Positions 1-64,000 of a stretch of 64,000 nt of DNA are shown one piece after another. The stretch spans positions 372,001 to 436,000 of the forward strand of contig NZ_JAPDIA010000001.1 in assembly GCF_029525575.1 (NCBI RefSeq), written 5' to 3'. How positions within the stretch are numbered: position 1 is the stretch's first letter; the number at the start of each line of letters is the position of its first letter. The notes below the pieces were generated by a model. The model did no database searches. It was not told the DNA's origin and worked only from the letters and a program-made list of their open reading frames with translations. Origin of the DNA: Cohnella rhizosphaerae. GTDB lineage: Bacteria > Bacillota > Bacilli > Paenibacillales > Paenibacillaceae. A program made the translations under genes and the position numbers.

Positions 1-421
1 TGCCTACGATGTCGGCTTCCTGAAAGGCGTCCGTGCCGATCAGCGACGTCGCGACGTTGCCGGTGATAACGACGAGCGGCACGGAGTCCATATAGGCCGT
101 CGCGATGCCGGTGACGAGGTTGGTCGCGCCCGGGCCCGACGTCGCGATGCATACGCCGACCTTGCCCGTGCTCCGCGCATAGCCGTCGGCCGCGTGGATC
201 GCGCCCTGTTCGTGACGGGTCAGCAGGTGATTGAAATCCTCGAAGCCGTACATCGCGTCGTAAATATACAGAACGGCGCCGCCCGGATAGCCGAATACGC
301 AGTCGACACCTTCGAGCAGCAGGCTGCGCAGCAGCATCTCGGATCCCGAGATGACCTCTTGCTTGCCCCATTTCTCGATCAATTGTTCCTTGGACTTGAG
401 CGTGGCACTGTTCGCGACCAT
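1..421 (-). CDS. ilvB: Acetolactate synthase large subunit, N-terminal part (runs off the window)
   Basis: The first 140 residues of a thiamine-diphosphate enzyme that condenses pyruvate into acetolactate (or with 2-ketobutyrate), the first common step of branched-chain amino acid synthesis. Visible hallmarks are the FGYPGGAV segment and the catalytic-Glu region [15 protein letters not shown], followed by TSGPGATN and the FQEADIVG stretch expected of AHAS. The ATG at 421 follows an AAGGAGG site. A second ATG at 428 is in another frame and is rejected. The rest lies left of base 1, so length cannot be judged. A T-box leader upstream says that expression follows tRNA charging. Confidence 0.95.
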
Positions 422-477
422 CCTTCATCCTCCTTAAGTAGAATCTTCTATAAAGCCAGTATGCTGCAAATCAAAAT

Positions 478-527
478 AAAAAAGCCCTTCGTCCGAACGT
501 CTGCTAGACGTTCAGGGACGAAAGGCT
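478..527 (-). terminator. T-box-controlled intrinsic terminator
   Basis: A long hairpin (arms roughly 527-508 and 502-483, around the AACGTCT/AGACGTT inner stem) followed on the minus strand by a T run. It lies just downstream of the T-box motif, so it is the alternative to the antiterminator fold. Confidence 0.85.
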
Positions 528-830
528 GTTCCTTCCGCGGTACCACCCGGATTCGCGCGCGATCTCGCGATCGGCGCCTCATCAAGTATGCCGCCGATCC
601 GAGCGCTCGGAGGACGACCATACTTCAGGCGCGATAACGTGCGCCATCCCGAGACTCCTTAATAAGCCGCATGCAGCCGTTCGGGAGACCAGCTCCGAGG
701 AGACCTTGCGTACAGGGTTATCGGCATCGGTCTCAGCAATCCCGACGCTCTCTGAGCGATAGTGCCCACCCGCATCTTCCTCTTCAACGCTGTTCAAGAT
801 GAATCAATGTAGTACCCATTATATGCTCCG
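478..830 (-). promoter_or_regulatory. T-box riboswitch leader of ilvB
   Basis: On the minus strand the leader carries the conserved T-box GGGTGGTACCGCGG at 548-535, which binds the uncharged tRNA acceptor end, followed directly by a terminator. Further 5' lies a Stem I with an AGAGAG...GCTGAGA-type core (about 757-727). A GAGG/CCTC helix with a CAGC/GCTG base frames the specifier loop. The triplet in the specifier position appears to be GTC at 704-702 (valine), with an overlapping CTC (leucine) at 702-700. The base after the triplet is T instead of the usual purine, so the amino acid is not settled. The class is clear; the 5' boundary is approximate. Confidence 0.9.
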
Positions 831-972
831 GTGAAGCGTTAGTCAAGACAAGGATTAAAGGCTCCGGATAAATCCGTTTTCACCCAAGCGCGGAGAGCCT
901 TCCGCCCCTCCCCTTCATATGATAGTGCAGGAAACGCGCTTCGGATGCGGACCGCTCTGGAGGTGATGGCTT

Positions 973-1407
973 ATGTTGCGCTGGCTGAGGCGCGGCGATC
1001 TGCCCGCGATCGTCCGGATCGTCCGGCGGGAGCTGATCCCGATCTCTCCCCATCCGCAGCCGGGCGGCCGGCAGCTTCGCAAGGACATGAAGGCGCGCCT
1101 GGCGCAAGGATCGACGCTGATCGCATCGGAGAACGGCAGGGTTTGCGCGTTTCTCCATCTTATTATGCAGCACGGCACGCTCTTCGTCGATCTCCTCGCC
1201 GTGGACCGTTCCTGCCAGGGCAAGGGGTACGGCTCGAGGCTGATGAACCGCGCGGAACGCCATGCGAGGAACCTGGGCTGCCGTCGCGCGATGCTGTACG
1301 TCGACGAGGGGAACGAGAACGGCGCGCGGTTTTACGGGCGGCTCGGCTATTCGGTCGCGGCGCATCATGAAACGTTGAAGTGTTATGAAATGCATAAATG
1401 GCTCTAA
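973..1407 (+). CDS. GNAT-family N-acetyltransferase
   Basis: A 144-residue acetyl-CoA-dependent acyltransferase. The acetyl-CoA loop QGKGYG is at residues 82-87, preceded by the beta-4 strand LFVDLLAVDRS; the C-terminal ENGARFYGRLGYS segment is the usual GNAT end. The ATG follows a GGAGGTG site at 958-964. The gene stands alone, convergent with the DUF4166 operon whose last stop lies 6 bp away. The substrate cannot be told from sequence. Peptide, amine and aminoglycoside acetyltransferases all share this fold. Confidence 0.85.
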   Translation: MLRWLRRGDLPAIVRIVRRELIPISPHPQPGGRQLRKDMKARLAQGSTLIASENGRVCAFLHLIMQHGTLFVDLLAVDRSCQGKGYGSRLMNRAERHARNLGCRRAMLYVDEGNENGARFYGRLGYSVAAHHETLKCYEMHKWL

Positions 1408-1413
1408 TGCGGA

Positions 1414-2094
1414 CTATTCTCTCCGCTCCAGTCGGATCGGCATCGCCTGCAGCGGGATGCTTCCCTCTCTGACGCGGACGGTCTCGGCCTGGAATGCGCC
1501 TTTGTAAGCGAATATTTGGCCCATCAGCGAGTTGCGGACCGACACGGCGATGCGGTAGCAGTCGTCGTCGTCGTCGTACCATTCGCACACGTCCGCGCAG
1601 CCGGTGAGCGGCGCCGGAAAACGGAATCCGAGCGGGCCTTCGTAAAAGCGCTGCTCGCCCGAGCGGATCTGAATGCCGCCGTTCGGCGCCGTCCAAACGT
1701 CCAGATCGACCGCAAGATGCTGTTTATTTCCCAGGTAATCGACGATTCGTCCGCGACGGCCGCTGTATACCATCGTCGCGTCGAAGCGCCGAATCGACCG
1801 TTCGAAGCGAAACGTGCGGTTGATGGTCAGCGTCTCTCTGCCGAGCGCGTCGCGGTAGGCGTAATTTTCGATGGAAAACGGAACCTGGCGGCCGCCCTGG
1901 GGAAACATGATATGCCGGGCGGCGCCGACCGCGAGCGGCAGCGCCGCCCACTTCGCGTATCGGACCTCCTCCATCACGCCGCGCCCGATCGAAGCGATCC
2001 CTTCCCGGCTGGCGAATCCGAAGCGCTCGCGAATTTTCGGGTGCAGCTTTGCGAATTCCTTCTCCCCGAGCGCCCTTTCGAAGATCGACTTCAT
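1414..2094 (-). CDS. DUF4166 domain protein
   Basis: A 226-residue soluble protein with the family opening KSIFERALGEKEFAKLHPKI, which I recognise as DUF4166. No catalytic motif or signal peptide is visible. It contains an acidic WYDDDDDCY patch about two thirds along. Its ATG overlaps the stop of the upstream DoxX-like gene by four bases (ATGA), so the two are translationally coupled, and a DCC-family gene precedes both. Members of this family are commonly found beside DoxX-like genes, suggesting a joint membrane or redox role, but the function is unknown. Confidence 0.8.
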   Translation of the reverse strand: MKSIFERALGEKEFAKLHPKIRERFGFASREGIASIGRGVMEEVRYAKWAALPLAVGAARHIMFPQGGRQVPFSIENYAYRDALGRETLTINRTFRFERSIRRFDATMVYSGRRGRIVDYLGNKQHLAVDLDVWTAPNGGIQIRSGEQRFYEGPLGFRFPAPLTGCADVCEWYDDDDDCYRIAVSVRNSLMGQIFAYKGAFQAETVRVREGSIPLQAMPIRLERRE

Positions 2095-3069
2095 TTTTGC
2101 CCCTCCTCCGTCTTTTTATGATTCCGGCTTGCGGGCTGCCGTCGGCATCGCTTCGCGGACGGCAGCCCCTTGCGCGTCGAGACGGCAACGAACGTCGCCG
2201 CCAGCATAAGCATCGCGAGCGTAAGCGGGTTGAACGGCGCGTACAGCAGCGAAGGCGTACCTGCAGTCGCGCCGACAGTCAGCGCGCATAGCGCGATCGC
2301 CTGCGCCGCGAGCAATCCCCGCGATCTTCGAAGCGCGATGACGGCCGCGAGCAGCAGCTCGCCGATGCCCAGCGCCGCGTTGATCGCCGGCTCCGCACCG
2401 GGAAACCAGCCGAGCGCCCGCAGCAGCTCCAGCTCGCCCGACGCGGCCGGATACAGCAGCTTCGGCACCAGCCCCGCATACGCCCAGCAAAGCGACAGGA
2501 CGGCGATGCCGAGCGCGTGCAGCTTGGCGCGCAGCAGGCTCTCCTCCGGCGGTATGCCGCGATCGAGCCACAGCCGCAGCGCGTCGAAGCTCCAGGCGGT
2601 CGCCCAGCCGAACAAGGGCCTGAACAGCAGACGGTCGAGCCATCGCCCCGCGCGGCCGAAGCGCGCGCGGTAGTCGAAGCGCGTGACGAACTTCACGCCG
2701 CCGCCCGGCAGCGGCGAATAGCGCCAGTAGCCGCCGCCGCTTCCGATGAGCGACATCGGATGGTCCGTGCCGAAGGCGAGAACCGAAGTTCGGACGCCGT
2801 CCGGCGCAACTTCCGGCGCCCTGGACTTCCCGGTGCCGCGGATCGAAAGGCCAAAGCCGATCCGGGTCAGATAGAGAAAGCGCTGATCGTCCTCCGGAGA
2901 AGCCTTGGGCAAATAGTCGATCTCGGAGAAGCGCAGATCCCATCGCTCATGAAGCTTCGGCTTGCTGCGTATGGCGCCAGAGCGCCTCCATGCCGGAAGC
3001 GATGTCGATCTCCACGTAGATCGGCCCGCCCGCGCCCGCTGCTCGTCCACGAACTCGCCGCCCGCTCAT
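2091..3069 (-). CDS. SRPBCC-like/DoxX-like membrane protein (frameshifted)
   Basis: When repaired this is about 325 residues: an N-terminal soluble part (PIYVEIDIASGMEALWRHTQ, then LHERWDLRFSEIDYLP) and a C-terminal four-helix membrane part of DoxX-like type (from about residue 195). The reading frame breaks near 2965, in a CAGCAAGCC context. Dropping one base joins the two halves into the expected family sequence. There is no long base run here, so this may be a true mutation. The restored ATG at 3069 overlaps the DCC gene stop (ATGA) and its own stop overlaps DUF4166. Function unknown. Confidence 0.7.
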
Positions 3070-3695
3070 CGGCTGCCGCCCTGCGGTTCGTCCGCTTGCG
3101 TCGCCGCCGCCCTTGCTCCATCCTCGCCCGGCGGCGTGGCGCCTTGCCCGTCGCCTGCCGCTGCCGCGTCCCCGCGCTGCGCGCTCCAGCTCCCGCCGTC
3201 CAGCAGCCTGCGCCGCAGCCGTTCGTCCGGCACAGCCGGGCAGCGCCAGCCCATGCGTCCGGCCAGCCGGTGCCGCCGCGCGGCGACCGCGTCGTAGACG
3301 GCATCGCGCAGCCGCTCGGGCACGAGCCGCAGCGCCGCGGCCAAAGCGGGCCAAGGCGCGTCGAGCGCCGCGAGCGCGCGGATCGCGGCCGCCGAGCGCG
3401 TCCACGACGCCGCGCCGCGGACGAGCACGAAGCTGCCCGCGGCGGGCCGCGCGATGCCCAGCCGCGCCGTCAGCGCCCGTCCGGCCGCGGAATCCAGCGC
3501 CGCGAAGCGCAGCCGCGCCGCCCGGTCCCGCTTCGCCGCGAAGCGGGCGATGCCGTCGCACAACGCGCACTCGCCGTCCACCAGCAGCACGACCGCTTCC
3601 GACTCGTTACCCCGCATGCCGCTCGCCGGGCGCCGCAAGGCCGCAGGCTTGCGGAAGCCTCCGCCCTTTTTCCCCGTATCCCCGTATCGTCCCAT
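3066..3695 (-). CDS. DCC-family thiol-disulfide oxidoreductase-like protein (DUF393)
   Basis: A 209-residue protein whose signature LLVDGECALCDG matches the DUF393/DCC family, named for its D-x-x-C-x-x-C-type N-terminal motif, here DGECALCD. Thioredoxin-like folding is assumed for the family, but the partner is unknown. The ATG at 3695 follows AAGGAGG. It is the first gene of a three-gene coupled operon (DCC, DoxX-like, DUF4166). The sequence is very Ala/Arg-rich and the last 35 residues are low-complexity. A shorter start at the internal MRGNESEAV is possible. Confidence 0.8.
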   Translation of the reverse strand: MGRYGDTGKKGGGFRKPAALRRPASGMRGNESEAVVLLVDGECALCDGIARFAAKRDRAARLRFAALDSAAGRALTARLGIARPAAGSFVLVRGAASWTRSAAAIRALAALDAPWPALAAALRLVPERLRDAVYDAVAARRHRLAGRMGWRCPAVPDERLRRRLLDGGSWSAQRGDAAAAGDGQGATPPGEDGARAAATQADEPQGGSR

Positions 3696-3785
3696 TCCGC
3701 AACGCCTCCTTCATGTCCCCATTGTAGCGGCCGGCGTCGAATCGCGGCAGTTCCAACTTCCGTAGGACGGCAGGCGCGGGAGGGA

Positions 3786-3825
3786 CTATAAAAAATAGGC
3801 CCCCGGCGAATCGCCGGAAGCCTAT
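3786..3825 (-). terminator. Intrinsic terminator after the second GNAT gene
   Basis: A minus-strand hairpin ATAGGC-TTCCGGCG / CGCCGGGG-GCCTAT (3825-3795) followed by a six-T run. It lies 14 bp beyond the stop of the gene at 3839. Confidence 0.8.
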
Positions 3826-3838
3826 CGAACGCGAAAAG

Positions 3839-4294
3839 CTATAAAGCCATCGTCATGTACACGCTGTAAGGGTCCTCTTTATAGTCCGCGAACGGACCGC
3901 AATATTCGAAGCCGAACTTCTCGTACAGCTTGCGCGCGGGGATGAACGATTCAGGCGAACCGGTCTCCAGGCTTAGCCGCGTAAAGCCCCGGCTTCTCGC
4001 CTCCGCCACGATATGGGCGAGCAAGCCCGCCGCCACGCCCTTGCGCAGATGCGCCTCCGCCGTCCGCATGGACTTCAGCTCCCCGTGCCCGCCGCCGAGA
4101 TCCTTCAGCGCGCCGCAGCCCATCAAATCCCGACCGTCCCACGCGCTCCAGAAGGTGATCTCCGGCCGCTTCAGTCCCGCGAGATCGAGCGCGTGAACGC
4201 TCTCCGGCGGGGTATCCGCCGCCATGCCGCGCAGGTGCGCCTCCAGCAGCGCCGCCACCTCGGGTCCTGACAGGTCGTCCACGATAATGTTCAT
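3839..4294 (-). CDS. GNAT-family N-acetyltransferase
   Basis: A 151-residue acetyltransferase. The acetyl-CoA motif reads RKGVAAGLLAHIV after HGELKSMRTAEAHL, and the C-terminal LYEKFGFEYCGPF is the usual final strand-helix. It resembles the small putative acetyltransferases annotated beside stress or sensor genes. It lies 46 bp beyond the response-regulator stop on the same strand and may be co-transcribed with the two-component pair. The substrate is not predictable. Confidence 0.85.
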   Translation of the reverse strand: MNIIVDDLSGPEVAALLEAHLRGMAADTPPESVHALDLAGLKRPEITFWSAWDGRDLMGCGALKDLGGGHGELKSMRTAEAHLRKGVAAGLLAHIVAEARSRGFTRLSLETGSPESFIPARKLYEKFGFEYCGPFADYKEDPYSVYMTMAL

Positions 4295-4339
4295 TTCAAC
4301 ATCTCCTTTTCCTCCGGATAAAGCCCCGATGCGCGCGCC

Positions 4340-4998
4340 CTATTTGCCCTCTTCTTTTCTCTGTTCGGAGAGATGGTTGTCGAGACCGCCCTTCCGAACC
4401 TTGTCGACCGCCTCGCGCCCGCTGCGCGCGCCGAGTTTTTTTGAGAATTTTGTTCACCTGGTTTTTGAGCGTGCTCTCGGACTTGTACAGCTTGCGCTCG
4501 ATCTGCGCATGCGTGCAGCCTTCCTCCAGCAGCTCGTACACCTCCCGCTCGGCGGCGGTCAGCGGCTGCAGCTGCTCCTCCCGCCGAAGCCGCCTCAGCT
4601 CCTTCAAAAGTGCCTCCATCGCCTCGGGATGATGGTAGACGCCGCGAATCGCCTGGGGGGAGCTCCTTGAACCGGGACTTGTCCAGGTAGTGCAGCGCGC
4701 CGGCCGCGAAGGCGTCCGTCATCGTGCGCTCGGACGCGTCCGACGTCAGCATGACGATGCGGACCGGACGAAGCTCCGCCAAAGCGAGCGCGGTAAAGAT
4801 GCCGTCGCGGCCGGCCTCGGTCAGATGAACGTCCAGCAGCGCCACGTCGAATTCGATCGAAGCGGCCAAGCGCAGCGCCTCCTCCGGCGTCGACGCCGTG
4901 CCGACGACCAGCAAGTCTTCCTCCCGGTTCAAATAAACGCTCATCGACTTGACCCAATCCGGATCGTCCTCGACGAGCAGCAGACGAATCGGCTTCAT
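4340..4998 (-). CDS. LuxR-type response regulator (two frameshifts)
   Basis: Restored length about 218 residues. The receiver domain starts MKPIRLLLVEDDPDW, has the phosphoacceptor Asp in DVALLDVHL, and the Lys near YLDKSRFKEL. The LuxR-type helix-turn-helix is LTAAEREVYELLEEG with STLKNQVNKIL. Two runs break the frame: six G at 4655-4660 and seven T at 4436-4442. Each is one base too long, and removing one base from each gives a continuous protein ending HLSEQRKEEGK. The start overlaps the kinase gene stop by 4 bp. It is the cognate regulator of the kinase at 4995-6335; its targets are unknown. Confidence 0.85.
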
Positions 4999-6335
4999 GT
5001 CCCCGTTCCCTCCTTCATCCTCCGCGATCGCGGAATCCGCAGCCGCACGACCGTGCCGGCTCCGGGCTCGCTGTCGATCTCCGCGCGGCCGCCGCATTTG
5101 CGAAGCACCTGGTGGACGTAGGACAAGCCCAGCCCGTAATTGCGCTTGCCCTGCTTCGTGCTGTAAAACGGCTCCCACACCCGCTCGAGCAGCTCGGGCG
5201 GCATGCCCGCGCCGGTATCCCGGACGCTGAGCACGATATCCCGGCGTTCCTTCGCGATCTTCGCCTCCAGCGTACCGCCCGCCTCCATCGCGTCCGCGGC
5301 ATTGGCAAGCACGTTGCCGATCGCTTCGCGCAAATGGACCGGGTCCGCGAACAGCGCCTCCGTCTCGCCGTACGCTTCCGCGACGGAGACGCCTTGTCTA
5401 GCGAAGCGCTCACGCAGCGGCTCCAGCGCCTCCTTCATGAGCGCGGCCGGATCGCAGCGCGCCGGATTCCAGGCGAAATCCCGCGTGCGGCTGTGGATCC
5501 GCCCTGCCATCTCCTGCAAATGCGCCGCCGCCCGTTCGATGACCGCGAGCTGCTCCTCCCTGACGGCGCCGTTTCCGCCTGGTGCGAGGAGGCGCAAGTT
5601 TTCCACGCTGATCGCGATCTTGCCGACCTCGTTTTTAATCGTATGGTTGAGCAGGCTCGTCCCCATGCCGGCCGCCTTCATGGCGCCGGCGAGCGAATCG
5701 CTCTCGACGCGCACCTTGACGCCGAGCACCCCGTAGACGAACACGCACAGCAGCGCGATCGCGAACGAATACACGAAAAAAGCCGAGATGTAACCGAAAA
5801 AGTCGAAATCGGGCCAAATCGCCTTGGCGACATGGATAAACGCGACGACGCCGAGCAGCGTCGGAACGGTGATGAGCACGGTAATCAGGCGGCCCCTGCG
5901 AATCCGCCGGTCGGTCTCACGGAGGTAGGACGCGACGAGCAGCGCGCACGCCGCCAAATAATAGGGCGCGGCCCATACCAGCATCAGCGGGTAGTCGGGC
6001 TCGAAGCTTCCGCGCAGCAGGCCGTAAACGAGCATAGCCGCGGGCGGCAGCAGCAGCCAAGCCTTCAGCCGCCGCCGCTTCGCCCAAGCCGCCGTCGTCC
6101 CGCCGGCGTAGACGAGACTGAAGACGAGGACGCCGTACGGCGTCACGATCTGGTTGAGCAGCTGCGCGACCTCGAACCAGACATGCGGCAGCGGCGACTG
6201 CAGCCACAGACGCGCCACGCCGCCGGTCGCGGCGCTCAGCAGGAAAAAGGCGGCCCAGCGGCCGCTCTCGCTGCGAACGTCGGAAGCGAGCAGCACGACC
6301 GCGGCCGCGGACAACATAAGAACGTAATAGAGCAT
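4995..6335 (-). CDS. Membrane sensor histidine kinase
   Basis: 446 residues. The first 210 form about seven membrane helices with short loops and no large extracellular domain, suggesting that it senses a membrane or small hydrophobic signal. The H-box LLNHTIKNE puts the phosphorylated His at residue 231. The ATPase domain has the N-box AIGNVLANAADAM, then VRDTGAGMP, FYSTK and GLGLSYV. The ATG at 6335 follows GTGAGGAG. It is coupled to the response regulator just downstream (4 bp overlap). Confidence 0.9.
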   Translation of the reverse strand: MLYYVLMLSAAAVVLLASDVRSESGRWAAFFLLSAATGGVARLWLQSPLPHVWFEVAQLLNQIVTPYGVLVFSLVYAGGTTAAWAKRRRLKAWLLLPPAAMLVYGLLRGSFEPDYPLMLVWAAPYYLAACALLVASYLRETDRRIRRGRLITVLITVPTLLGVVAFIHVAKAIWPDFDFFGYISAFFVYSFAIALLCVFVYGVLGVKVRVESDSLAGAMKAAGMGTSLLNHTIKNEVGKIAISVENLRLLAPGGNGAVREEQLAVIERAAAHLQEMAGRIHSRTRDFAWNPARCDPAALMKEALEPLRERFARQGVSVAEAYGETEALFADPVHLREAIGNVLANAADAMEAGGTLEAKIAKERRDIVLSVRDTGAGMPPELLERVWEPFYSTKQGKRNYGLGLSYVHQVLRKCGGRAEIDSEPGAGTVVRLRIPRSRRMKEGTGT

Positions 6336-6547
6336 GAAGTCTCCTCACTCGGCTTGACGCCCGGCGCGTTTCCTGGTTGGAAGCGCGCCGCTCGCCTGGG
6401 AAGCGTTCTTGCAACCGTCAGGCTATCTTACCTCCGATTATACGCGAAGCGCGCCCGTTCCTCTAGCGTCGAAATGTACCAGGACGATGCGACACGATGC
6501 GCCGGATCGAGGAACAGCGTCGATTCGCCGGCCTCCCTGCCGCCTTC

Positions 6548-8096
6548 TTAAAATCGCTCCGATACGACCTTCGCCTGCGTGAACAGCAGCAAGTAGTCCC
6601 GCCCCCCCCGCCTTGGAGTCCGTGCCCGACATGTTAAACCCGCCGAACGGATGCGTGCCGACGAGCGCCCCGGTGCATTTGCGGTTGAGATACAGGTTGC
6701 CTGCGAAAAACGAGCGGCGGGCCAACTCCAGATGCGCCCTGTCGTTCGAGATCACGGCGCCCGTCAGGCCGTAGTCGGTATCGTTCGCGATGCGCAGCGC
6801 CTCTTCGAACGATGCCGCCCGCGTGAACGATACGACCGGTCCGAAGATCTCCTCCTGCGAGATTCGCGCCTTCGGATCGACGTCGGCAAAAATCGTCGGC
6901 TCCACGAACCAACCTCCGGGATCGCCGGTGCCGCCCCCCAGGACGAGCCTACCCTCCTGTTTGCCGATCGCGATATAATCGAGAATTTTGCGAAACGCCT
7001 TCTCGTCGACGACCGGCCCGACGTCGGTCGCGCGGTCGGCAGGATCTCCGACGACGAGCTTTCGGGTTCGTTCCGCGACTTTATCCAGCACCGCTTCATA
7101 TATATCTTGGTGTACGACCGCGCGCGAGCAGGCCGAGCACTTCTGACCGGAAAAGCCGAACGCCGAAGCGACGATCGCGTCGGCGGCCAGCTCGGCGTCG
7201 GCGTCCGCATCGACGACGATCGCGTCCTTGCCGCCCATCTCCAGGACGACGCGCTTGATCCATCGCTGCCCCGGCTGCGTCTTGGCCGCGCGTTCGTTAA
7301 TGCGCAAGCCGACGTCGCGGGAACCCGTGAAGCTGACGAAGCGCGTCAGCGGATGGTCCACCAGCGCGTCGCCTACTTCGCCGCCCTGGCCGGGCAGGAA
7401 GTTCACGACGCCCGGAGGCAGCCCCGCCCGCTCGAGCAGCTCGACGAACTTGGCGGCGACGACGGGCGTCGGGCTTGCCGGCTTGAGCACGACCGCATTG
7501 CCGCACACGATCGCCGCGCTGGTCATCCCCGCGACGATCGCCAGCGGGAAGTTCCAGGGCGGGATGACGACGCCGACGCCTAGGGGCGCGTAATAGAGCT
7601 GGTTCTCCTCCTCCGCGGACGGCGTCAGGGGCTGCGGCAGGCTGATGCGCTGCATCTCCCGCGCGTAAAATTCCATGAAGTCGATCGCCTCCGCGGTGTC
7701 GGCGTCCGCCTCGGCGCGCGTCTTGCCGGCTTCGAGCGTCATCCAGGCCGAAAACTCGTGCTTGCGCCGCCGCAGCATCGCCGCCGCGCGGTACAAGTAG
7801 CGCGCCCGCGCATCGGGATCGACCTGCTTCCAGGTATCGAACGCGGCGGACGCGGCGGCAATCGCCCGCTCCGCCAGCCCGCGGTCCGCCTGCGCGACCA
7901 TGCCGACGACCTGATCGCGCTTGGCCGGGTTGACGGATGCCGCCTTGCGTTCCGTATCGATGCGCGCGCCGCCGACGACAAGCGGGTAGCTTCGGCCGAG
8001 CTCGGCTTCGGCTTGCCGGAGCGCGGCGTCATAGGCAAGGTTGGCCTGCTCCGCCTTGAAGTTCGTGAAGGCTTCGTTTTTGAATTCCGTCCTCAT
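6548..8096 (-). CDS. pruA: 1-pyrroline-5-carboxylate (glutamate semialdehyde) dehydrogenase (frameshift near the C-terminus)
   Basis: Oxidises glutamate semialdehyde/P5C to glutamate with NAD+, the second step of proline use. The catalytic Cys is residue 320 ([12 protein letters not shown]) and the general-base Glu is 286 (VVLEMGGK). The frame breaks at eight C's (6602-6609). With one base removed the end reads [15 protein letters not shown] and stops at 6548, giving 515 residues, exactly the RocA family length. The ATG at 8096 follows AAGGAGG. It is divergent from proline dehydrogenase across 89 bp, which probably holds shared control. Confidence 0.93.
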
Positions 8097-8185
8097 CCCT
8101 TAAGACAGCCTCCTTCGGGTAACGAATGGTAACAGCCGTTCTTCCTCAATCTATGCACGACCGACATGCGAAAGGAGCGTCTCCC

Positions 8186-9109
8186 ATGAATATCGGTTCG
8201 ACGCTGTACCGCAAAGCGATGACGGCCGTCGCGGCCAACCGCGCGGTCAAGCGGCTGACGCTTCGGTACGGACGCAAGCTGGCCCGCCGCTTCGTCGCGA
8301 GCGACCATCTGCAAGGCGCGCTGCGCGAGGTGGCGGCGCTCAATCGCCAGGGCATATCGGCTACGATGGACGCGCTCGGCGAAGGCATCGGCAGTCTGGA
8401 AGAGGCGCGCGCCTACAGGGACGAATACTTGAAGCTGCTCGACGCGATCGCCGATTCCGGCGTCCGCGCCAACGTCTCGCTGAAGCCGACGCAGATGGGA
8501 CTCGCCCTTGACGCCGAAGCCTGCATCGCACATATTCGCGAGATCGCCGTCCGGGCGAGGCAGTACGGCAATTTCGTGCGGATCGATATGGAAGATTCCC
8601 CCTATACGCAGGCGACGATCGACATGACCGTCCGGCTGCACCGGGCGGGACTGACCAACGTGGGCACCGTGCTGCAGGCGTATCTGAAGCGGACCGTGGG
8701 GGATGCGCGGGACTTGATCGAAGCCGGCGTGCCGTTAAGGCTCGTTAAAGGGGCTTACCGCGAGCCGGCCGCCATCGCTTTTGAGCGGAAGGCCGACGTT
8801 CTCGCAAGCTTCAGAAGCATCGTGAAGCTGCACTTGGACCGCGGCGCGTACACGGCGATCGCGTCGCACGACGACGCGATCGTCGGCTGGACCAAGCAGT
8901 ATGCGCGGCAGAACGGAATCGCGAAGGATCGGTTCGAGTTTCAGATGCTGTACGGACTCCGGATGTCCGAACAGGCGCGCCTCGCCAAGGAGGGCTATCG
9001 CGTGCGCTGCTACGTGCCCTACGGCACGATGTGGTACCCTTACTACACGCGCCGTCTGGCGGAGAAGCCGGGCAATTTGTGGCTGGTCGCGAAGCATCTG
9101 CTGCGGTGA
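8186..9109 (+). CDS. Proline dehydrogenase (FAD-dependent)
   Basis: 307 residues. Oxidises proline to P5C on a flavin barrel and passes electrons to the membrane. Conserved family segments are NVSLKPTQMG, VRIDMEDSPYT, LRLVKGAYREP, ASHDD and the C-terminal RCYVPYG...YYTRRLAEKPGN. The ATG at 8186 is chosen because AAAGGAG sits at 8171-8177; a longer frame from 8126 lacks a site. Paired divergently with the P5C dehydrogenase gene, it completes proline-to-glutamate conversion. Confidence 0.93.
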   Translation: MNIGSTLYRKAMTAVAANRAVKRLTLRYGRKLARRFVASDHLQGALREVAALNRQGISATMDALGEGIGSLEEARAYRDEYLKLLDAIADSGVRANVSLKPTQMGLALDAEACIAHIREIAVRARQYGNFVRIDMEDSPYTQATIDMTVRLHRAGLTNVGTVLQAYLKRTVGDARDLIEAGVPLRLVKGAYREPAAIAFERKADVLASFRSIVKLHLDRGAYTAIASHDDAIVGWTKQYARQNGIAKDRFEFQMLYGLRMSEQARLAKEGYRVRCYVPYGTMWYPYYTRRLAEKPGNLWLVAKHLLR

Positions 9110-9143
9110 ATGGGGACTGCTGCGGGCGGGGCGACGGCAATGG

Positions 9144-9207
9144 GCGTTCGGACGTTCGGGCGTTCGGACATTCAGGCGTTCGGACGTTCAGGCGTTCGGA
9201 CGTCCGT
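9144..9207. repeat. Four 16-bp tandem repeats
   Basis: Units begin at 9144, 9160, 9176 and 9192, with consensus GCGTTCGGACGTTCAG; each copy has a few changes. They lie between the proline dehydrogenase stop and the convergent AraC-type gene. No terminator T run accompanies them. Confidence 0.75.
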
Positions 9208-9239
9208 TCGGGGGGGCGTTCGGGGCTTGCGAAACGCCC

Positions 9240-10988
9240 TCAGCCCTCTCTGTAAGCGGTCGGCGTGCGGCCGGTACGCTGCTTGAACATCGACGCGAAG
9301 TATTTCTGATTCGGCAGTCCGCACATGGACGCGACATCGCGGATTTTGAGCGTGGTCTTACGAAGCAGGAATTTGGCTCTCGCGATCCGCAGATCCGTGA
9401 CATAGTCGGACAGATTCACGCCCGTCTCCCGCTTGAAAACGTCGGACAAATACTTCGGATGCAAATAAACTTCGCCGGCGAGATACCTCAGCGAGACGTC
9501 CCGTTCGAGCGACTGCGCGATCAGCGCCTTGACGTGCCGGATAAGCAGGCGCTCCCTGCCGGCGTCGTCTCCTTCGGCAGGCTCGCGCAGACTCGGGCGA
9601 TCGCCGGGCTCGCCGTCCGCCGACAGCCGGATCAACTCGCCCCCCCTCCTCAGCCTCAGCTCGACGGCGGTCGGCCCTCCCGTCAGTCGGAGCCGCAGGA
9701 AGACCAGCTCGTCCAGAATGATTTTGGCTGCCGCGCCTTCCGAGCAGAATTCGACTTCGCATCCGCTCAGATCGTCCCAATAAGCGAGCCCGAACGGCAT
9801 CGGCGGCGCATGGCCGATCTCGAAGGTCATGACGATGCGGTCTGCCGTCTTTTCATAGCCGCGTACGAACACCTGCGGTCCCCGGGCATCGAACGTATCG
9901 TCGTGCATGCCGGTCCTGCCCACGTAGCTGCGCAGGCGGCGAGGTGCGCATTCTCCGTCCGCGAATGCCAGCTGGCAGTCCTTGTCGTAGTATAGAAACG
10001 TTTTCGGCCACGGTCCCGCCGCCGTCCCGCCCAGCGTCACTGTATATTCGTTTGTCTGCGGCCGTCCGCCGGCATCTCTCGCGAGCATGTAAGAAGGCGC
10101 AGTCTCGGCGTTGGCTCCGCCGTACATCCCGATCGCGCGAGGCACGGTCGTCAGCGTGACGGAGCAGCTCGCGACGTAAGCGAAAAAGAGATCCAGCATG
10201 CCAGCGCACGCCTCGACATGCTCGGCAGGAAATACGGCGAACCGTTCGGTAAACTCCATTTCGTGCGCCTCCTGCTGCTGCAGGAAAAACACCTGATCGT
10301 TGTGCGCCGTATTTTCCAGATAGACGTCGAACAGGCGCTTCCAATATTCCACGTTCCCGCCGTCGCAGAGGCCCGCCCGCAGCACGTCGTTCGGATCCGT
10401 CGAATAAATAACCGGACAGCCCGAGTGGAAGGTTGCGTTCAGATCGCGGACCGTCCATTCGCAGGCGACGATCCTCCCCTTGCCGGGGTGCGGCGCCTTG
10501 TAGCGAGCGGGATCGACATACCATGAGCCCCACGGAATGCCGTTGTGCGTAATGCCGTCCCACCATACCTGCTCCCAGCAATAACCCCACATGCCGCTGA
10601 AATCCAGCTCCTCGAGCGCTTCAATCACTTCGTTATAAATCTTGCCGCGCGCCGCGACCTTGGTGCGGACCCAGGGGAACGCCTCGCGCACGATACGCCA
10701 GTCTTCCTCCAGCCGCCGCTTGAACGCTTCCTTGTCGGCCCCCGCATCCTCGATAAAAAACGGCGTTTGCAAAATGACATCGTCCCCGAATTCGGCGTGC
10801 CAGGCGGCGATCCGCTCCCGAAGGACCGGCACGGACCGGCCATTGACGATCCAGGTGACCGGGATGCCGTGCTTGTGCGCCAGCGCGGCCGTCCGGTCGA
10901 TGCCATCTACGGCGACCCCATGACCCCAAGGCGTATCGTAGTGCGCGGCGTAGCTGACGAATGTGTAAATCAGGTTTTGCGGTTTCAC
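9240..10988 (-). CDS. AraC-type regulator with N-terminal deacetylase-like barrel
   Basis: 582 residues. The C-terminal 110 residues are a clear AraC double helix-turn-helix (LRYLAGEVYLHPKYLSDVFK, then IRDVASMCGLPNQKYFASMF). The N-terminal 280 residues resemble a polysaccharide-deacetylase/GH57-like (beta/alpha) barrel (IDRTAALAHKHGIPVTWIVN), with a beta-rich middle part. The likely start is GTG at 10988 behind AAGGAGG; the ATG two bases earlier leads straight to a stop. Because of a frameshift in the upstream binding-protein gene, the two appear as one long open frame, which is an artefact. As last gene of the transporter operon it may be a cytoplasmic oligosaccharide sensor. Confidence 0.8.
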   Translation of the reverse strand: MKPQNLIYTFVSYAAHYDTPWGHGVAVDGIDRTAALAHKHGIPVTWIVNGRSVPVLRERIAAWHAEFGDDVILQTPFFIEDAGADKEAFKRRLEEDWRIVREAFPWVRTKVAARGKIYNEVIEALEELDFSGMWGYCWEQVWWDGITHNGIPWGSWYVDPARYKAPHPGKGRIVACEWTVRDLNATFHSGCPVIYSTDPNDVLRAGLCDGGNVEYWKRLFDVYLENTAHNDQVFFLQQQEAHEMEFTERFAVFPAEHVEACAGMLDLFFAYVASCSVTLTTVPRAIGMYGGANAETAPSYMLARDAGGRPQTNEYTVTLGGTAAGPWPKTFLYYDKDCQLAFADGECAPRRLRSYVGRTGMHDDTFDARGPQVFVRGYEKTADRIVMTFEIGHAPPMPFGLAYWDDLSGCEVEFCSEGAAAKIILDELVFLRLRLTGGPTAVELRLRRGGELIRLSADGEPGDRPSLREPAEGDDAGRERLLIRHVKALIAQSLERDVSLRYLAGEVYLHPKYLSDVFKRETGVNLSDYVTDLRIARAKFLLRKTTLKIRDVASMCGLPNQKYFASMFKQRTGRTPTAYREG

Positions 10989-11101
10989 ATGCGTTTCCTC
11001 CTTGCGGCGAATGATGTTTTTTCCCTCAACGGACGGACAGAGCGTCCCGGGATTCGGGCGCTCTGCCGCTTCATGCCTTTCGCGTCTAAGCGGGACGCGG
11101 C

Positions 11102-12720
11102 TTACTTTTTTGTTTTCCGCACGCCAGGCGTCGATTTGCTTTTGCAGCTCGGCCTGGACCTTCTCGATGCCTGCGCTCTTCAGCTTGGCGTTGCGTTCGT
11201 CGAGCAGCTTTTCCGGATTTTTGACGGCGCCGGTAAAGATCGACTGATACTCGGTAACGACGGCGGTCATTTGCGTGATCTCGTTTTTCACGTTCGTCTC
11301 GTCGAAGACGAAACCCATGAGCGGGAAGCGCTTCGCTTCGTTGTTGAACTTCTCCCAGCTCGTATACAGATCGTCGGGCTGGCCGGGCTTCAGGTAGTTC
11401 AGCAGTTGGTTGCCGACGACCCACGACGTGCCGGGGTTGTAGCCGCTGTCGGCGATCGGCTCGATGCGGTTGTCGCCGACCTTTTTTATAGTGCTTGTCT
11501 TCGATGCCGTTGACGAACAGATTGATGACGTACGGATCGGTGTGCAGGTCGTTGAGCACCATCATCGCGCGGTCCGGATCCTTGGACGTGCGGGAGATCG
11601 CGAACATCGAGCCTGCGGCCAGATCCGTCGTGACGATCGGCTCTTCGACGACGTGGGACACGTAGTCGTACTTGCTGTCGGTGCCGAGCTTCATCTCGAT
11701 GTCGGCGCCCGGCTTCCAGGTCGCGGCCTGCACCCAGATCTTGCCTTCCTTTTGCAGGTCGTTGACGGTCGTCGTGCTCGTCGCCGCGTCGGCGTTGATA
11801 TAACCCTTTTCGTAAAAGCTGCGGAACAGGCCGACCTCCTGCTTGTTGATGTCCACGATCTCGGGATCGAGCACCGACTTGACCTTCATCTCGTCGGACG
11901 ATTTGTAGTCGAGCAGGAACATCGGCGTCTTCGCCGGCGCCGGGCCGATCGGCCGGTAGTTGCCGCGCGTCTCGTACATCATGAAGCCGCCGCCGAAGTT
12001 GCCGGAGCCGCCGGATACATAATAAGGAATGATGCCGGGCTCGCCGGCCTTGACCTTCGCCATCCAGGGCTCGAGGTCCGCCATCGTATTGATGCTGTCG
12101 ATCGGAATCTGGTACTTGTCGACGATGTCCTTACGGTAGGTGAGCGCCTTGCCCTGCGTGATCTCCTTGTTCGTCGGAATCGCGTACAGCTTGCCTTTAA
12201 GGCGCGGCGCCTCGAGATAGAGCGGGTTCAGCCGGTCCTTGATGCCCTGTCCGTACTTCGCGAGCAAATCGTCCAGCTCGATGAAGGCGCCCTTGGAAAC
12301 GTTGCCGAAGAAATTCAGCCAGGAAGCCGTGAAGACGAGGTCCATCTTTTCCCCGGTATTCATCATCAGCTCGGTGCGGTTCTTGTAGTCGCTCGAGGCG
12401 ATCGGCTGCAGCTTGACCGTCGCGTTGATCTTTTCCTTGAAATACGCGTTCAGCTTCGCCTCGACGAGCGCGTCGTCCGGCTGCGGCTTGCCGAAGTATA
12501 CGATCGACACCTCGTAAGGCGCGAGCTCGCTCGGCGCTGCGCTCTCGGACGGAGACGCGCTCGCCGAAGCGGATGCGCTGCTCGTCGCGGCGGAGCTTGC
12601 CGGAGGCGAGGAAGCCTCTTTGTCGTTGCCGCTGCCGCCGGCGCAAGCCTGCAGCATCGAGGCGAAGGCGAAGACGAGCGCCAATGCCGGAACGTGCTTT
12701 TTCGTTTTTTTCATGCTCAT
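11102..12720 (-). CDS. Extracellular sugar-binding lipoprotein of an ABC importer (two frameshifts)
   Basis: Restored length about 538 residues. A lipoprotein signal (ALALVFAFASMLQAC) is followed by a Ser/Ala linker and a large LplA-type (family 1) solute-binding domain starting YEVSIVYFGKPQPDD. Two six-base runs (11482-11487 and 11106-11111) are each one base too long. After correction the protein continues from HYKK into VGDNRIEPIADSGYNP and stops at 11102. It follows two permease genes and lacks an ATPase neighbour; such importers usually share an MsmK-type ATPase. It presumably delivers oligosaccharides made by the nearby GH9/PL8 enzymes. Confidence 0.88.
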
Positions 12721-12830
12721 TGCGCGTAACCCTCCTGATATTTAATACAGATTATATAGATCGGCCTGGATTCGGCATAGCGAGCTTGCCTGCGGCCGGG
12801 ACTACCGATAGGGATGCTGCGGACATCGGA

Positions 12831-13744
12831 TCAGCCTTTGACGGCGCCGATCGTAAGCCCTTTCACGAAGTATTTTTGAAAAAAGGGATACACGAGCAGG
12901 ATCGGACCCATGCCGACGACCGCCATCGCCATTTGCAGCGACTCGTTCGGAAGATCTCGCATCAGCTCCGGATTTTGCGCCGCCAGCTGCACGTTTTCCC
13001 GCAAATACTGGATGTCGTTGAGCACGCGGATCATGAGGAACTGTACGGGGTACTTGTCTTCCGCCCGGATGAACAGCAGCGCGTTGAACCAGTCGTTCCA
13101 GAACAGGATCGTGCTGAACAGCGCCATCGTCGCCATGACCGGGAGCGAGAGCGGCAGAACGATCCGGATGAAGATCCGCAGCTCCCCCCGCGCCGTCGAT
13201 TCTGGCCGACTCGATGAGGGCGGGATGAATCGTCGTCTGGAAAAAGGTTCGCATGATGATGACGTTAAACGGGACGATGAGCAGCGGAAGCATAAGCGAC
13301 AGATAGTTGTCCAGCAGCCCGAGTCCCTGCGTGAACACGATGTACTTGCTCACGATGCCGCCGCTGAACAGCATCGTGAAAAACAAAAAAGAAGGTGAAA
13401 AACGGACGCAGCGGATAGTCCTGGCGGGAGATTGGGTAGGCGTACAGCGCCATCAGCAGCACGCTGAGCAAGGTGCCTGCGGCTGTGATGCCGACGCTGA
13501 CGCCGTAAGCGCGCAAGATCGTGCCGTAATCCTTGAACAGGCTCTCATAGGCGATGAGCGACCACTTGGCGGGGAAAAAGCTGTAGCCCCGGCTCAGCAA
13601 GGAATCGTTGTGCGTGAACGAAACGACGATGACCAGGACGACGGGCAGCACGCAGGCCAGCGCCAAGACGATGAAGCCGCCGTTCAGTGCGAAGTTGGTG
13701 AGCGGCGAGATCGTATTCTCGCGGCGGCTCGCGGTTTTCAGCAT
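12831..13744 (-). CDS. Carbohydrate ABC permease, YtcP/LplC type (two frameshifts)
   Basis: Restored length about 303 residues with six membrane helices. The permease loop (EAA-like) reads ESARIDGAGELRIFIRIVLP once one base is removed from the six C's at 13184-13189. A second correction at the six A's at 13385-13390 joins PFFTFFLFFTMLFSGG. The end KYFVKGLTIGAVKG is typical of this permease class. The ATG at 13744 follows GAGGTGA. It partners the LplB-type permease 27 bp upstream. Confidence 0.9.
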
Positions 13745-13770
13745 AGCTAAAGTTCACCTCGGAATTTTTA

Positions 13771-14697
13771 CTAGAAGAGGGCTTGATCCTTGTCGATCTT
13801 GCGTACCGACGCGTTGGTCAGCAGCACGAGCGCGAAGCCGAGCACGGATTGGACGAGCGCCGCCGCGGACGACATGCCGATGTCGTTAAGCTCCTTCAGC
13901 GCGCGATAGACGTAGGTATCGACCGTGTCGGTGACCGGGTAGAGCGGCCCCGAATTCATCGGCACCTGGTAGAAAAGGCCGAAGTCGGAGTTGAACACAT
14001 GGCCCATGTTCAGGATCGTGATAATGATGATGACCGGCCGGATCGTGGGCAGCGTGATGTGGAAAATCTGCCGCCACTTCGACGCGCCGTCGATAACGGC
14101 GGCCTCGTAATACTCGGGATCGATGCCCGCGATGGCCGCGATGTAGATGACGGCGCCGATGCCGACGCCTTTCCAGGCGCTGACGATCGTCAGGATGTAG
14201 GGCCAGTACGCCGTCTCCGAGTACCAGAAGACGCGCTCCATGCCCAGCCATTCGACGACCGTGTGGTTGAGCAGGCCTTTCTCCGGATTGAGGAATCCGT
14301 ATACGAGATAGCTCACGACGACCATAGAGAGGAAGTACGGCATGATCAGGAAGGTCTGATAGGTTTTCGCCAACAAGCGGCTGCGGATCTCGTTGATCGC
14401 GACGGCGATCGCCACGGACAGCAGCAGGTTAACGATCATGAAGACGAGGCTGTACGACACCGTATTGCGCGCGATCCGCCAGATCGAGCCCGAGGTGAAC
14501 AGGAACTCGAAGTTGTCTATGCCGACCCACGGGCTTTTCCAGATGCCGTCGATATAGTTGATGTTCTTGAAGGCGATGAACACGCCGAACATCGGCAGGT
14601 AATTGTTCAGGACGAGCACCGCCAGGGCGGGCACCATCATCAAGGTCAGATACCTGTACTTCCAAAAGAGCTTCCATCGTGCGTGCAACGGCGTCAC
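13771..14697 (-). CDS. Carbohydrate ABC permease, LplB type
   Basis: 308 residues, six predicted membrane helices, opening KLFWKYRYLTLMMVPALAVL. The EAA loop for ATPase contact is YYEAAVIDGASKWRQIFHIT. The frame is intact. The GTG at 14697 lies only about one base from AAGGA, so the TTG at 14688, better spaced, is the more likely start. It is the first gene of the operon LplB, YtcP, binding protein, AraC fusion. A 51-bp tandem array lies upstream. Confidence 0.92.
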   Translation of the reverse strand: MTPLHARWKLFWKYRYLTLMMVPALAVLVLNNYLPMFGVFIAFKNINYIDGIWKSPWVGIDNFEFLFTSGSIWRIARNTVSYSLVFMIVNLLLSVAIAVAINEIRSRLLAKTYQTFLIMPYFLSMVVVSYLVYGFLNPEKGLLNHTVVEWLGMERVFWYSETAYWPYILTIVSAWKGVGIGAVIYIAAIAGIDPEYYEAAVIDGASKWRQIFHITLPTIRPVIIIITILNMGHVFNSDFGLFYQVPMNSGPLYPVTDTVDTYVYRALKELNDIGMSSAAALVQSVLGFALVLLTNASVRKIDKDQALF

Positions 14698-14819
14698 ATC
14701 CTTTCTGTGACTTCAGTATAGAATGGGGGGGCCGCGGCGGGCGATGATGTATTCCTGTCAGAGTGTGATGTAAAATGAGGTGCCTGTCGGGGAGCGGATC
14801 AGCGAAAATACAGACTGGC

Positions 14820-15295
14820 GGTTGGGGGGCGGGCGCGCTGTGGGTGCGCGTTCGTTGTTTCTGGATGGGACTTGTTTAGCGAGGTTTGGGGCGGGCGCGC
14901 GCTCGTTGTTCCTGGATGGGACTTGTTGGTGAAGTTGGGGGGCGGGCGCGCGCTTGTTGTTCCTGGATGGGACTTGTTTGGTGAAGTCAGGTGTGGGCGC
15001 GCGCTCGTTGTTTCTGGATGGGACTTGTTTGGCGAGGTTGGGGGCGGGCGCGCGCTTGTTGTTCCTGGATGGGACTTGTTTAGCGAGGTTGGGGACGGGC
15101 GCGCGCTTGTTGTTCCCGGATGGGACTTGTTTAGCGAGGTTGGGGGCGGGCGCGCGCTCGTTGTTCCTGGATGGGACTTGTTTAGCGAAGTTGGGAGCGG
15201 GCGCGCGCTTGTTGTTCCCGGATGGGACTTGTTTGGCGAGGTTGGGGGGCGGGCGCGCGCTTGTTGTTCCTGGATGGGACTTGTTTGGTTGGTCC
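14820..15295. repeat. Nine-copy 51-bp tandem array
   Basis: The core CTGGATGGGACTTG (or CCGGATGGG...) recurs at 14861, 14912, 14963, 15014, 15065, 15116, 15167, 15218 and 15270: seven steps of exactly 51 and one of 52. Each unit also holds a GC-rich half with GGGCGGGCGCGCGC. As 51 is a multiple of three and the unit lacks stops in some frames, long open frames with a 17-residue period appear on both strands; I do not call these genes. It fills the gap between the transporter operon and the sensor kinase. Confidence 0.95.
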
Positions 15296-15380
15296 GGTAA
15301 AGGAGGACGCGCCACGATGAATAGGTCCGCTGTTGAACTTCTTTCTTTGGCGGAACGTCCGATGGCGTCCTCCGCTCCCG

Positions 15381-17117
15381 CTAATCGTTCCCGGCCCGCG
15401 CCGGAATCGTGACGACCGCACGCAGTCCGTTCCCCTCGGGACGCTCGTAGCTCAGTCCGTAGGCTTCGCCGAAGTGAAGCCGCACGCGCTCGTGCACATT
15501 CCGGATGCCGTAGCCCTTGTCACGCTCCTCGCCGCTCAGGATACGGTCCAGCCGCTCCATGTCCACCGGCAGGAAGCCGTTATCCTCCACCTCCAGCCGG
15601 ATGTCGTCTCCGACCCTCCGCGCGCGGATGACGATCAGTCCCTCGCCGTCCATGCTGCTCACGCTGTGAAAGATCGCGTTTTCCACGAGCGGCTGAAGAA
15701 TGACCTTGGGCGACATGAAGGACATCGCTCCTTCATCCACCTCCCAGCGCGCCTCGAACGTGTCCGGATACCGCTTCATCTGCAGCCGGCAGTAGGCCTG
15801 CGCATGCTCGAGCTCCTCGCCGATCGGGATCTCCGTCTTGCCCTTGCTGAGGCCGATCCGCAGCAGCTTGGACAAATCCTTGACCATGTCGCCGACGCCG
15901 GAATTGCCGCTGTCGAGCGCGTACCAGTAGATCGAGTCCAGCGTGTTGTACAGCAAATGGGGCGTAATTTGCGAATGAAGCGCGGCGAGCTCGTTTTCCC
16001 GCTGCTGAATCTTGATGACGTAGTTTTCCTCGATCGAGCGGTCCAGCCGGTCCGTCATCTTCAGGAAGGCGCCGTAAAGAATGCCGAACTCGTCGCCGCG
16101 CAGCAAGCCTTCGTCGGCCTCCAGCCGCTTGCCCGGCTCGTAGATCCGCGTGATCTTCGTCAGACGGACGAGCGGACGCACGACGATCCGCAGCAAATAA
16201 AGGACGAAGGCGAACACGCACAGCAGGTAAATCGCCGAGGCGGCCATGATGATCCATTGAAAGGCGGTCCGCCTGTCGGCGACGGCCCCCAGCGGGATCT
16301 GGTAGACCAACCGGGTGCCGAACGCGGAGCGTCTGGAAAAAGCGTAAAGCAGCTCCTCGCCGCCGCGCTTGTCATAAAAGTAGCCTTCCGTCTCGCCCCT
16401 CAGCCGATCGGGCATCCCTCTCATATCGAGCGGCTCTTCTCCGACCCGGATGAGCTGCTCGCCCGAATCGTTGAACAGATAGATGCCCGCATCGTCCGCC
16501 AGTCCGACCGAGACGAGATCGCGCTTAAGCAGCGCCTCCAGCTTCGACACGACCAGGAAACCGAGCGTGTCGTCGTACGCTTTCGGATTCAGTACGGCGC
16601 GGACGAGGCTGACGGTAGGCGCGCCGCCGTCCGTCGACAACGGGAGCAGCGTCGCCCCGCCCTTCTCCTTCAGCGCGCGTGCGGCCCAATCCGGCAGCGC
16701 GGCCGTATCCCAGGTTATATACTTGAAGCCGCGGGTTTTGTTGGACAGGTCGAACGGCGCGCTTTTCCCCTCCTTGTTCGTCATATAAAGGGAATATTCC
16801 GTGCCGTCGGACGACCATCGTTCCAGGACGGCGTCCGCTTCCCGCATTTGGCCCAGCGTCTCGATGTTGGTCCAGAACCGGTATTGCCCGTCGTCGCTGA
16901 AAAAGTGGGTATCCAGCAAGGTGACGGTTTTGTCGCTGACGGCGGACAGCGTCTTCTCCAGCGTGACGTGGTTTTGATTGACGAGCTGAAGCGTCGTAAG
17001 ACCGACCTCGCCGCGCATCGAGTCGGACGCCTTGTAAGCGGAGATCCAGCCGACGACGAGGAAGGGACAGACGATGAACAGCGCAAAAGCGATCGCGACT
17101 TTATATTTGAGCTTCAG
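15381..17117 (-). CDS. YesM-type sensor histidine kinase
   Basis: About 578 residues. An N-terminal membrane helix (KVAIAFALFIVCPFLVVGW), a large extracellular sensor region (about residues 40-280), a second helix (IIMAASAIYLLCVFAFVLYL), a HAMP-like linker, and a His_kinase domain with the phospho-His in ALHSQITPHLLYNTLD. The ATPase part has LQPLVENAIFH and GYGIRNVHERV. The first ATG in frame (17018) would cut off the first helix. Upstream coding continues in frame to a CTG at 17117 behind AGGGGAG, overlapping the regulator stop, so initiation there or a small sequence error is likely. It pairs with the regulator at 17114-18761. Confidence 0.9.
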   Translation of the reverse strand: MKLKYKVAIAFALFIVCPFLVVGWISAYKASDSMRGEVGLTTLQLVNQNHVTLEKTLSAVSDKTVTLLDTHFFSDDGQYRFWTNIETLGQMREADAVLERWSSDGTEYSLYMTNKEGKSAPFDLSNKTRGFKYITWDTAALPDWAARALKEKGGATLLPLSTDGGAPTVSLVRAVLNPKAYDDTLGFLVVSKLEALLKRDLVSVGLADDAGIYLFNDSGEQLIRVGEEPLDMRGMPDRLRGETEGYFYDKRGGEELLYAFSRRSAFGTRLVYQIPLGAVADRRTAFQWIIMAASAIYLLCVFAFVLYLLRIVVRPLVRLTKITRIYEPGKRLEADEGLLRGDEFGILYGAFLKMTDRLDRSIEENYVIKIQQRENELAALHSQITPHLLYNTLDSIYWYALDSGNSGVGDMVKDLSKLLRIGLSKGKTEIPIGEELEHAQAYCRLQMKRYPDTFEARWEVDEGAMSFMSPKVILQPLVENAIFHSVSSMDGEGLIVIRARRVGDDIRLEVEDNGFLPVDMERLDRILSGEERDKGYGIRNVHERVRLHFGEAYGLSYERPEGNGLRAVVTIPARAGND

Positions 17118-18761
17118 CCGTCGCTCCCCTGCCTTTCCTTGCGGTACTCCGCCGGACTTGATCCCGCGTACCGCTTGAACATCCGCCCGAAGTGCTCAGG
17201 CGATTCGTAGCCCACCGCATACGCGATCTCGTAGCGCTTTTTATCCGTCGTCTCGAGCATGCGCTTCGCTTCTTCGATTCGGAGCTCGGTGACGAAGTCC
17301 CACAGATTTTTCCCCGTCTCCCGCTTGAACAAGTAACTCAGATAAGCCGTGCTGAAATGGACCTCGCTCGCGATATCCTGAATCTTGAGCGCCGGATCGC
17401 GATAGCGTTCCCGGACGAAGCCGGCGATGCGCGCGAGAATGGAGCGGTCCCGTTCTTGCGTCAACTGCCCGAGCATCGCGGATATCTCTGGGATGTAGCC
17501 GGCGAGCGCCGTCAGCTTGCCTGCCGCGTCCAAGCCGCGGAAGTAAGCGTCCGGATCGAACCGCTGAAGCGAAATCCCGTTCGCCCGGCCTTGCTCGAGC
17601 AGCAAGCCGTAAAGCCGGTACGCCAGCATGCCGAAGTAGCTGTTGAACATCTCCGCTTCGTCCTGAAGTCCGACGAGCGCCTGCAGCAGCGCCGCCCCGG
17701 TTCCAGTCGGTCCGTTCTCTCCTCCGCCTGCCTTAAGCGACTGGGCAAAGGCATCCACCTGCGCGATCCAGGCGGCGATGCCGAGATTTTCCCGCGCCTT
17801 GCGGTCCTCGAAGTAGAACACGCGCTGTCCGGGATTCATATGCCGCCATTCCGCGGCGGCGTTCGCTTCGTCCATGAGCTTCGGCAGCATGAACACGTCC
17901 GCGTGAAGCGAGCTGATGCCTACCGTCGTCTCGACGTTCAAGTAGCTTTTCAGATTCATATGAATCATCTGTCCGATCAGGTGAAGCTGCGACGCGATGC
18001 CCGCGCCTCCCTCCTGCGGCTTCGGTTCGCCTATCCGAAGAATGGCGACGATCTCGTTGCCGTATCCGCTTAGCGAGAGTCCGCGCCATTCGCCCAGGCT
18101 TTCGTTCAATATATTGATGGAGGCATACTTGAGCAGCTTGCGACCTTGCAGCGCGATCTCTCTGTCGCTGAACCCCCCCGCGGCTGAGATCCGGCCGGAT
18201 CGAGACGACGCCGAACAGGCCCGCCGCCTCCTGCCCGCCAAGCAGTGCGGCCAATGCTTCGCCGTCCTTTGCTGGCAAATCGCCTTCGGTGACGAGCGCC
18301 GCGAGCAGCTCGCTCAAACCCGGCTGGCCCGCCTTCCCTGCGCCACCGCGCTGCGTCTCGGTCATTGCCAGCGACCGGCGGCCGATTGCCTCGTTCTCGC
18401 GCAGCACGCTGCCGACGACCCGAAGCAGGTCGTCGCGCTCGACCGGCTTGACGAGATAGTCCCGCGCGCCGAGCCGCAGCGATTTTTTGGCGAAGTCGAA
18501 CTTCTCGTGCGCCGAGATGACGATGACCGGCAGATGAGGCTGCTCCATGTAGATCGTCTCCATCAGCTCGATGCCGCTCATGCGGCTCATCTGAATATCC
18601 GTCAGGATCAGGTCGAACGTCTCCATCCGCAAGTAATCGATCGCTTCGAAGCCGTTCAGCGCCGTCTCCACATGCGCGATGTTCAGCTCCGAGCCGAGCA
18701 GGAAATTTTTGATGCCCGTGCTCACTCTCGGCTCGTCGTCGACGACCAGTATTTTGTGCAT
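17114..18761 (-). CDS. YesN/AraC-type response regulator (frameshift)
   Basis: Restored length about 548 residues. The receiver domain starts MHKILVVDDEPRVSTG, with phospho-Asp in DLILTDIQMSRMSG and Lys in DYLVKPVERDD. A long middle region follows, then a C-terminal AraC helix-turn-helix pair (IQDIASEVHFSTAYLSYLFK; YEIAYAVGYESPEHFGRMFK). The frame breaks at seven C's (18173-18179); one base fewer joins RPDLSRGGFSDREIALQ. With the adjacent YesM-type kinase it probably controls the carbohydrate genes on either side. Confidence 0.9.
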
Positions 18762-18994
18762 GTCCGCAGCCTCCTCGCTGTCCGCGCCGTCTCGTCCGCA
18801 TCGGACGATACTCCCGTCAGGTCTAGCCTAAGCCAGGACGCGGCGGCTGTCGATGATCTTTTTCTCGAAAGTCGTGACGTAAAATCATGCGCGAATAAAT
18901 CACAAGCGGGCGAGATTACATCCTCGTGCGCGTCGCGCGCCATGATTACGATAGCTTTGTAAGCGATTGCACAATAAGAATGGAGGCCTCGTTA

Positions 18995-21900
18995 ATGATC
19001 AGCTTGAAGTGGAACAAAGGTAAGGGCAGAAAATCGTTTGCCGGCTTGCTGAGCCTGGCGCTCCTGCTCGGACTGCTCGCGCCCCTCGGCGCCGCCTCGG
19101 CAGCCATCGCGCCGCTGCCGGGTCCGGGCAATCCGCTGCTGTACGACGATTTCGGCGGTGGCGGGCTGTACAAGCAGAACTGGACGAACTGGTACAACCA
19201 GAGCGGCGGCACCGGCGCTTTTTCCAAGGTCACGGTCGATTCGCGGCAAGTCGGCAAGTTCGCGCAGACGCCGAGCACCGGCGCCTCCTGGGCGAAGTTC
19301 CAGCCGATGAACGAGTCCGTCGACCTGACGGGCTACCGCTATCTGAACGTCACGATGAAAAATCCGGGCTACGCCGACTCGCTCATCCGGGTGGCGGTCA
19401 ACGACGGGACGGCCAACTACAATCTGACGGGCGGATGGGTCTCCGTCCCGACGGATTGGACGACGCGACGATACGATCTCGACACGCTCGCGCCCGCGCT
19501 CAAGAAAAAGACGGCCAAGCTGGAGATCTGGCTGCGCCAGTCGGGCGGCGCCTACGGCGAGACGCTCATCGACGAGATCTTCGCCTCTACGGACGAGAGC
19601 GGCGCCGCCCCGACGCTGACCGGCAGCATGAGCGCCAACTCGGCGACCTATACGCAAAACACCGCGTTCACCTTCCTCGCGACGTATACGGACGCCGATA
19701 ATGAAAAGCCGTTCGCCATGCAGCTCGTCGTCGACGATACCGCCTACGACATGCTCGAGTCCGACAGCGGCGATACGACCTATACAGACGGCAAAGACTA
19801 TTATTTCATCACGAAGCTTCCCGCAGGATCGCATTCGCACTTTTTCCGCGCAGGCGACCTGACCTCGGACGAGGTTCGCACGCCCGTGCAGGCGGCGCCG
19901 GTCGTCGCGGCATCGAGCGAAGCGCTTGACGTGGTCGTCAGCCAGGCCGGCTACAATGCCGGCGGGTTCAAAGACGCCCAGGTCGTGTCGACGAGCCCGC
20001 TGTCCGATCTGTCCTATCAGGTAAAGGACGGCGGCGGAACCGTGGCGGCCTCCGGCACGATGGCGTACAAGGGCTTTTACTGGAACCGGCACGTGTATGC
20101 GATCGACTTTTCCGCGGTTTCCGCCGCAGGCGAAGGCTATACGATCGTCACGAACGGCATCGCTTCCTATCCGTTCCCGATCAAAGCCAACGTCTGGGGC
20201 GACTACAAGGACGAGATGACGGCATTCTACCGGCTGCTGAGAGCGGGCGTAGCGACGGAGGACGCATATCCGGCGGGCTATAGCACCGTCGCGCCTTCGG
20301 CCAAGCTGTATCATGAAGCCGGTCATCTGGACGACGCCGCGTCGATCGACGGCTCGACGCATTACGATCTGACGGGCGGCTGGTACGACGCGGGCGACTA
20401 CGGCAAGTACGCCGGCAACCAATGGGTTGCCGCCGAGATCGCGCTCGCGTACGTCCGCCATGCGGACGCCCTTGCCGTCAAATACGACAACGACGCGAAC
20501 GGCATCCCCGATCTCGTCGACGAAGCGGTCTTCGGCAGCGAATACCTGATCAAATGGGCCGATCAATTCGGCGGCGAGCTGTACGACATCAAAAATAACG
20601 CCTCCTTCGTGCATCCCGAGAAATCGACGGACAACGTCGGCGGCAACGCCGACGACCGCCGGATCAGCGGGCTCGGCGTCGGCGGCTCCGCCAAAGCGGC
20701 AGGCGCGCTGGCGGCGACGGCGCGCGCGATCCAAACGGCGATCGCGCAAGGCGACGTCGACGCCGCGAAGATTGCGACGCTTGAAGATTTTGCCGACGAT
20801 TGCCTGGCAGCCGCGATCGTATTCTACGACTATGTCGTCGCCCACCCGGACGGCGTCGTCGGCTCCTACTCGACGCGCGGCGGCATCCCGAATTCGAAGC
20901 TGCTCGCGGACGTGGAGCTCTACCTGCTGACCGGCGATGCCGACTACAAGGACGCGGCGACGGCCAACATCGGCACGCTGACGTTCGCCGATCTGTCGTC
21001 CACCAACTATTGGGATATGCGGCCGATGTCGCTTGCGGAGTTCTATCCCGTTGCCGATGCCGCAACGAAAACGCATATCCAGCAACTGCTGAAGCAGCAG
21101 GTCGACTTCTTTTTGTCATCGGCGGACGATACGCCGTACGGCGTGCTGAACCAGTTCAAAAACTTCGGCGTCAACGAACCGCATGCCTCCTACCTTGGCG
21201 ACATGATGCGCTACTACGAGCTGTTCGGCGATCCTGCCGCGCTGCGCGCCGTAGAGAAAGGTCTTTACTGGATCTTCGGCGAAAACCCGTGGAACATCAG
21301 CTGGGTGTCCGGCATCGGCGCCGACTTCGTCACCTATCCGCATACCCGTTACGACGAAGGGGCGAACGGCAACGCGAACAATCCCGGCATCGTCTTCCCC
21401 GGCGCGATGGTGAGCGGTCCCAATATGAAAGACACGAAAGACAAAACCAGCGTCAGCCCGTGGTACGAGGATCGTTCGCTCTACGCGGACGATACGAACC
21501 AATGGCGCTACAACGAGTTCAGCATCAGCATCCAGGCGGGACTGCTGTACACGATCATGAGCCTCGGCTCGGACCCGGCGGCCAGCTCCGCCGGTGCCGC
21601 GTCGCCGCAGCGGCTGCCGACGCTATCGCCCGTCATCGGCGATTACGTGCGCGGCAATGTCACCGTGCTCGCGGGTCCCGCGACCGGATTAAGCGACCTG
21701 TCCTTCTCGACGTCCGGCCAAAGCGGACCGTACGTCCCGATGTCCGTCTCGGGCGCCGTGTATGCGGCTTCGATCGACGAGAGCGCTTCGGCGCCCTACG
21801 CCAACAAGCGGGTCGACGTTAGAGGCAAGGACGCCGCGGGCAATTATACGTACAGCTCGACGCATTACACGGTCGCGGCGCCGCTGCCCGATCCTTCGCA

Positions 21901-23216
21901 CCCGCTTCTGTACGACGATTTCGGGGGCGGGGGGGCTATGGGGCTCGACCGGCGGCAACAACGAGTGGGTGAATTGGTATACGCAGAACGGCGGCACGGC
22001 GACTTTCGCCAGGACGACCGCCGACGGGCGCACGGCCGGCCTGTTCACGCAGACGCCGACGGCGACCAACTCGTACGCCAAGTTCCAGCCGTGGCACGAC
22101 TTCGTCGACCTGTCCGGTTATCGCTTTTTGAACTTCACGGTAAAAAATCCCGGCTACGCGAATCTGCGCATGAAAATAGAGCTGAACGACGGCACGCGCA
22201 CTTATAACCTGACGGGCGGCTGGGCGGCTGTGCCGACGTCCTGGACCGACCTTCAGATCAATCTCGATGCCCTGTCTCCCGCCGTAAACAAGAAGAAAAC
22301 GACGATGGCGATCTGGCTGAACCAGACGGCCGTCGGCTACGGCGAGCTGCTCGTGGACGAGATCAAGGCGACCAACGTCGCGAGCGGCTCCGCGCCGACG
22401 CTGACTGCGGGCGGCGTAAACCATGCATCCGGCGACACGGATACGGACTATACGTTCAGCGTGACTTATACGGACGCGGACAACGAGAAGCCGTTCGCGA
22501 TGGAGCTCGTCCTGGACGGCGTCGTGCATGCGATGACGGCGGTCGATGCCGGCGATACGACGTATACGGACGGCAAAGCGTACGCGTATACGACCAAGCT
22601 TCCGCCCGGCGTTCATTCGTACTATTTTCATACGACGGATACGACGAGAGACGCGGTGAGCAGCGCGATCCAGTCTGGTCCCGCCGTCAGCGGCTCGCTG
22701 CTGGCCGACGACTTCGAAGACGGCAACGCGGACGGCTGGACGCCGACGAGCGGCGCCTGGTCGGTGCAAGCCGGCCGGTACGCCGGCCAGGCGGGCAGCG
22801 GCAACAGCTTCTCCGTGGCGGGCGATTCGGCCTGGACCGACTATACGCTCCAGGCCGACGTCAGCGTGACGAACAATACCGGCGGCAACAAGGACGCGGG
22901 ACTCCTGTTCCGCTATGTCGACAGCGATAATTACTACATGCTGTACGTCAAAAACAACGATCGCACCGGTCGCAAACTGGAGCTTGTGAAGTCGGTCGGC
23001 GGCGTAAAAACGACGCTCGGGTACGCGAATCCGAGCGTGGCCGCGGATACGTTCTATATCTACAAGATCGTGGCGGACGGATCGAGCCTTTCGGTCTACC
23101 AGAACGGCGTGCCCCAGTTCGCGGTCGCGGACGGCGCGCTCTCGTCCGGCCGAATCGGAGCGCGGGTGTACGCGAACACCAAAGCCTATTTCGACAATGT
23201 CACCGTTACGCGATAA
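18995..23216 (+). CDS. Secreted multimodular GH9 glycoside hydrolase, xanthanase-like (frameshift)
   Basis: Restored length about 1406 residues. Signal peptide (cleavage near GAASA, residue 36); carbohydrate-binding module I (about 45-200); beta-sandwich linker (205-300); Ig-like plus GH9 catalytic domain (310-860); linker; second copies of the module and linker; C-terminal LamG-like domain (LLADDFEDGNADGW onward). Catalytic residues: D465/D468 in WYDAGDYGKY and E841 in RYNEFSISIQ. Seven G's at 21929-21935 break the frame; one fewer restores DDFGGGGLWGSTGG. The ATG at 18995 follows GGAGG (18982). The architecture resembles Paenibacillus endo-xanthanases with CBM84; the substrate is inferred. 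Confidence 0.88.
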
Positions 23217-23229
23217 CGAACTGAAGCAA

Positions 23230-23265
23230 GGAGCCGGCAGTTCGCCGGCTCCTGTTCTATTCTTT
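23230..23265 (+). terminator. Intrinsic terminator after GH9
   Basis: Perfect 9-bp stem GGAGCCGGC / GCCGGCTCC around AGTTC, followed by TGTTCTATTCTTT, 13 bp past the GH9 stop. Confidence 0.85.
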
Positions 23266-23279
23266 GACGCGCTCCGGGC

Positions 23280-23474
23280 CTAGCCGACGGCCACGAACTT
23301 GACCGCGTCGGCGACGACGTAACCGTCGGGAGACCCGAGCGCGTCGTTGCGGATCGTGACGCTGCCGCCCGATCCGGCCAAAAATTCGTATGTCCCGATC
23401 GAATGCCAGACCCCGCCGCCCGAACGCTGATCGACCGCCGTGCGCGTCGTCCCCGATGCATGGCCGACATCGAC
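23280..23474 (-). pseudogene. C-terminal remainder of the PL8 gene beyond an in-frame TAG
   Basis: Straight after the TAG at 23477-23475 the same frame continues for 64 codons (VDVGHASGTTRTAVDQ ... GYVVADAVKFVAVG) to a TAG at 23282-23280. This is the second half of the golvesin-type beta-sandwich begun before the stop (VIVDNADSAGVTRTGTW). So the lyase gene carries a nonsense change, or a base-call error, in its last domain. CAG or another sense codon would restore the protein. It has no start of its own. Confidence 0.75.
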
Positions 23475-26105
23475 CTACACCGCATCCTCCCGATTAAAAT
23501 GGGCCGGCCACATCAGATACACCTCATATGAGCCGGCGATCGGCAGATTCGGCGTAAAAGTCACGCTTTTCGTTCCTTTGCCGGCGTTGTCGTCATGCAA
23601 ATAATTCGCGCCGTAACGGTCCGTCTGCGTGCTGGCAGTTTTCCACGTCCCCGTCCTGGTCACGCCCGCCGAATCGGCATTGTCCACGATGACGGACGGC
23701 AGTTCGGGCTCTCCCGGATCGACCGGTCCGCTCGTATCTTCGCCCAGCTGGAACGACGCGTGAAACGATTTGCCCTTCGCGCCGTTCACGTTAACGGTGA
23801 ATTTGATCGTCGGAGCGAGCTGCGTGACCGTAATGCCCGGATCCGCGCTGTAGCCCTCGGCCGAGCGCGCCAGTTCGATCGCGATGGTGCCGTTGTTCGC
23901 TTGCGTCGGATCGGACACCGACGCCTCGAGGCGCTCGTCCGCGATCTCGCGGGTCATCACCGACGCCTTTTTGTTCGACGTGATCAGATCGGCCGTCTGC
24001 GTCGTATCCGTCCAGAAGTTCGCGCCGACCAGTCCGAGCGTTTTTTCCTTGACCGACTGTACGCCGCTCGTATTGGCGACGATCTCGATCGCGGGATCGG
24101 CGGCGTAGGCGCCGACCTGCGCGCTCGTCTTGTTCGGCAGCAGCACATACCCGTACGACGCACCCGAAGGATTCGTGCCGTGGTCGATCCACATCGTCTC
24201 GTAGTTGCGCGTGACGGCGGTAGAGGGCGTGGCCGGGCGATTGTTGATCTGCTTCCAGGTACCCGTGCGCGCTTCCCGCTTCGTCTGCAGCGTCGCGCCT
24301 CCAGGAAAGTAGTAGCCGATGTCCGAGCCGTCGGCGGTATTGCCCGCCAGGTGCACCCAATTGACGCCGGTCAGCGTCTGCGCGACGCCCAGACCGGTGG
24401 ACAGCGCCGCTCCGTTCGCCGTCCAGGCATTGTCGCCGGCCCCGTTCAGCTTGCGATTGTCGACGACCGTCTCGATCGGGATGCCTGCCGTGCTGGATAT
24501 GCCTGATCCGAGCGCGACGATCTCGTCGTCGAACATGAACCAGGATTTGCGCGCGGTCAGATTGTAAGCGCCGTAGGAGAGATCCATGCCACTGGCGCCG
24601 TACTGTCCCGCAAGCGATACGCCGCCCGTCCAGCTCGACGTGCCGGTCCCGCTCGCGATCGGCGTCCCAGAGGCGACCGTCGTCCCCGGGATCCGGTAGG
24701 CATCCACGGTCGGCCAATAGTCCTCGCTGTATTGCGCAAGGTCCTGATTGTACAGATAGGTCGCGCCCGCTCCCGTATACCAGCCCCGCCCGTTCTCGCT
24801 ATTGATCGATTCGTAGCTGCTGATCCGCGTCGAATACAAGGCGAGTCCCAGAGCGAAACCGGGCCGCTGCAGGACGGCCCGGTCCATCGCAGCGTACTGC
24901 TTGTAAAGATTCGGCGCCGCGGCGGGCGCTATGGACGGATCGTCAACGATCGCCTTGGCAAGGCGGATCGTGTCGGTCGATACGTCGCCGTAGAAGCTGC
25001 TGAACGTATCTTCCTGAATCACGCGCTTCGCAATCTGTTTGAAGGCGGCTGCATGCGGCGCCGGCGCGAACTGGGCAAGCCGCACGATGCTCGCGACGAT
25101 GCCGTGCCCGACCGCATGATCCTGCGCGTAGCTGCGGGAAATCTCCCGTCCGCGCACCATGTCCATCATCGCGCCCTTGTACAGCAGCGGCCGATAGGCT
25201 TCGTAGATCCACTGCCAAACGTTGCTCTGGTTCGGATCGGATACCGACCAGGTAGAGCCCGACAGCAAGTACATCAGGTTGGCCGTCGTTTCCAGCACGG
25301 AGCTGCCGTATCCGCCGGTATAGGCGAAAGTGGTATGCTGGACGAAGGAGCCGTCCGCATAGAAGCCATCTCCGCCCGTCGCGTACGGGAATATGCCTGT
25401 GCCGGACAAGCCGTTGCGCGCCGCGGCCAGCTTGACCGCGTCCTTGACGATGACCGCGCGCACGCCGACGACGATCGCCTGCCACGCCCGGTTCGCGCCC
25501 GTGAGTCCGATCGAAGGCGTAAAATAATCGATGGTGTCCATATAGGTCGCCATCCGCGCTGCGCTTATATCGTCGTACAGCAGCACCGCGATGTCGTTCA
25601 GGCTCATCGGGATGCCGAGCTGCCAATGCCACCAGTTGTAAGCGGAGCGGCTTCGCGTGCTGTTGTAGCTGTTGACGTACAGCCAGTCGAGCGCATCCAG
25701 AATGTCTTCCTTGAGGTCCGCGTTGCCGTAAAGGCTGGAGCCGACGGTCGTCGCCGCCAAAGCCATCGTCCGCAGACGCTCGTAAACCGCGTTTACATTG
25801 TCCGAAGTGCCGTTGCCGCGGAGCGCGTACCAGATGTACGTGCGCGAAGAGGACAAGTCCATGTCTTCCCAATAGTCGTTCGCATCTTGGGCAAGCTTGT
25901 CCGTCCGCGCTGCGATATCCGAATCCGCCGGATCCAGCGCCGGGCCTCCGGTCAGCAGCGTCGCCCACTTGATTCGAAGCGCGTCGAATTCATCCGATGC
26001 GTGCGCAATGTCCGGCTGCCAGCCTCCCCACAGCGTCATCAGCAGCGCAGCGATCAGGATGCCCGACAGCATGCCCTTCAACCTTTTTCTCCAGCTTCCG
26101 CTCAT
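23475..26105 (-). CDS. Secreted polysaccharide lyase family 8 (xanthan/hyaluronate-lyase type), truncated at the last domain
   Basis: 876 residues to the TAG (941 if read through). Signal peptide MSGSWRKRLKGML...AHA; alpha/alpha-barrel catalytic domain to about residue 380, then beta-sandwich domains and a split golvesin-like C-terminus. The likely catalytic triad is N205 (GANRAWQ), H257 (FVQHTTF) and Y266 (GGYGSS), whose spacing matches that known for Bacillus xanthan lyase. The ATG at 26105 is preferred (GAGG seven bases upstream) over 26129, which has no site. Convergent with GH9. PL8 also includes chondroitin and hyaluronate lyases; the GH9 neighbour favours xanthan. Confidence 0.88.
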   Translation of the reverse strand: MSGSWRKRLKGMLSGILIAALLMTLWGGWQPDIAHASDEFDALRIKWATLLTGGPALDPADSDIAARTDKLAQDANDYWEDMDLSSSRTYIWYALRGNGTSDNVNAVYERLRTMALAATTVGSSLYGNADLKEDILDALDWLYVNSYNSTRSRSAYNWWHWQLGIPMSLNDIAVLLYDDISAARMATYMDTIDYFTPSIGLTGANRAWQAIVVGVRAVIVKDAVKLAAARNGLSGTGIFPYATGGDGFYADGSFVQHTTFAYTGGYGSSVLETTANLMYLLSGSTWSVSDPNQSNVWQWIYEAYRPLLYKGAMMDMVRGREISRSYAQDHAVGHGIVASIVRLAQFAPAPHAAAFKQIAKRVIQEDTFSSFYGDVSTDTIRLAKAIVDDPSIAPAAAPNLYKQYAAMDRAVLQRPGFALGLALYSTRISSYESINSENGRGWYTGAGATYLYNQDLAQYSEDYWPTVDAYRIPGTTVASGTPIASGTGTSSWTGGVSLAGQYGASGMDLSYGAYNLTARKSWFMFDDEIVALGSGISSTAGIPIETVVDNRKLNGAGDNAWTANGAALSTGLGVAQTLTGVNWVHLAGNTADGSDIGYYFPGGATLQTKREARTGTWKQINNRPATPSTAVTRNYETMWIDHGTNPSGASYGYVLLPNKTSAQVGAYAADPAIEIVANTSGVQSVKEKTLGLVGANFWTDTTQTADLITSNKKASVMTREIADERLEASVSDPTQANNGTIAIELARSAEGYSADPGITVTQLAPTIKFTVNVNGAKGKSFHASFQLGEDTSGPVDPGEPELPSVIVDNADSAGVTRTGTWKTASTQTDRYGANYLHDDNAGKGTKSVTFTPNLPIAGSYEVYLMWPAHFNREDAV

Positions 26106-26130
26106 TAACATTCCTCGTTTCTTCATCATT

Positions 26131-26144
26131 TAAAAGCGCTTTCA
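26131..26144 (-). promoter_or_regulatory. cre site (CcpA) upstream of the PL8 gene
   Basis: Minus strand TGAAAGCGCTTTTA differs at one base from the consensus palindrome TGAAAGCGCTTTCA. A possible promoter (TTGCGC, then GATAAT after 18 bp) lies just upstream, so bound CcpA would block early transcription. This implies repression of the lyase when preferred sugars are present. Confidence 0.75.
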
Positions 26145-26332
26145 TTTATTATCATAACGAATATGTACATCGCGCAAAATGCCGGAGAATCCAGAAAAGG
26201 TTCGATCTATCCATGAAAAACGGGAAGAAGCGGATGCATCGCCGCTTCCTCCCGTTATGCTTCGCTATTGAACGTATGACGAGCTTGAACGGAACGGGTA
26301 CTGCCGCGCTTAGCGTGGATGAAAGACCGGTC

Positions 26333-26607
26333 TTACCACCAGCCTCCCCAACCGCCGCCCCAGCCGCCCCCCCAGCCGCCCCCCCCCAATATGCGTAAGG
26401 GGCCGTGCCGATCGCGAGCAGATCGAACAAAACCAGCGGGATAATGGCTTTGGTCTGAACCTGTTTGCCTTTATTGCCCCGCTCTAGGATGAGCGAATCG
26501 CCTTTGATGCCGACCAGCTTGCCGTATACGACGGAGCGATCCTTGCGAACGGCATAGATATGGCGTCCGACGAGCTTTTGCGCCTGCGCTTTGGTCACGC
26601 GTACCAT
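26333..26607 (-). CDS. Small conserved-type protein with Gly/Trp-rich tail (frameshift in a nine-base run)
   Basis: About 90 residues, beginning MVRVTKAQAQKLVGRHIYAV, with a KOW/SH3-like stretch (RSVVYGKLVGIKGDSLILER) and then a hydrophobic turn APYAYWG. In one frame the tail becomes Ala-rich and runs on. If the nine C's at 26388-26396 are adjusted to 7 or 10, the tail becomes tandem WGGG units ending in WW and a stop at 26333. The ATG at 26607 follows GGGAGGAG. It is separated from rplT by a terminator. Function unknown. Confidence 0.65.
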
Positions 26608-26733
26608 GCGAACTCCTCCCTTCACCGTTTGTCCGTTCAGTATATGACCGCGGCCTTGTTTAGGGCTGTACGCTTGTACAGGGCGAAGCGCGGAGTTGCG
26701 CGACGAGCCGGCCGGGAAGAGGAACGCGCGAAC

Positions 26734-26772
26734 GCAAAAAGACGCCGCCCCATTGAAGGGAACGGCGTCTTG
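26734..26772 (-). terminator. Terminator of the infC-rpmI-rplT operon
   Basis: Minus strand AGACGCCG ... CGGCGTCT hairpin followed by TTTTT, 11 bp past the rplT stop. Confidence 0.88.
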
Positions 26773-26783
26773 AACGCGAACGT

Positions 26784-27143
26784 TTACGCGTTGATTTTTT
26801 CTTTGGCGGTGCCGGCCAGCGAGTTGAACGCGGTGATGTCGTTCACGGCCAGGTCGGCGAGGATCTTGCGGTTCACTTCGATGCCGGCCAGCTTCAGGCC
26901 GTACATCAGCTTGCTGTAGGACAGGCCGTTCTGGCGAGCGGCAGCGTTGATCCGTACGATCCACAGCTTGCGGAAGTTGCGCTTCGTCTGGCGACGGTCG
27001 CGGTACGCGTACGTAAGGGACTTCAGAACTTGCTCGTTGGCTTTCTTGAAGAGGCGGTGCTTGGCGCCCCAGTAACCTTTAGCCAGCTTCAGGACTCTAT
27101 TGCGACGGCGGCGCGTTACGAACCCGCCTTTGACTCTTGCCAT
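26784..27143 (-). CDS. rplT: Ribosomal protein L20
   Basis: 119 residues, the normal L20 length, starting [20 protein letters not shown] and containing [18 protein letters not shown]. It binds 23S rRNA early in large-subunit assembly and, in Bacillus, represses its own operon by binding the leader. Intact; last gene of infC-rpmI-rplT. Confidence 0.98.
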
Positions 27144-27202
27144 TTGAGATTACCTCCCGGTGAATGTGTAAGTCCGCTGCGCGGCGCAGCGAATCGGATC
27201 GA

Positions 27203-27403
27203 TTACTTCAGGTTGGCCAACTGCTGCTTCATGCGGCGAACGTCGCCGTCGGCCAGCAGGGGCTGCGTGCCCAGGACGCGCTTTTGGCGGCCGGACTTGT
27301 GGGACAGCAAGTGGTTCTTGTAAGCCTTGAAACGCTTGACCTTGCCGGTGCCGGTGATCTTGAAGCGGTCCTTCAGGCTGCTGTGGGTTTTCATCTTAGG
27401 CAT
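27203..27403 (-). CDS. rpmI: Ribosomal protein L35
   Basis: 66 residues, MPKMKTHSSLKDRFKITGTG, with the basic KAYKNHLLSHKSGRQKRVLG segment typical of L35. It lies between infC and rplT as in most Bacillota. Intact, preceded by AGGAGG. Confidence 0.98.
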   Translation of the reverse strand: MPKMKTHSSLKDRFKITGTGKVKRFKAYKNHLLSHKSGRQKRVLGTQPLLADGDVRRMKQQLANLK

Positions 27404-27421
27404 CTGTATTTCCTCCTGTCG

Positions 27422-27943
27422 TCAGTTGGTGGCCTTGGGGGCCAGAATCATAATCATGCTGCGGCCTTCGAGCTTCGGCACGCGTTCGATGACGCACAGG
27501 TCTTCGCCCGTGGCTTCTTGCGCGACGCGCTCGAGAATCTTCTGGCCGATGTTGGCGTGGGCAATCTCACGACCGCGGAACCGCACGGAGCACTTGACCT
27601 TGTCGCCTTCCTTGAGAAACTTGATCACGTTGCGCATCTTGGTCTGATAGTCGTGCTCGTCGATGTTCGCACGGAACCAAACTTCCTTCAGATCGACGAT
27701 CTTCTGATTCTTCCGGGCTTCCTTCTCTTTCTTCTGTTGCTCGTAGCGGAATTTGCCGTAGTCCATGATGCGGCATACGGGCGGCTTCGCTTGCGGAGCT
27801 ACATTGACCAGATCGAGATTCGCGTCGATCGCCATCTGCATCGCTTCCCTGAACGGCTTGATGCCGATCTGTTCGCCTTCAGCGCCTACCAGACGAACTT
27901 CCTTCGCCCGGATTTCCTCATTGATTTGATGATCCTTGCTAAT
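27422..27943 (-). CDS. infC: Translation initiation factor IF-3 (ATT start)
   Basis: 173 residues. Binds the 30S subunit and checks initiator tRNA pairing. The N-domain ends near KPPVCRIMDYGKFRYEQQKK and the C-domain has KEVWFRANIDEHDYQTK and RGREIAHANIG. The first ATG in frame (27841) would delete the N-domain. The correct start is ATT at 27943 behind GGAGGTGG, giving ISKDHQINEEIRAKEVRLVG. An AUU start is a known feature of infC and lets IF-3 limit its own translation. Confidence 0.95.
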   Translation of the reverse strand: MSKDHQINEEIRAKEVRLVGAEGEQIGIKPFREAMQMAIDANLDLVNVAPQAKPPVCRIMDYGKFRYEQQKKEKEARKNQKIVDLKEVWFRANIDEHDYQTKMRNVIKFLKEGDKVKCSVRFRGREIAHANIGQKILERVAQEATGEDLCVIERVPKLEGRSMIMILAPKATN

Positions 27944-27949
27944 AACGTT

Positions 27950-28190
27950 CCACCTCCATTAATGGAAAAAGGTCGTCGTTGCAACCTGGGCAACCGAAAT
28001 GTCAAGAAGACAATAAAAAATACGGGCATGATCGCCCGCATTCCGCTCGCTAACGTTAGGTGGCCGCCGGCGGCGAGCAAGCTCGCCCGGGGGACCGGGT
28101 ACGTAGGCTACGCTGACCAGCCGGCGTCCGCCGAACAGGTGAGAAGCGGGAGAGCTTCTTCTTGATAGCACTGTTATTTAACAGTTACCG
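27950..28190 (-). promoter_or_regulatory. Leader of the infC operon, probably L20-responsive
   Basis: About 240 transcribed bases between the promoter and infC, GC-rich and able to fold. It ends in a terminator hairpin (GCGGGC/GCCCGT at 28039-28022, then six T's). Bacillus infC operons have an L20-bound leader with a terminator in this position; that this one works the same way is inferred. Confidence 0.7.
28014..28040 (-). terminator. Leader terminator before infC
   Basis: Minus strand GCGGGC-GATCAT-GCCCGT followed by ATTTTTTATT, about 70 bases before the ATT start. It is placed to cut transcription before the operon. Confidence 0.75.
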
Positions 28191-28194
28191 AACT

Positions 28195-28223
28195 ACTATA
28201 GCACGCCCGGCCGGGCATGTCAA
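28195..28223 (-). promoter_or_regulatory. SigA-type promoter of the infC operon
   Basis: Minus strand TTGACA (28223-28218), 17-bp spacer, TATAGT (28200-28195): near-consensus. Confidence 0.85.
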
Positions 28224-28294
28224 ACGAATCGCAGATCCGGCAGGACGGAAGTCGGCCGCGCCTCAAAGGGCGCGACCGGCGCGGTGCGCGCAAG

Positions 28295-29534
28295 CTACAT
28301 TTGCTTGCCCTGCACTTCTTCCAGCCGAAGCACGCGCGTGTGCTCCGTATGGCTCCACTGCTTGTTGTTCTGAGTGAAGAACGCCCAGAACGTCACCGGC
28401 CACCAGGAGAAGAAGAAGATCGGGAACGTGATGAGCCTGAAGTACAGCTTCCAGCTGACCTTCTCGAGCAGCATCGACAGCGGCAGCTGCGCGTAGATGT
28501 ACAGCGAGATCGGCACCGCGATCCACACCGGCGCGACCGAGTAGATCGAGTCGAAGTGCGGCGCGCCGGGCAGCAGCAGATCAAACCAGAGCGTAAACGT
28601 GAGCAGGAAGCCCATCAAAAAAATTGTACGCGTTAAAAATATAAATGGCGGCGTCGATCTTCACCCAGCTCCGCTCGCGGATGCCTTGCCAGAGCGTGGG
28701 CAGCATGTAGCGGCGCGTGATGTCGAAGTGCCCCTGCATCCAGCGCAGGCGCTGACGTGAGGAAGCGCGGAACGTGATCGGCTTCTCGTCGTAGACGCGG
28801 GCGTCGAAGTTGAACTTCGGCTTGATGCCGCGCTGAATGCAGCGCACGGTGAACTCCAGGTCCTCGACGAGACTCGTCGCGCCCCAGCCCATTTCCTTGA
28901 GCAGCTTGGTCTCGAACGTCATGCCCGTGCCGCCCAGGAAATTCGACAGCCCCAGATTGTAGCGCGGCAGCTGCCACAGACGGTTGCAGAACCAGTAATT
29001 GATGCCGTTGGCCGCGCTGACCCAGCTGTCGTGCGGGTTTTTGGTATCCAGGTAGCCTTGGATGACGCGGTGCCCGTTGCACAGATCCTCGTTCATGTAC
29101 TGCAGGAAGTCGGTGGCGACCAGGTTGTCGGCATCGAACATGACGACGGCGTCGTACTGGCGGGGCCGCTTCCACAGCTCCTTGAGCATCCATTCGATCG
29201 CGAAGCCCTTGCCCCGCTGCGCGGGATTGTTGCGCTCGCAGGCATAGACGCCTTCGTAGCCGCGGACGATCTTGGCCGTGCCGTCCGTGCAGTTGTCGCA
29301 GATGACGAATATGTCGAACAGTTCGCGCGGGTATTTCATTTTCAGCAAGTTCTCGATTAAAGCGCCGACGACGGCTTCTTCGTTGTGAGCGGCCACAAGA
29401 AGGGCGAACGACTTGGTCGGCTTGTGCGTGATGGTCTCCTTCTTGCGGTACCAGCCGAAGAAGGACAAGATCACTTGATAGGCTCCGATCAGGAAAAAGA
29501 ACACCTGAACGATGAGCAGCAGGTTGTTTAACAT
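28295..29534 (-). CDS. Membrane-bound family 2 glycosyltransferase (frameshift)
   Basis: Restored length about 412 residues. An N-terminal membrane helix (LLLIVQVFFFLIGAYQVIL), then a GT-A domain with AAHNEE, FVICDNCTDGT, the metal-binding FDADN, the catalytic-base region SLVEDLEF and the RQRLRW motif, as in processive beta-glycan synthases. Several C-terminal helices follow. Seven A's at 28617-28623 break the frame; one fewer joins NAYNFLMGFLLTF. The ATG at 29534 follows AGGGGG. It probably makes or exports a surface glycan; the sugar is unknown. Confidence 0.88.
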
Positions 29535-29620
29535 ATGCGGTATTACCCCCTGGACCCCTATTTTTCATCATTTCTCTTTTTTGTGCAATCAAGCTCGAAG
29601 AGTCCGAAAGCATACGCTTG

Positions 29621-29649
29621 ATTGTCTTACCTTCGGTTCGCTTTGTCAA
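29621..29649 (-). promoter_or_regulatory. SigA-type promoter of the glycosyltransferase gene
   Basis: Minus strand TTGACA (29649-29644), 17-bp spacer, GACAAT (29626-29621), 87 bases before the start codon. Confidence 0.65.
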
Positions 29650-30115
29650 AACCGCCAGGCTGCCGTATCCGGCGCTATGGGACCGGATACGCGGATTAAA
29701 CCGCGATCAACGTTGCCGCGTTCCCGAATTCTTCCTCATATCCTCCCCTTGCGCCCGGTTACTCCGTTTAAGCGACTGCAGTCTCATCCGGCTCCCGATT
29801 CGACGGCGTCCGCGCCATACGGGCCTGGTTGCATTTTCCGGCTGCGCGCAAATATCTCCATAGAAGTGTACCCATACGTCCGGTCATGTTAAACGGCCCG
29901 ATCCTTCTCGATACGATGCGATTCTTTATTCGCCCTTCGGCATCCCTCCTTGAATCCGAATTCGCCGTTACGGCCGTTCATTGACGTTATTCGCAAAGCC
30001 GCGGGAGATCGTCCCTTTGTATAAGACGGCAGTCAAGCCGCCCGGGTTTCCGGTTAATCGGCACTATTTTTGCGGCCGCGCCCGACGGCACGACAGACCG
30101 TCTTACGCCGGTCAG
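29650..30115. other. Intergenic stretch without a supported gene
   Basis: About 465 bp between divergent promoters. Open frames here are short, lack ribosome sites and have no recognisable protein sequence. I see no terminator, riboswitch or repeat. Confidence 0.6.
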
Positions 30116-30145
30116 TTGGAAAGGCTGTCCAAATTAGAATATAAT
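30116..30145 (+). promoter_or_regulatory. Promoter of the chemoreceptor gene
   Basis: TTGGAA (30116-30121), 18-bp spacer, TATAAT (30140-30145), about 57 bases before the ATG. Confidence 0.65.
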
Positions 30146-30201
30146 GTCGATAGAAGAGGACAGAAGTCCTAGATTTATGGTCATTAGGGGGGAGAAAAAG
30201 G

Positions 30202-31953
30202 ATGAAATTTGTTCTTTCGTGGCGGAAATCGATCCGTCTTAAGCTTATTCCTTTGTTTTTGCTGACACTGATTATTCCCGTATCCGCGCTCGGCGTCGTC
30301 AGCTATCGCATCTACGATGACGAGTCGGGCCGGCTGATCGAGAAAAACCTGAAAAACCTCGTGAACATGGCCGCGAGCATCACCGAAGGCTTCGAGAACG
30401 AGGCGGCCGGCGGCCGCATGGACGAAGCCGAGGCGCAAGAATACGTCAAGGAGCAGCTCATCGGCGCCAAATCGGGCGACACGCGCGCGATCACGAAGGC
30501 TTTCGATCTGGGCGAAAACGGCTACTTTTTTATTTTGAACGAAAAAGGCGACCTGCTCGGCCATCCGCTGCTAGAGGGACAGAACATCATCGACAAAAAA
30601 ACGAGCTCCGGCTTCTATTACATCCAAGACATGATCGCCAAAAGCAAGCAGGGAGGCGGCTTTACCCTGTACGACTGGCCGCTGCCCAATTCGGAGAAGG
30701 AAGCCCAGAAAATTACATACGCCCTTCAGGTGCCCGGCGAATGGGGCTGGATCGTCGCGGCCGGCTCCTATATGAAAGATTACAACGCCGGCGAAGGCCA
30801 TATTCTGAATGCCATCTGGATCACCGTCGCGGTTTGCTGGCTCTTGTTCGCTCCTTTCCTTTTCCTGCTGATCCGTTCGATCGTAACGCCCATCAAGCGG
30901 ATCACTTCCGAAGCGGCACGCATGGCGGACGGCGATCTGAGCCGTCTCGACCTCGCCGTCCGCAACCGCGACGAGATCGGCGAACTGGCACGCTCCTTCG
31001 TTCGGATGCACGACAATCTTCGGGACATCGTCGGCGCGCTGCTCGCGAATGCCGACCGGCTGAACGCCGCGTCGAACAACATGAGCCTCGCCGTCTCCGA
31101 AACGACCCAGGCCGGCAAGCAGGTGGCGCTGGCTGCCCAGGAGATCGCCTCGGGCAACGAGACCCAGGCGCGCGCGGCCGCCGAGAGCTCGCAATCGATG
31201 GAGGAAATGACGCAGGGCATCCAGCGTATCGCGGATACGTCGTCCGAAGCGTTCGATTCGTCCGAGACGACCCTGTTCGAAGCGGCCGAAGGCAACCGGC
31301 TGCTGCGGTCGACCGACGGCAAGATGGGCACGATCAGCGAGACGACCGAACGGCTCTCCGGCATTCTGGCCCGTCTGACGGAGCGTTCCTCGCAGATCGG
31401 CGGCGTCGCCGAAGCGATCGCGGAGCTGGCGAGCCAGACGAACCTGCTCGCGCTTAACGCCTCGATCGAAGCGGCGCGCGCGGGCGAGGAAGGCAAAGGC
31501 TTCGCCGTCGTCGCCGCCGAAGTGAAGAAGCTGGCGCAGCGCTCCAGCGACTCCGCAGGCGAGGTCGCCGAGCTCATCCGGACGGTCCGATCGGATGTGA
31601 CCGAGGCCGGAGCGACGATGGAATTGAATCAAACGGCGGTCGAGGCGGGCGTGCAGGCGCTCAAGCTGACGGGCGAATCGTTCGCCGCCATCGTCAAGGC
31701 CACGCAGAGCGTTGCGACCCAGATCCAGGAGTCTTCCTCCTCCGCGCAGCAAATGGCGGCAAGCTCCGAGGAGATGGCCGCGTCGATGCAGGAGATGGAC
31801 CGCATTTCGAGTCACGCCAACGAGCTCGCGCAGACGATCTCGGCGGCCTCCGAAGAGCAGTTGGCGGAGATGGAGGCGCTGAGCGCTTCCGCCGATTCGC
31901 TGCGCGACCTGGCGTCGGATCTGCAGCGGATGGCGCACAAGTTTAAGCTATAA
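30202..31953 (+). CDS. Methyl-accepting chemotaxis protein with single-Cache sensor
   Basis: 583 residues. Membrane helix 1 ([20 protein letters not shown]), an extracellular single-Cache domain of about 160 residues ([20 protein letters not shown] ... [12 protein letters not shown]), helix 2 ([20 protein letters not shown]), a HAMP domain, then the coiled-coil signalling domain with tip [20 protein letters not shown]. It reports ligand to CheA/CheW. The Cache type often senses small organic acids, but the ligand is unknown. Runs of six and seven identical bases in this gene are in frame, unlike many others in the window. A terminator follows 90 bp later. Confidence 0.93.
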
Positions 31954-32043
31954 ATGCAAGAAATTACGTCCCCTGTGTCCGAGAGCCCCCCTGTCTGGCT
32001 TAGCAAGGTTAGCAAGCGAAGCCGCGTTCTGATCCGTTCAAAA

Positions 32044-32095
32044 AAAGGGATGTCCCCTTGGTCCGTATACATGGACCGCCAGGGACATCCCTTTT
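32044..32095. terminator. Bidirectional terminator between the chemoreceptor and trmB
   Basis: Long stem AAAGGGATGTCCC ... GGGACATCCCTTT with an inner GGTCC/GGACC stem, flanked by A's on one side and T's on the other. The remaining 200 bp up to trmB hold nothing I can name. Confidence 0.85.
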
Positions 32096-32306
32096 TCGTC
32101 GACAGCTGCCTAGTACACGCATGCTTAAATCATCGATCTATTAAATAAGAAGTTTGGGTATGAAGCACCTGCTGGACCGGTTTGAGAAGCTGTAGAGTAA
32201 CTTTTTGCCCCTACAGCGCCATTTAGACCGGTTCGCGAGGCCGAAGAGCCTGTTTGAGGTGAAAATTCTGCACTTTTAATCGATTGATGATTTACGCCGT
32301 GCTGTA

Positions 32307-33119
32307 CTAGTCCGCCCGTTCTTCTTCCGCTTCCCGCTCCTCGTCCGCATCGCCGGCGACGGCGAGCCCGGCCTTGCGGCGCGCGAGCGCCTCTTCCGCG
32401 CGTCGCTCCTGGTCGGCATGCTCGGCGTCCAATCGCTCGCGGTGCTCGGCGAGCGCGCGCGCGCCGATGACGGCCTCGAGCCGATAGATCGGTTGGCCCA
32501 GGCCGACGAACTTCGTCTCGTACTCGGTCATGACGAGATCCTCGCGCAGCTCGTCCCGGTGCAGATGAAGCGAGACGTTCCGCAGTTGCAGGCCCGTGTC
32601 CGCGAAGCTGTTCAACGAGAATTCGAACAGGCTAAGCGAGTCGGTCTTGAAATGAATCTCGCCGATGTCCGACAGCAGCCGCTTGTACCTCATCAGGAAC
32701 AGCGGGTGCGTGAGCCGGCGTTTGCCGTGTTTGCTCTTGGGCCACGGATCGCTGAAGTTCAGATAGATCCGCGTCAGCTCCCCCGGCTCGAACATGTCTT
32801 CGAGAAACTCCGCGTTACCGCGGACCAGCGCCAGATTGGGCACGCGCTCCTCGCCCTTTTCCCGCCATACGGCCCGCGCCTTCTCGCTGCCCCGCTGCAG
32901 CAGCTCGTCGAACATATCCATCCCGATATAGTTGATCTCCGGATTCCTCGCGCTCATCTGCGTGATGAACCGGCCTTTGCCCATGCCGATCTCGATCATG
33001 ATCGGACGGTCGTTGCCGAAAAACGCGCGCCACCGCCCCTTGAGCTTCTGCGGCTCCAGCACCACCAGATCGGCCTGCGCCTCGAGTCCTTGCTTAAATT
33101 TCCTGCCGCGCAATCGCAT
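32307..33119 (-). CDS. trmB: tRNA (guanine-N7)-methyltransferase
   Basis: 270 residues from the ATG at 33119, which follows GGGAGG; an upstream GTG extension to 33164 has no site. Makes m7G46 in the tRNA variable loop using SAM. The SAM loop is MIEIGMGKGRFI; YIGMDMF and the TrmB motif NFSDPWPKSKHGKRRLTHP are present. The last 50 residues form an acidic/basic tail (EEREAEEERAD) longer than in most homologues. Confidence 0.93.
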   Translation of the reverse strand: MRLRGRKFKQGLEAQADLVVLEPQKLKGRWRAFFGNDRPIMIEIGMGKGRFITQMSARNPEINYIGMDMFDELLQRGSEKARAVWREKGEERVPNLALVRGNAEFLEDMFEPGELTRIYLNFSDPWPKSKHGKRRLTHPLFLMRYKRLLSDIGEIHFKTDSLSLFEFSLNSFADTGLQLRNVSLHLHRDELREDLVMTEYETKFVGLGQPIYRLEAVIGARALAEHRERLDAEHADQERRAEEALARRKAGLAVAGDADEEREAEEERAD

Positions 33120-33206
33120 GTAGATCCTCCCGTATCGCCGATAATAGAACCTTGCCGCATTCATTGTGCAGGCTTCGGCCTTCTTTGTAAAGCGGCGGCC
33201 GGACCG

Positions 33207-34037
33207 CTACTCCGCCGCATCCGCCAGCTCCCGCCTGATTTGATTCACGTTTTCTTCATGGCATTTGCGCTGGTTACGCGGAAAAGGCGCATCGGCGACC
33301 AGTCGGGCCAAGCCCTCCTCGTCTCCCGCGGCGACCAGTCGCCGGAGCTCCCGAATGTAGCGCAGATCCGCGTCGCGCCGCGCTCTCATATGCGCAAGAC
33401 CGGTCGAAGGTGAGCCGTGCCCCGGCACGAACAGCTTGATGTCGTGGCGAAGCGCGATCGTATCGAATTTGCGCAGCGTCTGCTCGTAGCTGATGCTGTC
33501 TTCATAAATGAACGGGAACTCCGCATCGGACAAATAATCGCCCAAGATCAAAATGCCGTGCGGCTCCACGACCGTCATCATGCCGTCGGCGTTGTGTCCC
33601 GGCGCCTGGTAACAGACGAGCCTCGCGCCGCCGAGCTGCAGCGCCGCGCCGTCGCCGTCCATCGGGTGGTCCACGACGGGATACGCGATCCCGTAATTTC
33701 TTTTCAAATAATACTGGTCGTCGAAATCCCGGATCTGATCCAGGTTCCGCTCCCGCTCGGCATCGGGACTGCGGGCGAAGCTGCCGCTCGCGACGACGGC
33801 GGCGCCGGGGAATGCGCCCCAACCGATAATATGGTCGTAGTCCGAATGCGTGAACAGCAGCACGACCTGCCGATCGCCCCGTACCTGCTCGACGTGCGCG
33901 CGGATCTCCTCGACCTCCCGCGGCAGCCAGCAAGGATCCGCCACGACGACGTGCTTGTCCGTCACGACGACGGTCGAGGTCGTGCGGTACAGATCGCTCT
34001 CGAATACGGCTACCGCGCCGTCCGCTATCCTCAGCAT
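33207..34037 (-). CDS. MBL-fold metallo-hydrolase
   Basis: 276 residues. The metal-binding motif is THSDYDHIIGW, followed by PGHNADGM, LGDYLSD and a final PGHGSP, as in the glyoxalase-II/lactonase-like superfamily. No signal peptide. The last 35 residues (RNQRKCHEENVNQI) fall outside the fold. It is alone on its strand between trmB and a small gene. The substrate is not predictable. Confidence 0.85.
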   Translation of the reverse strand: MLRIADGAVAVFESDLYRTTSTVVVTDKHVVVADPCWLPREVEEIRAHVEQVRGDRQVVLLFTHSDYDHIIGWGAFPGAAVVASGSFARSPDAERERNLDQIRDFDDQYYLKRNYGIAYPVVDHPMDGDGAALQLGGARLVCYQAPGHNADGMMTVVEPHGILILGDYLSDAEFPFIYEDSISYEQTLRKFDTIALRHDIKLFVPGHGSPSTGLAHMRARRDADLRYIRELRRLVAAGDEEGLARLVADAPFPRNQRKCHEENVNQIRRELADAAE

Positions 34038-34140
34038 CCTTCGTCCTCCTTAGACCTGCCTGCTTCAGTATAAGTCAAGCGGCGCCAATCGAAAAGAACG
34101 CGCAGCGGCCGGCCTCCGTTTAACGGGAGCGTTGAACGTA

Positions 34141-34176
34141 AATAAGACCGCCTCCCCGGATCGGGACAAGCGGCCT
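34141..34176 (-). terminator. Terminator of the small gene at 34195
   Basis: Minus strand GGCCGC-TTGTCCCG / CGGGGAG-GCGGTC followed by TTATTT. Confidence 0.65.
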
Positions 34177-34194
34177 ATAAAAGTCTGCTTCGGA

Positions 34195-34383
34195 TTAATT
34201 CAGCGGACGGTTCTCTTCGATATGGTAATGAACTTCGATCGCTTCCTGCAGCTTCTTCTTCGCGGATGCGCCGACGAGATGGTTGTTGTTGAACTTGACG
34301 CCTGCCAGCGCCATCATTTCCTTGACCGTGAGTTCTACCTTCATCGTATCGTCGCCTTGGGGTATGCGTACGGAAGTGCTCAT
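34195..34383 (-). CDS. Small hypothetical protein
   Basis: 62 residues, MSTSVRIPQGDDTMKVELTV ... HYHIEENRPLN, soluble with mixed helix/strand and no known motif that I can name. The ATG at 34383 has a weak GAGTGA site; a GTG three codons earlier is also possible. It is followed by a terminator, supporting a real transcript. Function unknown. Confidence 0.6.
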   Translation of the reverse strand: MSTSVRIPQGDDTMKVELTVKEMMALAGVKFNNNHLVGASAKKKLQEAIEVHYHIEENRPLN

Positions 34384-34651
34384 GAACTTCACTCGCTTTC
34401 TAAATTTATGATGGGGTAAAACCTAGCATATCCGCACCTTTACGACTGTATCCGACAGACGTCTAATTTGTATTGATGTCAGATTCGATCATTGATCTGA
34501 CGCACTTTTAATATAACAGATCATGTTAGGTTTAGCAAGGAGACGATCGCCTTGAAGGCGCCTTTTTTCAAGAAAACTTCTTTATCGGAAATGCGCGGGG
34601 ATGTAAAATGAATCGATGAAAATGGAATGGCGGGGCATTTTCAGCTACAAT

Positions 34652-34695
34652 AGAAGAAGTTTAAGCACGCGACAGAAGAAGTTTAAGCACGCGAC
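34652..34695. repeat. 22-bp direct tandem duplication
   Basis: AGAAGAAGTTTAAGCACGCG plus AC occurs twice back to back (34652-34673 and 34674-34695), 34 bp before the ytqA start. The surrounding 34384-34728 stretch is AT-rich and otherwise holds nothing I can identify. Confidence 0.8.
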
Positions 34696-34728
34696 TAAAG
34701 ACAAGCGCACAAGGAGCGGCGGACGAAT

Positions 34729-35697
34729 ATGCCGATCATTGAAAATACAGCAGGCGATGCCGTTCGGCCTGCGGAGTGGAGCGGCAAGCGATTCCATACG
34801 TGGAATCACGAAATGAGGCGCCAGTTCGGCGCCAAGGTGTTCAAGGTTATGCTGGACGCGGGCTTCACCTGCCCGAACCGGGACGGCTCGATCGCGGCCG
34901 GCGGCTGCACGTTCTGCAGCGCGCGCGGCTCCGGCGACTTCGCGGGCAGCCGCCGGCAGGATCTCGTCACCCAGTTCAATACGATCCGGGACCGTCAGCA
35001 TCTCAAGTGGCCGGAGGCCAAGTACATCGGGTATTTCCAGGCCTATACGAATACGTACGCCCCGCTGGCTACGCTGAAGGAGTACTACGAAGTCATTCTG
35101 GAGCAGCCGGGTCTGGTCGGCCTCTCCATCGCCACTCGGCCGGACTGTCTTCCGGACGACGTCGTCGACTATCTGGCGGAGCTGAACGAACGCACATACC
35201 TTTGGATCGAGATGGGCTTGCAGACGGTGCACGAGAGCACCTCGACGCTGATCAACCGCGCGCACGACACCGCGTGTTACGTGGACGCCGTCGAACGCCT
35301 TCGGGCGCGCGGCATCCGGGTATGCACGCACATCATTTACGGCCTCCCGGGCGAGGACGAGGCGATGATGATGGAGACGCTGCGGCAGACGGCGGATATG
35401 AACGTGCAGGGCATCAAGATCCATCTCCTTCATCTCATGCGCAAGACGCCGATGGTGCGGCAGTGGCGCGACGGCTTGCTCCGGTTCCTCGACATGGACG
35501 AATACGTGAAGCTGATCGTCGATTCGCTGGAGCTGCTTCCGCCGGAGATGATCGTCCATCGCCTGACGGGCGACGCGCCGCGCGATCTGTTGATCGGGCC
35601 GATGTGGAGCCTGAACAAATGGGAAGTGCTGAACGCCATCGACGCGGAGCTGGTGCGGCGCGGCAGCTGGCAGGGTAAGCACTGGAAGGGAAGCTGA
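34729..35697 (+). CDS. ytqA: Radical SAM protein, YtqA/MnmL family
   Basis: 322 residues. The radical-SAM cluster cysteines are C48, C60 and C63 (TCPNRDGSIAAGGCTFC), the wide CxnCxxC spacing that marks the TIGR01212/YtqA group. In Bacillus subtilis YtqA (MnmL) works with the methyltransferase YtqB (MnmM) in finishing mnm5(s2)U at the tRNA wobble position. Here ytqB starts 4 bp downstream, supporting the same role. AAGGAG precedes the ATG. Confidence 0.92.
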   Translation: MPIIENTAGDAVRPAEWSGKRFHTWNHEMRRQFGAKVFKVMLDAGFTCPNRDGSIAAGGCTFCSARGSGDFAGSRRQDLVTQFNTIRDRQHLKWPEAKYIGYFQAYTNTYAPLATLKEYYEVILEQPGLVGLSIATRPDCLPDDVVDYLAELNERTYLWIEMGLQTVHESTSTLINRAHDTACYVDAVERLRARGIRVCTHIIYGLPGEDEAMMMETLRQTADMNVQGIKIHLLHLMRKTPMVRQWRDGLLRFLDMDEYVKLIVDSLELLPPEMIVHRLTGDAPRDLLIGPMWSLNKWEVLNAIDAELVRRGSWQGKHWKGS

Positions 35698-35701
35698 TCG
35701 C

Positions 35702-36313
35702 ATGGGCTTCCTATCGGTGCTGACGATGGCCCAGCGGCTGGCGGCCGAGCGCATCGCGCCGGGCGCGACGGTCGTCGACGCCACCGCCGGCGGCGGCGTG
35801 GACACGCTGTTCCTGGCCAGGACCGTCGGTCCCGGCGGACGCGTGTATGCCTTCGACGTGCAGGAGGCGGCGCTGGCGCGCACGAAGAAGCGGCTGCTTG
35901 AGGCGGCTGAAGCGGACGGCGGCGCGGCGCTGGCGCTCGGCGAGGTGACGCTGCTGCATGCCGGGCATGAGGAGATGGCGGCGCACGTGCCAGCCGAAGC
36001 GCACGGACGCGTCGGCGCGGTCATGTTCAACCTCGGCTACCTGCCGAGGGGAGCGGACGCGTCGGCCGTCGCGGGCCCGATCATCACGAAGCCGGACACG
36101 ACGCTGACCGCCCTGGACGCCGCCATTCGCCTGCTTGCGCCGGGCGGCATCGCGACGATCGCGGTCTATCCAGGCCACGAGGGCGGACAGGACGAGGCGA
36201 CGGCCGTCGGCGCCTGGATCGACGTTTTGCCCGACGAGGCCGTCCAGGCGCTGCTGTACCGCTTTCCGAAGCGGGCGGGATCGCCGTATTTGTACGCGCT
36301 GGAGAAAAAATAA
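35702..36313 (+). CDS. ytqB: Class I SAM methyltransferase, YtqB/MnmM family
   Basis: 203 residues. The SAM loop is VVDATAGGGVDTLFLA and the family motif is MFNLGYLPRGAD, followed by KPDTTLTALDAAI. The family methylates nm5U to mnm5U in tRNA anticodons. It is 4 bp behind ytqA, so the pair forms an operon. The start ATG has a weak GGAAG site; coupling to ytqA is likely. Confidence 0.92.
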   Translation: MGFLSVLTMAQRLAAERIAPGATVVDATAGGGVDTLFLARTVGPGGRVYAFDVQEAALARTKKRLLEAAEADGGAALALGEVTLLHAGHEEMAAHVPAEAHGRVGAVMFNLGYLPRGADASAVAGPIITKPDTTLTALDAAIRLLAPGGIATIAVYPGHEGGQDEATAVGAWIDVLPDEAVQALLYRFPKRAGSPYLYALEKK

Positions 36314-36327
36314 AGGAGGATTGTTGC

Positions 36328-36732
36328 ATGGCTGTCAGAAAAATCGAGCACGTCGGCATCATGACGAACGACCTGGAGCGATCGATCGCCTTTTACGCGC
36401 AGATCGTCGGACTCGTACATACGGACACGATACTTCACACGAACGGGATCATCCGGCTCGCGTTTCTGTCGTTTCCCGGCGCCGGCGAGACGGAACTAGA
36501 GCTCATCGAAGGGTACGACGGGACGCTCGCCCCCGAGGGTCGCGTGCACCACGTCGCCTTTAACGTCGACGACATCGAAGCCGAGTACTCGCGCGTCTCG
36601 CTGCTGGACGTCGACGGGCTCGACGCCGAGATTACGACGCTGCCGAACGGAAGCCGCTACTTCTTTTTCCGCGGTCCGGACGGCGAGTCGCTAGAATTTT
36701 TCCAATCGACCAGAGGAGGCAATCCAGCATGA
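36328..36732 (+). CDS. VOC (glyoxalase/bleomycin-resistance fold) protein
   Basis: 134 residues with both VOC half-modules: IEHVGIMTNDLERSIAFYAQ and VHHVAFNVDDIE, ending YFFFRGPDGESLEFFQ. Metal ligands His8, His78-type and a C-terminal Glu are in the expected places. AAAGGAGG precedes the start. It overlaps the start of manA by four bases (ATGA). The substrate is unknown; glyoxalase-like, dioxygenase or thiol-transferase roles are possible. Confidence 0.85.
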   Translation: MAVRKIEHVGIMTNDLERSIAFYAQIVGLVHTDTILHTNGIIRLAFLSFPGAGETELELIEGYDGTLAPEGRVHHVAFNVDDIEAEYSRVSLLDVDGLDAEITTLPNGSRYFFFRGPDGESLEFFQSTRGGNPA

Positions 36733-37707
36733 CCCAATCGACCAGACCTTACCCGCTTCACTTCAAGCCCGAGTTCAAGGAACGCGTTTGGGGCGGCCGC
36801 GCGCTCGAGCAGTTCGGCTTCGACGTCCCCCCCGGCCACATCGGCGAAGGCTGGATGATCGCCGACCATCCGAACGGCGTCTCGCACGTGCAGAACGGGG
36901 AACTGGCCGGACTCGGCCTCGACGAGATCCGCGAGCGCTTCGGCGCGCAGTGGTTCGGCGCGAAGGGGGGCCGTTGCGGGCCTCGGCCGTTTCCCGCTGC
37001 TCATCAAGCTGCTCGATTGCAACGACGACCTGTCCGTCCAGGTGCATCCGAACGATCACTACGCCGGCCTGCCCAAGGGCGAGCTCGGCAAGACCGAGAT
37101 GTGGTACGTCATCGACGCCGCTCCGGACGCCAAGATCATCTACGGCCTAAAGCCGGGCACGACGCGCGAAAAGCTCGCGGCCGCGATTGAAGAAGGCAAG
37201 ATCATGGATTCGCTGCAGGAAGTGTCCGTCAAGGCCGGCGACACGTTCTACATCCCCGCAGGCACGGTACATGCGCTCTGCGCGGGCGTCCTGGTCGCCG
37301 AGATCCAGCAAAATTCGGACACGACCTACCGCCTCTACGACTACGATCGTCCGGGTCTCGACGGCAAGCCGCGCGAGCTTCATATCGCGGATTCGCTGAA
37401 CGTGACCGACTACGAGGGCGCCGGCGCGAGCCGCATGTCCACGGCGGGCACGCCGGCCGGAGAGTGGCTTCGCCTCGCCTCCTCGCCGTATTTCGAGACC
37501 GACAAAGGCGTCGTGAAGGGCGACTGGGAGCTGGCGACGCCATCGGACAGCTTCGTCATCCTGATCGCGGTGCAGGGACAAGGCTCGATCGGCTGGGACG
37601 GCGGCAGCCTGGACATCAAAGCCGGCGATTGCCTCCTTCTGCCGGCTAACCTGGGCGCTTATCGTCTCGGCGGCGACATGACCGTGCTGCGGAGCCAGCT
37701 GCCTTAA
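36729..37707 (+). CDS. manA: Mannose-6-phosphate isomerase, class I (frameshift)
   Basis: Restored length about 325 residues. Interconverts mannose-6-P and fructose-6-P with zinc. Conserved parts: FKERVWGGRAL, GEGWMIADHPNG, the zinc site DLSVQVHPND, KTEMWYV and FYIPAGTVHALCAGVLVAE. Six G's at 36965-36970 break the frame; one fewer gives AKGAVAGLGRFPLLIKLLDC. It could feed mannose released from xanthan side chains into glycolysis, although it is 10 kb from that locus. AGGAGG precedes the ATG, which overlaps the VOC stop. Confidence 0.93.
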
Positions 37708-37820
37708 CTTGGGACGATGCGCTTGCAGCTTCGGGCAATTGGGGCTGCGGCGGCGCTTTAGTTTCATTGCCCGACCATTCCCGCGTCCCTTCGGCGGACG
37801 CGAAAGGATAGATCCATGGC

Positions 37821-38307
37821 ATGCTGAGACAAATGTTGATTTTGTCCGGGCTGGGTATCGCGATGTGGGCGCTCGGCACGCTGTTTTTTTATGCTGTTCG
37901 GCGATTGGGTGCTCGTCGCCGCCGAGGATCGCCAGTTCGGCGCTTCGCTGTTTCTGCTGGAGGCGCTGACCGCGCTCGTCATTCTGGGCGTGGCGCTCGT
38001 CGTGCGGCTCCGGCTGTTCAGGACGCCGGGCTCGGCTACCCGCTTCGGCTTCGTTGGCGCCTTGATCGGTCTTTTGCTCAATACCTTCGTCCTTCTCTAC
38101 AGAGACAAGGTCCTATACGATCTCGATCAAGGGCAGTACCACACGTTTACGGTATGGATGACGCTCGCCTACGCCCTCTTTCTTTTGCTGCCGGCGATCG
38201 CGGACCGGCTTATCCGCACCGGGTCCGCCGGTACCGCGCATGACGTGCGCGCGGACGAGGGACAGTATGCGGAAGACGACTCGGCCGCGTCGTACCGACC
38301 GGAGTAA
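37821..38307 (+). CDS. DUF5367-type four-helix membrane protein (frameshift)
   Basis: Restored length about 161 residues, with four hydrophobic helices (MLILSGLGIAMWALGTLFFM; LEALTALVILGVALVVRL; FGFVGALIGLLLNTFVLLY; VWMTLAYALFLLLPAIAD) and an acidic tail. Seven T's at 37884-37890 break the frame; one fewer joins GTLFFMLFGDWVLV. The start has an AAAGGAT site. Probably monocistronic, with a terminator at 38356. Function unknown. Confidence 0.75.
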
Positions 38308-38355
38308 CCGCATCGACTGCGCAAAGGTCGGTCGTCCATCTAGTGACAGCAAGAA

Positions 38356-38414
38356 GCGAACCCTGCATTTTCGAATCCGCCTCGCGGTCCGGAAATCGGG
38401 TTCGCCGTTTTTTT
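38356..38414 (+). terminator. Terminator after the DUF5367 gene
   Basis: GCGAACCC ... GGGTTCGC stem with a 34-base loop that can fold further, then CG and seven T's. Confidence 0.7.
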
Positions 38415-38484
38415 ATCATTCAGCGCCTTGATAGGATTCACGACTTGATGTGACTCAACGCTTAGTATGGCTTAATGACTTAGT

Positions 38485-39063
38485 ATGGCTCAACCACTTG
38501 ATACGAATCAGCGACTCAAGGAGGCAGCTCCCATCGAATCCATCACTTCCGCCGAACAGCATAGGCGCGAGGCCCCATCCTCCGTCGCCTGCATGATCGT
38601 CACCGTATCGGACACACGCACGCCCGACACCGACAAGAGCGGTCGGCTCATCCGGGAGCTTCTCGAATCGTACGGACACGAGGTGCGGCGCGCGCTCATC
38701 GTGCCGGACGAGTACGAACGCATCCGGGAGCTGCTTCGAGAGGCCGAAGCCGATCCCGCGATCGAGGCCGTGCTGCTGAATGGCGGTACCGGAATCGCAG
38801 CGCGCGACACGACTTACGAAGCCGTGGCCGCCTTGCTCACCAAGGAAATGCCGGGCTTCGGCGAGATTTTCCGCATGCTGAGCTTCACCGAAGACATCGG
38901 CACGGCCGCCATTTTATCCCGCGCGATCGCCGGCACGATGGGCCGCACCGCCGTATTCTCCATGCCAGGCTCGACCGGCGCGGTGCGTCTCGCGATGACC
39001 CGACTCATCGTCCCCGAGCTCGGCCACGTCATGCGGGAGATTTACAAAGACGATCCGAAGTAA
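38485..39063 (+). CDS. moaB: Molybdenum cofactor biosynthesis protein B
   Basis: 192 residues. MPT adenylyltransferase-like fold: CMIVTVSDTRTPDTDKSG, LLNGGTGIAARDTTYEA and SMPGSTGAVRLAM. The start is uncertain. The ATG at 38485 has no ribosome site, while a strong AAGGAGG at 38518-38524 lies eight bases before an in-frame ATC (38533), near where homologues begin. Either an ATC start is used or a base is wrong. Short near-repeats (CTTAGTATGGCT) precede it. A terminator follows. Confidence 0.88.
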   Translation: MAQPLDTNQRLKEAAPIESITSAEQHRREAPSSVACMIVTVSDTRTPDTDKSGRLIRELLESYGHEVRRALIVPDEYERIRELLREAEADPAIEAVLLNGGTGIAARDTTYEAVAALLTKEMPGFGEIFRMLSFTEDIGTAAILSRAIAGTMGRTAVFSMPGSTGAVRLAMTRLIVPELGHVMREIYKDDPK

Positions 39064-39085
39064 CGGGCCTTTCATAAAGTTATAG

Positions 39086-39130
39086 CCGGCGAGGGAAACG
39101 GAGGTGACTTCCGCTGTCCTCGCCATTTTT
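39086..39130 (+). terminator. Terminator after moaB
   Basis: GGCGAGG ... CCTCGCC stem with an inner CGGA/TTCCG element, then ATTTTT, 24 bp past the moaB stop. The inner element resembles the hairpin in the 52-bp array that starts about 70 bp further on. Confidence 0.7.
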
Positions 39131-39149
39131 CACCAGTACGCCAGCAAAA

Positions 39150-39740
39150 GCAAAAAAAATTTCCACTAAACACTACATTTCCGCCCACGAGCCACGCCAT
39201 AACGGAAAAAACTTCCGCTATCCACGTCATTTCCTCCAGCCAGCCACGCCATAAAGGAAAAAACTTCCGCTATCCACGTCATTTCCTCCAGCCAGCCACA
39301 CCATAACGGAAAAAACTTCCGCTATCCACGTCATTTCCTCCAGCCAGCCACGCCGTAACGGAAAAAACTTCCGCTATCCACGTCATTTCCTCCAGCCAGC
39401 CACGCCATAACGGAAAAACTTCCGCTATCCACGTCATTTCCTCCAGCCAGCCACACCATAACGGAAAAAACTTCCGCTATCCACGTCATTTCCTCCAGCC
39501 AGCCACACCATAACGGAAAAAACTTCCGCTATCCACGTCATTTCCTCCAGCCAGCAACACCATAACGGAAAAAACTTCCGCTATCCACGTCATTTCCTCC
39601 AGCCAGCCACGCCATAACGGAAAAAACTTCCGCTATCCACGTCATTTCCTCCAGCCAGCCACGCCATAACGGAAAAAACTTCCGCTATCCACGTCATTTT
39701 CTCCAGCCAGCCACGCCATAATAGAAAAAACTTCCGATAC
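39150..39740. repeat. 52-bp tandem array (ten full copies plus partial ends)
   Basis: Units start with CGGAAAAAACTTCCG at 39203, 39255, 39307, 39359, 39411, 39462, 39514, 39566, 39618 and 39670, with a decayed copy at 39722 and another near 39155. The step is 52 bases (once 51, where one A is missing). Each unit has a small hairpin (CGGAA/TTCCG) and a CTATCCACGTCATTTCCTCC segment. Copies differ by few bases, so expansion is recent or homogenised. It lies between moaB and the DHA2 exporter gene. Confidence 0.95.
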
Positions 39741-39819
39741 CATCTTTTCGCGTATCTGCCAGCATCCTGCATTTCGCTTAACCTCCCCCCCGAACGATGG
39801 CCATCGTCCGCTTCCACAA

Positions 39820-39866
39820 CAAAAAAAGCACTGCCTGCCCGCCGACTAGCGACGAGCGGCAATACT
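39820..39866 (-). terminator. Terminator of the DHA2 exporter gene
   Basis: Minus strand AGTATTGCC ... GGCAGTGCT (with G-U pairs) followed by seven T's, 18 bp past the stop. Confidence 0.65.
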
Positions 39867-39883
39867 TTCCTAAAAGGCAAGCC

Positions 39884-41356
39884 TTATGCGACCTGTTTGG
39901 TCTCCTGCTCCTCCGGCGCCTTCGTGCGGCGGATGAACAAGCCGACGACCAGCGCGACGAGCGCGACGATGAAGCCGATCCAGAACGCATCGTGCAAGCC
40001 CGCCATCAGACCGGCGACCTGCTCGGCCGGCGCGTCCGGATCTTCGGAGCCGGCCAGGTAGTTTTTGGAGCCCGTCGACATGATGCTAATGAACAGCGCC
40101 GTGCCGATCGCCCCGGACACCTGCTGCAGCGTGTTGAGGATGGCTGTGCCATGCGGATACAGATGGCGCGGCAGCTGGTTCAACCCCGTCGTCTGCGCAG
40201 GCATCATGACCATCGAGATGCCGACGAGCAAGACGATGTGGATAAAGATGACGTAGCCCTTGGAGACGTCCGTATCGATGCCGGTGAACATCCACACCGA
40301 CAGCGCCATGAGCGCAAGTCCCGGAATCACGAGCACCCGCGGCCCGAACTTGTCGAACAATTTGCCCGATACGGGCGCCATGATCCCGTTGATGACGCTG
40401 CCTGGCAGCATGATTAGTCCCGACTTGAAGGCTGTCAGCAAAAGCGCGCTCTGCAGGAACATCGGCAGGATGGTCATTGTGGAGAACATCGTCATCATGA
40501 CGACGAACAGCAGTACCGTCACCAGGCTGAACATCGGATACTTGAAGGCCCGAAGGTCAAGGATCGGCTCCTTCACGACCAACTGGCGCCAGATGAACAG
40601 CAGCAGGGAAACGCCGCCGGCCGCGAGGGACCATACGACCTCGGTGTCGCTCCAGCCGCTCTCGCCCGCCTTGCTGAAGCCGTACACGATGCCGCCAAAG
40701 CCGATCGTCGACAGCAGGATCGAGACGATATCGACCTTAGGCTTGGTGAGATCGGTGACGTTGCGGAGAAACACCGCGGCGAAAATAATGGAGAATGCCG
40801 CAAGCGGCAATACCAGATAGAACAGCCAGCGCCAATCGAGCGCATCGATGATCAGTCCCGACAGCGTCGGCCCGATCGCTGGCGCGAACATGATGACGAG
40901 GCCGATCAGCCCCATCGCCGCCCCCCGCTTTTCGATCGGGAAAATGACGAGGATCGTGTTCATGAGCACGGGCAGCATGAGCCCGGTCCCCATCGCCTGT
41001 ACGACGCGGCCGGCGAGCAGCACGCCGAACTCTGGCGCGAAGGCCGAGATGGCCGTGCCGACGAGAAATAAGGTCATCGCGGACAAAAACATCTGCCGCG
41101 TCGTGAACCATTGCTGCAAAAGCGCCGTGATCGGCACCAGGACGCCGATGACGAGCATGTAGGCCGTGCTGAGCCACTGGATCGTCGTCGCGCCGACATT
41201 AAATTCCTTCATCAAGTCCGGCAGCGCGTTTCCGAGCAGCGTCTCGTTCAGGATGGCCACGAAGGCGCCGATAATGAGCGAAAAGACGATCGGACCCCTG
41301 CGTATCTTGCTTAAATCGATTGCCGTCCCTCCGGACGACGGTGATGCGGCGTTCAT
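39884..41356 (-). CDS. DHA2-family multidrug efflux MFS transporter
   Basis: 490 residues with 14 membrane helices expected of the EmrB/QacA group. Motif C-like MGLIGLVIMFAPAIGPTLSG and motif A-related loops are present, with the N-terminal FVAILNETLLGNALPDL typical of the LmrB/YhcA branch. Proton-driven export of drugs or lipophilic compounds is the family role. A TetR gene diverges from it with an inverted-repeat operator between them, so substrate-induced derepression is likely. Confidence 0.92.
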   Translation of the reverse strand: MNAASPSSGGTAIDLSKIRRGPIVFSLIIGAFVAILNETLLGNALPDLMKEFNVGATTIQWLSTAYMLVIGVLVPITALLQQWFTTRQMFLSAMTLFLVGTAISAFAPEFGVLLAGRVVQAMGTGLMLPVLMNTILVIFPIEKRGAAMGLIGLVIMFAPAIGPTLSGLIIDALDWRWLFYLVLPLAAFSIIFAAVFLRNVTDLTKPKVDIVSILLSTIGFGGIVYGFSKAGESGWSDTEVVWSLAAGGVSLLLFIWRQLVVKEPILDLRAFKYPMFSLVTVLLFVVMMTMFSTMTILPMFLQSALLLTAFKSGLIMLPGSVINGIMAPVSGKLFDKFGPRVLVIPGLALMALSVWMFTGIDTDVSKGYVIFIHIVLLVGISMVMMPAQTTGLNQLPRHLYPHGTAILNTLQQVSGAIGTALFISIMSTGSKNYLAGSEDPDAPAEQVAGLMAGLHDAFWIGFIVALVALVVGLFIRRTKAPEEQETKQVA

Positions 41357-41388
41357 GGGTAAAGCCTCCTATCTCATCCTCTTTGTCT

Positions 41389-41416
41389 ACACTTGTATAT
41401 ATATTTGTACGAGTGT
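41389..41416. promoter_or_regulatory. Candidate TetR operator between exporter and regulator
   Basis: ACACTTGTA-n10-TACGAGTGT, 9-base arms with one mismatch, centred between the divergent starts at 41356 and 41502. Position and symmetry fit a TetR-type site; binding is inferred. Confidence 0.6.
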
Positions 41417-41501
41417 TAGTCTTAACTATACAATGCGTTCGCCGTTCGCGGTCAAGAACCAATTCGCAATAAATGTAGTCTAATCTACATCGGAGGTCTT
41501 A

Positions 41502-42080
41502 ATGTATATGAAAAACGACGGGTCTACCGACCTTCGAGTGCGGCGCACCCGCAAGCTGCTGTGGGACGCGCTGATGGAACTCCTGGGCGAATCCGGCCGG
41601 ACGTTCGAATCGCTCACCGTCGCCGAGATTTGCGAACGGGCGATGGTTCACCGGACGACGTTCTACAAGCATTTCGAGGACAAGTACCATCTCCTCTGCG
41701 TGGGCTGTGAGGAATTGAACAAGGAGCTCGCGGCGATGGACTTCGAAGAAAGAATGCGGCGTCCGATGCAGTTGCTCGAACAATTCGGGCATCGGCGGCA
41801 GTTCCGTACCTTGATGAAGTCCGAACTGGAATCCGCGTCCATTAAAAGCCTCATGCAGCGCATCCGATCCGACTTCATGAAAAACGAACTGCTCGCGCTC
41901 GAACGTAAAGACGGGCCGTTCTCCGTCCCGGCCGAGATCATCGCCGAATTTTATGCCGGGGCGATCAACGGGATCGCCGCTTGGTGGGTGCAGCATGGCG
42001 GCGACATCCCTGCGGAGACGATGGACCGCTATATCGGACAACTGCTGAATCCGTCTATATTTAACCAGCAATCGCAATAA
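41502..42080 (+). CDS. TetR/AcrR-family transcriptional regulator
   Basis: 192 residues. The N-terminal helix-turn-helix is FESLTVAEICERAMVHRTTFYKHFEDKYHLL (about residues 34-64). The C-terminal ligand domain is of the TetR_C_7/YfiR-like type (FYAGAINGIAAWWVQHGGDI). GGAGG precedes the ATG. It is divergent from the DHA2 exporter and most likely represses it. A bidirectional terminator follows. Confidence 0.9.
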   Translation: MYMKNDGSTDLRVRRTRKLLWDALMELLGESGRTFESLTVAEICERAMVHRTTFYKHFEDKYHLLCVGCEELNKELAAMDFEERMRRPMQLLEQFGHRRQFRTLMKSELESASIKSLMQRIRSDFMKNELLALERKDGPFSVPAEIIAEFYAGAINGIAAWWVQHGGDIPAETMDRYIGQLLNPSIFNQQSQ

Positions 42081-42123
42081 AAAGGACGGCTTCGCTTCTG
42101 AAGGCGAGTCCGTCCTTTCTTTT
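42079..42123. terminator. Bidirectional terminator between the TetR gene and the radical SAM gene
   Basis: AAAGGACGG-CTTCGC ... GGCGAG-TCCGTCCTTT stem flanked by A's and T's. Confidence 0.85.
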
Positions 42124-42152
42124 GCGCGCAGCTGCCGTGCGGGTTGATTTTC

Positions 42153-43893
42153 TCATACGGCTTCGATCCGTTCTTGACCGTCCAAGACGACCATTCGCGC
42201 GGATGCTTCCTCGCCGCCGTGAACGAAGACGAGCGTCGACTCCCGCGTACGATCGACGATCCCTTCCCGCTCCCAGCGCGCATAATCGAACGGCACGCGG
42301 TCGATCGACGCCTTTTTAGCCAGCTCACGCTCATCGACGTCAAGCTCCGCGGCCGCCCGCTTGAAGCGTGCGGTCCAATCTTCCTTGCCGAGCCGATCCT
42401 CCCACCAAAGCTTGCGCGGCTTGTACTTGTGCTGAAGATAGTAATCGATCTTGAGGAGCGCCAGGGTCACGTCCAGATCGAGCGCGGGATGCTTGTCCGC
42501 CTCGAGGAAGGACCACAGCCGGACGAACAGGTCCTCAAGCTGATGACCGATCCGCTGCCAGCCGCGCGCCTCCCAGTAATCGCCGAACCGCTGGAAAAAG
42601 TCGAACGGCGACGGATACGCCACGTGAACCAAATATTCGATCGTCCGGTTCATGCGGTGCGCGTTCCAGTATTTCTCCAGCACGTCTTCCACGCGCTTGA
42701 TGCGGACGATGTCCGCGAACGGCATCAGATCGTTGCCGAGCATCTCGTACGGCGCCCTGTCCATGTAGATATAGCCGAACTTGTCCGCATCCTGCCGAAG
42801 GCCCGTGCCTCGCAGCATTTTCAGAAAACCGAGCTGCAGCTCCTCTGGACGAAGCGCGAATACATCGTTAAACGTTTTGCGAAACGTATCGTAATCCTCA
42901 TGCGGCAGACCCGCGATCAAATCGAGATGCTGGTCGATCTTCCCGCTCTCCTTGACCTTCGTCACGGTTCGCACGAGCTTGCTCCAGTTCTGTCTGCGCT
43001 GCACCGCAAGGTTGGTGACGTCGTTGGTCGACTGGACGCCGATCTCGAAGCGGAAGATGCCGGGGGGGCGCATGCTCCGCCAAATAGTCGAGTACCTCGG
43101 GCCGCATGATGTCCGCCGTGATCTCGAACTGGAACACGCAGCCCCGGTGGTTCTCGATCAGAAAACGGAACATCTCGAGCGCGTAATCCCGCTTGATGTT
43201 AAACGTGCGGTCCACGAACTTGATCAGCTTCGCCCCGCTGTCGATCAGGTACAAAATGTCGGCTTTGACGCTGTCCATATCGAAGTACCGTACGCCGACC
43301 TCGATGCTCGACAGGCAGAACTGGCAGCTGAACGGACAGCCGCGGCTCGTTTCGAAGTAGACGACGCGATTGGCGAGGCTCGGCACGTCCTCCTCGAACC
43401 GGTACGGCGACGGCAATGTCGCCAGGTCCAGCTTCGGACGGCCGGGATTGACGACGATCTCGTCTCCCTTGCGGTAGGCAAGGCCGAAGACGAAGTGGAA
43501 CTTGCGGCTGCCGGACAGCTCGCGAAGCAGATCGCGCAGCGTCTCTTCGCCTTCGCCCATGATGATATGGTCGACGGCCGGCAGGCGCCGCATCCACTGC
43601 TCCGTATCATAGGATACCTCCGGGCCGCCAAGGACGATCGTCGCTCTCGGCAGGATCTTGCGCAGCATATCGATGACCGTGATCGTCTCTTCGATGTTCC
43701 AGATATAGCAGGAAAACCCGACGACGTCAGGCTGTCTGGCGAACAGATCGGATACGATGGTCATCGGCGGGTCCTTGATCGTATACTCCGCGATGTCCAT
43801 CGGAAACTCGTCCTGGCTGTAAGCCTTCAGGCAGCGCAGGGCGAGCGACGTATGAATGTATTTGGCGTTCAGCGTCGCGAGGACGACTCTCAT
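42153..43893 (-). CDS. B12-binding radical SAM protein with DUF4080 (frameshift)
   Basis: Restored length about 579 residues. N-terminal cobalamin-binding-like Rossmann domain (VVLATLNAKYIHTSLALRCL; VLGGPEVSYD), radical SAM domain with the cluster cysteines C186, C190 and C193 (GCPFSCQFC), and a C-terminal DUF4080 region. Seven G's at 43062-43068 break the frame; one fewer joins AEHAPPGIFRFEIGVQST. It is alone on its strand. The reaction is not known; the family is placed with methyl- or ring-modifying B12 radical SAM enzymes by domain only. Confidence 0.88.
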
Positions 43894-43998
43894 GCTGGTC
43901 CCTCTCTTTGAAAACAGACTTTTGCTTATCCATTGTAAGGGATTGCGGGTGCCGTGTAAAAGCGGTGACGTACTGACAGGTCGCCGCCGCGGAAGATG

Positions 43999-44028
43999 TT
44001 GCCCGAACCGAGCTTCGCATGCTATGAT
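43999..44028 (+). promoter_or_regulatory. Promoter upstream of the Rpn gene leader
   Basis: TTGCCC (43999-44004), 18-bp spacer, TATGAT (44023-44028) with an extended TG at 44020. Predicted RNA start near 44035. Confidence 0.55.
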
Positions 44029-44060
44029 CGTTGCAATACGTTACCGGCAGCAAAGCATGC

Positions 44061-44097
44061 GCCGCAAGCTTCTCTAAACGAGAGCTTGCGGCTTTTT
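44061..44097 (+). terminator. Terminator between the leader promoter and the Rpn gene
   Basis: CCGCAAGC-T-TCTC-TAAAC-GAGA-GCTTGCGG followed by CTTTTT. It is strong and oriented against transcription into the Rpn gene, 30 bp before its ATG. It would yield a leader RNA of about 60 bases unless antitermination occurs. Confidence 0.8.
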
Positions 44098-44126
44098 GCG
44101 TTCGCAGGCCGAAAAGGAGGAAAAAG

Positions 44127-45030
44127 ATGGCGCCGCACGACGAAGCCTTCAAGAAGCTGCTGCAAACCTTTTTTAAAGAATTTATTCAGCTGTTCTTTCC
44201 CGAGTTGGACGAATGGATCGACTATTCCCATACGCGCTTGCTTATGCAGGAGCTCCTGGTCGATATCGTAGGGGCGGAGGCCCGGCAGCTGGATTTGCTA
44301 ATCGAGACCAAGCTGAAAGGCCAAGACGCCTATATTCTCATTCATCTGGAACCGCAGTCCTACCGGGATCCGAAATTTGTGGAACGGATGTATATTTACT
44401 TCAGCCGGCTGTTCGAGAAGTACAGAGCGGATCACAAGCTGATCGTTCCGATCGCGGTTTTTACCGGAGACGGCATGAAAAACGAACCCGACACCCTGTC
44501 GATGGCGTTGCCTTGGCACGAAATCTTCCGATTCCGAATGCTCAAGCTCGAACTCGGCCAGCAAGATTGGCGGAGATTTATCGACTCCGACAACCCTGTA
44601 GCCGCTGCGCTATTAGCCAAGATGGGCTATAATAAAAAAGGACAGACGCAGCTTGAGGCTCGCTTATTTATCGATGCTGCTGCGCATGAAGGGCAAGCTG
44701 GACAGCGCCAGGCTGGCGCTCGTCCGCTCCATAGCGGATTTGTATTACGAGCCGGATCCTATAGAAGAGAAGTCGATTATGCGAGAATTCGTCAGCTTGC
44801 ATCCCGAAGAGGAGGAACGGATTATGGAACTGATGCCGGCGTGGGAACGATGGGGTTACGAACGGGGAATAAAGGAAGGCATTGAGCAAGGGATTGAACA
44901 AGGCAAAAAAGCGCTTCAAGAGGCTACGATCGGTCGCATGCGGTCTAGAGGCTTCTCCGAATCGGAGATTGCGGACCTTCTCGGCTTGCTGCCCGAAGAA
45001 GTGGACCGAGCGAATTCAGACGCCATATAA
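44127..45030 (+). CDS. Rpn-family nuclease/transposase-like protein (frameshift)
   Basis: Restored length about 300 residues. PD-(D/E)XK-type fold of the Rpn (transposase_31-like) group: HDEAFKKLLQTFFKEFIQLF, then DLLIETKLKG and the catalytic ILIHLEPQS. The C-terminal part has an Ile/Glu/Gly repeat (GIKEGIEQGIEQGKK), as is usual for the family, and a UBA-like end (SEIADLLGLLPEEV). Six A's at 44634-44639 break the frame; one fewer joins NKKDRRSLRLAYLSML. AAAAGGAGG precedes the ATG. E. coli Rpn proteins are DNA endonucleases that promote recombination and some act in phage defence; a role here is inferred. Confidence 0.85.
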
Positions 45031-45032
45031 TA

Positions 45033-45067
45033 CAAGCGGCAGACCGGACGAACCGGCTGCCGCTTTT
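45033..45067. terminator. Bidirectional terminator between the Rpn and GH1 genes
   Basis: AAGCGGCAG-ACCGG-ACGAA-CCGG-CTGCCGCTT with TTTC after it on the plus strand, between convergent genes. Confidence 0.8.
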
Positions 45068-45074
45068 CATTTGC

Positions 45075-46421
45075 TCAAGCCTCGAATCCGTCGTTCTCGA
45101 TCACGCTTTGAATGAACCGATAGCTGTCCTTCGGATACCGCTTAAGCGTCTTGTAGTCGGTATAGACGATACCGAAGCGCTTGACGTACCCTTCCGCCCA
45201 CTCGAAGTTGTCGAGCAGCGACCAGGCGAAGTAGCCCTTCAACGGCACGCCCGACTCGATCAGACGATGACACTGGATGAAGTGCTTTTTGAAATAGTCG
45301 GCGCGCTTCGCGTCGTGAACGCGGCCTTCCTGGGTGAGCTCGTCCTCGTAGCACGCGCCGTTCTCCGTGATGTAGATCGGCACGTCGCCGTATTCCTCGT
45401 GCACCCACGACAGCACCTTGTACAGACCTTCCGCGTATACGTTCCAGTCCATAAAAGTCTTGTCGAAGCCGACCTGCACCTCCTCGCAGTCGAACAGCCC
45501 TTCGCCTTCCTTGTAACGGCCGAAGCCGCCGCTGTAGAAGTTCACGCCGATGAAGTCGATCGGCTGCGCGATCGTCTCCATGTCGCCCGGCTGAATCGGC
45601 ACTTCGACGCCCTTGCCCTTGAACCAGTCGACCATGAACTGCGGGTATTGACCCTTGAAGGTCGGGTCCATGAACCACTCGTTGTTGTAAGCGCGATTGC
45701 GGTGCGCGGCCGCGACGTCCTCCGGCTTGGTCGTATATGGCTCGAACCAGTACAAATTGTGCGTCGTGCCGATCTCGCCGGAGATGCCGAGCGCGCGGAA
45801 CGCCTTCACCGCTTCGCCGTGCGCCACCATGCAGTTGTGCGCGACGTTGACGGCGAGCTGCAGATCGGTGTTGCCCGGCGCATGCGCCCCGATATAGTTG
45901 GAGAGGAACGACACGCACCAGGTCTCGTTAAACGTGATCCACTGCTTCACCTTGCCGCCGAACGCCTTGAACGCGGTCTCCGCGTATCGGACGAACGCGC
46001 GGATCGTATCCCGGTTGTCCCAACCGCCCTTGTCCTGAAGCGCTTGCGGCAGATCCCAGTGGTATAGCGTCACGCAAGGCTCGATGCCGGCGGCCAGCAA
46101 GCCGTCGATGACCTTGGCGTAATAATCGAGGCCCTTCTGGTTCAGTTCGCCGTCTCCGTCCGGATAGATACGGGGCCAAGCGATCGAGAAGCGGTATGCC
46201 TTGACGCCCAGGTTTTTGAGCAGCGCGATATCTTCTTCGTAGCGATGATAGCTGTCGCAAGCGATGTCGCCCGTGTCGCCGTTAACGACCTTGCCCGGCG
46301 TGCGGGAGAACGTATCCCAGATCGACATTCCCCGCCCGTCTTCGTTGTAGGCCCCTTCGATCTGATAGGAAGCGGTAGCCGTTCCCCAGACGAAATCTTT
46401 CGGAAATTGAATCGAAGCCAT
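45075..46421 (-). CDS. GH1 beta-glucosidase
   Basis: 448 residues, the normal length for bacterial GH1. The acid/base is E166 (TFNETW) and the nucleophile is E353 (YITENG). The family opening FPKDFVWGTATASYQIEGA is present. No signal peptide, so it acts in the cytoplasm on imported disaccharides such as cellobiose. The ATG at 46421 follows GGAGGGG; a longer frame to 46502 has no site. An AAAACGTTTT palindrome lies 50 bp upstream. Confidence 0.95.
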   Translation of the reverse strand: MASIQFPKDFVWGTATASYQIEGAYNEDGRGMSIWDTFSRTPGKVVNGDTGDIACDSYHRYEEDIALLKNLGVKAYRFSIAWPRIYPDGDGELNQKGLDYYAKVIDGLLAAGIEPCVTLYHWDLPQALQDKGGWDNRDTIRAFVRYAETAFKAFGGKVKQWITFNETWCVSFLSNYIGAHAPGNTDLQLAVNVAHNCMVAHGEAVKAFRALGISGEIGTTHNLYWFEPYTTKPEDVAAAHRNRAYNNEWFMDPTFKGQYPQFMVDWFKGKGVEVPIQPGDMETIAQPIDFIGVNFYSGGFGRYKEGEGLFDCEEVQVGFDKTFMDWNVYAEGLYKVLSWVHEEYGDVPIYITENGACYEDELTQEGRVHDAKRADYFKKHFIQCHRLIESGVPLKGYFAWSLLDNFEWAEGYVKRFGIVYTDYKTLKRYPKDSYRFIQSVIENDGFEA

Positions 46422-46464
46422 TCCTAACCCCTCCGCACAAAGTATTCGTATGGCGCACGCGTCA

Positions 46465-46480
46465 TGTAAAACGTTTTCTA
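46465..46480. promoter_or_regulatory. LacI-family operator-like palindrome upstream of the GH1 gene
   Basis: TGTAAAACGTTTTCTA, with the perfect core AAAACGTTTT (46468-46477). Central CG palindromes of this type are bound by LacI-family sugar regulators and by CcpA. Which protein binds is unknown. Confidence 0.55.
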
Positions 46481-46540
46481 ACTCTATTTTATACAAAAAC
46501 ACCGCATGCGCCCATACGTTATGCTGTGCGATATTGGCGC

Positions 46541-47624
46541 TTACTTATTCGGATTGGCCTCGTCGAGCAGCGTGCGGGCATGCGCCTCGAGCCCGTCGTA
46601 ATACGCCTTGACCTCGGGAATGGCGATCTGCTCTCCGTTCTTGCCCTTTTTTGTAGACGGCGCCTCCCGTTTTGTCCAGGATGGCCAGATACTCCTGGGC
46701 AAGCTTCGCCGTGACCGTGCCTGGATAATCGGAAATGGCCTTTTCAATCGCCGCCTTGACCTGCGTATCGATCTTAAACGTATCGAAATCGAATACGGGC
46801 GTATTATCCAGTCCCATCAGCAAAAACGGAATGTAGCGCGTCGCAAACAAATCTTCGGCTTGCTTCCGCTCCGGCGCTTCGGGATGGGCCGCGACGTAAG
46901 CTTCCGCTTGCGCGCCGCGTGCGGCGACCTCCGAGCGTTCGATGACGAGCCCCCCGTCCGAGGCCGACTTTTGATCCGACTCGACGGCCAGCAGCGCGAC
47001 ATAATCCTTCGTGACGGCGGTCACCCGCGGGTCCGTTCGCTTCAGCTTGCCATAGTCTACGACGGGGAAATAAAAGCCCTCGGTCGTCTCGAGCTTGTAG
47101 CCGCCGTCGATAGCCTCCTGAACGAGCGAGCGCGCTTGTTCGTCTTTGATTTGACCGATCTGATCGGACGTCGGCGGCCATTCGAGCTTCTGCAGCGCCT
47201 GCTGGACGTTTTGCGCTTCCAGTTTTTTCTCCATGCCCGGCAAGCTTCGGTCGTAGTAGGCAAGCATCTCGCGAAGCAGCGCATCTCCGGTCTCCGGCGA
47301 GGCCTGCGCCAGCTTGTCGTCGAGCGCCTTGTTCAGCTCGGCGGCCGACAGGTCGGATTGGGCCTGCTCCTTGAACGCTTCGAGCAGCGCGGCGTCGTTG
47401 CCCGCTTCGGATGTCGGACTCGCGGCAGGAGAGGCGGACGGACCGGACGGACTCGCCGAAGACGTCTGAGGCGGCCCCGAAGAGGGCGCCGTAGCCGAGG
47501 CCGGGGCGCCGTCGTTCGAGCCTCCGGAGCAGGCGGCAAGACCGCCGGCCAACAGCAGCGCGAGACCGTATGCAGGCCATCTGAAAACCTTATTTCTTTT
47601 TGCCTCTTTTGTCGTCATGTTCAT
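46541..47624 (-). CDS. Predicted lipoprotein of unknown function (frameshift)
   Basis: Restored length about 360 residues. Lipoprotein signal GLALLLAGGLAAC with lipidated Cys near residue 32, a Ser/Pro/Ala linker to about 75, then a helical domain (LLEAFKEQAQSDLSAAELNK ... LRTDPRVTAVTKDY-like beta part). Six T's at 46647-46652 break the frame near the end; one fewer gives KKGKNGEQIAIPEVKAYYDG and a stop at 46541. No family that I recognise. It is alone, behind GH1 on the same strand. Confidence 0.7.
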
Positions 47625-47815
47625 TTGGGATCGCTTCCTTTCCGGTTGTCTCTTGATCGCTATTTACCCATTTGGAATGGCCGCTCCTTTTTTTAGACGC
47701 CCCCGGCACGAAAATGGTTCCACCAAAAGGAAGCTTTATACATTTTCCTGCACGGTCAAATGCGTTACAATCGAGGAAACCTGTCCGCCTACATAAAAAG
47801 GAGAGAAAACCCTTC

Positions 47816-48619
47816 ATGTCTTCCTATCGGCTCATCGCGATCGATCTCGACGACACGCTGCTGAACGACAAACTCGAAGTAACCGAAGCGACGCGAGAAG
47901 CGCTCGCCCGGGCAATGTCGCAAGGCGTCCATGTGACGCTGGCTACGGGCCGCATGTTCGCTTCGGCCAAGCAGACCGCCGCCCAGGTCGGCCTGAACGT
48001 GCCGCTCATTACGTATCAAGGCTCCCTGGTTCGCACGCTGCTCGACGAGCGCACGCTGTACGAGCGTTCTGTAGACCTTGAAGCGGTCCGCAGGCTGTAC
48101 GCGTTTACGCGCGAGCGCAAGCTCCATTTGCAGACGTACATCGACGACAAGCTGTATGCCTTCGACGACGGAGACAGGCTGGCCGCCTACGCGAAGCAAT
48201 CGAATATTCCTTATATCGTCGAACCGGAGCTGGACGCGCTGCCGGCGGGACATCATACGAAGCTCATTATCATCGACGAGCCGGCTCTGCTGGACGAGAT
48301 CGCGCCGGAGCTCCACGCGCTCCTGGGTCCCGACGTCCACATTACGAAGTCCAAGCCGCATTATCTGGAATTCACGCACAGCGAAGGCACCAAAGGACAC
48401 GCGCTGCGATTCCTGGCCGAGCACTACGGCTTGACGATGGATCAAACGATCGCGATCGGCGATTCCTGGAACGACCGCGAGATGATCGAGGCCGCCGGCC
48501 TGGGCGTCGCCATGGCGAACGCGGTGCCGGCGCTGCGCGAGATCGCGGACTATGTGACGGCGAGCAACAACGAGGACGGCGTGAAGCAAGTCGTCGACAA
48601 GTTTATTTTGAACGCTTGA
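47816..48619 (+). CDS. Cof-type HAD-superfamily phosphatase
   Basis: 267 residues. HAD motif I is AIDLDDTLL (nucleophile D10, acid D12), motif II TLATGRMF, motif IV GDSWNDREMIEAAG, with a C2B cap between II and III. The family hydrolyses sugar phosphates, flavin mononucleotide and similar metabolites. AAAAGGAG precedes the ATG. It is divergent from the lipoprotein gene. Confidence 0.93.
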   Translation: MSSYRLIAIDLDDTLLNDKLEVTEATREALARAMSQGVHVTLATGRMFASAKQTAAQVGLNVPLITYQGSLVRTLLDERTLYERSVDLEAVRRLYAFTRERKLHLQTYIDDKLYAFDDGDRLAAYAKQSNIPYIVEPELDALPAGHHTKLIIIDEPALLDEIAPELHALLGPDVHITKSKPHYLEFTHSEGTKGHALRFLAEHYGLTMDQTIAIGDSWNDREMIEAAGLGVAMANAVPALREIADYVTASNNEDGVKQVVDKFILNA

Positions 48620-48668
48620 GCCGATTCCGGCCGTTCGCTCCCCGGCGCCGAACGGCTGATTTTGGCCG

Positions 48669-48721
48669 CAAAAAAGGCTTCCGCAAGCTCTTTAAAAGGA
48701 GCAGGCCGGAAGCCTTTTACG
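48669..48721. terminator. Bidirectional terminator between the HAD and Xre genes
   Basis: AAAAGGCTTCCG ... CGGAAGCCTTTT with an inner GCTC/GAGC stem; A run on one side, T run on the other. It overlaps the last codons of the Xre gene. Confidence 0.8.
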
Positions 48722-49076
48722 TTTTTCGCCGAACGGCGTCCTTCTCTTTTTTCCGCTTTTCCTGCAATAGCCTGTACATCTCGAGCTGTTCCTGAAGATG
48801 GCCCGCCTCTTCCTCCGTCAGCGCTTCCTCGACGCCTTGCAACACAAAGCGATTCGGCTCGGCGGAAGGCGGTTCCTTGTCGACGCCCGTGAGCAGCCAA
48901 TCGAGCGACACCTCGTAGATGCTCGCAAGCTCCCTTAAAATTTCGTTATCCGGCTGAGACCGGTTGTTCTCGTATTTGGATATCGTCGTGAAGTCTACGC
49001 CCAGCGCGCCCGCGACGTCGTTTTGCGTCATATGCTTTTCCTGCCTGGCCAGCTTCAAACGTTTGCCGAATGTCAA
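48717..49076 (-). CDS. Xre-family transcriptional regulator
   Basis: 119 residues. N-terminal Cro/C1-type helix-turn-helix (FGKRLKLARQEKHMTQNDVA, then VDFTTISKYENNRSQPD; residues 3-60), followed by an acidic coiled C-terminal part (EEALTEEEAGHLQEQLEMYR) that may dimerise. It is divergent from a tiny membrane-protein gene, with two inverted repeats in between that could be its operators. The lifestyle resembles small immunity or stress repressors; the inducer is unknown. Confidence 0.9.
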   Translation of the reverse strand: MTFGKRLKLARQEKHMTQNDVAGALGVDFTTISKYENNRSQPDNEILRELASIYEVSLDWLLTGVDKEPPSAEPNRFVLQGVEEALTEEEAGHLQEQLEMYRLLQEKRKKEKDAVRRKT

Positions 49077-49147
49077 CGGTTACACCTCGCGCTTTTTGCT
49101 TCAGTATAAAAGATCTGAATTCGGCTCCGAACACACTTGCATATAAA

Positions 49148-49213
49148 TCAAGTTTTTACTTGAAATTTTTACAATTTTTATTTAATATAAAATAAATACA
49201 TGAAGTTACTTCA
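49148..49213. promoter_or_regulatory. Two inverted repeats, candidate Xre operators
   Basis: TCAAGT-TTTT-ACTTGA (49148-49163) is a perfect palindrome overlapping the -35 box of the rightward promoter. TGAAGT-T-ACTTCA (49201-49213) is a second one at the downstream ribosome site. The arms share the form TSAAGT/ACTTSA with different spacers. Confidence 0.6.
49160..49188 (+). promoter_or_regulatory. Promoter of the small membrane-protein gene
   Basis: TTGAAA (49160-49165), 17-bp spacer, TAATAT (49183-49188), in an AT-rich stretch unlike the rest of the window. Confidence 0.6.
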
Positions 49214-49227
49214 ATGGAGGGAATGTC

Positions 49228-49365
49228 ATTTTTATCCACGATCAGCCTTACCCTTTGTATTATTGGATTATCAGTCTTTCCGTCATACTTGTTATGGTGG
49301 GCTTTCTTGTGCGCAGCGAGCGCCGGAAGCGGAGGTTGGAGAGAGAAGAAGACGAGAACGGATAA
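49228..49365 (+). CDS. Possible 45-residue single-helix membrane protein
   Basis: The frame reads FIHDQPYPLYYWIISLSV, continues with a hydrophobic helix to about residue 27, then a charged tail RSERRKRRLEREEDENG and a stop. This looks like a genuine small inner-membrane protein. GGAGG (49216-49220) is seven bases before an ATT at 49228, so either ATT is the start or one T is missing from the run at 49229-49233; with six T's an ATG (49224) would read MSFFIHDQ. An alternative frame from that ATG, MSFLSTISL, has poor spacing and an odd tail. Function unknown. Confidence 0.45.
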   Translation: MFIHDQPYPLYYWIISLSVILVMVGFLVRSERRKRRLEREEDENG

Positions 49366-49576
49366 GAAACAACCGACCGGGCGGTTGCCGGACGGTTGAA
49401 CGAAGCAAAAGCCGCCTTCAGCGTGCTTGTTTGCGCTTAGCGTGCAGCGGTCGGACCGAGGCGGCGTTATTCAGCATCGTATCGCTAGTTGCAGCTGCTC
49501 GGGGACAAAGACGCAATCGTTTTGCAAATAACGTGACATCATGGCCGGCGTTGACGCCCATTTGCGGAAATTTACA

Positions 49577-49666
49577 ATTTTCCGTGTTACTCCGCTTCCA
49601 TGCGGGGGTTCTGCGGGGTTTCTACGGAAGTTGCACGGTTTTTCCGCGTTACTCCGCTACCATGCG
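49577..49666. repeat. Two near-identical 29-bp repeats
   Basis: TTTCCGTGTTACTCCGCTTC... (about 49577-49606) and TTTCCGCGTTACTCCGCTAC... (about 49637-49666), each ending CCATGCGG. The step is about 60 bp. The whole 49366-49778 stretch is otherwise empty of genes that I can support. Confidence 0.65.
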
Positions 49667-49778
49667 GCCAAGACGCCGCGATGGCGTGATTGAGGGCCTT
49701 TTTTTCCTTTTTTTAGCCTTCTCATTGTGCCACTCCTTTTCCCTTTCCCGCCTATCGTCGCCTTACGCCGACAGGCGC

Positions 49779-49817
49779 AAAAAGGACGAAGGCGTCAAAC
49801 GCGCCTTCGTCCTTTTC
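49779..49817 (-). terminator. Terminator of the sulfate uptake operon
   Basis: Minus strand AAGGACGAAGGCGC-GTTTGA-CGCCTTCGTCC followed by TTTTT, just past the binding-protein stop. Confidence 0.88.
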
Positions 49818-49823
49818 GTCAGA

Positions 49824-50919
49824 TCATTTGCCCGCCAGCACCTGGTACCAGACGCCGCGCTTCGCGTACAGCTCGCTGCGGACTTTTTCCCATCCGCCGA
49901 GATAGCCGATATCGAACAGACCGGAAGGTTGCTTGTAACGGCTCGCGTAGCGTTCCGCCGTCTCTTCGTTCACCGGTCTGAATCCGTGCTCCGCGAACAC
50001 CGCTTGCGCTTGCGCGCCTTGCATATAGGCCACGAGCGCCTCGGCCGCTTCCCGCACGCCGTGCGCGTCCGCATTGACGTCGACGACGCCGGCCGGATTC
50101 TCGATCAGGATCGTATCGTCCGGCATCACGATGTCGTAGTGCACGCCCTGCGCCACGCGGGCCAGCAGCTCGTTCTCGTAGGTGACGATCACGTCGCCGA
50201 CTCCGTATTCGAACGCCGCCATCGAGGCGCGGCCGCTCTTGTCCATCGATTCGACGTTCCGGTAGACCGCCTCCAAAAAAAGTTTTGGCCGCAGCCGGGT
50301 CCTTCTTCCCCGATTCGCGTTCCGCCTGCTTCAGTCCGGCGCCGTAGATCGCGTTGATATCCCACTGCGCGCCGCCCGACACCTTCGGATTGGGGAAGAG
50401 CACTTTGACGCCGGGCTTGGCAAGATCGGCAAATCCGGCGATGCCCAGCGGATTGCCTTCCCGCGTACCCAGTACGACGATCGAGCGCGTGATCATGCCG
50501 CCCGTCCGCGTCTTTTTCCAATCCTCGCTCATGAGTCCGGCTTTGACGATCTTGTCCATGTCTCCCTCGAGCGAGAGCACGGCGACGTCCGCCTTAAAGC
50601 CGCCTACGATCGATCTGGCCTGAGTGCCCGAAGCCTCGTAGGACTCCTGGAACTTGAGCTTTTGTCCCGTTTTCGCTTCCCATTCCCGGCCGAAGGCGGG
50701 CAGAATTTCCTGCAGCGCGTCCTTCGCGACCGAGTAGGCGCCGATGACGAGCGTCGCGGTTCCCGCATCTGAAGCGGCCGCCCCTTCGCCTCCGGCCGAG
50801 GCGCCGGTCGACGACGGCGCGCCGCCGCAGCCGGCCAGCGAGATGCCGATCGTCGCGGCCAACAACCAGCCGCTCAGCCGGCTCGCGCCGCGCCGCTTTG
50901 TCCATTTGTTGCTGTTCAA
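49824..50919 (-). CDS. sbp: Sulfate/thiosulfate-binding lipoprotein of the ABC importer (frameshift)
   Basis: Restored length about 364 residues. Lipoprotein signal (SGWLLAATIGISLAGCGG), then the type 2 periplasmic-binding domain TLVIGAYSVAKDALQEILPA, with AQWDINAIYGAGL and YENELLARVAQG typical of Sbp/CysP. Seven A's at 50275-50281 break the frame; one fewer joins AAKTFLEAVYRNVE. The likely start is TTG at 50919 behind GGGGGAGG; there is no suitable ATG. It is the last gene after cysT, cysW and cysA. Confidence 0.92.
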
Positions 50920-51007
50920 GATCGCCAACCTCCCCCGCGGTGCCTGCGCAGGCTCCCGCATATGCAGCCAAGCGAACGGCAGCCCTCGCGGACTGCCGGC
51001 GACTGGA

Positions 51008-52075
51008 TCAAATGTACACGAACATCGGGTCGGCCTTCAGCTTGTTCTCCATGACCCAGCTCTGAATATCGTTGAATAAGTACGCGCGGTGAACGAGCAC
51101 CTGCACTTCGTCGCCCGGATGGAGCACTTCTTTTTCGAGGGAGCGGTAGGTCACGAGCTTAATGCCGTTGACCTCCACCTCGACGAGCCATTCGCTGCCG
51201 CGGAAGTGGATATGGCTGACGCGCCCGGCCTCCGTCGCCGAGAGCAGCTGCGCAAACTCTTCCTTGCGTCCGATCTCGATGTACTCCGGCCGGATGAGGC
51301 CCTTCGTGCCGGACGTCGCGGCCGGGTCGGAGAAGCCGCGAAGCTCGGCGATATTGTCGACGATCCGGGACTCCCCGATGAAGCCCGCGACGAAAGGCGT
51401 CTTCGGATCCTTGTAAATCTCCCACGGAGAGCCCTTCTGCTCCAGGTTGCCTTTGTTGATGATCATAATCTCGTCGGCGACTTCGATCGCTTCGTCCTGG
51501 TCGTGCGTGACGAAGATCGAAGTAATGCCCAAGCGGTCGATCATTTCGCGCAGCCAGGAGCGCAGCTCGTGCCGGATCTTGGCGTCGATCGCCGCGAACG
51601 GCTCGTCGAGCAGCAGCAGTTGCGGCTCCGGCGCGAGCGCGCGCGCGAACGCCACGCGCTGGCGCTGTCCCCCGGACAGCTGATGGGGATAGCGGGACTC
51701 GAAGCCCTTGAGGCCCGTCAGCTCGGTCAGGCTGGCGACGCGTTCCTTGATCTTCGCTTTGTTCCACTTTTTGACCTCGAGACCGAAGGCGATGTTCTCG
51801 CTCACGGTCATATGCTTGAACAGCGCGTAGTTCTGAAAGACGAAGCCGATGCCTCGTTCCTGAGGCGGCAGGTCGTTGACCCGCTGGCCGTGGAAGACGA
51901 TATCGCCAGAATCGGGCGTCTCAAGGCCGGCGAGCATGCGCAGGATCGACGTCTTGCCGCCGCCGCTCGGACCGAGCAGGCCGATAAGCTGACCCTTTGC
52001 GACGCTGAAGCCAACGTCCTTGACCGCTTGAAAGCTGCCGAACGCTTTATTTAATCCCCGTACTTCGACATGCAT
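51008..52075 (-). CDS. cysA: Sulfate/thiosulfate ABC transporter ATPase
   Basis: 355 residues. Walker A GPSGGGKTS, signature LSGGQRQRVAFARAL, Walker B LLLLDEPFAAID, switch His in FVTHDQDEA, then a TOBE-type C-terminal domain (RPEYIEIGR; VSHIHFRGSEWLVEV). It energises sulfate uptake through CysT/CysW. The ATG at 52075 fits the family start MHVEVRGLNKAFG; a weak GGAAG lies upstream. Confidence 0.95.
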   Translation of the reverse strand: MHVEVRGLNKAFGSFQAVKDVGFSVAKGQLIGLLGPSGGGKTSILRMLAGLETPDSGDIVFHGQRVNDLPPQERGIGFVFQNYALFKHMTVSENIAFGLEVKKWNKAKIKERVASLTELTGLKGFESRYPHQLSGGQRQRVAFARALAPEPQLLLLDEPFAAIDAKIRHELRSWLREMIDRLGITSIFVTHDQDEAIEVADEIMIINKGNLEQKGSPWEIYKDPKTPFVAGFIGESRIVDNIAELRGFSDPAATSGTKGLIRPEYIEIGRKEEFAQLLSATEAGRVSHIHFRGSEWLVEVEVNGIKLVTYRSLEKEVLHPGDEVQVLVHRAYLFNDIQSWVMENKLKADPMFVYI

Positions 52076-52077
52076 GT

Positions 52078-52882
52078 TCAATGCACTTCCTTTCGGGATT
52101 TGGACCATTCCATCACGAGCAGCAATAGAACCGAGGCGGCCGCCAATACCAGTGCGACGGCATTGGCAGCCGTCAGATCGAAATTCTCGACGTCCTGATA
52201 CACCAACGTCGTGGCCGTCTGCGTCTTGTTGATAATGTTGCCCGAGACGACGAGCACGGCGCCGAACTCGCCCAGGCAGCGCGCGACCGTCAGGATGACG
52301 CCGTATACGACGCTCCAGCGGATGAGCGGCCACGTGACGCGCCAGAACGTCGTCCAGGCGTACGCCCCCATCATATGGGCGGCCTCCTCCTGCTGGCTGC
52401 CGACCTCCTGCAGCACCGGCATCACCTCGCGGATGACGATCGGGAACGTGACGAACAACGTCGCGAGGATCATGCCGGGGAGCGCGTACACGACATCCAC
52501 GCCGGCGCGGCCGAGCATGGCGCCGACCGCGCTGTCGGGACCGAGCAGCAGGACGATCATGAGGCCCCCGATCACGGGCGATACCGCGAAGGGCAGATCG
52601 ACGATGGCGTTCATTACGGCCTTAAACCGCTTGCCGAGCCAAGTCGCGCGAACCAGATAAAGAGAAAGCATGACGCCGAAAACCGTATTGACAAAGGTGA
52701 CGCTCACGGCGATGATGCCCGTCATAATGAGCGCATGCAGCGCTTCGGGCCGGGTGATGCCCGCCGAAAACCCGCTCCAGCCGTCGTCGAACGCCCCCCT
52801 GTACGATTCGCAGCAGCGGAACGATCAGCAGCACGGCGAAAATGAGCGTCGTCAGTCCGATCCACAATCTTCTGACGGTCAA
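52078..52882 (-). CDS. cysW: Sulfate ABC transporter permease CysW (frameshift)
   Basis: Restored length about 267 residues with six helices. The permease loop is EEAAHMMGAYAWTTFWRVTW; GEFGAVLVVSGNI is typical of the Cys permeases. Six C's at 52794-52799 break the frame; one fewer joins RIVQGAFDDGWSGFSAG. The start is TTG at 52882 behind GGAGG, overlapping the cysT stop (TTGA), so the two are translationally coupled. Confidence 0.92.
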
Positions 52883-53692
52883 CGCGCTCGCCTCCTTCGG
52901 ACGAAACTAACCGTCCATAAAATGAGGAGGGAAAAGGTGAGCAGCAGGACCGAAACCGCCGCGGCGCCGGCCGGATTGTCGCTCTCGATCTCGCCGAAGA
53001 TATAGACGGAGGCGACGAGCGTGCGGCCGGGAATGTTGCCCGCCACCAGCACGACCGCGCCGAACTCCGCCAGCGCCCGTGAGAAGGCGAGCATAGCGCC
53101 GCTCAAGATGCCGGGCATCATGCAGGGCAGGATCACCCGGAAAAAGGTGCGCGTCTTCGAAGCGCCCATCGTATACGCCGCCTCTTCCTCCGAAGCGTCC
53201 AGCTCCTCGAGCATCGGCTGAACCGCCCGTATGACGAACGGGAACGTAACGAACACCATCGCGACGACGATCGCCGGCTCGTGAAACAGTATCGTCGTGC
53301 CGAGCGCCTCGGCGCCGCTGCCGATCCAGCTGCGGGGTCCCAGCAGCAGCAAAATCATCAAGCCGATGACCGCGGTCGGCAGCGCGAACGGCAGATCGAC
53401 CAGGCTGTTGAGCAGGCTCCGTCCCGGGAACCGGTAACGAACGAGGACCCAGGCCGACAAGGTGCCGACCGCCGCGTTGACGACCGTGGAGATCGCCGCA
53501 AGCTTGATCGTGAGCAGCACGGACTTCCAGGCGAGCGCCTCCGTAATATTGTCCGCGAAAGCCTGGAAGCCGCCTGACAGCGACTGCACGTAAATGCCGG
53601 CGATCGGACAAACAATCAAAATAAAAAAAGTAAAGCATGACGGTGCTGCGAAATCCCCAGCTCCACCATCGGCTCTGCAGCATGTTGGTCAC
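52879..53692 (-). CDS. cysT: Sulfate ABC transporter permease CysT (frameshift)
   Basis: Restored length about 270 residues with six helices. The permease loop is EEEAAYTMGASKTRTFFRVI, and ALAEFGAVVLVAGNIPGRT matches the family. Seven A's at 53623-53629 break the frame; one fewer joins STVMLYFFILIVCPIAG. A GTG at 53692 (GGAGG nine bases upstream) or the ATG three codons later starts the gene. It is the first gene of the operon, with a possible CymR site upstream. Confidence 0.92.
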
Positions 53693-53730
53693 GTATGCGA
53701 ACCTCCAGGATGGGCTTCAATGCCACTCCA

Positions 53731-53754
53731 TAATTCCTATTAAATTAGTTGGTA
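53731..53754 (-). promoter_or_regulatory. Possible CymR box upstream of the sulfate operon
   Basis: The minus strand ends in GGAATTA and matches part of the Bacillus CymR consensus (TAAWNCNNANWNNANNN-GGAATTA): the 3' half fully, the 5' half partly. It lies about 40 bp before the cysT start. Control of sulfur uptake by the cysteine regulator would make sense; the match is incomplete. Confidence 0.4.
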
Positions 53755-53859
53755 TTGCTACTTTAGCAGATCGGCCCTTGATTCGTCAACGACATTTCGG
53801 TATTTTGTCAGATAGAGAGAGCGCCCCTTGCAGAGGCGCTCGCAAAGGAGGCTGACACG

Positions 53860-54261
53860 ATGCTGTTCAAAGAAAAGCTCCGCACGTCATCCCGGGACGA
53901 GATCGTCGATATCACCAGGCAGACCGCCGCGCTCGTCGCGCGCTCCGGCATCCAGGAAGGACTGGCCGTCGTCTATTGTCCGCATACGACCGCGGGCATC
54001 GCGATCAACGAGAACGCCGACCCCGACGTCAAGCGGGACGTTCTCATGCGGCTGGACGAGGTATACCCGTGGACGCATCCCAAATACCGTCATGCCGAAG
54101 GCAACACGGCCTCGCACCTGAAGGCGATCACGACGGGCAATTCGCAGACGGTCATCGTCAGCGGCGGCAGACTGCTGCTCGGGCGCTGGCAGGGCATTTA
54201 TTTTTGCGAGTTCGACGGGCCGCGGGACCGCGAATATTTCGTTAAGGTCGTCGAAGGCTGA
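53860..54261 (+). CDS. YjbQ/UPF0047 family protein
   Basis: 133 residues, the standard length. Family motifs: [36 protein letters not shown] and [20 protein letters not shown]. The conserved His/Glu cluster forms the active site. Members have been called secondary thiamine-phosphate synthases, since some can complement ThiE loss, but the normal role is not settled. AAAGGAGG precedes the ATG. Confidence 0.92.
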
Positions 54262-54263
54262 TG

Positions 54264-54410
54264 GGGCAAGCCCGGCGCGGCGGATCTCGGCGTCTCGGCG
54301 GGCTTGGCGGATCGCGGCGGACTTGGCGCGGCGGATCGCGGCGGATTTGGCGCTGCTTCGGATTTGGCGCTGCTTCTGGCTCGGCGCTGCGCCGGGCGTC
54401 GCGCACGCCG
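54264..54410. repeat. Degenerate GC-rich short repeats
   Basis: Units of about 24 and 17 bases built from GGCGGATCGCGGCGGACTTGGCGC and CTGCTTCGGATTTGGCG, between the convergent yjbQ and yigZ genes. No T run for a terminator. Confidence 0.6.
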
Positions 54411-54429
54411 TTTTGCGGACTTCGCGAAC

Positions 54430-55066
54430 TTAAGCGAGCTGTTCCGTATAATAACGCGCCTCGCCTCTGGTCACGACGCCCTGCCCTTGCGTCAGGTCGG
54501 TCATCCAGGCTTCGAAGCGATCGGCCTCGGCTTCCTCCGGCAGGCACAACACGCGTACGCGATCGGTAAACGCGACGTCGCCGACCTTCACGCCCTTGCC
54601 GCGCAGCTCGTTCTCGAGTTTGCCGTACCACGTATAATCGACGTCGACCGCGATCTCCCGGTGCAGCACGCGGACGATCGGCCCGGCCGCATCGGTCCCG
54701 GCCACGGCGCCGTCGGTGTAAGCGCGGACGAGTCCGCCCGCTCCCAGCATGATCCCCCCGAAATAGCGCGTCACCACGACGACCGTGTTTTTCAGCCCGC
54801 GGTTCTTGAGCACCTCCAGAATCGGACGCCCGGCGGTCCCGCTCGGCTCCCCGTCGTCCAGCGCCTTCTGCCACTGGTCGCGTTCTCCGATCGTATAGGC
54901 GGAGCAATTGTGCGTGGCGTTCCAATGGCGCTTCTTGATCTCCTCGATAAAGGCGACCGCTTCTTCCTCGGTTTGCGCAGGCCTCGCGTGACCGATAAAG
55001 CGCGACTTTTTTAATGACGATCTCTTGTTCGCCGTATCCGGCGACGGTGGCGTATCTCGCCAGCAT
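54430..55066 (-). CDS. YigZ/IMPACT family protein (frameshift)
   Basis: Restored length about 211 residues. The N-terminal UPF0029 domain has IKKSRFIGHARPAQTEEEAV, HNCSAYTIGERDQ, DDGEPSGTAGRPIL and VTRYFGGIMLGAGGLVRAY; a ferredoxin-like C-terminal domain follows. The function in bacteria is uncertain (a ribosome or proline-peptide link has been proposed). Six T's at 55007-55012 break the frame; one fewer joins the true N-terminus MLARYATVAGYGEQEIVIKK. The ATG at 55066 follows AAAGGAAG. Confidence 0.9.
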
Positions 55067-55135
55067 GTTCCGACTTCCTTTCCCATGGTCTTGCTCAGAT
55101 GCTTGTCCTCCCAGTTTACCATGATCCCCCCATAA

Positions 55136-55170
55136 GGAAAAACCGCCCCGGACGAAGGTCCGAAGCGGTT
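55136..55170 (-). terminator. Terminator after pgi
   Basis: Minus strand AACCGC-TT-CGGAC-CTTC-GTCCG-GG-GCGGTT followed by TTTCC. Confidence 0.8.
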
Positions 55171-55205
55171 GGCGCATCACCGGCGCGAGATACGCGGTAG
55201 AGGCG

Positions 55206-56556
55206 TTACAGGCGTGCTTCCAGCTCTTTTTTCTTCTCTTCGAAGCCGGGTTTGCCGAGCAGCGCGAACATGTTGACCTTGTAGGCTTCGACGCCCGGCT
55301 GATCGAACGGATTGACGCCAAGCAGGTAGCCGCTGACGCCGCAGGCGATCTCGAAGAAGAAGACGAGCTGGCCGAAGCTGTGCGGCGTGAGGTCCGGCAG
55401 TTGAACGACCAGATTCGGCACGTTGCCGTCCGTATGCGCCAGGATCGTGCCCTCGAATGCCTTCTTGTTCACGAAGTCCAGCGTCTTGCCCGTCAGGAAG
55501 TTGAGGCCGTCGAGATTGTCCGCGTCGCTCTGGATCTCGATCTGCTCCGACACTTCGCCGACCTGGAGCACCGTCTCGAAAATGATGCGGTTGCCCTCCT
55601 GAATGAATTGGCCCATCGAGTGCAGATCCGTGGAAAAATCGACGGAGGCCGGATAAATGCCTTTATAGTCCTTGCCTTCGCTCTCGCCGTACAGCTGCTT
55701 CCACCACTCGGACACGAAGTGCAGGCTCGGCTCGTAGTTGACGAGAATCTCGACCGTCTTGCCCTTGCGGTACAGCGCGTTGCGGATGGCGGCGTACTGG
55801 TACGCGGGGTTCTCCGCGAGATTCGGATTGTTCAGCGCGGTGGCCGCGTCCTGCGCGCCTTTCATGATCGCTTCGATGTCGATGCCCGCGGTCGCGATCG
55901 GCAGCAAGCCGACGGCCGTCAGCACCGAATAGCGTCCGCCCACGTCGTCCGGGATGACGAACGATTCGTAGCCTTCGGCGTTCGCCAGCGTCTTCAACGC
56001 GCCGCGCGCCTTGTCCGTCGTCGCGTAGATGCGCTTCTTGGCCGCTTCCTTGCCGTACTTGCGCTCGAGCGCCTCGCGGAAGATGCGGAAGGCGATCGCG
56101 GGCTCGGTCGTCGTGCCCGACTTGGAGATGACGTTGATCGACCAGTCCTTGCCTTCGAGCGCCTGCAGCAGATGCGTCACGTAGGTCGAGCTGATGTTGT
56201 TGCCTGCAAAAAAAGATTTGCGGCGTCTTGCGCTGCTCCTTGGAGAGCGTGTTGTAAAAGGAGTGCGACAGCATCTCGATGGCCGCGCGGGCGCCGAGAT
56301 AGGAGCCGCCGATGCCGATGACGACGAGCGCCTCGGAGTCGGATTGAATCTGCTTCGCCGCCGCCTGGATGCGGGCGAACTCTTCTTTGTCGTAGTCGAA
56401 AGGGAGATTGATCCAGCCCAGGTAGTCCGAGCCGGTGCCCGTGCCGCTATGGAGCTGCTCGTGCGCCAGCTTCACCGCCGGAGCCAGATAGTCGATCTCG
56501 TGCTGCCCGATGAACTGCAGCGCCTTGGAATAGTCGAGCGAAATGCTTTTGGTCAT
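55206..56556 (-). CDS. pgi: Glucose-6-phosphate isomerase (frameshift)
   Basis: Restored length about 449 residues, the usual Bacillus-type size. Interconverts glucose-6-P and fructose-6-P in glycolysis. Motifs: [36 protein letters not shown] and [10 protein letters not shown]. Seven A's at 56208-56214 break the frame; one fewer gives [17 protein letters not shown]. The ATG at 56556 follows AAAGGGG. Because this is a central gene, the shift is best read as a sequence error. Confidence 0.95.
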
Positions 56557-56971
56557 TATCGTATTGCCCCTTTCAGGTTCCATCGTTCGCGTCCGGTAGG
56601 CACGTAGCTTTAGAATAACCAAATTTCGCCTTCGGTACAAGCAACCGCGACCGAGCCTGTGAGGGGCGACACGGGCGCCTGGATTGCGCGGCCCAAGCGA
56701 TTATTAGAACGAACGGTACGCAGGCCAGGAACCCTGCAGCTTGCGAAGCTGGACGATCAAACGGCAAATGATGCTCGTTCTGCCGGATCGAATTGACGGC
56801 GGCGCCTTCCGGCTTCCAATCGGCCTGCTGTTCGCTCTTGCCGCCGAGATGAGCGCGTCCAGCATGTATTGCGTGTCGCCGATGAGGCCGAACGCGTCGC
56901 AGGAAATGCGTCGGCTGTGCGCGCAGCCGCGGAGGAACAGCGGCGCGCACGGGAGTCCCGCTTTTCGCGGA
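56557..56971. other. Intergenic stretch without a supported gene
   Basis: 415 bp between pgi and the ger operon end. A minus-strand frame (about 56945-56700, reading LPCAPLFLRGCAHSRRIS) has high GC at third positions but no start codon, no ribosome site and no family match that I can recall. I leave it unannotated. No clear terminator for gerC is seen apart from a short CCGCG-AAAA-GCGG-like hairpin at 56955. Confidence 0.5.
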
Positions 56972-58126
56972 TCAATTGACCGGCTTGCCGATCTCCATCC
57001 CGGTGCTCTCGAGTCCGACCCGCACCTGGATGCGATAGTCGATTCGCGAGAAACGCCGCGGCCAATCGCCGGACCAGGCGGCCCATCTCGCGGGCGCGTG
57101 ACGGCGAAGCCAGTCCCCCGTCCCCAGCAGATCCGCCTGCATGTCCTTCAGATGCTCGATCGTATCCGCCATTCGTTCCTCTACGTACGCGGCGAGCCTG
57201 GCGTTAAAGCGCTCGATCTCCCGCTCGGTTTCCATTTTCGTGCAGGTCAGCTCCCCGATCGCGCCGTTCAGCGTGGTCTTGATCTCCAGCCTGACGGTAT
57301 CTCCCCTTATTACGGGGCGAATGTGCGTCTCGGCGGCTGTCGCGTGATAGGCGTCGATACCGGCGCCGCTGGCGGGACAGGGCAGCTCGAGCACGCCTCT
57401 GACGAACCGGTTGTTCAAGATGGATAAATAGATCGAATCCGACGACGGGAGCGTGCCGATCAGCCTGCCTTCCGGGAAACGAATCACGGCCAGCCCCGCG
57501 ATGCCCGCGACAGGCGGATCGCCCCGCTGCAGCACGGCATAGGGCAACGCGACGGACTTCGACTGCATCATCGAGTGAATCGTCAGCTCCAATAAGGTGA
57601 AGTCCCTCGTTTTGGCCGTATACTTCGAAGCGTTCGCTTCGGTGCTTCTGAGCTGCTGCGCGATCGTCCTTTCGATCAACGGCCGCTGTGCCAGAAACGC
57701 GCCTGCCTCGCCTTTGGTGATCAGCATCGATACCGTGCCGCGCGGTCCCTCGCCCCGCGAAAAAAAGTCGGTGAACCGTCTGATGGTCATGGCGCGGGCC
57801 GCCTTTTCCCCGATCAGGAGCACCTGCATATGGCTCCACTGCGGACGGCGCCCCAGCTCGATCGCGATGTCCTCGGAGGCGCCGAACAGCGAGCTTGAGA
57901 TCGTGTCCGTATTCACGTAAGTTTGGCCGCCCTTGGACGGTGTGCCGAGCTCGGCGCCGCCGGTCGGCTTGTAGATTTGCGTCGTCATCCGAATGGCGCC
58001 GTCTTCCGTCAAATCGATCGCCGCCGCCTGTACGAAGCCCCAATCGGTCAGCTCGTGACCGCTCCAGCAGCCGCCCGTCCATAACGGCAAACTAAGCACG
58101 GTTATCCAACGCAGCAGCCGCCTCAT
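56972..58126 (-). CDS. Spore germination receptor lipoprotein, Ger(x)C family
   Basis: 384 residues. Lipoprotein signal with TGGCWSGHELTDWGFVQAAA, the standard GerC opening, and the family middle KGGQTYVNTDTISSSLFGAS and LITKGEAGAFLAQ. GerC subunits sit on the outer face of the spore inner membrane as part of nutrient receptors. The ATG at 58126 overlaps the gerA stop (ATGA). Third receptor subunit in an operon ordered small ORF, B, A, C. Confidence 0.93.
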   Translation of the reverse strand: MRRLLRWITVLSLPLWTGGCWSGHELTDWGFVQAAAIDLTEDGAIRMTTQIYKPTGGAELGTPSKGGQTYVNTDTISSSLFGASEDIAIELGRRPQWSHMQVLLIGEKAARAMTIRRFTDFFSRGEGPRGTVSMLITKGEAGAFLAQRPLIERTIAQQLRSTEANASKYTAKTRDFTLLELTIHSMMQSKSVALPYAVLQRGDPPVAGIAGLAVIRFPEGRLIGTLPSSDSIYLSILNNRFVRGVLELPCPASGAGIDAYHATAAETHIRPVIRGDTVRLEIKTTLNGAIGELTCTKMETEREIERFNARLAAYVEERMADTIEHLKDMQADLLGTGDWLRRHAPARWAAWSGDWPRRFSRIDYRIQVRVGLESTGMEIGKPVN

Positions 58127-59629
58127 CGTTGCTCCCTTCTGTCCTGGGCGCCCGCATGCAGCTTCCGGTTGCGGGGCGAGCGCATCAACGCGATGAGCGG
58201 CGCGCGGACGAACACGTCCCGAAGGTCCCGAAGCTTCAGCGGCGCGAGGGAGGACAAGTATGGCTGGCCCAACGTTTCCAGGCAGCACAGATGCAGCAGG
58301 ATAAAGATAAAGCCGAGCATGAGCCCGTATCCGCCCATGAAGCTGGCGGCGAGGATCAGCGGGAAACGCAGCAAGCCGGATCGCGATCGCCATCTCGTAG
58401 TGCGGAATGGCGAACGACGCGATGCCCGTCAGCGCGACGACGATGACCATGATCGGAGAAGCGATCTTCGCCATGATCGCCGCCTGGCCGATGACCAGCG
58501 CCCCGACGATGCTGACCGCGGAGCCGACGGGTCTCGGCAGCCGTATGCCGGCTTCGCGGAGTAGCTCGAAGGACGTCTCCATAATAAGCGCCTCGACGAT
58601 CGCGGGAAACGGGATCCCCTCCCGCGCATCCAGAATGGCGAGCAGCAGGATGTTCGGGATCAGTTCCGGGTGAAAGGTGGACATGGCCACGTACGCGCTC
58701 GGCAGCGTAAGCGCGATCGCGAAGGCGAGAAGGCGGAGCTGACGGATCATCGTCGCGTACGCCGTGCGGACGTAATAATCCTCGCTCGTGGAGAAGAAGT
58801 CGACGAATAGCGCCGGACAGATGAGGATCATCGGCGAATTGTCGGTCAGCACGAGAATTTTCCCGTCCAGAAGCGATGCCGCCGCCGTGTCGGTACGCTC
58901 CGTATAGCGGTGCTGGGGAAACGGCGACCAGGCGGAGTCCTGGATCGCATCCTCGACGAACGACGTGTCCAGCACCTCGTAAGGCGCGATCCGGCCGATC
59001 CGCTCGCGGAATTCGGCCAGCATTTCCCCATTGACAGTGCCGTCCAAATAGGCAAAAGCGATGTCCGTCCGAAGCACCGGGCCCGCCGTGACATACTCGA
59101 TTTTCAACCGGGAAGTGCCTACCCGCTGGCGCAGCATGCCCAGATTGATCGGCAGTGTCTCCACCGTGCCTTCTCGGGGCCCTTGGACCGAAGGCTCGCT
59201 TACCGGCTCCGTCACCTGCCGCTTCGTCAATCCGGCGCTCCTGAAGCCGGCCGCTTGCGTCCAGCCTTCGGCGATCACAAACAAATACCCCTGCCAAATC
59301 TTTTCCTCGATCGCGTTCCATTCGTCGAACAGCTCGGCCTGATGGCGCGCTCCCGCTTCGCGCAAGCGGAATTCGCAATCGGGCGCCGCCGAAGGGACGC
59401 CGGCAAATTCATTCAGCAGCGGTTCGGCCAGCAGCGTCCGGATCCGCCGGCTCTCCTGCTCGTCCATGAGCGACGAACAATAGACGATGAGCGCGACCGC
59501 TTCTTGCTCCGGTCCGTCGCCCAGCGGGATAATGGACACGTCCTGGCACCGGTCGAACAAGGCGCGGGCTTTCGCCCGATTCGCGCGCAGCTCCCTCGCC
59601 AGCGCCGTTTCGGATGCCTTTTTCGTCAC
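58123..59629 (-). CDS. Spore germination receptor subunit A, GerA family (frameshift)
   Basis: Restored length about 501 residues. Soluble N-terminal region (LFDRCQDVSIIPLGDGPEQE), then five or so helices in the C-terminal half with PRPVGSAVSIVGALVIGQAA typical of GerA. The frame breaks near 58367: CGGCTTGCTGCG should read CGGCTGCTGCG to give the family's AIRLLRFPLILAASFMGGYG. This is not a long run, so it could be a real mutation that kills the receptor. It currently appears fused to gerC in one frame. Start ATG 59629. Confidence 0.88.
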
Positions 59630-59657
59630 CTTGGCGCGCCTCCTTTCCGTTATCCGG

Positions 59658-60767
59658 TTAAGCCCCTTTCCCCGCTCCCCGTATCGCGGTCATCCCGGCA
59701 TGAAGCGTCAGAAACGCTCCGCCTACCAACAGCACCGCAAACGGCCAAATGACGTAAACCTGCGAGAAAAAGTCCGCAGGACTATCGAAAAGCGTCAAGG
59801 ACAAGAAGAAGCACATCAGCGCTAACGGGTAGACGGCCGTCCGTTCGTCCTTGAACGGCAGCCAGCCTTTGACGATCAGATTCAACATGTACAGATAGAC
59901 CGTCGCCTTCATGTACGACCCCAGAATCAGGGCGATGCCTACGATCGACTCGGTACGTTCCATCATATCGCCGATATGGATCTCGCTCGCCAGCTTGAAC
60001 AGCGAATAAATAAAAACGTCCGAAGCGGGACCGAAAGCCATGCTCGAGCACAGAACGGCCAAAATCAGCAGCGCCGCGGCAAGCGCATAGCCCTTGTACA
60101 GCTTGGCCCGCCAAGGCGCGGCGCCAGGCGCCGCGGGCACGAGGTGAATGAGCAGGACGTAGAGAAAGATCTCCCCGAACGGGAAGCCCGCCGTCAACAA
60201 TATGCCGTGTAACACCGGCCTGGCCATCTCGCGCGGCCATATCGGCAGCAGCATGCCGGAATGATACAGCGGGATCGCCAGGACGAGGACGGCCGAGATA
60301 AACGCGACCATGACCGTCAGCAGCAGCACGAACATGCGGGCGGTTACTTTGATGCCCGCCCGTACCGTCGCAGCGGCGGCGAACAGACTCGTGGCATTGA
60401 AGATATACGCAGGCGTCTCCTTCATCATCACGCCGCTGAAAAAGTCGCCGATCCCCGAAACGATCGCGGAGACGGCGAATAACAGCATCAGCAGCACGAT
60501 CAAAAACATCAGGCCGGAGACGGGCTTGCCGAACAGCGCCACGCTGTACTCCAATATGCTGCGGCCCCGATGAGCGCGGTTCAGGTATATGACGGCGGCA
60601 AGCATGAGCGCGCCGAAGACGGCGGCGAGCGAGGCCGATATCCAGGCATACTGCCCCGCGAAATGGGCCAAGGGATGCGGAATGAAGACGATCGAGGAGC
60701 CCAGCGTCGTGGCGATGATCAGAACGGACATTTGACCGGGCGTGATTTGTTCCGTTCGCCCGGTCAT
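59658..60767 (-). CDS. Spore germination receptor subunit B, GerB family permease-like
   Basis: 369 residues, about ten helices, of the APC-like endospore germination permease family: ITPGQMSVLIIATTLGSSIV at the start and VIWPFAVLLVGGAFL at the end. B subunits bind germinants. The ATG at 60767 overlaps the stop of a small upstream gene (ATGA), so translation is coupled. The longer frame to 60920 is rejected because it reads through that gene in another frame. Confidence 0.92.
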   Translation of the reverse strand: MTGRTEQITPGQMSVLIIATTLGSSIVFIPHPLAHFAGQYAWISASLAAVFGALMLAAVIYLNRAHRGRSILEYSVALFGKPVSGLMFLIVLLMLLFAVSAIVSGIGDFFSGVMMKETPAYIFNATSLFAAAATVRAGIKVTARMFVLLLTVMVAFISAVLVLAIPLYHSGMLLPIWPREMARPVLHGILLTAGFPFGEIFLYVLLIHLVPAAPGAAPWRAKLYKGYALAAALLILAVLCSSMAFGPASDVFIYSLFKLASEIHIGDMMERTESIVGIALILGSYMKATVYLYMLNLIVKGWLPFKDERTAVYPLALMCFFLSLTLFDSPADFFSQVYVIWPFAVLLVGGAFLTLHAGMTAIRGAGKGA

Positions 60768-61012
60768 CCGTGCCCGCCGCTCGACAGGAGCCGATCGAGC
60801 GCCGTCGCCGGCGTCTTCAGCAGCAGGCCCATCAACTCGGGAAGGCTCGGCCAATCGGCCTGTTTCACGTAGATCGCGTCTTGATACAAGACGGGGAGCA
60901 TGAGCAGCGCGAAAGCCCACAGTTCCCTCCCCCGCATTTTTTTGATCGAGGCGCCTTGGGCGACGGCGAGCGCCGCGAACAGCACCACGCTAAATCCGAG
61001 CCGTACAGTCAT
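60764..61012 (-). CDS. Small two-helix membrane protein heading the ger operon
   Basis: 82 residues: MTVRLGFSVVLFAALAVAQG, then a charged KKMRGRE, a second helix LWAFALLMLPVLYQDAIYV and a short tail. It overlaps gerB by four bases and so belongs to the operon. Small accessory (D-type) subunits of two helices are known for some germinant receptors; this may be one, but I see no specific signature. Confidence 0.65.
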   Translation of the reverse strand: MTVRLGFSVVLFAALAVAQGASIKKMRGRELWAFALLMLPVLYQDAIYVKQADWPSLPELMGLLLKTPATALDRLLSSGGHG

Positions 61013-61095
61013 CCGAAGGTCGCCTCCCCGGTTCCAGCTTGCTGGTTCTCTTTCCTAATGTTTGAACGACAGGTTCTTTTTATTCGCGGACAGCG

Positions 61096-61148
61096 TCAAA
61101 AAAAGCCTTCAAGCGCGCGCCGGTTAATGGTCGCTCGCTCGAAGGCTT
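61096..61148 (-). terminator. Terminator after the GH36 gene
   Basis: Minus strand AAGCCTTC ... GAAGGCTT with a GC-rich inner part, then seven T's. Confidence 0.8.
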
Positions 61149-61164
61149 ATAGAGTTGGAAACAA

Positions 61165-63354
61165 TCAAACGCGTTTGATGCGCCAGGTGGCGCTTTGGAA
61201 GTCGCCCTCAAGCCGCGGTACCGGAAGTCCGGCATACATCAACTGGTCGCCGCCGAACCGTTCGCCGGTGCCGGCGATCTCATAATCCGCGTTCGGGTCG
61301 AGTCCGGCGAGGCGCAGCCAATCGATCGGCGCATTCGGCTGGGCGAGCACGCGGAAAAACGCGACGAACGCTTCGGACTTGTCGGCGGAAACGACCGTCC
61401 ATGCCGTGTCGTTGCCCTCGAACGGGCTCTTCAGGCGATACAGGTCTCCGAATTGTACGAGCTCGCGCAGCTCCTTGTATGCCGTTACCTGCGCCTTCAC
61501 TTCTTCCTTTTCCTCCGGCGTGAACTTGGTCAGGTCCAGCTCGTAGCCGAAGTTGCCGGACATGGCCACGTCGCCGCGCATCTTGAGCGACGTCACGCGG
61601 TGCACCTGATGATTCGGGACGGCCGATACGTGGGCGCCCATCGAGCTGATCGGGTACACCAGGCTCGTCCCGTACTGGATCTTCAACCGGCAGACGGCAT
61701 CCGAGTTGTCGCTCGTCCACGTCTGCGGCATGTAATGCAGCATCCCCGGGTCGAACCGGCCGCCGCCGCCGGAGCAGCTCTCGAACAGAATGTGCGGGAA
61801 CCGCGACGTGATCGTCTCGAGCACGCGGTACAGGCCGAGCATGTAACGGTGCGCCGTCTCGCGCTGGCGCTCGGGCGGCAGCAGCGCGGACCCGATCTCC
61901 GTCATGTTGCGGTTCATGTCCCACTTGACGTAGGCGATCGGCGCGGAGGCCAGTACGCCGCCCACCGTATCGATGATATAGTCGCACACGTCCTCGCGCG
62001 ACAGATCGAGGATCAGCTGGCGGCGGCCCTGCGTCCGTCTGCGGCCTTCAACGTGAAGGCACCAGTCCGGGTGCGCGCGGTACAGGTCGCTGTCCGGCGA
62101 GATCATCTCCGGCTCGAACCAGAGTCCGAACTGAAGGCCGTGCGCGTTTACCCGTTTCGCCAGATCGTCCAGCCCCTGCGGGAGCTTCTTCAGGTCGACC
62201 TTCCAGTCGCCCAGCGACGTCGTATCGTCGTTGCGATAGCCGAACCAGCCGTCGTCGAGCACGAACAGCTCGATGCCGAGTCTTGCGCCCTCCTCCGCGA
62301 TCGCGGCGATCTTGTCCGCGTCGAAGTCGAAGTAGGTCGCCTCCCAGTTGTTGACGAGCACGGGACGCGTACGGTCGCGGAATTCGCCGCGGGAGAGACG
62401 GCTGCGATACAGCCGGTGATATGTCCTGCTCATGCCGCCGAGCCCTTCGTTCGAGTAGACGAGCACGGCTTCGGGCGCCTGGAACGATTGGCCCGGCTCG
62501 AGCAGCCATTCGAAGTCGAACGGATTGATGCCGATCGATACGCGCGTCGTGCGGAATTGGTCCACCTCGGCGGAGGCGGCGAAGCTGCCGCTGTAGACGA
62601 GGCTGAAGCCGTAGGCGTCGCCCTGCTCTTCGTCCGCGTTCGGCGATACCAGCGCGACGAACGGATTGTGCTGGTGGGAGCTGGAGCCGCGGCGGCTCTC
62701 GATGCCCTGCTGGCCCTGCACGAGCGCTCTGCGCGAGAGGTTTCGCTCGTTCGCCCAAGCGCCGTTCAGGTGCACCAGCTCGTATTCGTCGTTGTTAAAA
62801 TCGACGCTGGCGCTCAGCGCGCGGCGAATGCGAACGGAGTCGGCGCTTTCGTTGACGTAACGGACCGAGCGGGCGATCGCGTCCGAATCGCGGAACGTCG
62901 TATAGCTCAGAACGGCGATCAAGCCGGAAAACGAATCATGCAGCGTCAGCTCCAGCGTTTCGGCCTCGCCGTCGGACTCCGCATAGGTGGCGGGAAGTCC
63001 TTCGAGCTTGGGCTTGCCGGCGAAAATGCGGTGTTCGCGGTAGACGAGCTCGGCGACGGTCGTGCCGTCGGAAAGGGCGAATTGATAAGCCGGACTGCGG
63101 AAATCGCCCGAGCCGTAGCCCGGATATTCCTGAAGCAGCGCGTCGAGCGACAGCGACGGCTTGTCCGGATTCGGCGTCGGGCTGAAGCTTGCGCGCTCGC
63201 GCAGCGTCAGACCGCCCGGCCACGAAGCGTTGCGAAGCCTGGGTCCCCAATACACGTGCGAGGGGTAAAGGCCTTCGACGATCGTAATGATGTAGCTCGA
63301 ATGCGGCGTCTGCAGATGAAACGTCTGACGCTCCCGGTCGAATGAAATCGCCAT
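61165..63354 (-). CDS. GH36 alpha-galactosidase
   Basis: 729 residues, full family length. The nucleophile is D479 in YVKWDMNR and the acid/base D549 in TSDNSDA, with LFVLDDGWFGYRNDDTTSLG and ILFESCSGGGGRFDPGML between. N-terminal beta-supersandwich, central barrel, C-terminal beta-sheet. No signal peptide, so it acts in the cytoplasm on imported alpha-galactosides such as raffinose, melibiose or galactomannan pieces. The frame is intact. The gene stands alone; no transporter lies next to it inside the window. Confidence 0.96.
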   Translation of the reverse strand: MAISFDRERQTFHLQTPHSSYIITIVEGLYPSHVYWGPRLRNASWPGGLTLRERASFSPTPNPDKPSLSLDALLQEYPGYGSGDFRSPAYQFALSDGTTVAELVYREHRIFAGKPKLEGLPATYAESDGEAETLELTLHDSFSGLIAVLSYTTFRDSDAIARSVRYVNESADSVRIRRALSASVDFNNDEYELVHLNGAWANERNLSRRALVQGQQGIESRRGSSSHQHNPFVALVSPNADEEQGDAYGFSLVYSGSFAASAEVDQFRTTRVSIGINPFDFEWLLEPGQSFQAPEAVLVYSNEGLGGMSRTYHRLYRSRLSRGEFRDRTRPVLVNNWEATYFDFDADKIAAIAEEGARLGIELFVLDDGWFGYRNDDTTSLGDWKVDLKKLPQGLDDLAKRVNAHGLQFGLWFEPEMISPDSDLYRAHPDWCLHVEGRRRTQGRRQLILDLSREDVCDYIIDTVGGVLASAPIAYVKWDMNRNMTEIGSALLPPERQRETAHRYMLGLYRVLETITSRFPHILFESCSGGGGRFDPGMLHYMPQTWTSDNSDAVCRLKIQYGTSLVYPISSMGAHVSAVPNHQVHRVTSLKMRGDVAMSGNFGYELDLTKFTPEEKEEVKAQVTAYKELRELVQFGDLYRLKSPFEGNDTAWTVVSADKSEAFVAFFRVLAQPNAPIDWLRLAGLDPNADYEIAGTGERFGGDQLMYAGLPVPRLEGDFQSATWRIKRV

Positions 63355-63581
63355 TTCGGCCTCCTAAAGTGTGTTGGTCTATCCAGATAGCATACCGGAA
63401 TCGAATATGCGGATACATGGAATAAAGACGCTTTAATATGTTTTTATGTGACGAACGTACGGTGGGAGGCTACAATTGCAGCTATGGCGTGGCGATCGCC
63501 CTTTTCGCGGACATCCTTTTCACGGGCATCCACTTCTCCTATAATGAAAGAATCGGATTCAACCCTGGGAGGGAAATCAAT

Positions 63582-64000
63582 ATGCCAACGATCGCATTTA
63601 TCGGACTCGGCACGATGGGTCTGCCTATGGCCGCGAACCTGCTCCGCAAGTCCTATCAGGTCGTCGTCTACAACCGTACGCCCGGCAAGGCCGGGCAGCT
63701 GCTCGAGCTCGGCGCGGAAGAAGCCGCTACGCCGCTGGCGGCGGCACGCGGCGCCGACGTCGTCCTGACGATGATCAGCAACGATGCGGCCGTAGAGGAA
63801 GTTTATTACGGGACCGAAGGCGTGTTCGCCGGCATTAAACCGAACACCGTGCTTATCGATAGCAGCACGATATCCCCTGCGCTCGCCCGGCGGCTCGCGC
63901 AAGATGCCGCGGACGCGTTTTGCGATTTCCTCGACGCGCCGGTGACCGGGAGCAAGCCCGCGGCCATCGACGGCACGCTTCTGTTCATGGCCGGCGGCGA
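63582..64000 (+). CDS. 3-hydroxyisobutyrate dehydrogenase-like NAD(P)-binding oxidoreductase, N-terminal part
   Basis: The first 139 residues of a beta-hydroxyacid dehydrogenase: IAFIGLGTMGLPMAANLLR (dinucleotide loop GLGTMG), YNRTPGKAGQL, VLTMISNDAAVEEVYYG and the family substrate-site motif DAPVTGSKPAAIDGTL. Acts on hydroxyisobutyrate, tartronate semialdehyde or similar. GGGAGGG at 63567-63573 precedes the ATG. It runs off the right edge. Confidence 0.92.
   Translation, partial: MPTIAFIGLGTMGLPMAANLLRKSYQVVVYNRTPGKAGQLLELGAEEAATPLAAARGADVVLTMISNDAAVEEVYYGTEGVFAGIKPNTVLIDSSTISPALARRLAQDAADAFCDFLDAPVTGSKPAAIDGTLLFMAGG

Follow-up and report, generated by a model that had tools for sequence, protein, structure and literature searches.

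Predicted xanthan enzymes, importer and sensor genes

The segment between positions 9240 and 26144 of the 64,000-nucleotide stretch of the Cohnella rhizosphaerae genome analysed here (the window) harbours genes for two predicted polysaccharide-degrading enzymes, an importer and a two-component pair. The first enzyme is a GH9 protein identified by sequence matches at 18995..23216 of the forward strand, where its gene is split between ORF 18926-22207 and, in another frame, ORF 21762-23216. As the original prediction had it, the protein is secreted and has duplicated modules: the N- and C-terminal copies align to one shared part of the structure 6FHJ, which we take to be the xanthanase of P. nanensis. 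In a search against PDB structures, the GH9 protein scored 1082 bits with 6FHJ and 96 bits with the next GH9 entry, placing it with the xanthanase rather than with the cellulases. Given this proximity in its domain, it is predicted to be an endo-xanthanase. The C-terminal domain is matched by 3keto-disac_hyd, and the protein is 93% identical to the GH9 protein of OV330 (locus L148). A study of another Cohnella strain lists the GH9 of that organism as the best match of CspXan9, a xanthanase tested there (PMC11002231, Table 1). Putative xanthan-binding accessory modules, as in the CspXan9 architecture described there, are present in our GH9 protein.

The second enzyme, of family PL8, is encoded at 23475..26129 of the reverse strand. 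Profile searches found its domain set, Lyase_8_N, Lyase_8 and Lyase_8_C, to be complete, in agreement with the prediction of a PL8 lyase; a C-terminal Golvesin_C domain is split by a frame break in the window and whole in OV330. The protein differs at 2 of 752 aligned residues from the crystallised xanthan lyase 2E22, presumably that of Bacillus sp. GL1. Its scores reach 1676-1680 and 903 bits with xanthan lyases, as opposed to at most 384 bits with hyaluronate and chondroitin lyases, on which grounds we rejected a hyaluronate or chondroitin specificity and predict a xanthan lyase.

GH9 and PL8 are families with mixed specificity, and the NCBIfam models that come nearest are named for a cellobiosidase and for the hyaluronate lyase HylB, with scores that fall well short of the cut-offs. 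One might thus envisage a locus for another polysaccharide (hyaluronate, chondroitin or cellulose), in which the likeness to xanthan enzymes would be incidental. We consider this extremely improbable, because of the bit-score gaps for both enzymes (1680 versus 384 and 1082 versus 96) and because the same genome encodes the unsaturated glucuronyl hydrolase (UGL) of the xanthan pathway. Both sequence comparisons named in the original prediction therefore favour a xanthan-utilisation locus.

The importer and sensor genes lie on the reverse strand, and their order is kept in relatives. An extracellular solute-binding protein (10989..12720; SBP_bac_8 and DUF3502) is split between ORF 11086-12720 and a DUF3502 tail that opens the ORF at 9240-11318; it is whole in locus L131. 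The LplB-type permease (13771..14697) is matched by BPD_transp_1. The YtcP-type permease (12802..13744) is broken into two frames, and its pieces have no Pfam match in the window; it was recognised by alignment to the permease of relatives, one of which matches BPD_transp_1. The YesM-type histidine kinase (15381..17018; His_kinase and HATPase_c) and the YesN-type response regulator (17114..18761, two frames; Response_reg and HTH_18) were both confirmed by their domains. Altogether, frame breaks affect the genes for the binding protein, YtcP, YesN, GH9 and PL8, in an assembly with many such breaks. If they were real, the locus would be dead. In the published secretome of the other Cohnella strain, a GH9 enzyme, a lyase, a permease and a binding protein are found only on xanthan, or are raised on it (PMC11002231).

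Palindromes before the enzyme genes

Scanning with a cre consensus pattern revealed a perfect cre-like palindrome before the GH9 gene (18957..18971, forward strand) and another with one mismatch before the PL8 gene (26131..26145, reverse strand). Over the whole window, 13 matches with at most one mismatch were found against 10.4 expected, and 31 of 100 shuffles reached 13. As this count is at chance level, the weight is carried by position and conservation. Among 37 distinct upstream regions of GH9 homologues, the palindrome is perfect in 27 and has one mismatch in 7; as a control, a perfect palindrome occurred in 18 of 5000 random pieces. Of the predicted cre control on the lyase, the site itself stands, with its mismatch, but a perfect palindrome precedes none of 21 PL8 genes, and 7 of the 21 upstream regions have one with a single mismatch. 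The candidate cre sites at the GH9 and PL8 promoters fit a CcpA regulon.

Palindromes with a central CG are common among operators of the LacI family, and a LacI-type regulator gene directly precedes the GH38 gene of this genome. The GH9 palindrome might accordingly be the operator of a pathway-specific LacI-family regulator instead of a CcpA site. We hold this to be unlikely, given how often the GH9 upstream regions fit the cre pattern perfectly, and given that the 20-kb stretches around the UGL and GH38 genes (L203 and L204), where a pathway regulator should act, have no perfect palindrome.

Three genes in one reading frame and a protein of about 450 residues

The original prediction included an AraC fusion protein, a reading that did not hold. 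The ORF at 9240-11318 is three genes read as one, all on the reverse strand: the DUF3502 tail of the binding protein, a protein of about 450 residues (9639..10988) that probably starts with the GTG at 10988, and a helix-turn-helix segment of AraC type (9240..9638; HTH_18 and HTH_AraC). Relatives encode the middle part separately, and the AraC-type part is a separate 250-aa gene in OV330 and an overlapping ORF in GbtcB17. That the 692-aa ORF is a genuine AraC regulator whose sensor domain is of a new kind is very unlikely. The frame does stay open from 9240 to 11318 in the assembly, with the helix-turn-helix at its end, and in OV330 and GbtcB17 a small AraC-type gene does come after that for the ~450-aa protein. 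Against this, the ORF starts with the tail of the binding protein, homologues align to about residue 450 and mostly occupy frames some 450-530 aa long, and the join coincides with a homopolymer run, the assembly being rich in such breaks. We rejected the fusion regulator, as the sensor part and the helix-turn-helix were not found in one protein in relatives.

The ~450-aa protein has no match in Pfam, NCBIfam or the PDB, and no signal peptide was seen. Of 394 genomes from the bacterial family, 22 encode it. The GH9 xanthanase is found in 18 of these 22 carriers, compared with 18 of the 372 other genomes; conversely, 18 of 36 GH9 carriers do not have the ~450-aa protein, and 4 of its 22 carriers do not have GH9. 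Outside the family, the only match among 398 genomes of the class was the window's own genome, and no stretch of the viral contigs matched its peptide patterns. In the passages of the xanthan literature covered, no paper names this protein family or discusses it. A CE4/NodB deacetylase was considered and discarded: there is no Pfam match, hhalign against 7 of 11 NodB loci gave a P of 0.015 and a probability of 2.9, and the TFDDG and H-x-x-x-H metal motifs of CE4/NodB enzymes are absent from the sequence. Similarly, no likeness to GH38 was found with hhalign.

It is tempting to speculate that this protein founds a new, previously undescribed family of carbohydrate-active enzymes, performing an intracellular step on xanthan oligosaccharides that has no assigned gene, such as the removal of acetyl or pyruvate or the cutting of one glycosidic bond; we see the odds of this as about even. 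Alternatively, it may be no enzyme but bind sugars in support of the importer or the sensor pair, an idea that we regard as possible but less probable. In 20 of the 24 places examined its gene comes immediately after that for the binding protein, its alignment has many invariant Trp and Tyr residues, and no catalytic family was matched, all of which would suit such a role. In 12 of the 24 contexts, however, the next gene codes for a UGL, a GH38, a GDSL esterase or a GH2 enzyme, and in L137, L139 and L140 the ~450-aa gene lies beside a UGL gene although the orthologue of the binding protein is missing there. The alignment moreover has invariant acidic residues and His, which would suit catalysis.

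A probable xanthan pathway split between loci

No GH38 or GH88 gene had been seen in the window, and the original prediction proposed that these genes lie elsewhere or that a new step replaces them. The former turned out to be the case. A UGL gene and a GH38 alpha-mannosidase gene were both found in the genome on another contig, and no new step is needed for them. The UGL agrees at 342 of 343 residues with 1VD5, presumably the UGL of Bacillus sp. GL1, and a GDSL esterase gene lies beside it. The strongest PF07470 hit, L004, was discarded as the pathway UGL, its best PDB match being YteR. Candidate beta-glucosidases comprise 11 GH3 matches and the predicted GH1 of the window, confirmed at 45075-46502, none of them linked to the tetrasaccharide. 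As for the predicted manA gene, it was not found in the subset of window ORFs that was scanned. The UGL, GH38 and beta-glucosidase genes lie outside the locus, which we counted against the explanation given below.

Directly supported are the identity of the enzymes by sequence, the gene order, and the conservation of the cassette and palindrome. With a probability of roughly 93%, the segment is a xanthan-utilisation locus of Gram-positive type, carried by a Cohnella that is either Bacillus sp. GL1 itself or very close to it. The tie to GL1 is proposed because the PL8 lyase and the UGL are near-identical to solved structures and a GH38 gene is present in the same genome. The extracellular PL8 lyase would take the terminal mannose off the side chains, and the GH9 enzyme would cleave the glucan backbone outside the cell, yielding oligosaccharides that the binding protein, LplB and YtcP would bring in. 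YesM/YesN would sense these oligosaccharides and turn on the cluster, and CcpA or another LacI-family protein would act on the palindromes preceding GH9 and PL8. Inside the cell, the UGL (GH88), the GH38 alpha-mannosidase, the esterase and a beta-glucosidase, all encoded elsewhere, would complete the breakdown, with the ~450-aa protein most likely adding one further step. We infer the activities in the C. rhizosphaerae strain, the induction, the choice of binding regulator and the role of the ~450-aa protein.

Xanthan breakdown was reportedly first worked out in a strain with near-identical enzymes. Relative to Bacillus sp. GL1 (xanthan lyase 2E22/1J0M, UGL 1VD5), the lyase has 2 differences in 752 residues and the UGL 1 in 343, and the five-enzyme logic is common to both. 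In the passages covered, knowledge of the GL1 genes comes from biochemical work and individual clones, whereas here their places in a genome are seen, together with an importer, sensors and the ~450-aa protein. In Cohnella sp. 56 VKM B-36720, CspXan9 is a GH9 enzyme that, as here, has additional modules at its N-terminus and a CBM66-like one at its C-terminus, and a binding protein and a permease raised on xanthan are encoded close to it (PMC11002231). The number adjacent to that of the binding protein belongs to a hypothetical protein, 05265, which is listed there but not discussed in the sections covered. The lyase identifier is distant in that strain (02663 versus 05272), whereas lyase and GH9 share a locus here. 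Paenibacillus taichungensis I5 also has a cluster that combines GH9 and PL8 with importers and two-component pairs; unlike here, where the intracellular enzymes are encoded elsewhere, its 35-kb cluster also contains two PL8, two GH88, GH38 and GH92 genes (PMC12827396). The xanthan regions described for Microbacterium sp. XT11 and Paenarthrobacter ilicis 6C likewise have GH9, PL8 and sugar transporters, but these regions are actinobacterial and have GH38 and GH3 inside the cluster, and LacI-type regulators are named for 6C (PMC10881899, PMC12772297).

In the papers covered, steps such as deacetylation and the handling of pyruvylated mannose are tied to no gene in GL1. The ~450-aa protein and the GDSL esterase encoded beside the UGL are two candidates for such steps. 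The classical xanthan enzymes are now placed in a genome context, in which the predicted lyase and xanthanase have an importer and a sensor pair of their own in the same locus and the intracellular enzymes are encoded away from them.

A xanthan locus of known type

The locus at 9240-26144 is well founded as a xanthan locus of an already known type. Its PL8 xanthan lyase (23475-26129, minus strand; Lyase_8_N, Lyase_8 and Lyase_8_C domains) scores 1676-1680 bits against the PDB chains 2E22, 1J0M, 2E24 and 1X1H, all four named xanthan lyase and presumably that of Bacillus sp. GL1, 903 bits against the Paenibacillus xanthan lyase 6F2P, and at most 384 bits against the remaining PL8 chains. The printed alignment with 2E22 shows two differences in 752 residues, and the 2E22 chain starts just after the signal-peptide-like N-terminus of the window's enzyme. 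The GH9 enzyme (18995-23216, plus strand, two frames) reaches 1082 bits with 6FHJ, which the match table names only 'protein' and which we take to be the P. nanensis xanthanase; the next GH9, an endoglucanase, scores 96 bits. A module stands on either side of its catalytic domain; both modules align with one and the same region of 6FHJ and are similar at the DNA level too. The match of its C-terminal domain to 3keto-disac_hyd agrees with the CBM66-like module of CspXan9 from Cohnella sp. 56, as described in the portion of that study considered here (PMC11002231). The best match listed there for CspXan9 is the GH9 of the relative Cohnella sp. OV330 (PMC11002231), to which the window's GH9 is 93% identical over its first 950 residues (OV330 locus L148).

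The predicted importer and YesM/YesN pair are borne out by domain matches for the solute-binding protein (SBP_bac_8 and DUF3502), LplB (BPD_transp_1), YesM (His_kinase) and YesN (helix-turn-helix and receiver). The two YtcP pieces, without Pfam matches of their own, are recognised by alignment with permeases from relatives, and one such permease matches BPD_transp_1.

The window (61% GC) lies at 372001-436000 of contig C4 in a genome of 8.5 Mb, nine contigs and 91.5% completeness. Judged by the PL8 gene, Cohnella sp. OV330 (87% in the best segment) and Cohnella sp. GbtcB17 (86%) are the closest named relatives, in a search that possibly left out the window's own record. The source organism is likely to be the classical GL1 organism itself or a near twin. 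Two more PL8 matches occur in the genome, L003 on contig C7 and L002 on contig C8, the latter 43% identical to the xanthan lyase across 424 residues.

Broken frames and the intracellular steps

The frames of the solute-binding protein, YtcP, YesN, GH9 and PL8 are broken in the window; the OV330 counterparts are single ORFs (PL8, 1080 aa; GH9, 1429 aa; YesN, 548 aa). Aligned to GbtcB17, the breaks in the solute-binding protein, YtcP, YesN and GH9 coincide with homopolymer runs, and runs of at least six bases number 18 in the locus and seven in the GbtcB17 stretch. Family matches split into adjoining pieces are found elsewhere in the genome as well (PF07470, GH38, GH3). Real decay is a possible explanation; we take the breaks to be assembly errors. 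The 692-aa ORF at 9240-11318 would have arisen through such errors, as the tail of the solute-binding protein, a protein of about 450 aa (9639-10988, minus strand) and an AraC-type helix-turn-helix segment run together. The helix-turn-helix belongs to a separate 250-aa gene next after the 450-aa gene in OV330 and to an overlapping ORF in GbtcB17, so that the 'AraC fusion' of the original prediction does not hold. At 56972-59629, a single 885-aa ORF with GerA then GerAC matches is possibly two spore-germination genes joined by a frame break.

The mannosidase and unsaturated glucuronyl hydrolase (UGL) that the original prediction did not see in the window are encoded on contig C6. Among 15 PF07470 matches, some of them fragments of single genes, the frame at C6:747962-748978 shares 342 of 343 residues with 1VD5, presumably the GL1 UGL; the sole difference is the start codon's residue, and the first 34 residues of 1VD5 are absent from the frame. 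GH38 likewise has 15 matches, split genes included. Among them, the alpha-mannosidase at C6:375438-378422 shares 63% identity with a GH38 adjoining the 450-aa gene in another genome; it stands in one open frame with a LacI-type regulator (L204, C6:366500-386400, at 7610-12013), probably two genes joined by a frame break. The presence of UGL and GH38 on this contig closes the gap from elsewhere in the genome; for beta-glucosidase and deacetylase there are only candidates, and GH3 has 11 matches, none of them assigned. Next to the UGL are a GDSL esterase, its frame also broken, a DUF4432 protein and another YesM/YesN-LplB-YtcP-solute-binding set (L203, C6:738500-758400, at 1157-10476); this is a second sugar locus, and its esterase is a candidate deacetylase. 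In the GL1 pathway, deacetylation is 'likely' through an esterase, according to the part of the review cited here (PMC10881899). Paenibacillus taichungensis I5, as far as the excerpted account goes, differs from the window in that its cluster is larger and holds the intracellular enzymes as well (PMC12827396).

Palindromes upstream of GH9 and PL8

The single perfect cre match of the window, at 18957-18971, lies 23 bases upstream of the GH9 start, and a palindrome with one mismatch (26131-26145) directly precedes PL8. Among 37 distinct upstream regions of GH9 homologues (the window's included, three unscorable ones and duplicates excluded), 27 carry a perfect match, seven have one mismatch and three have none. 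For PL8 homologues of at least 50% identity, the 21 regions (the window's included, two unscorable ones excluded, some starts approximate) comprise no perfect match, seven with one mismatch and 14 with none. Of 5000 random 230-base pieces, 18 contain a perfect match, and L203 and L204, around the UGL and GH38 genes, hold none. The plain reading is that the palindromes are putative CcpA sites; palindromes of this kind could also be bound by another LacI-family protein. In the YesN-GH9 intergenic region (18762-18950), long stretches that reach well past the palindrome are unchanged in five relatives; this exceeds the need of one palindrome, and further operator sites are likely.

A conserved protein of 450 residues

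Within the bacterial family, 22 of 394 genomes contain the 450-aa protein, at 26 places (two partial: that of G278 and one in G024). It also occurs in 13 of the 19 genomes behind 20 named loci picked from the 79 of the PL8 search, and in one of 398 genomes across the class, the window's own. GH9 xanthanase-like matches (E<=1e-100) are found in 36 of the same 394 genomes, 18 of which have both (Fisher P 1e-17, kinship ignored) and 18 GH9 alone; four carry the 450-aa protein alone (G016, G019, G020, G350). In the window's genus, the protein comes together with the GH9 in eight of the 11 genomes that carry it, and three GH9 carriers lack it.

Surroundings were taken from 24 of these 26 places, the window included (G010 assembled from two stretches). 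The orthologous solute-binding protein lies directly upstream in 20, all five genes from YesN to the solute-binding protein are present in 18, and GH9 stands divergently beside YesN in 11. The four without this solute-binding protein are L137, L139, L140 and L142. The last (C5:1350000-1369900) holds the second copy of the protein in the window's own genome, about 50% identical (9255-10574). The orthologous importer is missing there, but a GH88-like gene lies some 6 kb off, and a histidine kinase and a YesN-type receiver are encoded close by. The following gene is a UGL in five places (L134, L135, L137, L139, L140), GH38 then GDSL in two (L132, L141), GDSL in four (L143, L144, L206, and L207 with a 101-aa ORF between) and GH2 in one (L138); none of these kinds was seen in the other 12. 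In L137 (G250), the 450-aa and UGL genes are followed, a few kb on, by a row of three GH76 genes (16733-19899).

Pfam gives one stray HTH_25 match below cut-off (E 0.033), NCBIfam none, and a profile of 24 rows finds no PDB sequence at E<=10. Invariant in these rows are E126, D144, E177, D182, D198, E240, H242, E243 and many Trp. A weak likeness to a profile of NodB-type deacetylases (seven sequences; P 0.015, probability 2.9) proves nothing, and the protein lacks the metal motifs of these enzymes.

In the portion of the Cohnella sp. 56 study considered here, the set of proteins given as unique to xanthan medium contains, among others, the hypothetical protein 05265, the binding protein 05266, the permease 05267, the GH9 enzyme 05272, the xanthan lyase 02663 and 04681, whose best match is the GL1 alpha-mannosidase; 05266 and 05267, both close to 05272, are up 11-fold and 2.1-fold (PMC11002231). 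From the order of these IDs, 05265 should be the counterpart of the conserved 450-aa protein.
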